From NCBI GenBank assembly GCA_030272585.1, contig BSYQ01000011.1, positions 2,480,001 through 2,544,000 of the forward strand: 64,000 nucleotides of DNA, written 5' to 3'. Position 1 is the stretch's first letter. Every line of letters starts with the position of its first letter. A program made the position numbers and the translations under genes. The notes beneath the pieces were generated by a model that saw only the letters and a program-made list of their open reading frames with translations, did not search any database and was not told the origin of the DNA. The DNA comes from Bryopsis sp. KO-2023 (taxonomy: Eukaryota > Chlorophyta > Ulvophyceae > Bryopsidales > Bryopsidaceae). This document shows positions 1-64,000 of the stretch, piece after piece.

Positions 1-156
1 CTGCTCATCTCTTTCTTGGATTCTTTCCAATCTGGTTCCTTCCTTCAGGTACTCCTCCAACATTTTGTTGATCCTTTCCGACACTCCCTCGATAGCTCCA
101 GCATTCTTTTTAATCTCCTCCAACAGTGCTTTGACTCCTCCACCAAACTCAACCAT
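1..156 (-). other. Element A 3' open frame (coiled coil), cut by window edge
   Basis: A minus-strand frame starts at 156, about 95 bases beyond the pol stop, and stays open for 52 codons to base 1. The peptide is Glu/Lys-rich with heptad-like spacing (LLEEIKKNAG, INKMLEEYLKEG), so a coiled coil is likely. It may be an extra 3' gene of element A or the start of another element; the window ends before this can be decided. Confidence 0.4.
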
Positions 157-250
157 GTTGTCTACTTTCTTTTTCTTTTTCGAACTCCAAACTGTCTCTC
201 GCACACACTCGCACTCGCACACACTCAACCCGAACTCAGGAAAACAGGAG

Positions 251-3200
251 CTAGTCCATGGAAGATTTTTGACGTAAATACTCCTGCAGCACTTGCTGCG
301 CATTACCCAAGTGATGTGACGGGAGCCACTGGTCCTCTTCCGATCCGTATCCTTCCCAGGAAACCAAGTACTCTGTCACATTCTTCTTTTTCCGCCGTTT
401 GGTTCGATGTGTCTTGATCTTTTCGACGATATATTCCTCGACTCCTTCCAACACCACTGGATCTGGAGGTGGAGAAATAGCCCTGGCTGGAAACTCTTCT
501 GATCCATCTTCAAATGCTTTTAGCTTGGAAACATGAAAAACATCATGTATTTTCCAGTGATTAGGAAGTTCCAACCTGTAAGTTACTGATGTCACAATAT
601 CAATAATTCTAAAAGGTCCACAAAACTTAGATACCAACTTCCGGCCCATCATTGGCGGTAAAGGTAAATCAGATGTCGACAAAAAGACATACTGATTTAA
701 TGCAAAACTTGCATCCCTCCGCCCTCGGTTTGCGACAGCCCTCTGTCGCTGTTGGCTTTTCAAAATCGCTTTCCGAGCCAGCTGTAAACTTTTAGCCCAA
801 ACTGTCCACCATTCATCTGAAACTGGACCTGAGTCTAACAAATCCTGAGGAGATCTGGGATGTTGCCCATAAACCAAATAAAAAGGTGTAAACCCTGTTG
901 ATGAGTGAACGGATGAGTTATAAGCAAACTCAGCCGCCACTAATTTAGTGTCCCAATCACCCCCTATGGTCGAAATATAAATTCGCAACATGTCTCCGAC
1001 TACTCGATTTGCCCTTTCAGTCATTCCATCAGTTTCAGGATGATATCCCGATGACATGGCTAAACGAGTTCCCGCTAATTCCCACAGTTTTCGCCAAAAC
1101 TGGCCTGTAAAACGAGTATCTCGATCGGAAATAATAGCCTCTGGCAACCCATGATGTCTGAAAATTGTATCAAAGAAAATTTCAGCTACCCCACTAGCTG
1201 TAACTGCAGTAGTGGTGGCTACCAAGTGGATCATTCGACTACAACGGTCGACCATAACCACTAAATAATCATGACCCTTTTGTGTCATAGGTAAAGGTCC
1301 CACAAAATCTAAACAAACTTCTTTCCAGCGTTCGTCTGGAACTGGAATTGGCTGATATAACCCCAATGGTTTTTGAGTGCTAGACTTGTTTTTCTGACAA
1401 CCAACACAAGTTCTAACATATCGTTCGACATCCTCAGTGCATCTAGGCCAATAATATCTTTTTCGAACATTTGCGACAGTCTTGTGCCGCCCAAAATGTC
1501 CAGCCTGATCGTGACATTCAGCCAACACTGTTTGTCTAATTTCTTTGTCCTTTGGAATATACCAAAACCATTTGTCTTTCAGACTATACCATAATTTTGT
1601 GCCATCCCACCTATAACGCGGATCTTTTTCACCAGCTTCCCAATTAGCAATGACTTCTTTGCAATATTCATCCTCTTGATATGCAAGTCTAACCTGTTCT
1701 TGAAAAACTACGCCTGCTCGGACTTTTGCCACAGCGTTTAATTCCATTTCCGACCTTCGACTTAATGCATCTGCAACTGTATTTTCTTTCCCAGGTTTGT
1801 ATTTAATCTCAAAATCAAACTCCTGTAAAGTTTCCATCCACCTAGCCTGTCTACTGGATAATTTAGGCTGCGTCTGAATATATTTCAGCGGAGCGTGGTC
1901 CGTGTGAACCACAAATTTCCTCGCCCCCAAATAATGTCGCCAAGTTTTCAAACAATAGACTATCGCATACAGTTCTTTTTCGTGTGTCGGATAATTCCTT
2001 TCAGCTGAATTTAATTTCCGACTTTCAAACGCGGCTGGTTGTTGCCCCTGACCTTGATCTTGCGTCAAAACTCCTCCAATAGCAAAATCCGATGCGTCTG
2101 TAGTTACTTCAAAACTCAACTCCGGATCTGGAATTATTAACACAGGTGCCTCTTGCATGCTCTTCTTTAGCGTCTGAAACGCTTTCTCCTGACTTTCAGT
2201 CCACTGCCATTTAACTTCCTTCCTTGTTAGTTCATGTAACGGCGTTGCAATCCCAGAGTATCCCTTAATAAATTTCCGATAATAATTCGCTAAACCCAAA
2301 AACGACCTAATATCCCGAACTGTCTGAGGTTGTGCCCACTCCTGAATGGCTAAAACTTTCTTAGGTACCACGGAGAGTCCCTCTCTTCCGACTATGTGTC
2401 CCAAAAATTCGACTTCTGTCATCCCCAAATCACATTTGTCCGGTGAAACGTAAAGTTTGTGTTTTTCGAGTAGCTGAAACACTTGTCTAAGATGTTCCTT
2501 ATGCTCTTCCCAGTTCCGACTGTAAACTAAGATATCATCGAGATAAACTATAACAAACTTATCCAGATGTGGTCGAAAAACATCGTTCATCACATTCATA
2601 AAAGTTGCTGGTGCATTTGTCAAACCCATTGGCATAACTGTGTATTCGTAAGATCCATATCTAGTTCGAAAAGCAGTTTTCGCCCAATCCTTTTTCGCCA
2701 TCCTGACTTGATAGTATCCCGAACACAAATCTATTTTCGAGAAGTATTTTGCGCCTTATTCAATGCCCGATAATCTACACACATGCGTAGTTTCCCGTTC
2801 TTCTTCGGTACAAAAATTACCGGTGCTCCCCAAGGTGATCTACTCGGTCGAATAAACCCTTTTTCCGACATGGCTGCAATCTGAGTTTTCAGTTCTGCCA
2901 TTTCCTTGATGCCTAGTCGATAAGGTGCTTTACTTTGTGGAACCGTGCCTGGTTCCAACTGGATCGTGTGTTCGATACCTCTGGAAGGGGGTATCTCACT
3001 GGGTAATTCTTCCACAAAAGTGTTAGGAAATTCCTGTCTGATTTCTGCTGCAAGTTCAGCTTGTCTGGAAACATTTTGTTCAGAGTCAGTTCTGTTCAAA
3101 CATGTTTCAAACACCATCAGCACATACTGTTCCTCTTCCTCCTCTCCGGGGTTTACCGGAGGAATCAAATGTTCTTTCAGCCCGTCTGAAACCACTACCT

Positions 3201-3499
3201 CATTTGTTCGAAAATCAACCCGGGGATTATGCTTAGCCAGCCAAGTTTTTCCCAATATAGCATCATACTTAGCAAGAGACATTTCATGAAAAATCTCCCT
3301 ACTAGCAAAATCTCCAAATCTGAGAGTAGCCCTGATCTTCCCTTTAGATTCTAAGGTACTTCCCCCAGCCAGGCTAACTTTTTCTTCTTGTTCTTCTAAT
3401 TCCAGCTTATTTTTCTCGCAAAATTTCCGAGCTAAAAAGCAATCAGTTGCTCCACAGTCTATTAATATCTCAGCTGCAAAACCTGAGATTTCCCCTTTC
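251..3499 (-). pseudogene. Element A pol region: protease, RT, RNase H, integrase, chromodomain
   Basis: Read on the minus strand. The Asp protease region lies nearest element B. RT follows, with the catalytic YLDD motif in FVIVYLDDILVYSRN. RNase H begins at TTDASDFAIGG. Integrase has its zinc-binding HHCC region (H..H..C..C near CVGCQKNK) and a DDE core (CLDFVGPLP, SDRDTRF, TDGMTERANR). A C-terminal chromodomain ends at LVSWEGYGSEEDQWLP. The chromodomain is typical of chromoviruses, where it steers insertion to chromatin. The copy is a fossil with a small number of breaks. Confidence 0.9.
3495..3499 (+). repeat. Target-site duplication of element B (mate 12809-12813)
   Basis: CTTTC directly precedes the 5' LTR and directly follows the 3' LTR. 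Five bases is the usual length for Ty3/gypsy integrase. Confidence 0.9.
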
Positions 3500-3726
3500 T
3501 GTAGCGCATGTGTGGTACAGACAGCTGCATGTCTGACTTGGTAGTACGGGATAGTACAGGGGTCACCTCAGAGTACGATTGTACTACAGAGGTTACAAGG
3601 AGGGCTCTGTGCTAGGTTCGAACGTTCATTATTCTGTAAGTTATTTTTCCCTTCAAGTGTGCTCGTGTGTGTCTATCGCCCCACCCTCAGTTCGTTACAC
3701 AGCTCATAACCCACGGAGCTGTAACA
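3500..3726 (+). repeat. 5' LTR of element B
   Basis: 227-bp direct repeat of 12582-12808, bounded by TGTAGC and GTAACA. It contains no coding frame. As in the family, it should carry the promoter and the polyadenylation signals. Confidence 0.97.
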
Positions 3727-3741
3727 TTGGTTTCGGAGCCA
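3727..3741 (+). promoter_or_regulatory. Primer-binding-site-like segment of element B
   Basis: TTGGTTTCGGAGCCAGG lies at the end of the 5' LTR. The part TGGTTTCGGAGCC resembles the TGGTATCAGAGCC primer site that pairs with initiator-Met tRNA in many plant retroelements. The exact tRNA is not proven. Confidence 0.5.
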
Positions 3742-3975
3742 GGTTAAGAGCCTAGGCGAAATAGAGAGCGAAGGTCGACCTGAGAGGCGAATTCGCGCGC
3801 ACCCAACCCTAACACGGTCCAAGAACTACAACCTACAACGCCTGGAAGCTATACTACGAAGTGCTACTACGTTTGGAGGTCCTACTATCCCAAGGCGGAC
3901 TCCAGGGGCCGACTGTTGTGGAAATAGTCGTCCAGAGCGTGATTAAGTACTACTTCCAGGGCCTACAAAGTTTAG

Positions 3976-4110
3976 TTGGACTTAAGGCCGACTAAAGTAG
4001 GTGGACGGCCGACTAAAGTAGTTGGAAGGCCGACAAAAGTAGTGGGAAGGCCGACAAAAGTTGGTGGAAGGCCGACAAAGGATTGGGTAGCGGACAAAAG
4101 TGTTGGAGCA
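3976..4110 (+). repeat. Tandem ~21-bp repeats in the leader of element B
   Basis: Five to six imperfect copies of a unit close to GGCCGACAAAAGTAGTGGAA lie between the primer site and the gag start at 4332. The short string GCGGACAA recurs elsewhere in the element as well. Its role is unknown; leader repeats can be packaging or structural RNA elements. Confidence 0.75.
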
Positions 4111-4331
4111 ACACTGAAGAATCAGCAGTGTGCCCAGCGGACTGTGAATAGGCGGACTATCACGTGACCACACATAGCGGAAAACTAACTATTCGTTGAC
4201 AAGGCGGATTGGTCGACACAAGTGTGGGAAGAACGGACTTCAACACTGTGTAGGAAATTGCTAGTCGCCAACTTCTGGTGTGAGAAAGGTTCGGCCTGTA
4301 AACATCCCTGCGAAGTTTTGGCGGACTAACA

Positions 4332-6230
4332 ATGTCACGGGAAAGCGTAGCACAATCGCCACATCGCCATGATGATGGTGGTGATGGGGAGCCGATGGAA
4401 GCCGACGTTGTCGGACATGTGTCCGTCAGAGGAGGAACTACACCGCGAGTTGTATCTCCGGGAACAGTTCCCGCTAGCTCTAGCGGAGTTTATGCCCGCT
4501 ATGCCGACCACATGCGGTTGCATACGCGGCACCGAGAGCTACAGCGGGCTATTGATTCGCGGATAGCACATGTGGATCAACAGCTTGAAAATATCCACGG
4601 ATTAATCGAGCAGACCCGCAATGACGGACAAGGCAATGTGCGACGTTTAACCGAGGCAACCCGGCGTTTGGATGGTTTGTATGCAGCACTCGACCGACAA
4701 GTTCAAGAGGTTCGTGAAACTCTCACTCCACTTCGAGCGGAAGTGGCGACATACTCAAATGAACTGCGGACGTTACGAGAGAGCAACAATCAGGCTAACC
4801 AGCGCATTGATCAATTGACTGCCCAAGTGGGAGAACTCCGACAAGCATTGCAGCATGCAGCGGAGAGTCGACGAAGGGATCGCACCGCAAATCAGCAATT
4901 CCGCGAGACCGCAAACGGACAAATGCAACAGCTATTGCGCCGTTTGGCGGCGGTGGAGCAGCGGGTGGAACAAATTCCTACAGACGCACCACCAGCGGTA
5001 AACCCAGCTGAAATTGCACGTATGGGAAATGCGGTCCGAGAAATTGGAGAACGTGTAACCCAAGTAACAAACACCTTGGCGGACACGCAAAGAACGCAGA
5101 GAAATGCGTTCGACGCGCGACTGGATGATCTGAGAAGGTCCGCGCGCGGAAGAACGGATGTAGTGGAACAGCAGTTAAATGCACGAGTGGATGAGGTGGT
5201 GGCAAAATTGGAGGAACTCGGCGGCGATGAAGTGGAAGAAGAAGTGGAAGGCGGACAAGCCATTCCGAACTTCTTTGACCCTGACCAACAAGGTCAGCCG
5301 CAAGTTGTTCCCCAACAACCACCTCAGGTGGTGGCACCAGTGGTAGCGGCAGCGGCACGGCCGTTTGCGGTCGCCCCACTAAGGTTGCCCGCACCAGAAC
5401 GGTTCTATCCAGAAAATAAGAACCGGGAGTTACCCTCGGAATGGATAGAGGGACTCACCACTCACTTTGATGCATTGAACGTCCACGATCCGGAGCGTGT
5501 CCCAATAGCATTGACCCTACTCGGAGGCGCAGCGGCGGCTTGGGTAACTTCAACGCCCATGCAAAGAAGATATTTATCGGCGCTGTCGTGGGACGAATTT
5601 GTGGAACAATTCGTTTCGCGTTTTGAGCCTATTAACCGGGAGCGGCACAATCGGGACGAGCTCGGACGTCTAAAGCTTGCTGGCAGCATGAACATTGTGG
5701 ACTACTGTCAGAAATTCCGACTATACCGTTCGCGGTGTCGGGAGTTGAGCGACCAGGAGGCCTACAGAATATTTGAAGCCTCGTTGCCAACTCAATTGCA
5801 GTATGATCTTCGATTGCGGGCAGAGCTAGACGGAGATTACGAGGGCGCCCTCCAAATGATTCAGAACATTGGGGGAACGCTGTCCCAGATGACGGGCCGT
5901 TATAACCCGTTCCAGCAACAAACCCAAAGGGGCGGACGACGAGGCGGACAAAGAGGAGGTCGTTCCGGAAGAGGTGGCAGACAAACACAATCCGCGCCGC
6001 AAGGGTCAACAACCGGCGGCGGAAGCGGATATGGATACACCTCAGTTGCTGGAGGTACTGGCGCTGGATCACAAGCAAGTGTTCAGGGCGGAAGAGGTCA
6101 GTCAAGAGGGAACCGAAGAGGAGGAGGCCGACAAAGCCAACAGGGAACACAAATGTCCCTTGGCACCTGTACCGTTTGCAATAAGACTGGTCATACAGCG
6201 GCCAATTGCAGACAGAAACAGGGAAACTAG
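4332..6230 (+). CDS. Element B gag (632 aa)
   Basis: Long Gag. Residues about 50-310 are mostly coiled coil (Gln/Arg/Leu-rich heptads). A retrotransposon Gag core follows at about 345-515, containing LTLLGGAAAAWV and WDEFVEQFVSRFEP. A Gly/Arg/Gln-rich RGG-like stretch comes next, and a CCHC zinc knuckle sits near the end (CTVCNKTGHTAANC). The pol frame begins inside the last 25 bases in the minus-one frame relative to gag. That arrangement fits the programmed frameshifting known in this family. The frame appears whole. Confidence 0.9.
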   Translation: MSRESVAQSPHRHDDGGDGEPMEADVVGHVSVRGGTTPRVVSPGTVPASSSGVYARYADHMRLHTRHRELQRAIDSRIAHVDQQLENIHGLIEQTRNDGQGNVRRLTEATRRLDGLYAALDRQVQEVRETLTPLRAEVATYSNELRTLRESNNQANQRIDQLTAQVGELRQALQHAAESRRRDRTANQQFRETANGQMQQLLRRLAAVEQRVEQIPTDAPPAVNPAEIARMGNAVREIGERVTQVTNTLADTQRTQRNAFDARLDDLRRSARGRTDVVEQQLNARVDEVVAKLEELGGDEVEEEVEGGQAIPNFFDPDQQGQPQVVPQQPPQVVAPVVAAAARPFAVAPLRLPAPERFYPENKNRELPSEWIEGLTTHFDALNVHDPERVPIALTLLGGAAAAWVTSTPMQRRYLSALSWDEFVEQFVSRFEPINRERHNRDELGRLKLAGSMNIVDYCQKFRLYRSRCRELSDQEAYRIFEASLPTQLQYDLRLRAELDGDYEGALQMIQNIGGTLSQMTGRYNPFQQQTQRGGRRGGQRGGRSGRGGRQTQSAPQGSTTGGGSGYGYTSVAGGTGAGSQASVQGGRGQSRGNRRGGGRQSQQGTQMSLGTCTVCNKTGHTAANCRQKQGN

Positions 6231-9200
6231 CCTCCTCCGATCGGGCTGCCGGAGAGGTAAAACGACCTGGCAGGCGGAAAAATCGCCGACTGAAGCAAGC
6301 CCACAAGAGGGGATCGGCGGCGAGACTGAACCATGCAGTACCACAAGGGGATAAAAGGAAGAAGCGGGTTAGAAGGGGTGTCCGGGGTGGACAAGGAAGA
6401 AAACGTGCAAGTGTGATAAACAAGTTATTAGCGGCTATGGAAGGATTCTCTAGAGGACGTCAAGCGGATTGTTCCAACGTGCATGATACCCCGGGGGTAT
6501 CGCTCAGTAGGCACATTGGCAACCTGAACATGACCGAATCTGGATGTTTTGGCGGAAACCGGCAGGACCAAAGTCCGGTAAGGGGAGGTGGACAACATCC
6601 TACAGTTTGGCAAGAGTGGAGAGGGAAGACGCAAGCCCCCACGAGAGAGAGCGCGAACCCTCCGGCCAACAAAGCAAACCGCTCTGGAATTAAACCTTGG
6701 CGGCGGAGTTTGGCTATTGAGAGCCGAAGTTGTGACACAAAACAACCACTGCGGATGTCATCAAGTAGCACTGGCTGCCAGACACTTCCTCTGGAACAGT
6801 CGGCGCTCTCCGCAGTAGCCCGTCCTACAGGCCAAGTTCGTTCCACCAAACAAACTTCTAGTACTTCTGAACCTGGAAGGAGGACATTGGTTACCTCTAT
6901 TAGCGAAGCTGACGCTATTGGTACCTTGTTCCGGGTCGAAGTAAAAATCGCCAATCACCCGGTGACGGCGCTTATCGACAGTGGCGCATCGGGCGATTTC
7001 ATTGCGGAAGATGTGGTCAAGTTGTTGGACCGCAAGTTGGAGAAGGTGGAATCCCCCACCGAAGTCTCACTAGCGGATGGAACAAAAGTGGAGGTTAAGC
7101 ATCAAGTCCGAACAGTAGTGCGGATTGGCCCCACAACGTCCACCACAACTTTGTACGTGTTACCGAAGACAAGTCATTCAATCATCTTGGGGAAACCATG
7201 GCTAGCAAGAGTCAACCCACAGATAGATTGGAGGGAACACGAAATGCACATCTCTCGGCGGAACCAACCAGATGCTCTTGTAAAGGGTATCCCGCCAGGA
7301 GTGGTGCCGACTATATCTGAGGAGAAACCGTTAAAAGGAGAGTTCATGACCGCTAAAGCAGCAGCTAAAGCGCTCAGACAAAGGAGAAAGCGTTCGTGTC
7401 TTGTTCTCGTGAGACAAGCGCGAAGGAATCCGACAGAAACAGATGGGAAGAGGAAGTTGGAGTTACTGTTAATACATCCTACAACGGGCAAAGTATCAGC
7501 ATTTCCAGAGGCCGACAAACCTTTGGAGGAACCAACCGAACTACCGAAGGAAGTGGATCCACGGTTTGGGGACGCTCTCAAGAAGATACCTGAGAAGGTT
7601 ATCAGAGACGCGTTTAAGAGGAATGCTGACATGTTTCCGGCAGATTTACCTGGAATAGCGCCTTTGCGGCCCAAATACGATATGAGGATCGATTTGGAAC
7701 CAGGGACAAAGCCTGCTTGGCGGCCGTTGTACAAGTACAGTCCCGCAGAGTTGGACGAGATGAAGACCCAAATCGATTTCCTACTCGAGAAGGGGTTTAT
7801 CCGGCCATCGCATTCCCCATACGGAGCACCGATATTGTTCGTGCCCAAGAAGGAGGGAACAATGCGAATGTGCATTGATTACCGCGTTTTGAACCGCCAC
7901 ACGGTCAAAACCAGGTATCCTCTGCCGCGGACGGAGGAATTGTTCGACCGACTTGGGGGAAGTCGTTACTTCACCAAGATCGACTTGCGAACAGGATATT
8001 GGCAGCAGCGTCTAGACCCGGCGGACGTGCACAAGAGCGCGTTCAGAAGCAGATACGGCCACTATGAGTTTTTAGTGGTACCGTTCGGGCTAACGGGAGC
8101 CCCAGGATACTTCATGTCGATGCTCAACGACATCCTGCGGGAGCACCTGGACGACTTCGTCGTTGTTTTCCTCGATGACATCTTGGTATTTTCGCGGACA
8201 GCTAAAGACCATGCCCGTCATGTGGAGGCGGTTCTGGCGAAACTTCGGGAGCAGAAGCTATACTGCAAACTGCCGAAGTGCGAGCTGGCGCGGACAGGAG
8301 TAGAATATCTCGGACATTGGATATCAGCGGCCGGCGTTATGCCTATGGACGACAAGGTAGCGAAGCTTAAGAAGTGGCCACGTCCTACAAACATCACTGA
8401 AGTACGTTCCTTCTTAGGAATGGCGAGCTATTACCGCAAGTTTATCTTCCGGTTTAGTGAAATAGCCGCCCCACTTCATGAATTGACCAAGGCAAACGTG
8501 GTATTCCGCTGGACTGAGGCGTGCCAGAAGGCATTCAAGACATTGCGGACATGTCTCAGTGAGAGTCCGGTCCTACTATTTCCTGACTTACGGAAACCGT
8601 TCACGGTTTTCACGGATTCCAGCAACCATGCTGTAGGAGGTGTGTTATGCCAAGAGGGAGCTGGCGGACAACTGCAACCAATCGCATATGAGAGTCACAA
8701 ACTCATACCCGCTGAGCGGAACTACCCTGTACACGAACAGGAGTTGTTGGCGGTGGTGCATTGTCTCCGCACCTGGCGACACTACCTTGAGGGACGGAAA
8801 TTTGAGCTCCGGACGGATAATGCGAGCCTTTTGTATCTCCGGACACAACCCACGTTAACACGGCGACAAGCACGTTGGGTGGAGCTACTAAGTGCCTTTG
8901 ATTTTGACATTGTGCATATTAAAGGGACCGCCAACATTGTGGCGGACGCATTATCCCGAAGACCTTTACGTGCGGACACGGAAGTGCCTTGCGGCGGCGG
9001 ACAAAAACACCCCCCAGGACGACAAAAGCCTGGGGTGGGATCCCGCAAGACAGATGAAGACTTAAGCGGACAGGCCACTAGACCTGACCGCCCGGGGAAA
9101 GGACAATTGGGGGACTGGGCATCGGACCAGTCGGAGGTAGCTTTTGATGAGCCCCCATTGAAATTTTGGGATCCGTCAGCTGAAGAAGTGGAAGCACTTG

Positions 9201-9592
9201 CTCGACGTGCCCCGGAGTCCAACACGGACGACAAAATTAGTAGGCTGGACGACAAAGTTAGTCAGACACAGGCCGACAAAGTTGATCCGTTGAGGGAGGA
9301 GTCTGGCGATAGGGGAAACAAGACTCAACCGCCACTAGAGCTTTCCGCTCTGGTTGACGCGCGCACCGGTCCCACTGATGACCTCATTGATGCCATAAGA
9401 AACGCACAGAGGTTGGATCCATTGGTGGCGGACATTGTATTGCGGTTAGAAGCGCGAGAAGCGGAAGCGGAAGCTATGTACGTGATGGAGGAAGACGGTT
9501 TACTCAAGAGACGACTATCGGATGAAGAGGAGCTACGCTTGGTGGTACCGCGGGGGAACATCCGCAACAAAATACTGCGGCTCTGTCATGAT
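6206..9592 (+). pseudogene. Element B pol, upstream segment: protease, RT, RNase H
   Basis: After a basic linker the protease motif DSGAS appears near residue 255. RT follows, with RMCIDYRVLN, the LTGAPGYF region and catalytic FLDD (VVVFLDDILVFSRT). RNase H begins at FTDSSNHAVGG. The segment then enters the integrase N-terminal zinc region, where the palindromic DNA element is inserted at 9593. Codons such as GCGGAC are frequent, giving the element a base use unlike the AT-rich surroundings. Confidence 0.92.
9585..9592. repeat. 8-bp target duplication of the palindromic element (mate 10722-10729)
   Basis: GTCATGAT stands on both sides of the inverted termini. Host reading resumes at 10730. 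Confidence 0.88.
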
Positions 9593-10092
9593 CATACTAT
9601 GGACGTGATCGGAAATGATCGGCCGTCCATTTTCGATGTCAGGACAGGTCGTTTCACTGATCTGACCTGACACGATCTCGTTCCACATGATTCTAAAAAT
9701 GATCGGTTTTTTTTGTTTTTTTTTTTACCGATCATGATCGATGATCGTGATCGTGATCGGCCGATTAAAACCTGATCGATGATCGTGGTCGGCCGATCAA
9801 AGCCTGATCGTGATCGGGATCGGGCTTCCGATTATCGATCTGATCGGCAGCTCCGATCACGACCACGATCACGATCAAGCGTCGCGACCTGTCGGCACGT
9901 GATCGGTCGATCAAGATCGGTGAAACGCCGATTGATCGGCCGTTGATCCGATCAGCTCCGACCATGATCGGCCATGGATCAATTGATCGGAATTAAATTT
10001 AAGATTCCGATCATGATCGGTCCCATAATCAATTGATCGGTCAATTGATCGGTTTACGAAAATGCCCACAAGTCACCACCCGAAGGTGTTTC

Positions 10093-10172
10093 TGGAGGTG
10101 TAAGGATTCGAACCTAGGACCTCACTGACTGGAATCAAGCAAATCAACGCTTAGACCACTCTGAGCTACGGT
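10093..10172 (-). repeat. tRNA-derived sequence, left arm
   Basis: On the minus strand it has an A-box TAGCTCAGAGTGG (10168-10156) and a B-box GGTTCGAATCC (10114-10104), and ends in CCTCCA. These are internal RNA polymerase III promoter boxes of a tRNA gene. The 5' acceptor side does not pair with the 3' side, so I call it tRNA-derived, like a SINE head, and not a working tRNA gene. Confidence 0.75.
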
Positions 10173-10256
10173 TAAAGTGTGCTCCGTGTCATTATATACC
10201 TGATCAGTCAGTCCGACAAACTGAGGTATATAATAACACGGAGGACCTAGTGATCG

Positions 10257-10332
10257 TGGCACAGAGTGGTCCAAGCGTTGATTTGCTTGATTCCAGTCAG
10301 TGAGGTCCTAGGTTCGAGTCCTTACACCTCCA
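10257..10332 (+). repeat. tRNA-derived sequence, right arm
   Basis: Inverted mate of the block at 10093-10172. The B-box GGTTCGAGTCC (10311-10321) is kept while the A-box is eroded (GGCACAGAGTGG). It ends in CCTCCA at 10332. The better boxes are in the left copy, so any Pol III activity would be expected there. Confidence 0.72.
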
Positions 10333-10729
10333 GAAACACCTTCGGGTGGTGACTTGTGGGCATTTTCGTAAACCGATCAATTGACCGATCAATTGATTAT
10401 GGGACCGATCATGATCGGAATCAATTGATCATGATACCGATCTGATCGGATAATACGATCCCGATCACGATCTCGATCAAGCGTCGGACCCCGTCGGCAC
10501 CTGATCGGCAGTTTTTGATCGGCCGACCACGATCAGACCGATCAAAAACTGCCGATCAGGTGGGGCGACCGATCTAATCGATGATCGGCCGATCCTGATC
10601 GATGATCGGCCCTGGCAGGTCTGATCGGCGACCGATCAGATCGGTGATCGGCCGATCACGATCATGATCGGTCTCCCGGTTGATCGGAGACCGATCTGAT
10701 CGTGATCGGATCCATAGTATGGTCATGAT

Positions 10730-12001
10730 AGCCCTGCGAGCGGCCACAAGGGCCAAGAAAGAACAAGAGAATTAGTGGGAAGATACTTCTACTGGAAATT
10801 CTGGAAGAAGGAGGTCAACCACTACGTCCGCACGTGTCCCACTTGTCAACGAACTAAGGTGGAGTCACGACGGCCGGCTGGTTTGTTAACACCATTGCCA
10901 GTGCCAGGGCGGAAGTGGGAATCCATCGCGACTGATTTGGTGGTTGCTTTACCTCAAACAGAGCGGGGATTCGATGCCATTGCGGTATTCCTTGACCGCC
11001 TAACCAAAATGATTCATCTTGTTCCCACTACCACACGTGTTACCGCTGAAGGATACGCGCGACTGTTCTTTGAGGGCGTTTGGAAGTACCACGGACTTCC
11101 ACGTTCCATAATCAGTGATCGCGACGTAAGGTTCACGAGTGAGTTTTGGCGAGCACTCTGGGCGATGCTGGGCGGAGAGCTCCGCATGTCGACCGCCTTT
11201 CACCCGCAAACAGATGGAATTACGGAGCGGGATATCCGAACTGTACAAGAAACGCTGAGGGCGTACGTTTCTGAGAGACAAAACGACTGGGATCTTCGGT
11301 TGGCGCAAGTGGAGTATGTCTATAATAATGGCGTTCACTCTGCTACCCGCTATACACCATTTTATCTCAACTATGGGATACATCCGGAGCATCCCGCTGC
11401 ACTTGTGTCTGGCGCACTACAGGCGCGAGCGGAAGGGGTAAGACAGTTCACCCAGCGGATTCAAAGAGACTTAAGAACCGCACAAAACTATCTGGGGGCA
11501 GCAAGAGTAAGAATGAAGCGATTGGCGGACCAGAGCCGACGCGATCAAAACTTTGCTGTGGGAGAACGTGTCCTACTGCGGACGAAGAACATTGAGCTGA
11601 TGCACAGCGGGCCAAGCAAGAAACTACAGGCACGCTATGTAGGTCCGTTCCGCATCCTGGCGAAAGTCGGGGATGTTGCATATCGTCTTGAACTTCCTCG
11701 AGGGTGGCGAATCCACAACGTCTTCCACGTATCATTACTGCGTGAGTTCCATTCCACTCAGCAGTATGGCCGCCGTGAATTGGAAGCTCCACCGGCGGAT
11801 TTGGTGGAAGGAGAAGAAGAATATGAAGTAGAGCGAGTTGTGGACCACCGGGAAAGGAGAAGGGGTCGGCGAACGATCCTGGAGTACTTGGTTAAGTGGC
11901 GAGGATATGGCATGGAGGAGGCACTGTGGTTACCGGACGATGAACTGCAGAACGCACCACTTGCTGTAGCTGAATACCGCGCTGCCGCACGCTTGGGGTA
12001 G
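10730..12001 (+). pseudogene. Element B pol, downstream segment: integrase core and chromodomain
   Basis: Continues on the far side of the palindromic insertion. The CPTCQRTK end of the integrase zinc region is visible, followed by the DDE core (DLVVALPQ, SDRDVRFTSEFW, TDGITERD) and a C-terminal chromodomain (EEYEVERVVDHRE ... LVKWRGYGMEEALWLP). It ends at 12001. Domain order supports a chromovirus-type gypsy element. Confidence 0.92.
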
Positions 12002-12581
12002 ATGTTGGGGAGGACATCTATCGTCGTCGAGAACAAGTGGCGGACAGTGGGCGAGGGGAGCTTAAACCAGTTCTGAAATAAGTGGAACTCAACGAGGAGC
12101 CGACAAACTCTCAGCATATCCGCTGATTTCAGTTGGCCGGTGGCAGCACCGCCACTGGGGCTGGTATGGGACAGTTTTGGTGGACGTTTACCTAGCGCTA
12201 AAGGGAAGGACTGAGCAGACACCGGTTATCCCGCTAGCGTGAACAGCCGACTGTGGGGACTGCTGCAGAGGAGTTTGGAGGTACTGGATCAGAAACACCA
12301 CCGTCGATATGGCGGACTGTTGGAGCGCGCAAGGAGCTAGAGTATGCTGTGGACGCAGTGGTAGCCGCGCAAGACCGTCAGAGACAGTGATGGGTGTTCG
12401 GGGTCGTTGAGTGGCACTGGGGTGGGTTTTCTGGGGGAATCAAAAGGTTGGGGATTTTCAGTTTGATTCTGTTTTTAGGATTTGGAATTGATTGAAATGA
12501 TTATTGAATTTATTTGACCATTCCAAGCAGACAATCTTCTTATTTAGAGTCGGGACGATTTACTAGATAAGAGGCGGCGTT
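12002..12581 (+). other. 3' untranslated part of element B
   Basis: About 580 bases between the pol stop and the 3' LTR without a convincing reading frame. The last bases are purine-rich and serve as the polypurine-tract candidate. Confidence 0.7.
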
Positions 12582-12808
12582 TGTAGCGCATGTGTGGTAC
12601 AGACAGCTGCATGTCTGACTTGGTAGTACGGGATAGTACAGGGGTCACCTCAGAGTACGATTGTACTACAGAGGTTACAAGGAGGGCTCTGTGCTAGGTT
12701 CGAACGTTCATTATTCTGTAAGTTATTTTTCCCTTCAAGTGTGCTCGTGTGTGTCTATCGCCCCACCCTCAGTTCGTTACACAGCTCATAACCCACGGAG
12801 CTGTAACA
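12582..12808 (+). repeat. 3' LTR of element B
   Basis: Direct repeat of 3500-3726 with no difference seen by eye. A purine-rich stretch (AAGAGGCGGCG, about 12569-12579) directly upstream is a polypurine-tract candidate. The target duplication CTTTC follows at 12809-12813. Confidence 0.97.
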
Positions 12809-13032
12809 CTTTCACAGTAATCAGTTGTCTAGTTCGGTTATCAGTTTCAGCCACTGCTAGAAATCCGAACTTAGTCATGTCTAAATCTGTCCCATCAAAT
12901 GAATGGACTTCTAGGTTATCTTGGTTATCAGGTCTAGTCGGCTCCTTGGACGTTTCTTCCAACGAAAAATCCCTCGAACTCCTAGAATTCCTCGAACTCG
13001 CAGGCTTCCCCTTAACTTCACATCCTGCGAGT

Positions 13033-14037
13033 TTACCTAACATACTCATTTTCGCGAGGGGCAATCTCGAGCGTAATGCCCTCACGCCCACACTTGTAAC
13101 ACTTCACCTCTCCGTCTGCTTTTTCTTTCTTCCAGACTGGCTTATTTCTTTCTCTCTCTTTATCACCTCGCTGTCTCTGCTGTCTCTGTTGTCGCCTTCT
13201 TCCGACGTAGTCCAACTCCATGTGATCTGATCTGCGATTTCCGCCGCCGCTGTTGCCGCCGCCGCCGCGATCTCGATTCAAGATCGAACTCCCGGATTGA
13301 GCTCCTCCCCACCTTTCCGCCACTCGAATAGCTTCATCCAAGGTCTTGGGGTTTTGGAGGTCGGTCTCGATGCCAACCCTCCCTCGCAAACCATCGACGA
13401 ACCTGTGTATTTTCTCGCCCTCTGATGCGTCGGAAATATACAGCATCAGCTGTCTAAAACGATGCGTGTATTCCCGCACAGACATTCCGCCTTGGCGTAA
13501 ATTCGCCCATTCTGTCCGTGTGCGGCGCAAAAAATGTGGTTCCCCGAACTGGTTTTTCAGCTCCTCACAGAAGTCCTCATACGTCGGCAAAGGTCGGCCT
13601 CCATCAGTCTCCGACTCCTCCACTCTTGTTCTCCACCATGTCGCGGCTGGCCCTCTCAGTAGAGATCCTGCCAGGCGGAGTTTCGAGACTCCATCTTCGA
13701 CGTGGGTGGCGTCAAAATGCACTCGGAGGCTGAACAACCAATCCTGGATAGGAGGGTCATTCTGCCTGCCTCCCCACAGATCAGGTCGGGCTGGCTTACT
13801 TCTCAGGTCATTACCTCGACCACCACTTCCAGCCGCCGTTCCAGCCTGTGCTGCAGTTGCCGCCCCGATTGCTGTTCCCACCTTGTCGGTTAGTTGCTCC
13901 AAAATGGAGCTTCCCACAGCCTCATTCACCGCCGTGCTCAGCATTCCCGGTACTTCTTCGACCACGCCTTGCACTCGGTTCAACCTTCCCATTACCTCCT
14001 CATACGCCGCCCTCAACTCAGCCACCTGTTGCTCCAT
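13033..14037 (-). pseudogene. Element A gag
   Basis: Gag of the minus-strand gypsy element. It opens with a short coiled-coil-like stretch, followed by a retrotransposon Gag core (motif WWRTRVEE; a region with EFTHRFRQL-type character written here as EYTHRFRQLMLY). The C-terminus is basic with the start of a CCHC knuckle (CYKCGREG). The core packs element RNA in the family. It belongs to a fossil element that is interrupted downstream. Confidence 0.8.
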
Positions 14038-14044
14038 CTCAGAC

Positions 14045-14404
14045 TCAAAAATCCTCGGTTAGGGTATTCCGCGGATAGGTAAATTCGGATACCCTAACTT
14101 TCTTCGACTGCCTTTTCCGATCAAGGAGCTCCACTGACTCTCCTTCCTGATTTACGAGGGTGTCTGGAACCCTCTTCCTCTCTGGATCTCCGGTGCACGT
14201 CCTCACGATCTGCCGCTCCTCTTGGGTCAGCTGCAGAAACTTGTCGCCAAACAACCCCAGAGGTCTGATAGTTGGGATTTCCTGCCCCTCTGAGTTCACG
14301 ACTGGTTCTTGCTCGTGCCCCCGTACGTTATGTACTCCCGGCTGCGCTAGTGTCCACTTGACTTGGTAGGTGTCGTTTAGTTGGTGGATCCTCTCCTCTT
14401 TCAT
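14045..14404 (-). CDS. Element A accessory frame 3 (119 aa)
   Basis: Third short frame of element A, 119 residues, charged. It starts inside the stop of frame 2 (ATGA overlap) and ends 7 bases before the gag start codon at 14037. Its end carries a basic patch (RKRQSKKVR), perhaps nucleic-acid binding; this is inference. No domain is recognised. Confidence 0.5.
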   Translation of the reverse strand: MKEERIHQLNDTYQVKWTLAQPGVHNVRGHEQEPVVNSEGQEIPTIRPLGLFGDKFLQLTQEERQIVRTCTGDPERKRVPDTLVNQEGESVELLDRKRQSKKVRVSEFTYPRNTLTEDF

Positions 14405-14709
14405 TGGTGAAAAAGCGCAGTTAGTGCCAAGGAGTTCCGTTCCTCCTCGTCGTAGCGGTAAAATCTTGATGTAGTGGGAAAAGCCAGAGGTGACTCGGTA
14501 GTTGGGGTTGGCTGATTCTCCTTGTCAGCCTGCTCTTCCAGCTCTTTCAGGAAGCAGAGTAGGTCGAGTTCTTCGTAGTTTAGCTGGACCTCGTTCCTCC
14601 TAGCTTCCCTCCGCACTACTGGTAAGTCCAGTTCCTCGCCGGGATACTGCCACTCTACTCTGTAATAAAGATCGAGAAGGTGAGCCAGCCAAGGGTCCAT
14701 AGACAACAA
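14401..14709 (-). CDS. Element A accessory frame 2 (102 aa)
   Basis: Second short frame of element A, 102 residues, Glu/Leu-rich (EELDLLCFLKELEEQ), possibly helical. Its stop overlaps the start of frame 3 as ATGA (14404-14401). This arrangement is known from termination-reinitiation coupling in compact genomes. No domain is recognised. Confidence 0.5.
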   Translation of the reverse strand: MLSMDPWLAHLLDLYYRVEWQYPGEELDLPVVRREARRNEVQLNYEELDLLCFLKELEEQADKENQPTPTTESPLAFPTTSRFYRYDEEERNSLALTALFHQ

Positions 14710-14712
14710 AAC

Positions 14713-15027
14713 TCACTGATGTTGGGGTTCCTCCTGAGTTGGGGTTTCAGGGGTAAGCGGAAGATCAACTGTCGCCTCCGTCTCAGTTCTCGATTCGCTT
14801 GATCCTGTGCTTTCAGTATCACTATTGTCTTCGCCTATGTGCAGAACTTCCAACGGGTTCTCTTCCAGCCAGAGGTCTACAAGCAATAACCTAGGATCTC
14901 CTTCTTCGCCAAACCAGTATTCTTCTTCTCTGATTATAGGCATAGAAACTCGCTCCGAAACCAGTGAAACGGATTCTTCTTCGAGGCTGAATACTTCCAG
15001 CCGCCACTTGATCCGTTCTTCACACAC
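14713..15027 (-). CDS. Element A accessory frame 1 (acidic, 104 aa)
   Basis: First of three short frames that lie upstream of gag in element A. It encodes a 104-residue acidic protein rich in Glu, Ser and Thr in its C-terminal half (GSSESRTETEA). No domain is recognised. The next frame starts only a few bases after its stop, which argues that the short frames are read as a set. They could be accessory products or a divergent N-terminal part of the Gag system. This is part of a fossil retroelement, not a host gene. Confidence 0.5.
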   Translation of the reverse strand: MCEERIKWRLEVFSLEEESVSLVSERVSMPIIREEEYWFGEEGDPRLLLVDLWLEENPLEVLHIGEDNSDTESTGSSESRTETEATVDLPLTPETPTQEEPQHQ

Positions 15028-15046
15028 GTTGGGAGACGACCAGAAG

Positions 15047-15538
15047 TTCTATAGGAAAGGTCTGAGACACGAGAGTATACAACTGAAATCTTATTTCAAC
15101 AAGCTTGTTCTTTACAACGATCCCCAGCCTTTTATACTCTCAGCCCAGAGCTTCTAGAAAACTCCCAGCCCATCTCCTAACCTTACAAATACTAGCTATC
15201 ATCTAGCTCTCCTCAAAACGTCTCTATCATTTCTCAGCTCAGCCCTTCTAGCCAGAGCTCCGACTAACCCTTTATAACCCTTGATAACCTCTAGACTAAG
15301 GACCCAGACTGAAGCTCCTTTCAGTCTGACTCCCGACTCTTTACCCAACTCTCAGCCATCTGAGATCTGACACTGAATATACTGAACCTGGTTCGAACTC
15401 TTTTCGTTACGTTTCAGCCTCTCATTGAGCATCATGTAACTACCCCATTCCCAGTCAGTCCGCGACTACCTGGAACTCTCAGACTGTAACCTCTGTTTTC
15501 CGCCTAGATCTTCGCCTACTAAGTCAGCCGTTTCAACA
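15047..15538 (-). repeat. Probable 5' LTR of element A
   Basis: On the minus strand this segment begins TGTTGAAACGG at 15538 and runs to roughly 15047, just before the first open frame of element A. The TG start and the position between unique flank and internal region fit an LTR. The 3' boundary is uncertain, and the mate LTR lies left of the window, so no direct-repeat comparison is possible. Confidence 0.45.
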
Positions 15539-15576
15539 ATCCACACTCTGACTTTGAGAGTGTTCTTTTTGACGCC

Positions 15577-15717
15577 ACGCAAATCTTTCACATTGCATTT
15601 TTTTTCTCGCCTGCTTTATTTTCGCGCTACCTTGTTTTCGCACGCGGACCAAAGCGCGAAAATAAGGCAGGCGAAAATAAAGACTAGCGATCCTAAAGCA
15701 ATCTGAAAGATTTGCGT
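15577..15717. repeat. 141-bp foldback (MITE-like) sequence
   Basis: Outer arms ACGCAAATCTTTCA (15577-15590) and TGAAAGATTTGCGT (15704-15717) are perfect inverses. An inner pair around CGCCTGCTTTATTTTCGCGCT also pairs with one mismatch. It sits just beyond the element A LTR. No target duplication is obvious, and the family is not recognised. Confidence 0.7.
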
Positions 15718-17046
15718 ATTACAGTACCTTCATAAATCCTCTTTTTCTCACCAAAAAGAGAAAATAAACTGAAAACCAGTATTTAAAAAGAAACTTTTTC
15801 ATGGTGGGGGGCAGGGGGTTGGTGATACCTCAACCACTTTTCTCGCTTTTTTTTGGTGCTAGACGTGAGTTACTTGTAACCTCTTCCTCAGTTTTTGTTG
15901 GCCTGCCCTTCCACAATACCCAGCTTTCAATACAATTCTAAACCTCTTTTTTTTTTTTTTTTTTTTTTTTTGCATTACTCTATCGTCCCCCATTTCCTAC
16001 CCACAGGTTTTCAGCTTCCAGACTCAATTTCTGCTTATGGTTTCCTCCTTGGAATTTTGTAAACCAGCCATCCAAAAATAGCATCTTTGAACTATTCTTA
16101 GCACCATGATTTGATCATGCACACAGGCAAAATTAACATTGCTGATGCTTTTTGCCTCTTCCCCCCATGTTTTGTTTTATTTTGTCTTGTTTTTCCCACC
16201 TCGTAACCCAGAAGTCACTAGAAAACTCACACTCGTTTCACTTTTTGTGGAAAATACGTGTTGCAAATGTTTTGCATTTATAGGCCTTTCTCACACATTC
16301 CATCGATGAAAAAAGTGCGACTCTAATTTCTGAACAATTGCTTCCTACGTGAATGTGCGGACCACCGCCATGTACAAAATCTTTGAAAACGACCAGACAG
16401 AAAAAGTCTGATCAATACACAAAATCAGATTAATTTTTTTGTGTGTTTTGAATATCCACCCGACATCGTCTGTGCTCTTTTTTTGCTTGTCCCAGTGCCA
16501 GAATATTTCACTGCACTACTCGCTTGGATGGAAAATAACGTTTCAATAGACCCTAACATTAAGCGAACTGATGTCGAGTGCAAAGATGCGAATTTGCATA
16601 GTCCCCATGAAATCCATGCTTTTTTTGTTTGTTTTTTTTCCTCTTTTTTGCTGGATGGGGAAAAAGGGAGGGGGGTGGGGGGGGGCCTCTTTTCCCCAAC
16701 CGTGATTAGATTTTTGAAGTCAAGCTAACATGAAAAAAAAAAAAAAACATTTTTTTTGGTTTCTCGAGTTTTTAATCGACCAGCATCGGTCATCATTGAA
16801 TTTCCAATAAAAATTTAAGGGAAAAGGAAAAGAAAAAAAAAACACATTTCTAGCCTCTTCCTCCCTCTCTCTCTCTCTCTCTCTCTTTTCTCTGTTTGTT
16901 CTTGTTTGAATTATCCACCACCATTGCATCCAACCCCATGTGGGAAAATAACAATAAAAGACAGCACACTCCTAAAATCCTTAGAGAGAGAGGCCAAAAA
17001 AAAAAGGAAACAAGCATGCATCTTCTGGGTTTCCCCCCCCTCATCC
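15718..17046. other. Intergenic, low complexity
   Basis: AT-rich spacer with poly-T (15950-15971), poly-A, a (CT)n run near 16866-16884 and G/C tracts. I see no supported gene. Confidence 0.6.
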
Positions 17047-18127
17047 TCACGATAGCCTCCAAGAAAATCTTACGAAAACGACTATCGACAGAATCGCATG
17101 GATTACCAAGGGCATCCCCACCGCACAGGCTGACCAAACCACCTCAGTATTGTAGAAATCGATCAAGTAAAAAAAGCAATCCACCACCAGGGCTCCTATG
17201 AACATCGCGTCCAGAACGACTGCCATGGCACTTAGGCCTTGGATGGCAATTTTGACCAATTTCATTCGCCCACCGAAAACGGATTGACACACTTCGCTGA
17301 GGTAAAGGGAAGCTGCTGCAAAGCCCATTGCCAAGCCCAGCCAAAACAAGAGGCTGACTCCAGCGTAGGCAAAAAGCAGCATCGCTATGACGATCGATGT
17401 TATGTGGTAGGCCTCCACCAGGGCTCTTTGCTTTTCCCACATGGACATGTCATTTTGGGATTGCTGTGACGAGCAAAGCGACAAAAAAAAAAACAGAACT
17501 GAAAAAGAAACGTGGATGTGATCTTTTGGTTTTTTTTTCTATTTTATTTTATTTTATTTCGTTTTTGTTTTTTTTTTACGCATCTGTTTGTGACTGCTGC
17601 ATCATCCCATGCTTTTTCTTTTCTTGAAACAATAATAAAATATCTCTTAAAAAAAAACAACAGGAATTCCAAGCCAAAGTTCATACCCACTATTTTTGAG
17701 AAGAGAGCATTTATGCGGTTCTCTGCATTACAGATCAGCTGTTCTTCTCATTTTTTTTTCTTGCTTTTTTTTTTTTATCTAGAAACTAGAATCATAAAAT
17801 CGAGGGCAAGGCGATATGGTCATGTTTGGAAAATTCACAATTTTGTTCTTCAAGTTTTGCAGAAGATTATATCACAAAACAAGCGATGGAAACAGTACAA
17901 TCGCATGTACTATTCTTTCTGCTAGAGACAAAAAAAAAGAAAAAAAAACTGGACCTTGACTAACCTTACAAACAAAGATAAAGATGAACTTATATTTTCA
18001 TGCAAATGTAGTTTGTTGGAATCGAAGAGGGCATGACTAAAATGTGTGTCTATATAAAGTACAAGTACCCACCTGAAGAGGGAGGGGCGTTAACTGGACC
18101 ACTGTTTCGTACATGGGGACGAAGACT
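17047..18127 (-). CDS. Four-helix membrane protein, 3' exons (5' end unresolved)
   Basis: Two exons join in phase: 18127-18073 and 17463-17047 (stop at 17047). The second exon encodes about 138 residues with four hydrophobic stretches: near ITSIVIAMLLFAYAGVSLLF, GLAMGFAAASLYL, AMAVVLDAMFIGALVVDCFF and VGMPLVIHAILSIVVFV. Short hydrophilic loops lie between them, so it is a polytopic membrane protein. The spacing is MARVEL/tetraspan-like, but no family signature is present. The first exon starts mid-codon, so at least one upstream exon exists. An open stretch at about 18690-18434 ending in a GTAAAG donor is a candidate, but its phase does not join directly. Function unknown. Confidence 0.5.
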
Positions 18128-18668
18128 CTGGGTTTTTTAAAATAGACGTCAGTAAAAAAATAAAATAAACAGCAAGATGAAGCAAGGAAGGCCCCGACAC
18201 GCGCGTCCACACGTCTGTTTCTTTTTTTTGATGTCAAAACGAGAAGATAAATCCCCAACCCCCAAAAAAAGAAAACAAGAAAACAAGCTGAGGTGAACGT
18301 TTTTATTCGTCGGAAAAATCTGCTATCATCGGGACGCAAGTCTGCGAAGATATGTTTTCTGGACGCTTAGAACTGGACCAAGAAAAAAGAAAAGCGAGTC
18401 CATTTTTTTTTTTCCGATTCTTTACCTGCGAAGACTCGTATGTCGAACCCAAGATGCGGTTGGAGCAGGGGAAAAATTCCACGCGCTGTCGCGGACCAGG
18501 ACACCACCATGCGTGTAACAGTGCTGAGTGGATCCAGTTCCCCGAGATCATGATGGTTGTATGTTGTGGAGTTGTGCACGTGGCTAGGATGGTGACGTGT
18601 GTCAGTTGGGTTAGTTGGGACAGCATTATGGACTGTGGTTGGTAGATGTGGTTAGCCCAAGGGACAGT
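18128..18668. other. Possible upstream exon(s) of the membrane-protein gene
   Basis: On the minus strand the interval 18690-18434 is open in more than one frame and ends at a good donor (TTCGCAG then GTAAAG). A hydrophobic open stretch also lies at 18339-18130. I could not connect these in phase with the exon at 18127, so no model is given. Confidence 0.3.
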
Positions 18669-18681
18669 ATAAAGTGGAGAC

Positions 18682-18702
18682 AACATTCCTCAGGCAACAT
18701 GT

Positions 18703-18738
<36 letters not shown>
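18682..18738 (+). mobile_element. 5'-truncated SINE-like retroposon with (ATTG)n tail and 13-bp target duplication
   Basis: ATAAAGTGGAGAC occurs at 18669-18681 and again at 18739-18751. Between them lies a 57-bp insert beginning AACATTCCTCAGGCAAC and ending in about eight ATTG units. A long target duplication plus a 3' microsatellite tail is the signature of target-primed reverse transcription by a LINE. The insert body matches the other copies of this repeat in the window. Confidence 0.82.
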
Positions 18739-18740
<2 letters not shown>

Positions 18741-18751
18741 AAAGTGGAGAC

Positions 18752-20688
18752 GGATTCGTATCAGGGGTCAAATCCTATCATAATAGTAATATCACCCATT
18801 AAGGAGAGCATCTTCTCCAAACAAAACACGATCCAATTCTTTCCAAATCCATCGATAAAATACTTAGATGCTGCCACCAAACTTTCAAACTTTGTACTCA
18901 CTATCAGTCCAATTCCGTGAGATTTTGTGTGTGGGCACCTACAAGCGCGCGTGTTCGATTGTGTATGGGAGATGAGACATCAATTTTGCATCAAAATATG
19001 TACATTTTAGAGTTTTGAAACTATTTAAACAGATCTTTCTGAGTTGAGAATGTTGTGGGCAGCACCTTTTTACACATTTTAGCAAAGAACTTCCCCCAAA
19101 TCAATATAAACCAGTCTACGGTGGGTTGAACCCTCTTACAGCCAAAACATCAATACTTTTCCTTTTCCTAAACATCCCAATGAAAACGCATTCTGTGAAG
19201 GTCGCAAAATAAACGAACAACATTTTCACATAACCCACACATGGCTTTCTTTCATCCTGACTCCCACCGACCCAGAAAGGCACAGCCACAACGACAATCA
19301 TACATAAATTCCAGATTTCCTAAGGGTTTTTTTCCATCCCTTTCCTTCTTCCCAGTTAACTTTCGCACGTTCTTTTTATGAACCAATTTTCCATGCTTCC
19401 ATCAGCACAAATTAGGTGAAATTCTGATGCAAGAAAAGCAAAAACTTCCACAAACCACTGGATCAAGCTGTTTTTGGAAAAAAGAGTATCTGTTTCTTTT
19501 TGGGGAATGCATACCCCAAAAAGAAACAGAAAGGTCGAAAGTACTGATGCAGAAAAGGAAATGTGAGATCCATGGATCCTGCTGAAAATTGCAACTACTA
19601 TATTGTGTACTCTCTTTTCTTCTTCGAATTGTTTTTAATCTCAAATTGACCATTTGAATCCTAGCACATTGACCACCACATGTTTTTTTTTACATATCTT
19701 AATAATAAAGTTTTTGGTTTCCATCACACTGATCAACAATCGATCCCGACAGTTTCACACAGACCAGTTTTCAGCAAGAAAAAAAACACACACAAAAAAG
19801 ACACCTCCATGCTGAACGAAATTCATCTCTTTTATTCCAAGTTGCACAGCCAACTGGCAGTTTCGGAGTCCCTTCCAAAAAGATATCCTTATTTCTGGTA
19901 GAGAACCCACATATTCCATCCCTTGTTTTCATTCGAACCTTTCAAATATCTGGCTACCCAGCATCCCATTCCCTGGTTTAATTTTCTTAATATTTGTTTT
20001 CCCAAAAATGTTCAAGAAACTTTTAGATCTAAATTCACGCTTCAAATCTAAATTTATCTTTCTTGCTTGCACAAGAGAATGACTAATCCTCCCCCAAAAC
20101 TCACCCCCTTTATGCTACAGAATTTCGATACATTTATGCGGAATCGTTGAAAAACAAACAGAACTGAAATTGTGGAAAACTCTATCCGAGGACTCCCAAA
20201 CGACCAAATCAACCCAAAAGAAAAAAGCTAATTCTTTTTCATTTATTCAAACATATGCAACCAGCAATTTCTTTCAAAAAAACAAAACAAAATCCCTTTC
20301 TCGCGTTCGATTTTATATCTTTGTTCGTGTGTAATAAATATATAAATCATAAAATAAGCGTGGAAAAAAAAATTCCAATGTCGGCATCTTATCTGCACTG
20401 TCAAAAGACAGCAAATGAAATTTAAAACATCGTTCCTGTCGAGATATTTCCAACTTTTTGCTTCCGTTTTTTTTTATTCATAGAGCATGCTTGATATGGA
20501 GCCTTCTCAACCTACAACATTCATCTTGATTAGTCAACAGAAAAAAGAAAAAGAAAAACAGGCAGTCTCCATCAGAAATCCGCATTTTTTTTCAGCCCCT
20601 GGCCCTGTGCGTACAGGTATATTTTTCATTTCAATCTTTAAGCATCAATATCAACAGCACAGGGTGCATTCTAAATGGTGAGAAAATT
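18752..20688. other. Intergenic, no gene seen
   Basis: AT-rich spacer between two minus-strand genes. It contains a perfect hairpin (19490-19529) and homopolymer runs. No open frame shows coding character. Confidence 0.6.
19490..19529. repeat. Perfect 16-bp hairpin with 8-base loop
   Basis: Arms CTGTTTCTTTTTGGGG (19490-19505) and its exact inverse (19514-19529) flank the loop AATGCATA. It could be a small foldback element or an RNA hairpin. Nothing nearby shows which. Confidence 0.8.
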
Positions 20689-22295
20689 TCACAGCCCAAC
20701 AAATAATAATAACGAATAAAGTACTCGAGCTGCCTTACCCTGATTAGGCAAAGGAGCCCCAGTGTTGGGGTCAACCAAAACCACCTGCCCCGTCGCTGGA
20801 TCGACTATGAATGCCTGTCCAGTCGTGGGATCGATTTGAATCCCAGCCGGCGCTGCACCTCCCTGCAAAGGAAGCCCTGTATTGGGGTCGACCAACACAG
20901 TCTGACCAGTGGCCGGGTCCACTATGAAAGCTTGGCCCGTCGCAGGGTCAATCTGCACTCCACCAGGAGCGGCAGCCCCACCATCCACTGGAAGGCCAGT
21001 GTTGGGATCCACGATGATGGGCTGACCGGTGGCTGGGTCGATAATGAAAGCTTGACCTGTTGCGGGATCGATCTGAATTCCACCAGGTGCAGCACCACCG
21101 CCGCTTCCGTCGATGGGCAAGCCGGTGTTGGGATCCACGATGATGGGTTGGCCGGTGGCTGGGTCGATAATGAAAGCTTGACCTGTTGCAGGGTCGATTT
21201 GAATGTCTCCAGCAGGTGCAGGAGCTGTTCCTACCCCTACTCCTACTCCTGCCCCTCCTGTGTGTTCAAAACATCTTGATTAAGGGGGGGGGAATCAAGA
21301 TCACTTTTTCCCCCTTTTTTTTTTCTTTTCGAAGCCTTCATACGAACTCATTTGGTATCCAATTTTCAGGGGGAAGCAAAAGTGCACATTTCCTGAAAAC
21401 AGGTGGGGGTTTTTTCTCCCTCGTAGAATTTCAGGAAAAGAATGAGAATTCTAAAAATTCTAACAATACATATCCAAATCTTCAGAACAACGATGAATAC
21501 TCAGAGCCAATTTGTTCATTTTAAAATATTTTTAGGCTATGGTCAAATTTCCTTGACTCCACACACCACTAAAGAAAATCAGTGAAAAAAAGGAGCCCCC
21601 CCCCCAAAAAAAATAATAAAAGCAAATTAAATTATACATAAATAAAAGAAAGGCAAAGCAGCAGGTCCATTGGTTAACAGAAGTAGCCAGACACTGGAAC
21701 ATCAATGGAGTCTTTACCAGTGGGCTGGGCGTTTATTGCGATTCCTCCTTGGGCATCCCTTTGGATGTTCCAATTGAATGCGCCCAAGGGGCCTGTCCCA
21801 GAACCAGTGAAAGGCCGGGCCGAAGCCAATCCAAGCACTCCACCAAGCATCAGCGCTTTCTTTGCAAGCAAAGCCCCCAGAAGCAACTTCAGGCCACGTC
21901 TATGACTGACCTCCACTTCAACCAATTCATCCTTCTCTGTTTCACCATCAGGGAAAAAAAAATTATAAAAAAAACCAAAATCTATTATTGTATTATTGTG
22001 TCAGTATTGAATCTATCTCAGGCTGCTGAATTCAACAGATCGTTGTTGAATTATTCGAGTGGAAAGCGAGAAGCCGCCTCTACAGATCTCAATCTGGAAA
22101 TTTAGCAAGTCGATTTTGCACCCCCGTTCACCGAAAGGGGAACCCAGAAAATATCGAACAGAGTGGAGGGAGTGCGTGGGGGCGCGTGAAAGCCCCACCC
22201 GTGAAGCGCAGGACTCTCGCCGAGGCTAGGTCAGCCGCCAGCATGGCGAGGCAAAGCGCCACAGAGATCAATTGTCGAAAGCGGAGAGAAGCCAT
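20689..22295 (-). CDS. Secreted protein with four 40-residue DPATGQ repeats
   Basis: Three exons join in phase: 22295-22199, 21936-21718 and 21257-20689, about 294 residues. Residues 1-26 form a signal peptide (MASLRFRQLISVALCLAMLA, cleavage likely after ASA). A linker with a second hydrophobic stretch follows, then a Gly/Val-rich spacer and four tandem blocks of about 40 residues built from DPATGQAFI, DPATGQPII and DPNTGLP strings. The regular Asp/Asn-Gly turns suggest an extracellular beta-rich structural or adhesive protein; function is inferred. If the intron at 21717-21258 is kept, a 119-residue form ending SGYFC results. A second donor at 20738 could add unseen exons. No family recognised. 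Confidence 0.72.
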
Positions 22296-23491
22296 CGCCG
22301 AGGATCGTTCCAGAAACGAAACAAAAAGAATGGACACGATGAAAAAAAACACGAAGGAGGCTTGAGCATCAAGAACGGAGGCCAAGGCACCACATAAAAG
22401 TCGAAAGCAAGAAGAGGGAAGGTCGTGTCATCAGGTGTGAAATTCACACGACCCAATTCGGAATCGGATGTGACTTCTTGTTTTGGCGGCGATCAGATTC
22501 TTTGGGGTTTTCCCCCCCTGCGCCGTTGTCTTGCTTCGCCAAAGCAGTGCCTTGAGCGATCGAACTATCTGGGTCGATTCGGTATCTTTTGAAAGGGGTT
22601 GGACATGTTTTTGTTTGATTTGCTGTTTAACAAACGCGGAGTTTCGTCAGGGTTTTTTGATCATATATGTTCAAACACAAACTTTGTTTTTTTTTCCCAC
22701 GGGATCTTAACACGACGCTGCTCAGACTCAATATATCTTACAAACTGGGGTGAATGAATGTTGAATGCGTGCGGTCCAGTCCTCAACCGCAGCTCTGGCT
22801 AACACCCACTGAACTGTCTCCCAACTGTTGCGTGACATGAAACCATTCCATTCCATTCCATCGTTGGCCGAATTACCCCGTCAATCTAACCACATCTCCA
22901 CATGTCATGATTCATTCATTCATTCATTCATTCATATAGTGGCCCTTTTGGCCCATTTTGGCCCCCCCAAAAATCAGAATGGCAAATTTTGGGGCCACGA
23001 AAGGGCCGAAACGTTTTATTACAAGATGAATTTGGGGCCACAAAAGGGCCACATTCACCCAAAATTTACAAGGCTTGGGCCACATCCAATAAATCAATCG
23101 AGTTTCCACAAAAATCAAAACCATCAACATTAAGTAAATGCTATATAAACACCAAGCCTTGTAATTTCTGTTTTTGAAGTTGGGGCCACATTCTATTTTT
23201 TTTGGACAAATTGGGGCCACAAAAGGGTCACAACTGGATGAAACAGCCAAATTTAGGGCCACTTTGGGGCCAGTGAAATTGAAAAAAAATACACTGGTCA
23301 TGAAACAGGTTTGACGTATTTAAAATAAAAACATCCCCCAAATTGGACAACAACAAGGAAAATCGACAATCGATTTTGGACGCTCGTTTCTGTCTTTTAC
23401 GATTGACGACTTGCATAATCGTCACTGACACGGATAAACACACACACACATAGAGAAGCAACGTTAGGACGAGACCATCCTTGTAACGAGC
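22296..23491. promoter_or_regulatory. Divergent intergenic region with CATTC repeats and GGGGCCAC repeats
   Basis: Separates the minus-strand secreted-repeat gene (start 22295) from DNAAF9 (start 23492), so both promoters must lie here. It holds (CATTC)n at about 22843-22860, (CATT)n at about 22910-22935, and at 22940-23277 a patch with at least six GGGCCAC motifs and partly inverted organisation. No TATA box is obvious. Confidence 0.5.
22940..23277. repeat. GGGGCCAC-repeat patch upstream of DNAAF9
   Basis: GGGGCCAC or close variants occur at least six times, several followed by AAAAGGGCCAC. The left edge carries the inverse form (GTGGCCCTTTTGGCCC). CAAGGCTTGG and CCAAGCCTTG form an inner inverted pair. 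It may be a decayed foldback transposon or a cluster of factor-binding sites. Confidence 0.6.
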
Positions 23492-26400
23492 ATGACCTTC
23501 CCGTCCAAACATCGTGAGAGCGAAGCGCTCCATGTGTGCCCCGCGAGGACTCGCCGTTTGCAGAAGCTATGCGCGAAAAACAACCTCGACGGGATTCTTT
23601 TGGTCGCCGGCATGGATGGCAAACACAACGTCGGCTCCCACCAAATCCTTAGTTTTATTTTCCAAGGCCACTGCGCTTGGGACCCGATGGACGCTTTACC
23701 CCTGCCGCGCTATCTCGAGGATTTGGTTTTGCTTGTGACGCCGACCGACCTGAGGCTGTGGACCCCTGGCGAACACGTGGAAACAATTTTCCAGCACTTC
23801 GGGGAGCTCCAGAGAGTGTTGCGCATCTTCAGGACAGTACAAGGCGACGAAGAGAACGACGACGTGATCGAGGAGTGCAAAGTTGGGGCGTTCGTTCAGA
23901 TGCTGGCGGGGGTCAAGACGATAGGATTGGGTTTCCACGGGCATGGTTCGGTCGTGCATGGCGTGGAACAGTGGCCTCTGATTCAAGCCTACGGCTTGGA
24001 AGGTGTTGGAAAGAGCGGGTTTTTCACGATGAACTTTGAGGTACGTCGGAAGTGGGATTCTTAACCAACCGCTCTAGAGTAAAGAGAGCAACAGTTACCC
24101 CAGGAGGAAAGTAACGCTTTTCACTGCAGCATAACTGCAAGCAAACATGAAAATCATATCGTCGGTGGGGGCGTGGACGAAACCGCTCCACATCCATCGA
24201 TTTGTTCATTTACAGGACGTCATCGTCAACTGCCTTGCAGATATCAATTCTATTTCTCTCCTTACAATAAAAACACTGGGAAAAACTATAGTTTACTAGT
24301 TTTAGAAAACTAGTACCTGATTCCTAGTTCACTTTTGAAACAGAATCTGTGCCAAAAACCCTCCCACAGGTGAAAAACATTTCGCATGAGCTGCGAGACT
24401 TATACAAGGTCTGGGACATGGGGTCGATGCATCAACTGTTGTCGACCTCAGTTCCGAAACTGGCTCAGCATTGGGAAGAAATGATTCAAACGATCGACAT
24501 TCGCCCCACCAAAGCTAGACCCAAATTAAGGCACAAAGACGTCGGTGAACCTCTGCATAGCTACGTGGAGCATGTCGACGTTCGATCCGAGAATAAAGCC
24601 AAGCAGGTGGGGCTTTCTTTTTGCATATCTGCCGCGATCGACTACCTATTCTCATAACTGGTCTTAATGATTGAATAGGGGTTTGAGTGACTGCTATGCT
24701 GGCAAGCATGTTTCGAACGCTTTCCATCCTGACATTCCCTTGGATAATTTTGGTGTGTGCTTGCACCTGGTCGATAATGGAGGCTCCCTGAAAAACAATC
24801 CACCAAGCCTGAGAAATATGCAGAACCAAAATACTTTTGTATTTTGGCATGAGGTCCAGGCGATTCATTCTGATCGGTGCTAAACCCAGCGTCACATTTT
24901 ATTCTTGCACGGGGATATGGACATTATCCATGTTAAAAGAGTGCCACTTTTTTTGTTTAAATCTACTTTCATCATCTGAGACAGTTTTTGGTTAACCCAG
25001 AGGTGGATGCCATGGTTGGCCTTTGGACGAAACAGCGACACAGAAAAAGAAAGTCCCAGCAATCAATTGACCTCTGATTGTTTGATCGTGGATGACCCCT
25101 CCTCCACACACTTTGTTTGCGAAGCTAATGACCCTCATTCCGGTGTCTCAATCGCCCGATCATATTTTTTGAGTCTTGGAGGGCTGCAGAGCCAAGTCTT
25201 GCCAGGTTCGGTCCCCCTGAACTTCAACACGATGCAATCCATAGTAGGTTTTTTTCCTTCAGCATGTTTGGCTGGAGGCCGTACGCAGCTCGTCCGCTGC
25301 GAAAATGAGCGATACGATTTCAAAGCTTTTTGTTATTGCTTAGCTGGATTGCTCAGATGCAATTCATGAAGGTTTCAGGCTATTTAAAAAATAATAAAAA
25401 AAAAATATCGCAAAAAAATTGAGGCGATTGGATCTGGATATGTTTATGTACATACATTGTTTAAAGGCGATGATGAAAATCTGTCCCACTAATGTGCGTT
25501 GTGAATCAGCTTTTCGCTAAGTTTTGTGAAAAGCCCCTGAATTGGATAGTTCATGCGGGTGTGTCAAAAGTAATTCAGATTCTACAATATCAACTTTTTT
25601 TTTGGTCAAATTTTTTAATCAAGCCATGAGCTCTGGTGTTTATATTTTCCACAGATTGTGACTTTCCGGATCCTGTCCGAGAGACTTCCAATACAATGGA
25701 AAACGACTGCAAAAACTTGATGCTTTTGTATGGCCTCTTGTTCGACACCAGCCGACGCCTCGGAAGAAAACTAGCTTCACAAGTGCGATACAAAAACTAT
25801 ACAAAAAAAAAAAAACTATCCTGGATATTGCTGGCCACCGAAAACAGTGCCAAAAAATATTCACGCGGATCTGTTCTACATGTGTCACATTTTTCACTCA
25901 TTCGGTTTTCAAAATGGCCAGGGTTTCGAGGCTGGGCCGAATCGTGAAAAAGAAGCTGAGATAATCGGGGTAGCAAAGGCTGGATTCGCTGCTGAACTTG
26001 AGAACCTGAAAATGACCCTGTGCAAAGAAGATATGGCACTGGACATCCAGTTGAATCATTTGTGCATGGAACCCGAATCCATCTGCGTTTTTGTGGTCAG
26101 ACTGTCTGTTCCAAGCATACGCACCAGAGGGGACATAGGCCCAGAATCGTCTCGAAGCCTAGGAGGTCTCGTTCATGCCGACACATTCATGCAGGTGTGA
26201 AAATTTTGACAAGAAAAAAAAAAAAAGCTCAAAAACAAAAGGTGCATCGTCAGCTTCCTATTTTGCCTGCCAGAATTTCCATTGTGAGCCACGGCGCCAC
26301 ATTTCGTTTGATTTTTCTGGATCAAGAAAACAACACCGGTGTGCTGAAAATCGAAGAACCCGTGAATGCAAGGGCATCAAGTGAATTCTGATCTCAGACG

Positions 26401-29400
26401 TTTGGAGCAGGTTGAAGGCATGGACGGAAAGTGGCGCCAAGTGAATCTGACTGAGGGCACCCCTGCATTCAGAGCCTTCGCAATTCATCCCGACGAAGCT
26501 TCGATCATTTCACAAGCACAGTCGACACTCAGAGGAGCACTGGGGATGATTAGACCCTCCACGGCAAACAGTGGAGGTTCTGCTGGTGGTGGGGTTCCAG
26601 TGAAACTGACGCACCTCGGTGAACGCATTCTTGGCCAACCTATCGGAATTGGACGAGAATCTTGCGTCATGTATACTGGTATGGCAGTTTTCACCACCAG
26701 CAGAAGAGCACAAAAGAAAACACAACACAGCACAGCACCCACCCAACGTGTTTGTGGGAGAAAAAAAAAAAACGATAACCAGCTGTGAAGTCCTATTCCA
26801 CTGCCGAAATACTCAGAACAAAAAAAAAAATGTGCCTTCGAAAATGCAAGATTTGTTGTTGAATCCTGCCTAGTCAGTCTTTTATGTATTCCAAAATTAG
26901 AACTAGGTTATAGTTATGTTTGTTTTGTTGTTATTTTTTGTTCATCTTTTGGTCCCTAACTCTTGGAGATTGAGCAATCGACATTCATTTATGTTGAATG
27001 CCATGGATGGTCGCAGAATATGTTTGCTCATCAGTGATTATTTTTCTGTGTGTGTGTTTTTTTCACGAAACGAAACAGGGTCCACGATTAGGCCGGTTTT
27101 GCAAGGGTCCATCCATTTCTTCTCAGAGGGGTTGATTTTTGTCTGCCCGGACACCGCACCCTTCATTTTAGATTTCGCAGCACAAGTTCAAAGCGTTACA
27201 TTACAAGACATGCACGACCCCTCGACCAGCAAATCTTACCCTGACATAGGTAAAACAAACTAAGGAATGTGGAAAAAGAGTCCCACAAAAGTTAGCACCA
27301 CCAAACGAGAAACAACTCAAGACACATGACACATCCCCAACCCGAGGGCATCAATGGACTAACTCTTCATCGTTGCATTGCTGCGGTTGTCTTTCCCAAA
27401 CCAAACGTTTTTTTGCTGTTGTTGGGCAGTCCCAGCGAATCACCCAGTAGGCCATACTTATCAATCAATCAATGATTACATGTTGCCTGAGGAGCCACTC
27501 TGCCATAGTTATACGAGGCACAACATGAAAGACAAAGCTCAAGGCTGACACACCAACAAAAAGGCGTCTGCTGGAGTGCGTTTACATTCACATGCTTTCC
27601 GATAACAAACATTACTCATATGTGGTTTTGCAGGCCAGGTGGTGGTGTTTCAAGGTCGAACGGCTTGTTGCGGCCTGGCGCCAGTCAGCCATGTTTGCAG
27701 AGACTCAATATTGGCCGTACCCTTGGAATCTATGAGTGCATCTTGCCGCCGCCATTTCCTGAGAAACGTCATCCCTGCTTGGAAACGATTTTGTGTCGAT
27801 CACGAGATTCAATTCGAAAGCCTAGAGTCCGCCCTGCCTGTTTTCTCTCAGGAGCTCTACCCTCCCCATTGGGCTGCGCTGCAGTCACAAAAGAAGTATT
27901 GCAATTTCTGGGTGGATGATGAAATAGACCGAGCTCTGTCGACCGCACAAGCTATCCAGGTCTTACACAGTGTGCACGCCCCATACACACATGCACTCCA
28001 TATTTCCGCCGATTTTTTTTGTTCACGAGCTGCTACTCGTTGTAGGATGGGAGACTCTGGGGTGATTCCTTCACAGAAACGGCGTCTAAAACATCCAATC
28101 GGGTCGAGGAGGGAACCCCAATCACCGTCATAAGTGGACCGCCGTGTTCCAACCAGAATCGGATAGCGGAGGCTATGCTCAGAACACATGCTGGGGAACC
28201 AGCTGTATGGATTCCCGTAAACGTTCGAGACTGTCCAGATTTGCGGGATGAAAATACCCTAGAGGAGCTCCACGACGTAAGACTCAGAACAAACCCAAAA
28301 CCACTGCCACCGTTTCGTTTTTTCAAGACCGCATTCAGCACATTCGTTCGAAGTATTTGTTCAGGTTCTGAGAATAGCATCGAGCAAAGCAAAGTCAGAC
28401 GAGGCCGCCTGCAGAAAACAGCAAATACTGCTGGTATTACCGTCCACTGCCCTCCCAAGCTCCATCGCCCATGCAATCGAATCCACGCGATGTGTGCAAC
28501 AAGGAGCGTGCTTCTTGGCGACCATGATCACATGCGTCGATGTGGATACTTGGCTGGGTGCCCGCTGGGAAGGACTTTTGAACGTTGTCAGCCAAGCCGA
28601 CCCAGCATACGTCAGCCATATCGTTTTACTGGGCAAAAACACCACAGAGGTCAGCTTGTTTCCTTGTACCAGTGTGTACTGTCTCTTGCTCTGTATCGTA
28701 TGAAGCTCATAAGTGGGCGCTCGAATGTTTTTAAAGGTTCAGCGAATTTTGCGTCTCCGAAACCCTTTGGCCCAAACAATTTGTTGCTCGAACGACTTTT
28801 CAGCGGACGTACCCTTGTCCTTGTCGCATTTCGTACCAAGAACGAGCGACTTATCCTCGTGGAAAGCAGCCAGGACGCTGCATCAAACTAAGCTCCTTGT
28901 GGAACCTGAACGGTGGTGGGGCTCTTTTGATCGACTTTGCATAAAATTCAGAGGGAGAATCGATATAAAAAAGCTGAGGTGCGAGGAGACCTTGTAACAA
29001 CAATGAATAGATCAAGAAAAAAACTGTGAAACTCTCGCCCAGAGAATTTTTTAAAGCTGAAAATTGACGAGTTTTGAGCAGCCGATCAATCGTGTTACTC
29101 CTGCAGGGAAGAAATAGCGTTCATTGGTATTGCACGCGACCCTGAGAAGGACCTGCACCCACCTCCATATCGTTTTGATGACCCCGACAGTCTTTCTCAA
29201 AGCGAATCCACGGTGTTTGGAGTCAGTGGAAGACTGTCCCAGAAGTGCATTCGCACAGGGGCATGTCAGACATACATTGTTGAAGGATCGCGGAGCGTTG
29301 GACTTGAATGCCATGAGGTTTGCACGACGTTCCCCTTGTTGGAAGCGAGTTGCGTGGGAGGTGTTCACGACCTCGACTGTGATGGAGGGGACCTGGTTTT

Positions 29401-29884
29401 TTGGGGAAAGGGTGTTGGGAGCATGGGGAATGGCTTGCAGGGAATGATCGAAAAGTGCCAGTTTACAATGCCGCCTTTGAGAGAGGTGCGCAAACAAGAC
29501 AGAGAAAAAGAAGAGAGACATATTTCCTTAAATAGTGGCTCCTCAGGCAACATATTGAGTGATTTCCTTACGAGAATCTGATTCTGTGCTGAAGAGAGGC
29601 GCTGACCGTACGTTCATTGATTTCAGATTCGAGATGCGTCGAGCGTTACAAAGGCCGAAACTGCCGCGATCCAAGAAGCCCACAAGCACGACCCTCTGCC
29701 GGACGGATGGCATTTTTCACAAGGGATGTATATCGATGCTTTTGGCGACCGACAAAGATTGCACCCCGATCTTGAAAAACACGTGCAAAGTTTCATCGAC
29801 AAGGAGAATGAGGCCGCCAAGAAATCCAATCAGGAACTGATAGAGGAGTATTCGAGATGCTCGATATTTGAAGTGATAGTATAG
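23492..29884 (+). CDS. DNAAF9: Dynein axonemal assembly factor 9 (Shulin, C20orf194 family)
   Basis: Thirteen exons recognised: 23492-24040, 24370-24606, 25001-25247, 25655-25782, 25922-26194, 26254-26678, 27079-27249, 27634-27959, 28046-28276, 28365-28649, 28737-28978, 29107-29485, 29627-29884; about 1,250 residues (human about 1,180). Family landmarks: GMDGKHNVGS near the start, AYGLEGVGKSGFFTMNFE closing the N-terminal Spt16-like part, IHFFSEGLIF mid-protein, a P-loop-like VISGPPCSNQNR that lacks GK[ST], and the C-terminal DPLPDGWHF...YIDAFGD block. In ciliates Shulin packages outer-arm dynein in the cytoplasm and keeps it inactive for delivery to cilia. The role here is inferred from homology. 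One frame discontinuity lies at about 26366-26390 inside exon 6. Confidence 0.9.
27461..27504 (-). mobile_element. SINE-like repeat copy (intron of DNAAF9)
   Basis: Minus-strand copy of the repeat core GTGGCTCCTCAGGCAAC followed by ATGTAATC and an ATTG tail. It lies in the intron after exon 7. Confidence 0.65.
29534..29556 (+). repeat. SINE-like repeat fragment (last intron of DNAAF9)
   Basis: Contains AGTGGCTCCTCAGGCAAC followed by ATATTGAG. It is a short copy without a clear tail. Confidence 0.55.
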
Positions 29885-31386
29885 CGATTTGCGATATGGG
29901 AGGGGGGGTTGAGGGGCGTTTGTTAACCACGGTTTTGTGGAGATTCTGGATGGGCTGTCTGTAGAAAAATGTGTATCATATCATGGACGAACATATCTGT
30001 TGTACTACAATCGGTATATCCTAATTAGGATCAGCATCGTAAACAATGGACGGTACTGGTACATACATGCAACAACAACAACAACAACAATTACATATTG
30101 CATGAGGGGCCACTCGCCCCTATCGCAACTAATGTTCCAGACAATCATTCCAATCAGAAATTAATCCTTCATACATGCACTGTGTGTTGGAGGGCAACTC
30201 CCTCTGTAATATTGATTGGTTGGTTTTTACCGACTGGGCCCATCATCCTTTTACACTGTCAAAAACAATTTTAAATTCATTCCAACATGTTGAAAAAACA
30301 ACCCTTCAGAAGCCAGCCATCCATAATCAATCAGTTCTGGACAAGAGATGAAAAGTGATGTTCATGCGTTGTCCCTAAAAATCAACACCACCAGAAAGGA
30401 GTCGTCCAAAGCATTGACAGCTGGGGCTTGAGAGTTCCCTGGAGTTTTCTTTTACCACTTTAAATTCGGTTTTTAGCAAGGGGTAGTTTGGGAATGTGCA
30501 GGGGGAAAAATGACAAATAGATACATGTGTGAACGATCCGGCTTTGCTCAAATCCCTTATGTTCCAAGATAAGGAATCCGGGAGGGGGTAGTAGAGTTCT
30601 TATGGAATGGCATAGGGAAATGGTTTAGTTCATAACAGCCAAACACTGTAAACATGGTGTTTGTCAGACTATGTTCGTATTTGCTGCTCAAATAGTCAGG
30701 AAGCCATTTGTTGTTACTAGCTGTTGTTGAGGGTCACAATAGCACACTAGAGGAGAATCTCCTCAACGACTGCGAGCTGTGTAGAAGATAGGTGGAGTTT
30801 GGTTATATAATGGAAAGATTATGATCAGGAATGGGTGGCAGTACGACCTAGTTGGAGTGTGGTTACAGGTAGCGGTACGTGTTGAAAGGTATTTGGGGCG
30901 TCGGAACGGAGGTGTAAGATGAAGGCTGTAAGTCCCTTTCGGGCGTTCCCAAGAGTGTTCTTTGTGTGTTCAGGGTTGCCCTTCGGGGCTTCCCTTGGGT
31001 GATGGAAGACCCTAAACTTCCAAAGTGTGTCTCATCTCTACAACCTGAACCCCTCTGAAATTTCTGTCATACTGTGTCCAATACTGGGAATGAGGCTGGC
31101 GAAAATCGCGGGGATCCCTTGGGGAAACGCCCACGTGGACGACGGCCACATATCCTTACATAGCCCTTTTTTTTTATCTTATATTTTTTATACGCTACAC
31201 ATGACATGTCTCGACAGTTCTACCCAGTGCCACCTCCCCAAGCCCAACCTCACAGCTGACTTGTCGCATCATGACGTCCCCAGACGTTGGGCAGTACATT
31301 CTGATCCTTTTAATCTTCGTGTTTGAAGCTGCCAACAACCCAGACACGCAAAAAAAGAATCTGCTGAGCGATTTGGTGTTGTCAGA
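29885..31386. other. Intergenic between DNAAF9 and GCAT
   Basis: No gene seen. It contains a SINE-like copy with a (CAA)n tail (30071-30120) and, at about 30927-31010, two related GC-rich strings (CCCTTTCGGGC and CCCTTCGGGGC) shortly before the next gene. Confidence 0.55.
30071..30120 (-). mobile_element. Diverged SINE-like copy with (TTG)n tail
   Basis: On the minus strand GAGTGGCCCCTCATGCAAT is followed by ATGTAATTG and a (TTG)n tail. It is diverged from the other copies, and the tail unit is three bases long where the 18682 copy has four. Confidence 0.5.
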
Positions 31387-34300
31387 ATGATGATTCGATT
31401 TGGAAGGCGGATCAATCGACACTCAGCAGCGCTGGCCAGGTTTTCGACGGCGGATCCAGCAAGCGAACATGCAAGCGGGAAAAATGACAGCCTTGGTCGA
31501 ATCCTCGCAGACACCTTGGAAGATATCAGAACCGCAGGAACTCAAAAAGTGGAAAGAGTGATCACCACACCTCAAAGCCCGTTCGTAGGTGAGTGCCCCC
31601 TTCTTTTTTTGTCACATGCATGTTCATTTGTGCGTTTTTCCTTTTCCCTTGAATGTTTTGTTTTTGTGAAAAGCGAAAGGACATGCTGGATTGAATTTTT
31701 TAATTGAGAGTGGTGTTTTGCTTGACCAGGGGTGGCTGGAGTGGAGAATCCTTTGATCAATTTATGTGAGTTCCACTTTCAATGAAGAAATTTTACTTTT
31801 CTTTCCGCATTGAAAAGTTTCTTTACAAATAAAAGAAAACTTATGAAGTGAAATGGAGGTTCGTTTCACTTGTTTGCATTTCCCATTTAGGCAGTCTATT
31901 AAAAAAAAAAACTTCCAGCCTTCGTGCGATATGTTTGAAAGAAAAAAAAGTGGTAAAGAAAAACACTGAAAGAAGTGGTGTGGAGTTTATGTGTGGTGCA
32001 TTTGTTTTTGATTGTTGTTTTCTTATTATTATTTGTTTTATTGATTAGGTTCCAACAACTACCTTGGATTATCAAACCATCCAAAACTTGTGGAGGCAGC
32101 CCACAAGACCCTGGATTCGCATGGATTCGGCCTATCCTCTGTTCGGTTCATTTGTGGAACGCAGGTGACTTATTTATGTATTTATTTGTTTATTTTTTTC
32201 TCTATTTATTTTATTTTTCTCTTTCAGTGCAAATGGAGCTGCAAAACGCCCGCATGAAGAGAAGTATGCTATTTTTTCCAATTGTATCCTTCTTTCTTTT
32301 TGCTGCTTTTTATTTCGACCAGCATTTGCAGCAATCAAAAGGAAAAAAAAAATAAAAATACAATTTTCCCTCCACAAAAGTTTTTGCCGTTATTGATGAA
32401 GCTTTTGTTTCCACTCTCTGTTTTTTTTTCCCGTCCCCTCAACAATCCCCTGAACGAACAGAAAAAAAAAGAGTGACCAAAATATTTTTATTCACAAAAA
32501 GTGTTATTCATCGGAATCAAATTTGATATATCTATTGGCACTGGGGCAACAGAAACCGGTCAATCCTTTTTTGTGTTTTCATATCATTAGGATATCCATA
32601 AGGAGTTGGAAAGCAAGATTTCTGCATTCCATGGAACGGAGGACACCATACTATACCCCAGTTGTTTCGATGCCAACGCTGGGCTGTTCGAAGCGATTTT
32701 GACCCCTGAGGATGCCGTGATTTCGGACTCATTGAATCATGCCTCCATCATCGATGGAATTCGCTTGTGCAAGGTCGAGAGCATGTTATTTTGTTTTTAT
32801 GTATATTTTTTCTAACATCGAATAAATGTTGCTGATGGCCTACGAATCTTACCACTCATAAAATGTGACATGGGCAGGCCACTTTATTTCGGGCACACGC
32901 CCGAAATACCAAAAATAGCTTATTTTGGGCCTCAGCCCAACCTCATTTTGGGCTTATTTTGGGTAATCTTTTTCCTTCTCAAATTACGTCAATAGGATTA
33001 GCTCAGCACAACATATATTGTATCTAGTGTAATTTTTTGTGCGTATTAAGTATTGCTTGGGTTTATTTTCTGCATGGACTGATTTTTGCCATCCAATCAG
33101 ATTGCAAAAGTTAGTCCAGGGAAAAAATTAGGCATTCGCAGAAGCAAAGCAATGCACAAATAATGCACAAAAAAATGTGTTCAAAACAAATCAGCAACTG
33201 TTGTCGACACAAAAAATCTGAAAGCAAGCCTGAACTCATCCCGCCCCTTGTGTCGGACTACAACCCCAAGTCTTCAAACTCGCCAAAACATTGTGGATCC
33301 TCCCCATGCTAATTTCACACCACAATAGGGAGCTTCTTTGCTTTCGTTGGGAATTCTACGCATTCTACGCATATAATCATATTCTTGTGTGTGTGTGTGT
33401 GTGTGCATTGGTGAAATTTCTGCGTGGGCTCATCCGATGAGCCGACGAGTCGTTCGCGGTGCTTTAGTTTTTCGAGCACAATTTTTTACATTTTTTTCCA
33501 AAAAAAATTAGTTCAAGGCAAGAATTACCTTATATAAGGTACTAACAACGAATGCACACACAAAAAAAATCCTGAAGTGAAAATCTGTCCTGAGATGGCC
33601 ATATCCAACTCAGATGTGACAGTGTTAATCATATTATTAGAGTACATCTCCAAAAAAATTGAAGTTAATTTTGGGCACGGCCGCAAACCTTATTTTGGGC
33701 GCATGTGCCCAAAAAATCGTAAAATGCCCGAAATAAAGTGGCCTGGACATGGGGCTTTCAGCCTTGATGCACCGCAATTTGATTAAAAAAAAAAGAGAAA
33801 AAAAAAGACTGTGTTGAATGCTTGCTTAATTTCGAACATGCACAACCCTTGGTGCCTCAATTTCCTCTTTCAATTTTTTTTTTCAATTTTTTTTTTTCCT
33901 CTTTCCGCAGGCCCGTCGATTGCGATACATTCATATGAACATGGAATCTTTGGAGCTAAAGCTGAAGGAAACGCAAGATTGCAGGCTTCGATTGATCGCC
34001 ACCGACGGGGTGTTTTCGATGGATGGTCACATCGCCCCGCTGAAAGAGATATGCAATTTGGCCGAGAAATATGATGCTGTGGTTTTCATTGACGAATGCC
34101 ATGCGACAGGGTTTCTAGGAAAAACGGGGAGGGGAACAGACGAGCATTGTGGAGTGCAAGGGAAAATCGATATTATCAACTCAACCCTGGGAAAAGCGCT
34201 CGGTGGCGCGACAGGTGGGGGCCCCCTTGTGGTTTAATTTTTTTATTCTGGAATATGCTCGCATTTTGTCATTTGTCTATATTATTGTTATTTTTTTTTT

Positions 34301-35097
34301 TTTTTTGGGGGGGGGGTAGGGGAAGGCTTAAGCATTTTCATTAACATTGAATGCAATCCAACTTGCTGATTCTCATCTTTTTTTTGTTTCCCACCCCCCC
34401 CAAAAAACGAAACAAAAATTTGCCTTTCTCTTTTCCCCTTTTAAAAAACTAAACAGGCGGGTACACCACTGGAAGATCGGACGTGATAGAGCTGCTGAGG
34501 CAAAAATCGCGGCCTTATTTGTTTTCCAACTCTCTGGCCCCCCCTGTGGTCGGAGCTTCACTTGCCATGTTCGATTTGATATCATCGGACACCAGCCTCC
34601 GCGACAAGCTGGCCAGCAATACCTACTATTTCAGAAAACGTGCCCATCTGCTTGGATTCGATATCGGCCAGGGAAGCCACCCGATCGTGGTAAGTTCACT
34701 TTAAGTCCATTCTCACTTTCCCTTTTCGATGTACAGTTGATCAAATTTCAGATTTTTTTTTTTTTTTTTTTTTGGGGGGGGGGTACACCTGTGATTGGTC
34801 TCCATTGGCAATACTGTACTGTTTCATCTGGTGTGTTTGTTTTGTCAGCCAATTATGCTGGGCGATGCCAAGCTGGCCAACGAATTTGCTGACAGGCTTC
34901 TCCAAGAAGGGGTGTATGTGGTGGGCTTCAGCTATCCTGTGGTTCCGAAGGAATCCGCCAGAGTCAGGGTCCAAATGTCGGCTTCCCTCGAAAGGCATGA
35001 TGTCGACACCGCGCTGAATGCTTTCGAGAAAGTGGGGGATGAGTTGGGGGTCCGAAAAGAACCTTTCGGCAATGGGGGGAGAGTCATGAGAATGTAA
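31387..35097 (+). CDS. GCAT: 2-amino-3-ketobutyrate coenzyme A ligase (glycine C-acetyltransferase), mitochondrial
   Basis: Seven exons in phase: 31387-31588, 31730-31765 (36 nt), 32049-32164, 32591-32773, 33911-34214, 34457-34689, 34849-35097; 440 residues. This PLP enzyme of the alpha-oxoamine synthase family converts 2-amino-3-ketobutyrate and CoA to glycine and acetyl-CoA, the second step of threonine breakdown. Landmarks: [46 protein letters not shown] and the PLP-lysine region [14 protein letters not shown]. The N-terminus ([20 protein letters not shown]) is Arg-rich without acids, a mitochondrial targeting peptide. Other family members (serine palmitoyltransferase, 5-aminolevulinate synthase) fit less well: [12 protein letters not shown] and the [16 protein letters not shown] block are specific to this enzyme. 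Intron 4 holds a hAT-like insert. Confidence 0.95.
32875..33745. mobile_element. Non-autonomous hAT-like DNA transposon (871 bp) in intron 4 of GCAT
   Basis: Ends are perfect 21-bp inverted repeats that begin CAGGCCACTTTATTTCGG (32875) and end at 33745. The 8-bp host sequence GACATGGG is duplicated at 32867-32874 and 33746-33753. CAGG ends and 8-bp duplications are the hAT signature. Subterminal repeats of TTATTTTGGGC occur in both orientations near each end. No transposase frame is present, so it depends on a partner elsewhere. A (GT)n run sits at about 33387-33405. Confidence 0.92.
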
Positions 35098-36007
35098 GGA
35101 TAAATCGAGGAGGGGGGTGATTTTTAAGACTGGTTTGGGAAGTGGGTCAGAAGAAAAAGAGTGCCCTCTCTATCGTTGGTGGAAAATACACATTTCAACA
35201 GGCCCCTTGACAGGTTTTTTTTTTGTATATATATAGAGGGGGGGGGAGGTGATTTGCAGTATTTCCGTTGGAATATCGTGTATTTTATCAGAAGGCAGTG
35301 CTGTTTGAGAGTGGGGCTGTTTGTGAAATTATATTTTTATGGAGCTGGATAGGGATATGTACTGTTTTCGTAGTGAAACGTATGGTGCCTTGGCTGCCGT
35401 ATCATTGTGGGAGTTCCTTTTGTTTTTTGTTTTCGGCATGACTGCAACAGCAAAAGATGGCATGGATCCACTCACTCCTGTCAATCGATATTCATTGACC
35501 ATTAACTGAGGGGTCACTACGATACTTGATAATTTTAAATCCAACTGTGGTGTTGCTCCATTTTTATACTTTTGGTCGACTGGATGTTAGTTGGGTGCAA
35601 GGATAAAAAAAATAAAGTACAAAGTGTCGTCGAAGATCCAAAAGGCAAGACATGCAGAGACACACTTTGACCAGCAGACCAGGGACAAATCTGCATTCAA
35701 AGGGTTTTTTTTTTAAATGAACATGTTGCCTGTCCCCTGTGCAAACGAATTAATGGCATCCTCCACATTCATGTAAGTTTATTTTTAATGTATTGGTCCA
35801 ACTGGGGAAGCATCATGGTTCCATCGAAAAGCAAGGGAAGTTGCAAAAACAGCTACAGATCCATACAGGAATATCGGGGAAAAAAAAAGAAATTCATGAC
35901 GCTCTTCTGAAAATAGGTTTTTTTGTGAGAACACATAAACTCTCTTGGAACTAAACTGTCGGCCGATGGGCCTGTGAGATGGTGGATATTGAACATTTAA
36001 GAAATAT

Positions 36008-36087
36008 ATACCGTATTTTGTCTTATAGAAACCTCGGGTTACTATTGTTTCAATGTACCCCCGCCACTATTAGAGAAAATACGGTAT
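36008..36087. repeat. 80-bp palindromic miniature element
   Basis: ATACCGTATTTTGTCT at the left pairs with the inverse AGAGAAAATACGGTAT at the right (one or two mismatches), with about 40 bases between. Size and termini suggest a MITE remnant. Confidence 0.65.
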
Positions 36088-36199
36088 GTATGTCGCCCGG
36101 TGTAGGGAGAATGAACATGAGGATGTGGAAGAACCCCCCCAAAAAAAGCTTGGTTGGGTGGGACGTAAATTGAGTGGTCTCTTGGAGTTCCCGTCTTTG

Positions 36200-36720
36200 G
36201 TGACTCCCATGCGTTGCTCTGGTTCGCTATCCTTCCACCGAGGCAGGCGACCGGTGATCGCTGCTCGGTTTCCCGCCTAGCGCTGTGCCCGACTCGTCAC
36301 CCACGACGCCGTCCAACCTTCCGGCCGGGCGGCGTCGAGGACCCGCCCCTTGGCAAGGACGAACCATCCACGCGCAGCACGGGACCTCAGACGAGAGCCC
36401 TCGATCCACACTCAACAGTCCCCGCTCGGGCAACAGGCGGGCGCTACCCCACTCGACGACTTATCAGTGGTATTTGATTTAGTCGCAAAAATGAAAGTGG
36501 TGCAATTGTCGAGTGAGACGTCAAAAGCAAATGTCAGTTCTGCAACGTCCGCGTCAGCACAAGCCTGGGCTCGAAAGACGCACAGCGTGGACCGACGGTT
36601 CAACCAGGAGGCTCACGCACGTCATCTTCGGGAGCCTGGATCGGCTCATCCGAACGATTCACAAGCAAGCGGGTGGAGGTCGCTGCGTTTGGACGACTGA
36701 ATCTGGGTGATGGAACTTGA
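36200..36720. other. GC-rich island of unknown origin
   Basis: About 500 bases with clearly higher GC content than the flanks. The plus strand has an open frame at 36350-36700 (116 codons, Ser/Ala/Arg-rich) with no recognised domain. It may be a decayed foreign or element-derived fragment, or the promoter of an unseen transcript. Confidence 0.4.
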
Positions 36721-39711
36721 CTCGACACAGTCAACAGGTGAAATCAAAAAGTAAGCAAACGTAGGAACTGGACTGTGAGGAAAAAGTGGAATGCTGGAAG
36801 AGCTGTATTGGCTTGGCTGGGGTGTTTAGTGGACAATAAGAAAGGGAACGGTTGCAACAAACGTTCATGAGAAGTGGTGTACTGTGTATGGGGTTAGCAT
36901 CTCATCCCATTTTTCGTGTCTTTTTAAATGCCTTTTGGGCTGGTGCATTTGGAGCCGAGGAATTAACCCATTGTTGGATCAACATCATTTCTCCCAGACA
37001 GCATTAGAATCGCTTGGGTCCTTGAATGATCATGGAGCAGTTTACTTTTTTTTTGTTCTTTGGTGGGAAAAAAGGAGAATAAAATGGATTTCATCAAATT
37101 CAACACGGTGATAGTTTGAGAGTGACTAATGGAGATGGGGTATGAGAAAACAGAATCTCGAAACCTTGGGCTGAGGTAAGCAGTCTTGCTTCAGACGCTC
37201 AGGGAAGTTCCACACGGTAAAATTGACATAAATCACCATCCCATTACAGATCCAAAATTCCTACACAATCATCTTCGGATAAAACAAAGAGCTTTCCTAA
37301 AGAAGACACTCTTCTTTTTCTCCAATTTTTTTCCTTTTTTTTTCTCCTCCCCTTTTATGAGAAGAGAGCAATGGGATGGGGGAGAAGAATTTCTTAATTT
37401 AGCTTGATTCCTTTTTTTTTTTTGTCTTTTCCACCCCTGCCCCCCAATCGAATCCCAATACCCCCCGTCCCCTCAGCATTTATGTGGTGCGAAGAAAACA
37501 CAATCAATCCTTTGCTTCTTCTTTCGATTTTTTTTTTGGTGTCCCCCCAATCGTTGACCCCGTTTGTCTCTTGGTTCGACATTTTCTCGAAAAAGTTTTT
37601 TTCGAGAAAACATCAAACACACACACAAAGCCCTCGTGATTCATATCTTACCCCCCGTCCCTCCCCCATTCTTTCATGTATCCATCCATTGCCTCTTTTT
37701 AAAATTGATTTTCAGAATCTACCCCCTAACAGACATCATCCAACCATCATTGGGACAAACACTCGAACCCTAACCCATATTGTGAGCATAAAAAAACAAA
37801 AAGCCAAGAATTGGGGACTAAAATATCAAACCACCACCGATCGGGAAAAAAACCCCACCAAACCCATCTGTGTTCGAAACAAGCAAAAGTGTTTTTTTGA
37901 GTTGAAAACACAATCAAAGTTTGAATTTTGATCAGACTTTGCATTTTCTTTTTTTGCATTTTCGTCTTCATCCTTTTGTCCTTCTCGTTCTTCCTCCCTC
38001 TTTTTTTTTTTCTTCTTTTTTTTTCCTGCTTTTCTTGTTTCTGCTTGCCCCACTCCTTTTTCCAAAAATTTCAACACTCACAAAAAAAACTCCTCACATC
38101 CTGAAACTTGATCTTATGAAAATGACGATATTGATTAACCCAGCCTGCCCACCCCCCACCCCCCCTCTTCCTCCACCGCCCTATTTCTCGTCTTTCTTTC
38201 CCGCCTTGATTCTTTACTGTTATGTAACCACACTATGTGCTGTGTGGGTGGGTGATTTTTTTTCTTTTCTTTTTTTTTTTTGGAGGGGAATTTATGTTTC
38301 CTTTCTTTTTCAAAACCCACACTTTCTTTTCTCTTCCTTCCTCTCCCTCTTTTTTTTTTTTTGGATCATGAAGATATTATGTTGCCACAACAATGACCCA
38401 AATTTACAACCATATTTACATACTAACAATGAGCAAATCACAATCCCATGTATATATGTGTGGAGAGATAGCCACTTTTCCAGGAATTACGGTTCACCTA
38501 AATTCGAGGCCTTTTTTCCCATCTTTTTCTCCCAAATCCAAAAGGAAGGAAAAAGAAACAAAAAAAATCAAGGATGGCCGAATGAGTGAAGATTTCCATT
38601 CCCCCTCCTTGAAATTTTCTTTCAACCCGCCCCCCCCCCCTTATTTTGCTGTTCTTTCTCTCTTTTCCAGGATTTTTTTTCCCCTCTTCTTTCTTATCCT
38701 TATCCAATTTTCTTTCCTTTTTAGAGCAAAAGCAATTTAACAAAAATAATCCCAGGGCATTTTGCTCACAATTACATTTCGCCCGAAGGCTGCATTCAGA
38801 CCCACACGAGATCTTTTTTTTTCCGTTTTTTTCCCCCCTCTGTTAGAACTACGCAAAACTAGCAAAAAAGACAATCCACTACCTAGTGGATATTAATATT
38901 TCATATATATGATAAAACAACACAATGACACCCCCTCTTTTCCTCCTCACCCGAGCTGCCTCCATAAAAATAAGGAAAAAAAAACCCCACAATAAGTGGA
39001 AATCTACATATTTGAAACCCTTTCTGATATCCTTTCATCCGACTGCAAGCATCTTTTCCCTTTTTTCTTTCGTTTCCTTTTTTTCTTTTTCTTTCCAGCT
39101 CTTCACCATCCTTCGTCTTTCCTTTCAATTTTTTTTTCCATAGTGCATGATATTTTGTGTGCATTTTTTTTTAGTTTTCTCTTTTTCCCCACACAATCAA
39201 AGATTCGAGACCCATCCTTGCCCCCTCCCCCCTCCCTCCCCCCCCCCTTCCAAAAAAAAAGGAATGATATCTCAAAAAAAAAACTGAAAAAGCAATCCAG
39301 AAATTTCACGATGTGGAGGTCAATAAAAAACCACTTCCAGAATATGACCGATCTCTCTGCTCATCCGGATTTTTCGACGAAAAATACATATGAAAATAAG
39401 CACATCTACCATATTGAATTTTGTATATACGTCCCAGCGATTCTCAGAAACAACATCGCATAGTTACCTTCTGCTTTTTTTTCCCCACCCTCCTTTTTCC
39501 CCTCCTTGATAGGAAAAAAAAAAGAGGAGATTTCAAAGTTTTTCTTTTTCTTTCTCCTTCTTTTACTTATGTGACGAGGTTGACGGGTTGATAGAAAAAA
39601 AACAAACAAACAAAAAAACTCGTGTGAGAGAATGATCTTGGATTTTTCTTCTTCTTTTTGTTTCCTTCTTTTTTTTTTTTTGGCGTTGGGCCTTCATCAG
39701 GGAGGACGTGA

Positions 39712-42700
39712 CTAAACACTGCTGCCCTTCATGGAAGAAGACCGTAATTGTTTAAGCTCTGAGCCTTGTCTGTCCAGCAGTGATTTTAGTCGAGTTATCT
39801 CTCGAGTTTCAAAGGACCTCGATGCAGTGTTGGTCACCTGAGGGACAGACAACAGAAAAAAGAAAAGAAATATAACCCAAAAAAAAATAAAAAATGATTC
39901 TAACTTTTTCTTAAAAACAGAAGCACAAACAGCTCTCTGCATTTCACTTTCTTCTTTCTCCACCGATATAATAACTCTTTCTCAAAACTCCAAACTCTTT
40001 CATTTTTTTTTTTAAACAAAACCTTTTCGCGGCAAAAAAAAAATAAATTCTTTTCCCGTATTCTCCGGTAAGCCGTTCGCGACCGACAAACAACAAAAAC
40101 AGAACGAAAAAATCGGGGATGTTTTTTCTTTTCTTGCACTCATTTCATTTTCATTGATGATTTTGATTTTCTTTTTTTGTGGGGGGGGAGGGGGGGGCGC
40201 TTGGGACGACTACCCACATTCCTTGCACCTCTTCTTATCCCCCTCACCTGTTTCACTCTGGAGGCATACTCCAGGCTGTTTCTGGACTCCGAGATGTCAG
40301 ACCCCAATGGAGAGACATTCACGATCATGAGGGTTTTGGCATTTCCCCCCAACGAATCCCTCATGAGCTCCGTGAGCTTGTGATTTCGATAAGGGATGAA
40401 AGACTCTCCAGAGGTCAGAGCCGCCACAACGTCCCCCAGCGCCGACAGACTCTTGTTTATTGCTTTCGCCTCTGCGCAAAAAAAAAAAAAAAAATCCAAC
40501 GGCAACAATTCACTAAAAAGAAGGGGAAGAACATACATATATTATGCATCGGGTAAATTACAAACCGAGAGAGAGAGAGGAAAAAAAAAAAAACAAATGA
40601 AAAAAACAAAATAAACAAATCGAAAATGAAAAATAACGCAATGCGTTTGACCTCTGGAGGAAAAAGAATAAGAAGAAGAAGAAGAAACGAAACGAAACGA
40701 AAACCCCCACCGTTTAGTAGGACTTTATCCTCCATGGCCCCAGATCGCATCACTCTTTCCGACCCCGCCAGGTCTACAAAAGTTATTTTGCTTCTGGAAC
40801 GAGCCCCTGTCGTCATGTTATGTCGTTCCAAGAGCATTGTGAAAATAAGGTGCGATCGGGAGGATTGTATGTTCAGCATCGTCGCCGCCGTTTTTCGTTT
40901 CCTGGAAATTCCAAAAATAGCAGATCAAAAGAGGCGGGGGGGGGGGGGGGCACATGCATCTGTTTGATACAAAAACTCGACCGCCGAAGCAATATGTGGA
41001 AACCCAGGTCAGGTGTTTGAAAAAAACAAACAATAAAGGACACTCGAAAATGTTGACTAACCTCAGACCGGCTTGGAACACTTTCATCAGTTCTCCAGAC
41101 GATTTTGCTGCACATATCCTTGCTCCTTCCACCCGAACTATTCCGGTGGATGGGTCTGTCTTGATTCTCAATCTAGGATGGTTTTCTGGCCCCAACAGAT
41201 CCAGCAGCGAATCCTGCGAGAATACAGGAAACACAGCACGTCACTGAAAAATGGAAGAAAAAAAAAAAGGATATTCAACAGTCTCCATGAGTATCCAATC
41301 CCTGATCAAGTAAAAAACGAAAAGACCACATATCAAGGAACTATGCATTTTCTATATCAGTATGGGGGAAGCTTCTGGAAGTAACCAAACGGGGGAAGCT
41401 TCTGGAAGTAACCAAACGAGGACACATTTAACCCTTAAAATAGATTTCCCGAAAACATATCGAAAAAAGATAAAGAGTGATGGGGGGGGGGGGGGGGGGG
41501 AGAATAAAAGTGTGAGGATATTCAAATGACACACACTCACTTGGTACAATTCAAGCATGTATGCAGAAACACTGCAGGTTTCGGCTTCGCTGTTAGTCAG
41601 AAACACATCCTGCATTGCTCGGGGTATGATGCCTGGATTATCCTTATCACCTAGAACACCATATCAACCCATTCACTTTCACCGGGGAAAAAAAAAGAAA
41701 GAAAGAAAATACTTCAATCCAAGGTGTGAAAAAGTGTGAGAGCTCTGTCCATATCACTGTTTCAAAAATATTCACCTACCCGAAACCATCCCACAAAAAC
41801 TTGCCATTATCAAATCAAAATACCCCCCCCCCTGCCCCCCCCTCCTGCCCCCCCCCTCCCCCCCCCCGGTTCGACCCGTAACAAAGGAAAACATAAAAAA
41901 ACGAAGAGAAACGAAACGAAAACATACAGACCGGTCATTGTGTAGGTTTTTCCAGATCCCGTCTGTCCATAGCAAAATATGCAGACGTTGTATCCATCGA
42001 ATGCCGATCGTATCAAATCTGCCGTTTCCATGTAGACGTCCTCTTGGCAGCACTCCGGTCCGAAGCAGGCATCGAATTCGAATTTTTTCAGAGCGAATTC
42101 GGTAGACTCGGAGCCGATTTGATTTTTGTTTTCAAGCTGCATGGTCAGAGTGTATTCGTCTCGAGCCTTTTATGTATACCAAAACAAAACACAAAAAAAA
42201 CAAGAAAAAAGGAGTAAAAACATGTACAAGAATTGGAAAGAAAGAAGAAGGAAAAAAAATGAGGAGGGAAAATCTACAAATATATCAATGAATGGATGAA
42301 TAAATATAACTGGAGGAATGAATTCGGTTGTTGGCATTAATACTTCATAAATTTTTGTTGTTTACACAACTCTAATTACAGTTCTAAATATCCAAGGATA
42401 TCTGATGTATACCTACACATGTATTCTCACACTTTTCTTCTCAGCATCAATACTATATCACTTAATAATTATTATTTTTTTAATTTTGGAGGGATTTTGG
42501 ACAGGCTTTAGGGAAAACAGGAGCAGGGAAAAATTCTCGAACGCAGGTGAAACAGGTCCGTTTATGATAAAAATTAGTTCCAGCGGATGCTGGGGATTAG
42601 GGAGGACGTTTGGCAGGGGACTACTGAAAGATTTAAAATTATCCTTTTTTTTGGCCAAGGGTTGGGTTGGGTTTTTTTTAAGCGCACAATTTCGGCCCTC

Positions 42701-45700
42701 TTTATTTCACATTTCATTTATTCTGCACTGGGATTTGTAGGGAAATAAAAGGAAAAAAAAATACTTGGTAAAAAATCATGCAAAAAAAAAACGAAAATAG
42801 TGTAGAACATTTCCGGTTACATATGCTCCTGCTTTTCACAAATTCAACATCTTTTTACTTTTTTTCGTTTCTTGTCTTTTGAGCAAAAAGGAAAAAAAAA
42901 ATCCGAATCAAAACTTTTTTTTTTTTTTTACTGTTATCCTTTTTTTCCTTCCTCCTTAAAACCACCAGAGCACCACTGGAAAACCCCATTGAACTTTTCA
43001 CACACACTTCCTTTTCCTCCTTTTCCCCCCTCCACCTTTCCCCCACCCCAATCCCCTGACCTCCTCTTTTTTTTCCCTTGAATATTGCTCCTTGTTGCTT
43101 TTTTTTTTCTTTTTTCGTAAGCATATTTCATAAATTTTTTTAAAAGCTTTTGGATGTCAAGCACATATTTCGTGATTGTTTTGGAGCGATCGAATTTCAT
43201 TGGACAAAAAAAAAGAAGAAAAAACGGAACTTTTTCTTTTATTCTTATTTTCTCCCATTTTCAAGTTGAGCAAATGAGACACAAGCAAATTTCCTTTCTC
43301 TTTTTTTTATTTAATTTTTGTCCATCTCAAAAATGATTAACTACTCACCCACAAACTCTTTTTTTTTTTTTTTTTTTGAGGGGGGGGGGGGTATTGGAGT
43401 GGGAGAGAGGGTTTGTGAGTCCAGGAGGGTGGGAAGATAATTTCAAACCAAACACAGATAAACTGTCATCTAGCTATTTTCATATATCCGAAAAAAAATT
43501 AAAGAAAAAAATCGCAAGTGGATCACTGAAATTAAAGAAAAAAATTAATGTATTAACTGGGAAAGAAAAAACGGGTTGCTTTTTAAATATATACATGTAT
43601 ATATTTACCTCTCCCTCGAAAAGTCTTGTTTGGATCATTTCTAATAAATTTATATGCGTTTCTCCCTCTCATTTTTTTCCCTATCTTTGTTCACTTTGAC
43701 GTTTGATCCTACATGATTTTTTTTTTTTATATTCGTTTCAAGCATCACCTTATGGATGCTAAAAAATTATAATTAGTCATGTAGGTATCTATCCGTAAAT
43801 GCCTATTTTTTCCCCTAACATATATAGCGCCTAAATCAACATTAAAAAAAAAAAAGCATCGAATCTGCTGGATTTTTTTTTCCATATGTGCATCTATTTC
43901 CTTTCTTTTCTTTCTCATGCAACTTCTTTTTTTTTTTTTTTTAATTCTTTCGAATCCTGCTTTCCAAACCTACCCATTACCACATTACATAAACATACGT
44001 ATATCTTTCAGAGGGAGAAAATAAAATAAAAATACCAACACATGCAATGAATTGTTTTCTTTTGTTTCTCTTTCTGTGTTTTCCTTTCTCATTTTTTCTT
44101 TCTTTCTTTCTTTCTTTCCTTTTTTTTTTTTTTTTTTTATAACTATTGTTTTTTTTTCTTAATTATTTTTTTCTTGGTTGACCACGAGCCCTACGCGCTT
44201 TTTGTCTCACCACTAGGGGGTATTCCTCTGCTTCGCCGTTTTTCGCCCTTCCTGGGACAAAGGCTGGCCTCACTCTAGTCAACACGCGAATGTTACCCTT
44301 CATTTCCCGGATCTGGTTGTAAGCCTTCTTTCGCAAAATGCTTTCCCTCTTTAATTCCAACTTCAAGCTGCCCATGGCTTTCTCAGCATCTTCTGCCCGT
44401 TGTTTGAACGCCACTACCTGATACGAAGATTCCAACAAAAAAAAAAAAAAAAAAGTTAAACTTCAATTAAACAATAAATTAATGAATCGAAAAATTAATT
44501 TTAATTTTTTTCTCCAAACATTTTTGCACCGCAAAAATATGAGCCTCCATACATACAGAAATATATTTGGAGGAAAAGAGAGAAAAAAAAAAACGCTCCT
44601 CCCCCCAAAAATAAATGAATAAATAATTCTGCTTACTTCATTTGAATTTGCTCGGAGCATTTGTAACTCGTTCGACATTTTCTCAACGTCGGCCTTGTGC
44701 TGGGCTGTTCTGGCGGTGGCTTCAGCTTGCATCGACTCGATGTCTCCATCTTTATAAGCGATTTGAACTTCCAGTTCAACCACCTTGCCAAAAAAAAGGA
44801 AAAAAAAAAACAAAAGATATTCCAAAAATGTCGTCCATCACCATATCTGCAAGAAGAGCAACGCTGTGCCAAAGAAAAGAAAAAAAATGTGTGGTGCAGT
44901 GCCGGCAGAAGCCGTCAAGGGAAAAAAAAAATGCAGATGCAACCAGACAAGGAGAAAAAAAAAGTGATTGCTTTTCACTCACAGAAAACAAAAAAAAACG
45001 TTAATATGCTGATTTCTGAAAACACAGTACCAAAAAAAACCCAAGAAAGCAGAGCAGCATGAGATTCGGAAAGAGGTCGAACAAGCAACCTATCCATCAG
45101 AGATGTGTTTTTTTTGTTGTTTTTCTTTTTCAATGAGATGGATTGATGGATCCATTGCATCCAGAGTTCACCGTACGTATACAAATCTAAGACCTGATTG
45201 CGAAGCTGTTTGATGTCAGCTTCCAGCGCCGCTTCTCGTTGGGAGGCCCTGTGCAGCTCAGCATCCAACTCCGTCTGAAGCTGCATTACTTGCGCTATGA
45301 TTCGATCCAAGCACACCCAAAGTAAACACCCCTCCCATCAACACACACCACGGAACGATACCTCCAAAAGGTGTTTTCGAAAAATAAAATGCACTACTGT
45401 TACGGGTGGGCAGCTGTTTGCCTCAACGGTATCCACTGAAAAATCCGCTTGAGGGGAAAAAGGATGAAAAAAAAAGTTTTCATTTTATGACTGGTTTTTT
45501 AATTTCCCGCAGGAACCGCATATCAGGTTCTTTTTTTTCTCGCTGTTTTTTTTTTTTTTTTTTTTTTTTTGTGATACCTTCCAATTTCCGTGTGTTTTCG
45601 TCGGTGACCATGGAAGATGCTCTGGCTAACGACAGCCTTGCAGAATCCAGCCTCCCTGCAGCTTCCTCCCTTTCCCTCACCAGCTTCAGGTTAGATTCCT

Positions 45701-48700
45701 GAAGCTCGCCGATCTGAAATAATAACAACAGGCCAAAGCACACTCGATTAAAAAAAAAAAGGGGGGGGGGAAATTGAGGAAAAGAAACGACATATATATT
45801 GTGATATATCAAAGGCCAAAGCCCCCGCCACGCACATATTGACACCCATTTCTGCACAGTGGATGGGGCTACCAGCCTCAATGTAAAACTATTAAAAATG
45901 AAAAAAAAAATCCCAGCCAAACACACACACACATGTTATGTTATTCTCGTCCACAACAGACATTTTGTGAAATCACAAAATGTTGGATCAGTCAGTTGAG
46001 CTTTCCCCCCCCCCCCCCCTGCACAGCTTAAATATATGATTAATGATCGACCACCTGCATCATGAGCTCTTTGATCTTCCGTACGGCCTTCCCTTTCACT
46101 TCTTTCAACTGCTTTTGAAACTGAGCCTCCGCTTGAGCCAAAGCAGCCTCTCTTGCAGCAGTCGCCTCAGCAACATCCCTTTTCAACATATCATTTTGCT
46201 CTCGAAGCTGACTAACCTGTTCAACAGCGAACAAAAATCAATCCCACTCTTCCAACCCGTTTTTTTTGTTTTTTTTTCGGGGGCAAAAAAATGAAAACCT
46301 AGTACACAATCATATCAAAGACTTTTAAGTTTTTATGAGTGTGTGGGTGTGGGTGGGTGTGTGGGTGGGTAGGGGTGTGTCATAATGAAAGCAGATAACC
46401 GAGCAAGTCAGACTACGCTCCGTCCACTGTGCAAATGACTGACATGGACTCTCGTAACGACAGCTTTCTTTTTTTTTTAAATCGAAACTGTTTTCGGAAG
46501 AGAGGATAATCAGTGGTGGTGGAGGCAGGGTTAATTTCTTTTTTTTGCGTGCGAAAATGAAAGGGCCTACAAGCTTAGCGTGCGCTGCTTCGCTTTCGCC
46601 TCCTTCGAGATCGGTGGTTTCCGAGTCGGTAAGCTGCATCCCACCAAAACAAAAAAAAGCACGCTCGGGAGTTTCAGACTGTCATACCACCACATTAGCT
46701 CTAATTATAGATTATTATTTTTTTCCCCCGGGGAAGAAAATTACTACAGAGGTGCCGGAGTGTGGATGGTGGTTCTTTTCAACCCTCGATGTTTAAAAAT
46801 CGGCCTGATAGTAGCAACAGATTTTTCTCGTTTCTGCGAGGATGGGGGAATTTACTCAGCTGGATCCTATTTTCACATTTACTGTCATCAACAAATGAAC
46901 CTCCATGCGTAGAAGCAATTCTAAATAATATATATATATATACAGTGGACGGGCTGCACATGGGGCTTTAAGCCTCAAGTAGTATACGTACGTATATCTA
47001 TCTTAAACCTTTTCCTTTCAGATCTATTACAAGTTTTCATTCAGATCCATCATAAGTGGTTCTTACATCTAATTTTTCGTAGTTTTTTTTTAAATCTTTT
47101 TTTCGGAAGCTGTTCTATTTTCAGATCTATTTTTAGAGCAGAGTGCTGTGCACCTGTCGTTCTCCGAAGTCGGACAATGTATTGGTCGAAATTTTTCGCT
47201 GAATGTTCAATCTGCCAAGTTCGCTCAGTACGTTTTCGTCATCCTCTTCATCCTCGTCATGCTGAGACCCCTCGTAGCACCCGATATTGGCAATGTCCAG
47301 CGACACCAAAGCCTGCCATCTGTTTTTTTTTTTTTTTTTTAAATTGGTATTATCAATATGTACAAAAAAAACGTCGGAAAGGTTGACAAAAAAAAAGAAA
47401 AATCGATGTTGTGATTAATCGATGTTGCAATAAGACGAGAGAAGAAAAACAAAACATATCAGGATGGTGCAATGAAAATTGGGAAAAAAAAAAACAGCAT
47501 CCACTTTTTTTTTCTCGATAAGAAAGCAAAAATCTGCATGAAAGAAAAAGCACTGTGTGTGTGTGTTTTTTTGTGTCTTTTTTTGGTGGTAGAAATAGGT
47601 GGGTGAGGTGCAAAAAGCATGCAAAATTTCGGTCAACAGCAATTCTGGGATGCACCTTTCCAGTCCGGAATTGAGCCTGTCATTAGCCTTCAGAAGGTGG
47701 CCCAAATCCTCTTCGTTCATTTCTCGCATCAGCAACGACTGAACGCAACACTCACAAATGAAAAATAATGGAGCCCCCCCCCAAAAAAAAACAAAGCAGC
47801 CATCGGAAATTAAAAAAATAGCCATAGGAAAGCAACAAATCCACAAAGATTGTGTAAAAAAGAAGAAAGAAAACAGCCTTGATCACAGTTTCTTCGATGA
47901 TATCCACCCACCCATGTTCGAATCTTGCTGTTGGCCAAAAATACATTTCTGATCTCCCCAGAAAAATCCACCCCATATCAACTACTCCACTGTTCGCATC
48001 GCCAGGTGGATAGACATAGGCATTGATATATTTCAAATATAGAAGAAAAAAAAAGGCCAGAACAATTTAAAAAAAAAGCATGTTAAAACTACCTGCATGT
48101 TTTCCGACCAAACATTGCATTTCTCCGCAGCCACCCAAGCCATATTGAGATGATCCAAAACCTCTTTTCTGGCAACTTTTCCAGATTTCAGTGCTTGTGC
48201 TGAGTCCGTGCATCTTTGAATGGCATCCACCAACTTGGCAACGTCCAGCTTGATTCTCTGGACCTAAAATTTTCCAAAAAAAAAGGGATGAAAAGAGAAT
48301 AAAAGAAAGAGATTTATTTATTTTTATTTTTTTGAAAAATCTATCAAAAAGAGAAAGGGTCCAAGATTTAAATTAAAAAAAAAAAAAAAAAACTGAAAAA
48401 TATCATCGATCAAATTGGAAAGTCGTGGCATACCTTGAAATAGGGCGAAAAGAAATAAGAGTGCTGTTGACGGATTGAAAAAAAAAGGAGGGGGGGGAAT
48501 GGGGGAATTATTCATTCATTCTCATTTCCATTCTTTTTGGTTTTTTTCCTCTTGCCCCATTGGCCTCATTGTGAAAGAACTCAATTCGTTCGACACACCC
48601 ACACCAAAACTCAAAATCGAAAAGGAGGTTAGGGGCAAGGGAACGTTCAATCTTCAGTCCGTTCATATCAAGAAGCGTAAAACTAACCAACCATCAAATC

Positions 48701-51521
48701 GCTGAAACCCAAAAACGCCCGCGATAAAAGTAAAGCCTCCTTATCGTCTGTCTGTGTCAATGGGAAAACTTTTCCATGTCAATGCTCTATTCTAACCGCC
48801 ATTTCTTTTCTTTTTTTTTCTTTTCTTCAATCGATGAACTCAAGGAAACCAATCAATCACCAAGTGTTTACGTCACGTTAATTTCCCTCTCTCTTTCCCC
48901 CCCCCCTCCCCCTTTCAAAAAAGAACCTTTTTTTTTTTTCTCTTCCTGTTCTGCTTCCTTTCGTTCGGTCATATCTGCTAATGAGGTATTCTCTCTCTTT
49001 TTTCTTTCTTTTTTCTTTTTTTTTTTGGGGGGGGGGGGGGGGAGGGGAATAAGAGGAGAAGAGCAAAGAAAAAAAAAAAAGAGAAAAAAAGGAAAACACT
49101 CACCGTCATGGGCGTCATCTCTTCGGACCTTCTGTTTCTGTTGTGGCTGCCCCCTGGCGAGCCTCCCCTCGTGGAAGTCCTTGGAACTTGAGCCGCCGCC
49201 ACCGGCATGTGTAAAAAATCCAAACCTCGTTCGAAACCCCCTCCTCCCACACCTCCGTTGCTCCCGGCAGTCGGCCCAGAGGTGGTGGCGGGGGCTGCTG
49301 GGGAGCCCCCCTCTGATGAATGTGAATTTGTATCGCCATTTTGCCGTGGTGAAGCCTCCCGACTGGACGCCAGGCTTCCGGAAGCTGTGGGGGCGAGTTG
49401 AGAGGGGATGTGGATGTTTTGGTCTTCCAGTTCGCGAATTACATGTTGATATGCTTCGCCGAGTTCCGATCCGCTGAACATCGGAAAATCAGAAAAAAAT
49501 AAAAATAAAAAAAGGCAAGGGGAAAAATCCAAAGGCGATGTAAAACCCATATTTATTTACCCATTTTACAACACGGCCTATTTGAAGCTTTTTCGTCCTT
49601 GAAAAACATGAACATGAGCATCATGAAAAAAAAAAGGGAAAAGCTGTGCTGCCTTTTATTACTGATTCAGCAAGTTGTTTGCGACCACTTCCAAATTTAT
49701 ATAATTTCTATTTTTACTTTTATTTTGTTTTTTCCGGTTTTTTTAAATTATTCCCCAACAGGAAGGGGAAGGCAAGAATGAAGACGGCATAAATTTTTTA
49801 CCTGTATTTATGAGCCCAGTTCGAGAATAAGTGAACCACCGCATTTTTGACTTTTGAATCCTGGGATGATAGGAGACTTGCCAATCGAGTCGTCCATTTT
49901 CGACTTGCTAGGCGATTATGAAGTTCCGGCCCACAATTCACGGCTAAAGAATCAATTATCTGGGGGGGGAGGGAAAAACCAATAAGTTGATAAAAACGGA
50001 GCAAACAAATTAAAAAAAAAAACACTTGTCAGAATAAACCAGATCAAAAGTCATGTGTGAAAAGGTGGATCAGTAAATTATTAAAGAAAAGAAAGGAAAA
50101 AAAAAAAACCTTTGAAAAACAGGAGAAAGAACTGCAGCAACTTCCGGAAGCAAAAAAGCAAGCAAATAAAATATAAGATCAAAAAAAATTCGATTGATAC
50201 TTAAAAATGCATGTATGAAATACGTATTCTCATCTCACTGTGAGGGCCTTGAGGACAACTGCAGGCATATTGTTTTTGATGTATGTTTTTAGGTAAGAAA
50301 GGCCGTCGTCCGGTGAAATCGCATGTCTGACAATCAAGGCGGACATCTCCTGAACGCCATCCCAATTTATCTCGCCGGGTCTGCATGAACACATTTCAAG
50401 CTTTCAAGGGAAAAAAAAGGAGCAAAAAAAAAAAAAAAGGTTGTTTTTTCCCCAACCTGATTTAAAACTATTTATTTAAAAAAACAGGGAAACAAAAGAA
50501 AAAGAATCACAGGAGACCTCAGCTTTCGCATAGACGACACCAATCCCGTGTTTTATCTTTGGATCCCAATATGGTATCCAATTTTTAATAATCTGATTTG
50601 TCGATGTTGCTATTATTTTATTAGTCTTTTAATTTAATTTAATTTTTTTTTTTGGGGGGGGGCATATCCACACTGAAAAAAAAGAACATAATTTCAAGCA
50701 TGCCAATCACCTTTCAATGGCTGCCTCCAGAGCTTGTGAGTAAGCAGCCCTCCCAGTCTAAAGAAAAGAAGGGAAAAAAAGAGTCGACAAAAAAATTATT
50801 TCCAGGTTTCAGTTCCTACAAGCATCTGTTTGACAAAATCACTGCATGTGTTTTTTTATTCATTTATTTTTTTGGGGGGGGGCTGTGCATACGATGTACA
50901 ATTTTATGGGCAGCCAAACAATATATTTGAGGCAACCTTTCATATAAATCAGCCCAGCAGTTCTTTTTATTCTGGTGGTTTTCAGGCAACTTCACTTAAG
51001 CTTTTCGAACATCTAAAAAAAAAAATGCCCTGCCGTGACAGAGCCCCGAAGCAGGCCGTATAGTTCGCGTCTATTTCTCGCGATTTCTCGCGACCCTTTT
51101 CCCTTCCCTGACATCGACGACTACTAAAACCAAAGACGTCGCTCCAACAAAATAGCGCTGTGCTGTGCGGAGAAACAACCCCTTTTAAAAACGATTCCCT
51201 GCTCGGACTCGACGCTAAAAAAGACGACTTTCACTGTTTTTTTCAAGCGAAGTACAGAACATGACGCGGGGGGATTTGGGAGAGACGACGCCTGGTCGAA
51301 GAAACCAAGATGTCCCCCCCCCCTCCGCGCGAAACTCCAGATTCCGGGATACAACGCGCGAAATGAAGCTCCAAAAGTGTTTCAACCAGGGGACTCTTGT
51401 ATATCATGGCCGCTTGCGAATCATAAAGGTTATACCATGCTTCTTGTCGTGTATTTTGGTCCTTCGAACTCACCCATCCCGCCGATTCCTCAAGCGTCGT
51501 TGAACCTCGTTTGCTTCCCAT
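39712..51521 (-). CDS. VHS-GAT domain kinesin-14 with C-terminal motor
   Basis: Twenty exons join in phase: 51521-51474, 50757-50711, 50380-50239, 49959-49802, 49473-49104, 48263-48093, 47738-47656, 47319-47154, 46633-46571, 46216-46055, 45713-45578, 45294-45194, 44783-44637, 44417-44211, 42166-41932, 41650-41541, 41213-41062, 40901-40711, 40471-40248, 39837-39712; 1,012 residues. Residues about 10-131 look like a VHS domain ([40 protein letters not shown]). A Gly/Ser-rich linker follows. Residues about 256-350 resemble a GAT domain ([19 protein letters not shown]). A coiled coil runs to about 635. The neck [11 protein letters not shown] and motor come next: P-loop GQTGSGKT (about 734-741), [15 protein letters not shown] and [10 protein letters not shown]. 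Neck-before-motor order marks kinesin-14, usually minus-end directed. VHS and GAT bind ubiquitin or Arf in TOM1/GGA adaptors, so cargo linkage is inferred. Confidence 0.85.
41364..41417. repeat. 27-bp tandem duplication in a kinesin intron
   Basis: Two exact copies of a 27-bp unit (GGGGGAAGCTTCTGGAAGTA and seven more bases) stand head to tail between exons 16 and 17. Confidence 0.9.
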
Positions 51522-52575
51522 TGTTTTTTTGAGATAGTTCATCCTCCAGTGGACAACAAACGGGGGCGATGCGAAAGCGAATTGCCCCTCCCACAAAAGC
51601 TTGCCCCCCCCTCCCCTTCTCCTCCGAGAAAAAAACGAAACCCTTACACCCGACCAGTTTACGGGGTGAAATAAAAAGCGAAAAAAAAAACCAAAAAAGA
51701 AACAACAGGGTAGCCACGGAAGGATGTCTTTCGTTGTTTTTTTCTCTATTTTTTTTTTTTGCCCCCTCCCTCTTTTCCCTGTCTTTCGTTTTCCTAGGTA
51801 AAACGCACGGAAAGCCCCCCAGGGACCCAATAACCCATTTGGGAATGTGGAGCGCTCAAAAAGGAAAAAAAAAAGATAAGTCCCTTCCGTGAACCACGAA
51901 AGAAAATTCACGATACAGATTTTTGAGGTCGAAAACGGGTGGTGGTGCGCGATGGGAAAAAAAAAACGCAAAAAAAATCCAAGGGCAACATTTGATTTGA
52001 GGAGTAACGTCGACAAGGTTACGAAAGATTTGAGAGGGGCTGTCATCATGAAAACGTGACTAATCCACCAGATCAAGCGAATTTCTGGTGAAAAACAGTG
52101 AAGTGCTGCAGGATGGAAATACACTGCACAACAGAAGGAAAAAAAAAACTAAGTCGAACGGCTGGAAGATCGATGTGTGCGGGAAACGGCTAAGACTTCC
52201 AGAAATTTTTGCTTGGGATTCCGGCCGCAAAAAATGTATATGGCCGCTTTCCTCAGCCATCTTTCTCCCACACCGTATTATTTATGGTTGATTGATTTCA
52301 CGATTGAACAGAAAACACACAAAAAGATATTACAAAAAGAGCAACCTAACGAACAAACCGACAACTACGGAAAAAAAAGTCAACATTCGTCGATTTCCCC
52401 CTCAATCCTTTCCTCCTCCTCCCCCCCCCCCCAAAAAAAAAAAAAAATGTGGATTTGCTCCTGATCAGCTCTTGATTCCTTCCTTTCCCTTGCTTTGGAA
52501 GGACTTTTAAACTTGCAGAGTGCCTCACGAAAGGAAAGAGGCTTTTTGCAAAAAACAGTCGTTCATTTTTCTCCA
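51522..52575. promoter_or_regulatory. Divergent intergenic region, kinesin / TPR gene
   Basis: About 1 kb between the start codons of the minus-strand kinesin (51521) and the plus-strand TPR gene (52576). It must hold both promoters. Only homopolymer tracts stand out, including a C-run followed by an A-run at about 52424-52447. The upstream in-frame ATG at 52495 is an alternative start for the TPR gene. Confidence 0.45.
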
Positions 52576-55325
52576 ATGGATGATGTTTTTCAAGCGGCGT
52601 CAGCACTGAAGGTGACCGATCGTCTGACTGTGCCTGGCATCAACTGTTCAACCTCCAGGAGCTGTGATTTGAATCGCCCACGGATCGTTGCTATTTGAAC
52701 CCCCCCCTCTTATTTTGTTTTTCCTTAATTTGTTTTTTCTTGCGGCCATCCAATCTTTTTCATTTTTGTGTTTTACAAACTGACATTTGTTTCTTGTATT
52801 GGGTGTTTTGTATTTCGAAAATAGAGTGCACAGTTGGCGAACAAACCAGGGCGGAGGGAATGGGAGCTGGCCCCTGCCTTTATGAGGCACACTTGCGGAG
52901 AGTATCCAGAAGTGCTGGATGCCAGGAAAAAGCCCTTCCCCGAAAGACTTGCCTGTGCTCAAGAATTGAAAAAAAAGGGGGGCGAGGAATATAAAAGGGT
53001 GAGCAACAGGATTTCCAGCCAAAGCGTACATACATTCAAGAAGACCCATCGCTCTAAGAAACACCAAACCTCGCTGCCGAGTTCTTTGCCATTCTGACTT
53101 CACAAAGTATGGTGTGTGTGTGTGTTTTTTTGTCTTTTTTTTCTGATAGGAGGATTGGCCGGAAGCCCTGTCTCTGTACTCCAAGTCAATCAGTGTGTTT
53201 TTGTGGTTTCAACGAGGTAAGGATCGATCGATCGAAATCGTGCCCTTGATTTCGGAGATCCCTGCGGAGGATTCGCAAGAAAGAAATGAGGTGGGGTTTT
53301 TGATGTGCCGAGTAGCTCCATTTCTTTTTTCGCTCCTGGCAGCACTCAGATTTCAAAAACTTTTTAATTAGTTTGTGTGTTGAGTTACATGCATTCTGAA
53401 AACATCTTTTCGAAACACATAGAAAAACAGCTTAGAAAACACTTTAAACAAGAGTGTAGGAGGGACTGCAGGGTCATACTGGGAAGTCTTTTTTTTTGAG
53501 TAAATTGACAGATTAATTCATATGGTGTACCCAATCTATTACAGAAACATGGATATCGATACGTAGCAAGGTATTGTTGCGGGAGCTTTCATTTCAGTCT
53601 GACTGTACTACAGAATGAGGAATTGTTCACCTCCATTTCGAAGCAAAAAGACATCATTGGTTCCACTGTGTATCGTTCATTGTATCGAGACTGAAAAAGA
53701 TATATCCATTGTGCAGAATGACTAATGTGGGTCTGTCAGGAAATGCCATTCGACAAAAAAAGAAGAAGTACACCGTATGGCTGAATCAAGTTCTCGATCA
53801 ATGGAAAAAATAGTCATTAACCTGTTAGTTTGGTAACTTAATGTTTACTGCAGGTGACCAGGCATTTGTGTGTCTGCTTTACGAACGCCTCCATGTGTTT
53901 GGCCAATCAAGGATTGAACGATGATGCGATCTATGCATGCAAGTGAGTCATTTTTTTCTGACGAATTCTTGCGATATTTTTTTGTTCCACTTGGTGTTTC
54001 TTTCTAATTCGAAGAGAGTCGAATATGGGTATGGATCGCTGACGTCCGCACTTTGTTTTATTGGTTTTGTCCAAAGTAAGGCCCTCGAATTCAACCCAAG
54101 AAGCGAAAAAACCTACTACAGGAGGGCCTTGAGCTATCATGCAAAAGATACGTCCACTTGCTTGGAACTGGCAGTGAAAGATTTGAGAATTGCATCCCGG
54201 CTGGCACCATGTCAGACCGAAATTCGAACAACGCTGGCCCAATACAGCGAAGAACTTCGAATACAAAACAAGTGAGTGTTTTCCCAATATACTGTATATT
54301 TATTAAACAGTGCCCCCACACCAACCCCCCCCCCCCTTTTTTTTTAAAAAAAAAGGATAATAATAATAATAATGGTTCTTTGGAAAATTGAGTGGCCGAG
54401 GAAAACCTTCGGCCTTCCCAGTGAAAAAAAAAAACAGAAAAAGAAAGTGGAATTGGACAGGAATATCTCTCTCTACATATTTTTTTTTTCGTTTATGTGT
54501 TTGTTTGTTTGTTTGTTTTTGTTCCAAAGGAAGGACAAGGGCACCTTTGGCAACATGTTTTCAAAAGGCAATTTGTACACGGAAGGAGATTTACTTGCTT
54601 GCAAGGAAATCGCCACTCCACCTGATGCTGGGCTGTTCGAACCTCCATTCAGCAACGATGCCAAAGAAAAGGTAAGTGAGGCAAAAAGAAAAGCATTTCA
54701 AAAAAATATATACAATTTTCAAAAACAGCATTCGACGAATAGGCTGGTGTCCAGATGGGGGGAGGGTTGGTTTCTGAAAATAACCAACCCTTATTCTTTG
54801 TTCTTCTTTGTTTTCTGTTGTTTTTTTTTTCCTGTTTTTTTTTCAAGTGAGTGGCTAATTTCTACACCTTCATCAAATTTTTCCTTCAGCATTTTTCTGT
54901 TTTTTTTTTTTAATACACAGGCTCGGAAAATGGGTATTGATCTGGACGATCCTCGTGTGCAAAGAGCATTGAAAAAAATGAGGGAGGAAAATGTGATAAA
55001 AAAGAGTGAGAGAGCGAAAAAGGAAATGCCTGCTGAAGGCAGTGAAGCGACCAGAAGAAGCGTGCAGGAAGGAAAGGAAACGAAAGAACGAGAAAAAACC
55101 AAATATGGATTTTTCTCTGTCATGTTGGATAGAAGCCGGTGGTTCAGCATTCCGTTTTTCTTGTACTCGGCACTCCTGCTGCACTTCCTTTATCGAATGT
55201 TCAAGGTGAAACATGGGTGGTTCAGCAAGGATCACAAAATCAAACAAGATGTCGACAACATTGTTTCTCACTTTTTCTCACTTTTATTTTTTTCTTTCTT
55301 GTGGCTTCGAAATTCACAGGTCTAA
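52576..55325 (+). CDS. TPR protein with C-terminal membrane anchor
   Basis: Eight exons in phase: 52576-52611, 52825-52998, 53150-53290, 53854-53942, 54077-54271, 54530-54671, 54921-55205, 55320-55325; about 355 residues. Helical TPR-like repeats run from about 50 to 210 (ELKKKGGEEYKR, DWPEALSLYSKSI, TNASMCLANQGLNDDAIYAC, RSEKTYYRRALSYHA). GTFGNMFSK follows, a block seen after the TPRs of AIP/FKBP-type co-chaperones. Next come a charged Lys/Glu region and one hydrophobic segment (FFSVMLDRSRWFSIPFFLYSALLLHFLY split by WFS) with few residues after it, as in tail-anchored proteins. No isomerase domain is present. A co-chaperone or import-receptor role at an organelle surface is inference. If the last intron is kept, a longer C-terminus results. 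Confidence 0.75.
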
Positions 55326-56226
55326 ATGATAAGGTAAAAAAAATCCATATCCTGCTTTCAAAAGTAAATTGAAAAATTCCAAGCAATGATGTGGCGCCTT
55401 CCAAATAAAATCGTCGCGCAGAATCAAGAGCTTGTCATTTGCTTTTTTTTTATAGAAAAAATCAACTAGTTAAGCAGGCACCACTGTATTAGTCATTATT
55501 TTTCCCACTGGTGTCACATCAAGGGTGGACGCCTCATGGAGTCTTGATAGGGGCTCACCAATGGATTGATGGCAATTCAAAAACATCTGAAAACGAATTC
55601 CTGACGATTCCGGGGGAGAGTGGTGGGTTGTCTATTTCTCTGAATTGGTGTTTTGCATTGCAGATGTTTGCGATGGTGTCAGATTTCGACTTGAGGGACA
55701 GCGATAACTCGACATTAGAAGGCTCCTAACTGGGTCAGCCAATTTGAATTTTTCGAAAGACTGCATTCAGACAACATACCCTTCGACTTGAAGGAGGGAC
55801 GGGGGTGGGGGTGGGCTATAGAAACATTCTGTGATTCATTCACTATCTTTCTAATTCAATATATAGAATTCAGAATGGGGAAAAGATTGGAAATGGAAGA
55901 AAGTGATAGTGGTGTTTCGTCTTGATTCCTTGGATAGTTTCGTGTAGTAAAAAAAAATGCAATTACACCAACTTCCTATTCTTGCTTTTTTGCTGATATT
56001 TTTTTGGGAATAACTCGACTGGGGATCACAGTGGAAGGCAAAGATTTTTTTGGGGGGCTGTTTCTGTCCAAAGGGTGGACGGATTCCTTAAACAGTTCAA
56101 AAAATAATAGGCAGCCTCACAACTCCACCACCACAAGCGATTGCACACACCCCCCTCCCTCCCCCTAAAAACCTTGGGTAAAAGAATTCAAAAAAAACAG
56201 AGAATAATGAAACTGAAAGAATAGTA
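55326..56226. other. Intergenic between convergent TPR and TrpRS genes
   Basis: 900 bases that should contain both 3' ends. No gene is seen. Homopolymer runs and a G-rich stretch at about 55800-55818 are present. Confidence 0.6.
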
Positions 56227-59502
<3,276 letters not shown>

Positions 59503-59730
59503 GATTTCATGCAAAGAGCGTAAAAACGGAATTCGCTGATCGTTTCTGAAAAGCAAAAAACGAAGATGCGGGTGCCACCCTCAAACCACCGCCATGCACC
59601 ATTACACTCACGCGTAACGCTGCACGTTTTCACGAATAGATCGGTGAGATTTTGCCATTCTCTTTCCTCAAAAACAAAATCAACAAATCCTCCCTGCAGC
59701 CACACAAACGAGAATCGCTCCGAAATACGT
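59503..59730. promoter_or_regulatory. Short shared promoter, TrpRS / DUF71 gene
   Basis: Only 228 bases separate the divergent start codons at 59502 (minus) and 59731 (plus), or 63 bases if the plus gene starts at 59566. A bidirectional promoter is the simplest reading. No TATA box is evident. Confidence 0.55.
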
Positions 59731-60555
59731 ATGGACGAGAAAAAGCGACGCCTTCCCCCCACCATTCCACATGAGAATTTACCCCCCTCCCCGGAAAAAT
59801 TCCGAGCCGCGGCGGTGTCGTGGACGGGGGGTAAGGATTCAGCTCTGGCCATGCATTTAGCGCAGTCTCAAAATTTCGATGTAAGGGCCTTGGTGACGTT
59901 CGTGCCAGCGCCAGAAAACGGAATCAGAAAGGAATTCAAAGCGCATCCAGTGCCCATGATGAAATTGCAAAGTCAGGCACTGGGCATTCAGCACCTGGAG
60001 GTAACAATCCTTCCTCAAAATGGGGACTACAAGGCTGCTTATGTAGAAGGATTGAATCAAGTGAGGGGGGGAAGCCTGGGGTGCGGCACCGTGGTTTCGG
60101 GGGATATCGATTTTGTGGGGACGATGCGAGATAACTGGCTGAGGATGTGTGCCTTGGGGTGTGAAAACGAACTGAGGATTTTGACTCCGATCTGGCACTG
60201 GGAAAGAATCAAAGTGCTGAACAAGTTGATTGAAGATGGCTTTCTGGTGATTTTTTCGTGCGTGAAGGAGCCCTGGTTTGGGAAGGAATGGTTGGGCAGG
60301 GTTCTGGATGATAAAGCTGTGGTGGATTTGATGGAAATCGAGGGGAGATGCATGGGGTTTGATCTGGCTGGGGAAAATGGGGAATATCACACCATGACGC
60401 TGGATGGACCAGGGTTCAGCCAAAGGGTGATCATCGAGAGCAGTTCGAAGGAAATCGTACCGAGGTCGGAAAGGGGGGTTGCTGTCGATGATAAGGATGT
60501 GTATGATTGGTGGTTTTTAAAAATAGAAAAATGTAGATTGGAGGCCAAGGCTTGA
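59731..60555 (+). CDS. DUF71/DPH6-type ATP pyrophosphatase (diphthine-ammonia ligase-like), intronless
   Basis: Single exon of 274 residues. The PP-loop motif WTGGKDSALA (residues about 34-43) binds ATP, and GENGEYHTMTLDGP near residue 217 is the second family signature. DPH6 uses ATP and ammonia to amidate diphthine on elongation factor 2. However, the sequence around the middle (GTVVSGDIDFVGTMRDNW, LTPIWHW) and the ENGEYHT form look closer to bacterial DUF71 proteins, whose substrates differ. I therefore do not assign a gene symbol. The frame is open upstream to an ATG at 59566, and the added 55 residues are basic and could be a targeting peptide. No intron, unlike every other recognised host gene here. 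Confidence 0.8.
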   Translation: MDEKKRRLPPTIPHENLPPSPEKFRAAAVSWTGGKDSALAMHLAQSQNFDVRALVTFVPAPENGIRKEFKAHPVPMMKLQSQALGIQHLEVTILPQNGDYKAAYVEGLNQVRGGSLGCGTVVSGDIDFVGTMRDNWLRMCALGCENELRILTPIWHWERIKVLNKLIEDGFLVIFSCVKEPWFGKEWLGRVLDDKAVVDLMEIEGRCMGFDLAGENGEYHTMTLDGPGFSQRVIIESSSKEIVPRSERGVAVDDKDVYDWWFLKIEKCRLEAKA

Positions 60556-60589
60556 TCTTCTTGCTTGCATGTTCCCCCCCCCCCCCCCA

Positions 60590-60622
<33 letters not shown>
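60590..60622. repeat. Compound (AT)n(GT)n microsatellite
   Basis: Eight AT units pass directly into about nine GT units, next to a 15-base C-run just after the DUF71 gene stop. Confidence 0.95.
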
Positions 60623-60623
<1 letters not shown>

Positions 60624-60692
60624 CCTTGGAGCTTTCCAGGAAGTAGGGGGTGCATAAAATTAAAAAGAAGTGTTGATGCTCATGCACCATCG

Positions 60693-60718
60693 ATCCATCA
60701 TTGCCTGAGGAGCCACCC
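60693..60718 (-). mobile_element. SINE-like repeat copy
   Basis: On the minus strand GGTGGCTCCTCAGGCAATG is followed by ATGGATCGATGG, a degraded tail. It shares the 15-base core with the copies at 18682, 27461 and 29534. Confidence 0.6.
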
Positions 60719-61385
60719 TTGCTTTTGTTCTTTCTCAATTGAACAGCAAAACAATCGATCACCCACCACACAAAATCTCTGTGTGTTGTTTTCTTTCATC
60801 AAGAGAGAATGTTGCGTGCTCTTCTCTGACAAGCACAGTTGATGATGTGGGTTCCAGCAAATTAAAGAATTTTATGAAACTGGGCGCTGGAAGTTGTCCT
60901 TTGCTTGGCAAGAAGTACTTTGTATATATTCTGGATTAATCCAGGTCCCTGCTGTGTGAAGGCTGGCAGCACCCCTTGTGCAATTCTCGACAGCACCTCA
61001 ATGATTCACAATGGCAGTTGGATAAAAAGCAGCGCTGTGTGCATCTCGACTGGCATCCCTCCTTGATGTGACCGACGCCGACGGCCAGGTTGAGCCAGAG
61101 GGGCACCCCATTACGAGTTGGGGGGGTTGGCCATGTTGGGGTTCGCCAGATTCACGCTTTCCACTGAGCGGTGATCACCCTTTCGATTGTGCCCAGGCGA
61201 CCACTCGATTTTTCCACCGTCTCGATCTGTCCTCAAGACTCTGTGGGCGGGGGCGGTGGGGCTGTTGGGGTTGGGTTTTTTTCCATTGGTCGCATTCGCG
61301 TCCGCATCGTGATTCGATTGAAGCGTGTTGAAGGAAAGGGATTTGCAGCGTGTTGGCTGAGAATCGCGGCGGCCTCGCTGAAAAA

Positions 61386-63878
61386 ATGGTGAGTAAATTA
61401 CACAAATGGCCAGCTAAGATTCATCCAATTGATAGCTTGTGAATTATTACGATATGAATCTTTTTGGTTTTTTGGGGGGAGAAGGGGGCTGAAATAACAT
61501 GTTCAAAATTTCAATCTTTCCTTGCCCTTATGAAGCCTCAATTAAACATTTGGATTTCCTGGCAAAAATTGCTTTGACGTTGAATGTCAGGGAGCCAGCT
61601 TTTGGATTCAAACGGAGGCTCTTGTTCGAAAAAATGCAATATATCAAAAGCGGAGGAAATTTGCAAATGCGTGCCTGGTGCTGACTCCTTTGCTTCTTTT
61701 GGGGCTGGTGTTTGGTTTGCAAAAAATGTCTGAAACAGTTGTGGGTGGAGAAGAAAGCAAGGTGAATCCAACCCCCCCCCCCAAAAAAAAAAAAAAGAAG
61801 CAAAACAAAACCAATGGGTGTATTTAATCAGAAAGTTGTTCTTCTTCTCACATTTTTAGACTGGGGATGTTTTTTCTTTTCTTTTCTTAGCATCGGTGGG
61901 GGCACATTTCAGATGCATGAAAAATTATCTAACTTTTCTTCGATTTTTTTCCTTGGGAAAACTCGACAGTGCATTTCATGTTCTAAAATCCGTTGCTTGT
62001 GATTTGCTTGGTTGTTTTTTCCAGTCAGACAATCCCAAGTGATCCTTTTTCTCTTATGGGTAAAAAAAAAATGACATTTTTTTTTTTTAATATTCTCTTT
62101 AATCATTATTTTTTGAACATATTCTGTCTGGAAAAAAATTTGCATGCACAGTGTGGATGCATGTGCGTCATGTGCTGCGGATCAGTTGCGGGAAGCTGCA
62201 GAGAAGCTGGTCCAGATTCTCAATGCGAAAGCAATGAGATATGTGCAAAGAGAGACAAGAGTGTGTGCAGCCTGAAATACTCAACAGACGAGCAGTCCAT
62301 ATTTTGTCCGATTGAGCATCCCTCCTCCTGGCCGCCGATGCTCAAGGTTGAGCGACATTCAACAATAGTTTCAAAACCTTTTTTTTTAAATCCATGTGGA
62401 CTATTAATTGTCATTAGTTTTGTACCAAAGAAATAAATTCGACGAATAAATCAACGGAATAAAATTGAAACAAAAAAAAAATCAAAAGAAATTAATAGAT
62501 CCTGGATGAAATTGCAGCGTTTTTGCTTCTTTTTCTTTTTTTTTTTTTTGCATACTGTATGTTTTTTACTCTTTTATAATGAGATTGATATGGGAGAACG
62601 ACAGTGAGATTCAAACACGAGCACAGGGATTCAAGGGTTTTTTTGTTTTAGAATGACAGCCCCATATCAGGTATTTGCGTAGTGAACGGGCTGCATGGTG
62701 CTTCCATCCTCAGTATAAAAAATATGTATTTAAAAAAAAACAAAAAAAACACCACCCAGTAACATAGATGTTTTTTTTTTTTGAATGCGAAAGGTCAGGG
62801 TGAACGACAAGATGCAGTGGGGTCAGCAAGGGGAAAAAACTGGGGTGGGATTTTTGTACACAGGTGATGATTTGGCTGTGGCGGATTCGATCATGAGTCC
62901 GGAATTGGAACGCACCGGTTCGTTGGATTTGGAGAATTTTGCATCTGCTCAAAAATTTGGGGATGCATCCATGGAGTTTATCAACAAGGTGATTTTTAAT
63001 CTTTCGCTTTTTTTTCATTTTTTGTTCAACTTTTTTCATCTTCTTTTTTGTTGTTTGATCCGGTCGCACATGAGAAGTCGATTAATCTGCAACTATGTCA
63101 GGGTTTTTCAATTTTCCTGAAATGAGGTTGAGTTTTTGAAGGGTGGTGGAAACAATTTAGGAGTGGATCATATCGTTGTTGTTTTTTTTTCCCCTCGTCT
63201 TATTTTTCGCAAATGTGCGTTTTTATTTTGAGGTTGAAGTTCGAATGCTTTATAGGGCGATCTGGTGCTTCGAGGGGAGGCCTTGGCGGAATTTGGATTG
63301 CGCATTGTGACTAGGTCGAATCCTTATTTACCGACTTATGTGGACGAAGCTATGTTTCAGTTGGGGGTATGTTACACCCACATGAATCCCCCCCAAAAAA
63401 ACACACACACACGCACATTTTCTTCCGAAACAATCGAAAGCTTTGGATTTGTAAACACCTCACCTGGTCTGGCATGAGCGCTATAAGAAAAAAAAAGAAA
63501 GAAACGAAGCACAAAAATGGAGAGAAAAAAAAAATACATTGAAAACGCCATGGTTTACTTAATATTGTTAAATTTTTTGAATGTTGTTGAAAGAACTTTT
63601 TCGTTTAAGAGCATGTATTCTTAGGGGGATTTTTTTTTTTTTTTCAGTATCGCAGCACATTTTTGTCGGCAAACTGCACCGCGCTCGGTGCAATGACATC
63701 GCTGATCCAAAAACTGGCTGGAGGATTGGACGGCCTTTTGGGGTCTGTTGGGGGTGGCACTGCTTTCAACTCCTCCAAAATGATTCACAATGGATCAATA
63801 GTGTGCACAGAAATAGTTCCTAAACTGAGGCCCTCTGTTGAAGAACTCACCGACACCATATTTTGCAATTTCCCTGAG
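61386..63878 (+). CDS. ABC transporter, subfamily A (ABCA), N-terminal part; continues beyond window
   Basis: Exons in phase so far: 61386-61388 (ATG only), 61591-61761, 62152-62346, 62794-62988, 63256-63366, 63648-63878, then a donor at 63879. The start FWIQTEALVRKNAIYQKRRK followed by a transmembrane helix (ACLVLTPLLLLGLVFGL) is how plant-type ABCA transporters begin. The next part is a luminal or extracellular Cys-rich loop (CGCMCVMCCG) and FCPIEHPSSWPPMLK, matching the CAIPxPxxWPPLLQ region of plant ABCA proteins. The remaining exons encode the long loop before helix 2. ABCA proteins move lipids across membranes using ATP; the ATP-binding domains lie outside the window. The initiator ATG forms the very end of exon 1, giving M-GASFW after splicing. 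Confidence 0.78.
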
Positions 63879-63943
63879 GTGACTTGAGACCATTGAATTA
63901 TGCTTTGCTCTCTATGTATTGCGAAATGAAGTCTAGATGTATG

Positions 63944-63946
<3 letters not shown>

Positions 63947-63975
<29 letters not shown>
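63947..63975. repeat. (AT)n microsatellite
   Basis: About 14 AT units in the intron after the last visible ABCA exon. Confidence 0.95.
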
Positions 63976-63978
<3 letters not shown>

Positions 63979-64000
63979 TTATTATTACTTATTTTTTTTT

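Follow-up and report, generated by a model that had tools for sequence, protein, structure and literature searches.

In the window, a stretch of 64,000 nucleotides from the green alga Bryopsis sp. KO-2023 (contig BSYQ01000011.1), a single gene on the minus strand is predicted to encode a kinesin-14 that carries a VHS domain and a GAT-like region ahead of a coiled coil and a C-terminal motor. Judging from the sequence and from analogy, we marginally favour the reading that the product of this one gene is a homodimeric kinesin-14 with the motor at its C terminus, whose VHS-GAT head would recruit it to membranes as a minus-end carrier. Bryopsis is a giant-celled, coenocytic green alga, and the role served would be long-range microtubule transport in such a cell. 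An Lhcb fragment that matches "Bry-Lhcb1" at 118 of 119 positions agrees with Bryopsis as the source. The earlier note on this DNA suspected that no protein with this order had been described; that suspicion fell, since TbKIFC1 of Trypanosoma brucei (UniProt Q388B7, PMC4560804), with an N-terminal VHS domain and a C-terminal kinesin motor, is published (PMC4560804, PMC7479354).

Gene model and domain organisation

The gene model rebuilt from the sequence runs on the minus strand from an ATG at 51542 to a stop at 39712 and comprises 20 exons and 19 introns that encode one protein of 1,017 amino acids. All 19 introns are GT...AG and the chain is phase-consistent without an internal stop, which agrees with the previous description of 20 phase-consistent exons as one protein. 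The start used there, 51521, is the in-frame M8 of our model, and the choice between the two start codons is uncertain because the frame is still open upstream. Introns measure 160-2,044 nt (median 336) and have a GC content of 36%, against 50% in the exons. The domain order proposed before (VHS, linker, GAT-like region, coiled coil, neck, motor) was recovered in the rebuilt model, with the following features:

51474..51542, minus strand: exon 1, residues 1-23, with the start ATG at 51542 or M8 at 51521
49404..50757, minus strand: VHS domain, residues about 24-162, exons 2-5 (Pfam PF00790; PDB matches HRS and STAM1)
50711-50757, 50239-50380 and 49802-49959, minus strand: VHS exons 2, 3 and 4 (gene model)
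49104-49473, minus strand: VHS exon 5, 5' part only (gene model)
49116..49403, minus strand: Gly/Ser-rich linker, residues 163-258, 18% Gly and 17% Ser (composition)
47304..49115, minus strand: GAT-like region, residues 259-352, exons 5 (3' end), 6, 7 and 8 (start) (PF03127)
46571..47303, minus strand: acidic spacer, residues 353-423, net charge -14, exons 8-9 (composition)
44319..46216, minus strand: predicted coiled coil, residues 424-636, exons 10-14 (heptad hydrophobicity)
39835..44318, minus strand: kinesin-14 neck and motor, residues 637-977, exons 14-20 (Pfam Kinesin, 1.3e-99)
41945..41968, minus strand: P-loop GQTGSGKT, residues 739-746 (motif)
39712..39834, minus strand: C-terminal tail, residues 978-1017 and stop (first half aligns to the KCBP post-motor helix)

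The model contains both junctions that the earlier note singled out. The junction 49802/49473 lies inside the VHS match, and 44211/42166 lies inside the motor region and is crossed both by the Pfam Microtub_bd match (residues 626-794, 1.5e-37) and by the alignment to KCBP, which is weak close to the join.

The VHS-GAT head

The VHS-like domain named in the earlier note scored above the curated Pfam cut-off (PF00790, 51.5 bits against 29.8, E 1.2e-13, residues 41-154) and gave E 4.7e-15 when the profile was scanned alone. The GAT half of that proposal fared less well: PF03127 reached 21.2 bits (E 3.3e-4) in the full Pfam scan and 24.4 bits (E 3.4e-5) alone, both below the cut-off of 31, with the match covering residues 308-352 and profile positions 30-75 of 77. 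A GAT domain is probably present in its expected position, and we call it GAT-like as it stays beneath the curated cut-off. Weak rival Pfam matches, all below cut-off, were seen on the VHS segment (RIX1 8.5e-5, HEAT_Maestro_2 7.3e-4, Adaptin_N 0.053) and on the GAT segment (Exo70_N 0.0032, Bestrophin_2 0.21). The best PDB matches of the VHS segment were HRS (3zyq, 1.9e-9) and STAM1 (3ldz, 1.4e-6); a phmmer search of PDB with the GAT segment returned no GAT and two irrelevant matches (E 0.66 and 1.4).

In the alignment, the VHS domain retains, as W45, a Trp that aligns with the Trp of STAM1 and has Gln four residues further on, where STAM1 has Leu; we take these Trp and Leu positions of STAM1 to be ubiquitin contacts. 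The net charge of the domain is -1 and lipid binding is therefore not obvious. As a candidate kinesin-specific mark we considered the helix-7 residues V, V, F, W and Y, which occupy the membrane-contact positions of TbKIFC1 (spacing from the available text of PMC7479354). This was rejected, as HRS has V, I, I, W and F there; because HRS aligns similarly, the five-position pattern is general to VHS domains and no proof.

Coiled coil and motor

The predicted coiled-coil region contains no proline in 213 residues, and its heptad hydrophobicity, a simple measure, is 0.72 against a shuffle mean of 0.62, a value reached by 0 of 300 shuffles. Downstream, the motifs GQTGSGKT (residue 739), SSRSH (851) and DLAGSER (881) are all intact, the first two as reported before. 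The neck/motor junction motif of kinesin-14 is KGNIRV..RVRP; here it is found with the motor C-terminal, after the coiled coil, and KGNIRV is common to our protein, KIFC3 and CaKar3 in the PDB alignment. The best PDB scores for the motor were those of KCBP (313 bits for 1sdm, and 305), then KIFC3 (240) and Kar3 (at most 207), with the N-motor kinesins OSM-3 (206) and KIF3B (205) level with Kar3. The alignment to 1sdm continues past the motor through an 11-residue stretch.

In a small tree of 17 motors, with modest support, the protein stands beside the KCBPs (local support 0.72), which group together without it (0.94), and it falls within a group of KCBP, KIFC3 and CaKar3 (0.87), away from OSM-3. 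Besides our protein, this tree holds five of the 23 PDB matches and 11 loci of the same genome, chosen from 156 exon-level kinesin matches; among these loci, C10:1638057 adds 154 aligned residues only. From its sequence, the motor is a kinesin-14 nearest to plant KCBP, with modest support for the grouping, and the class assignment made previously stands on the position of the motor after the coiled coil with its neck motif, on the KCBP and KIFC3 scores and on the tree.

Proposed mechanism and its precedent

In the mechanism that we propose, the coiled coil would dimerise the kinesin, the KCBP-like motor would, as judged from its family, move to microtubule minus ends, and the VHS-GAT head may by homology bind endosomal or trans-Golgi membranes through anionic lipids and/or ubiquitinated cargo. 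The head is modelled on TOM1-type proteins and, for lipids, on the VHS of TbKIFC1; therefore the protein would be a one-piece adaptor and retrograde motor. If this is true, a very large single cell unites adaptor and minus-end motor in one molecule, and cargo choice and retrograde transport could therefore be studied without a separate adaptor.

That the head selects membrane cargo is plausible by analogy, as experimental precedent exists. According to the available text of the two TbKIFC1 papers, both motor and VHS are needed (PMC4560804), the VHS made as a recombinant protein has an affinity for PI and PS that cholesterol increases, and mutation of helix 7 costs the kinesin its transport activity and the endosomal-traffic proteins of its proximity proteome (PMC7479354). 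For an endosomal role this precedent is mixed. A 2020 study connected the VHS of TbKIFC1 with endosomal membrane traffic (PMC7479354); in 2015 the protein had not been located to the endocytic compartment, and its knockdown left receptor-mediated endocytosis and fluid uptake unchanged (PMC4560804).

Alternative explanations

A TOM1-like VHS-GAT gene and an adjacent kinesin-14 gene might have been wrongly chained across introns 8 and 9, which we judge very unlikely. If intron 8 were retained, the frame would stop shortly past exon 8 (ORF end 47133), and exon 10 contains an in-frame Met, as two genes would allow. Against this, all 19 introns are in phase with GT-AG ends and the same domain order is published for TbKIFC1 (PMC4560804). 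Introns 8 (47153-46634, 520 nt) and 9 (46570-46217, 354 nt) are sized like the others, and being so short they leave little space for a 3' end and a promoter. The rough chance that a given VHS locus lies less than 12 kb upstream of a same-strand kinesin is 0.002-0.003, with 30-45 kinesins assumed. The grounds for the predicted join of the GAT exons (to 46571) to the coiled-coil exons (from 46216) are reading frame, spacing and published precedent.

Granting a single gene, the head might instead tether the motor to another organelle (chloroplast, nucleus, vacuole or an acidocalcisome-like store) or to the cytoskeleton, the protein still being a minus-end mover or crosslinker; we hold this to be possible but rather unlikely. 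Chloroplast movement in Bryopsis is microtubule-based, and TbKIFC1 was initially linked to acidocalcisomes, both of which count for a tether, as does the 2015 localisation given above. Plant kinesin-14 tails, moreover, bind microtubules through a MyTH4/talin-like region or F-actin through a CH domain (PMC1434745). The endosomal sorting work of the TOM1 VHS and GAT domains (PMC7952518) and the 2020 link for TbKIFC1 speak against it. It is less probable still that VHS-GAT has decayed to a structural spacer or plain lipid binder and lost ubiquitin and Arf reading. The sub-threshold GAT score, the Gln at the second STAM1 patch residue and the lipid-based working of the TbKIFC1 VHS (PMC7479354) would fit such decay, whereas the VHS still scores well and preserves the NCG core and the W..Y/F pattern of helix 7, and the C-terminal helices are kept in the GAT match.

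Comparison with known systems

The nearest motors to our membrane-carrier candidate are those of the KCBPs (kinesin-like calmodulin-binding proteins), plant and green-algal kinesin-14s represented in PDB by 1sdm and 3h4s. The two alignments show 50% identity in 337 residues and 49% in 345, and the KCBP helix after the motor aligns with the first half of the 40-residue algal tail. KCBPs carry MyTH4-FERM and the algal protein VHS-GAT: Pfam gave no MyTH4 or FERM match in its 1,017 residues, and the MyTH4 and FERM_M matches of the genome lie at other loci. Three MyTH4-FERM kinesin loci are present in the genome. If correct, the protein is a KCBP neighbour with a wholly different tail, useful for the question of tail exchange in kinesin-14s.

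TOM1 and plant TOL adaptors have VHS then GAT at the N terminus, an order that the algal kinesin probably shares (VHS above and GAT below cut-off), but, in contrast to it, they have neither coiled coil nor motor. TOM1 binds ubiquitin through VHS and GAT, and in Dictyostelium both domains bind phosphoinositides (available text of PMC7952518). The same genome encodes a separate TOM1-like VHS-GAT protein (L009, C15:564457), to which the best local match of the kinesin head is 33% over 36 VHS residues (E 0.002); beside a second GAT-like match (C3:4481712) no VHS was found within a 10-kb stretch. HRS and STAM of ESCRT-0, the best PDB matches of the algal VHS, differ from it in FYVE, UIM and SH3, and GGAs in GAE, domains not among its Pfam matches. 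In the same genome, dynein light intermediate chain gave no match, but 0 of 14 controls matched either, so this is no sign of absence; 16 dynamitin matches, all below cut-off, were rejected and read as a repeat, 13 sharing query span 78-187 at 24.5-25.5 bits. A scan of viral contigs gave three pattern matches, none a relative.

A 2006 survey already lists VHS among kinesin domains (Fig. 11 legend, PMC1434745). The likeness to TbKIFC1, drawn from its published description and not from its sequence, lies in the N-terminal VHS and C-terminal motor in one protein, here by a predicted exon chain, and in the published model of membrane transport (PMC4560804, PMC7479354); the host differs, an excavate parasite as against a green alga. 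The apparent novelty lies in the GAT-like domain (for TbKIFC1, GAT has no mention in the available text of PMC7479354), in the likeness of the motor to KCBP and perhaps in the host, a green alga. If the reading is true, VHS-kinesins would, with TbKIFC1, occur in two very distant eukaryotic lineages, so an ancient origin could be tested by a motor-plus-VHS phylogeny. As a speculation to which we give limited credence, VHS(-GAT) kinesin-14s may form an ancient eukaryotic class, retained in trypanosomes and bryopsidalean algae and elsewhere lost or overlooked, with KCBPs as a sister line that swapped VHS-GAT for MyTH4-FERM. They would be self-contained retrograde motors that read ubiquitin or phosphoinositide marks on membranes in cells without cytoplasmic dynein-1. 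The algal protein itself appears to be a new variant on the known VHS-motor idea and a candidate membrane mover in a very large cell.

Gene structure and domain content

Rebuilding the exon chain from the sequence gave a 1,017-residue protein encoded by 20 exons in one frame, and this chain reproduced the twenty-exon single protein proposed in the earlier note, made by a model without database searches, including its two junctions 49473/49802 and 44211/42166. All 19 introns are GT-AG introns, and GC content is 50% in exons versus 36% in introns. The start proposed earlier, 51521, is the in-frame M8 of our model, and since the reading frame stays open upstream of 51542, the true start of the gene is not fixed. 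Intron 44210-42167, within the motor region, spans 2,044 nt, six times the median intron of the gene.

The VHS-GAT-like kinesin-14 gene and domains of its protein.
51542-39712, minus strand: the gene, 20 exons
Residues 41-154: VHS, Pfam E 1.2e-13, above cut-off
Residues 308-352: GAT-like, Pfam 21.2 bits, E 3.3e-4, below cut-off of 31
Residues 424-636: predicted coiled-coil region, no proline, heptad signal matched by 0/300 shuffles
Residues 676-977: Kinesin, Pfam E 1.3e-99

Pfam thus bears out the VHS half of the adaptor head suggested earlier; the GAT half covers its profile partly and, given its below-cut-off score, is labelled GAT-like here. Searched by itself, this segment reached 24.4 bits (E 3.4e-5), still below cut-off and with the later part of the profile only, and phmmer returned no GAT among PDB sequences, yet a segment so placed, directly following VHS in the order of domains, is most naturally read as GAT. 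Weaker Pfam matches, all below cut-off, overlap VHS (RIX1, HEAT_Maestro_2, Adaptin_N) and the GAT segment (Exo70_N, Bestrophin_2). The VHS domain retains the aligned Trp of STAM1 (W45) and carries Gln at the STAM1 Leu four residues further on; as both STAM1 residues contact ubiquitin, the Gln counts against a simple ubiquitin reader.

As read earlier, the motor retains intact P-loop, SSRSH and DLAGSER motifs. Against PDB motors it scored 313 and 305 bits with KCBP, the MyTH4-FERM kinesin-14, and 240 with KIFC3, followed by Kar3 (207 or less), OSM-3 (206), KIF3B (205) and kinesin-1 (199 or less), so that KCBP and KIFC3 stand out, with Kar3 scoring no higher than certain N-motor kinesins. A small query-anchored tree comprised 17 motors: besides the present one, 5 PDB sequences and 11 loci of the same genome. 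There the motor adjoins the KCBPs with support 0.72, the KCBPs together exclude it (0.94), and all of these group with KIFC3 and CaKar3 (0.87).

Related genes in the Bryopsis genome

A published Bryopsis genome is reportedly about 90.7 Mb in 27 contigs and is said to encode more than 30 kinesins and one myosin, chloroplast movement being reportedly microtubule-dependent. Our search covered 91.09 Mb in 28 contigs. Three loci (C10:1638057, C10:3095507 and C9:5401169) hold MyTH4 and FERM_M, each with same-strand kinesin matches downstream; hence MyTH4-FERM kinesins coexist with the VHS-bearing relative. In one of the three, spanning C10:1632801-1639483 (plus strand), the kinesin motor is strongly diverged, being about 36% identical across the 154 residues that align. 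Motor exons at about C10:289281 to 290990 (within C10:282501-292500) are near-identical in the tree to the KCBP motor at C9:5401k; because one HSP of the alignment contains an in-frame stop, this motor may be a decayed duplicate.

The six-frame genome search found one other VHS gene, encoding a single-exon TOM1/TOL-like protein (C15:564457-565353) with VHS and GAT both above cut-off. This search reads exons one at a time, so intron-split VHS genes may escape it; the VHS-kinesin gene of the window appeared as one exon only, below cut-off. A second GAT-like stretch (27 bits, below cut-off) lies at C3:4481439 (match at C3:4481712; positions 3439-3978, plus strand, of a surrounding 10-kb stretch), with no VHS found beside it in those 10 kb. 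On the same strand, NPF-containing sequence follows about 900-1,200 bases further downstream.

Elsewhere in the window, the following open frames were observed.
251-3567, minus strand: long open frame
4302-12001, plus strand: long open frame
13033-14058, minus strand: long open frame
59527-60552, plus strand: diphthamide synthase domain (Pfam Diphthami_syn_2, 5.3e-28)

By eye, the long frames resemble Ty3/gypsy-like LTR retrotransposon sequence for gag, protease, reverse transcriptase, RNase H and integrase. The genome gave 107 exon-level LHC matches, and a 119-residue Lhcb fragment is identical at 118/119 positions to the PDB chain Bry-Lhcb1 of siphonaxanthin chlorophyll a/b LHCII, pointing to Bryopsis as the very probable source.

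One gene or two, and a possible function

Gene structure and domain content are read from the sequence. Separate neighbouring genes chained in error could in principle give the same model, but introns 8 and 9, between the GAT-like and coiled-coil exons, measure 520 and 354 nt, the probability that a VHS lies by chance in the 12 kb upstream of a kinesin is roughly 0.002-0.003 (assuming 30-45 kinesins), and the same domain order is published elsewhere, which makes two genes unlikely. Kinesin-14 motors with such a neck move to minus ends. In the likeliest reading, the product, as a single protein, would dimerise, its VHS would couple the motor to membranes, as for TbKIFC1 of Trypanosoma brucei, and the motor would transport membrane of endosomes or the TGN to microtubule minus ends. 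The VHS and GAT-like head may bind ubiquitin or phosphoinositides, as in TOM1.

Comparison with known systems

The suspicion in the earlier note that no precedent had been described did not hold: passages of PMC7479354 and PMC4560804 describe TbKIFC1 as a kinesin whose motor is C-terminal and whose N terminus forms a VHS domain of eight helices, and a VHS C-terminal kinesin as such is therefore not new. According to the same passages, recombinant TbKIFC1 VHS binds PI and PS, and does so better when cholesterol, which alone is not bound, is present; with helix 7 mutated, the protein no longer shows transport activity and its endosomal-traffic neighbours are lost. The 2015 text (PMC4560804) reports that TbKIFC1 was not localised to the endocytic compartment and that knockdown left endocytosis unchanged. 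In excerpts of PMC7952518, VHS and GAT of TOM1 bind ubiquitin, and both domains of Dictyostelium TOM1 bind phosphoinositides. The Fig. 11 legend of PMC1434745 names VHS among domains of kinesins from 19 species, and the species with VHS may include a green alga. Passages of that paper confine MyTH4/FERM kinesins, within its species set, to green algae and plants. VHS is absent from the main text of PMC2867816, whose 105 kinesin domain architectures sit in additional files. No paper in the literature searched reported a kinesin with VHS plus GAT, or any VHS-bearing kinesin from a green alga. The gene shares with TbKIFC1 the order of an N-terminal VHS and a C-terminal motor. Its motor is closest to that of KCBP, a likeness that extends into the KCBP post-motor helix; it differs from KCBP in bearing VHS, the MyTH4-FERM loci of the genome being separate.
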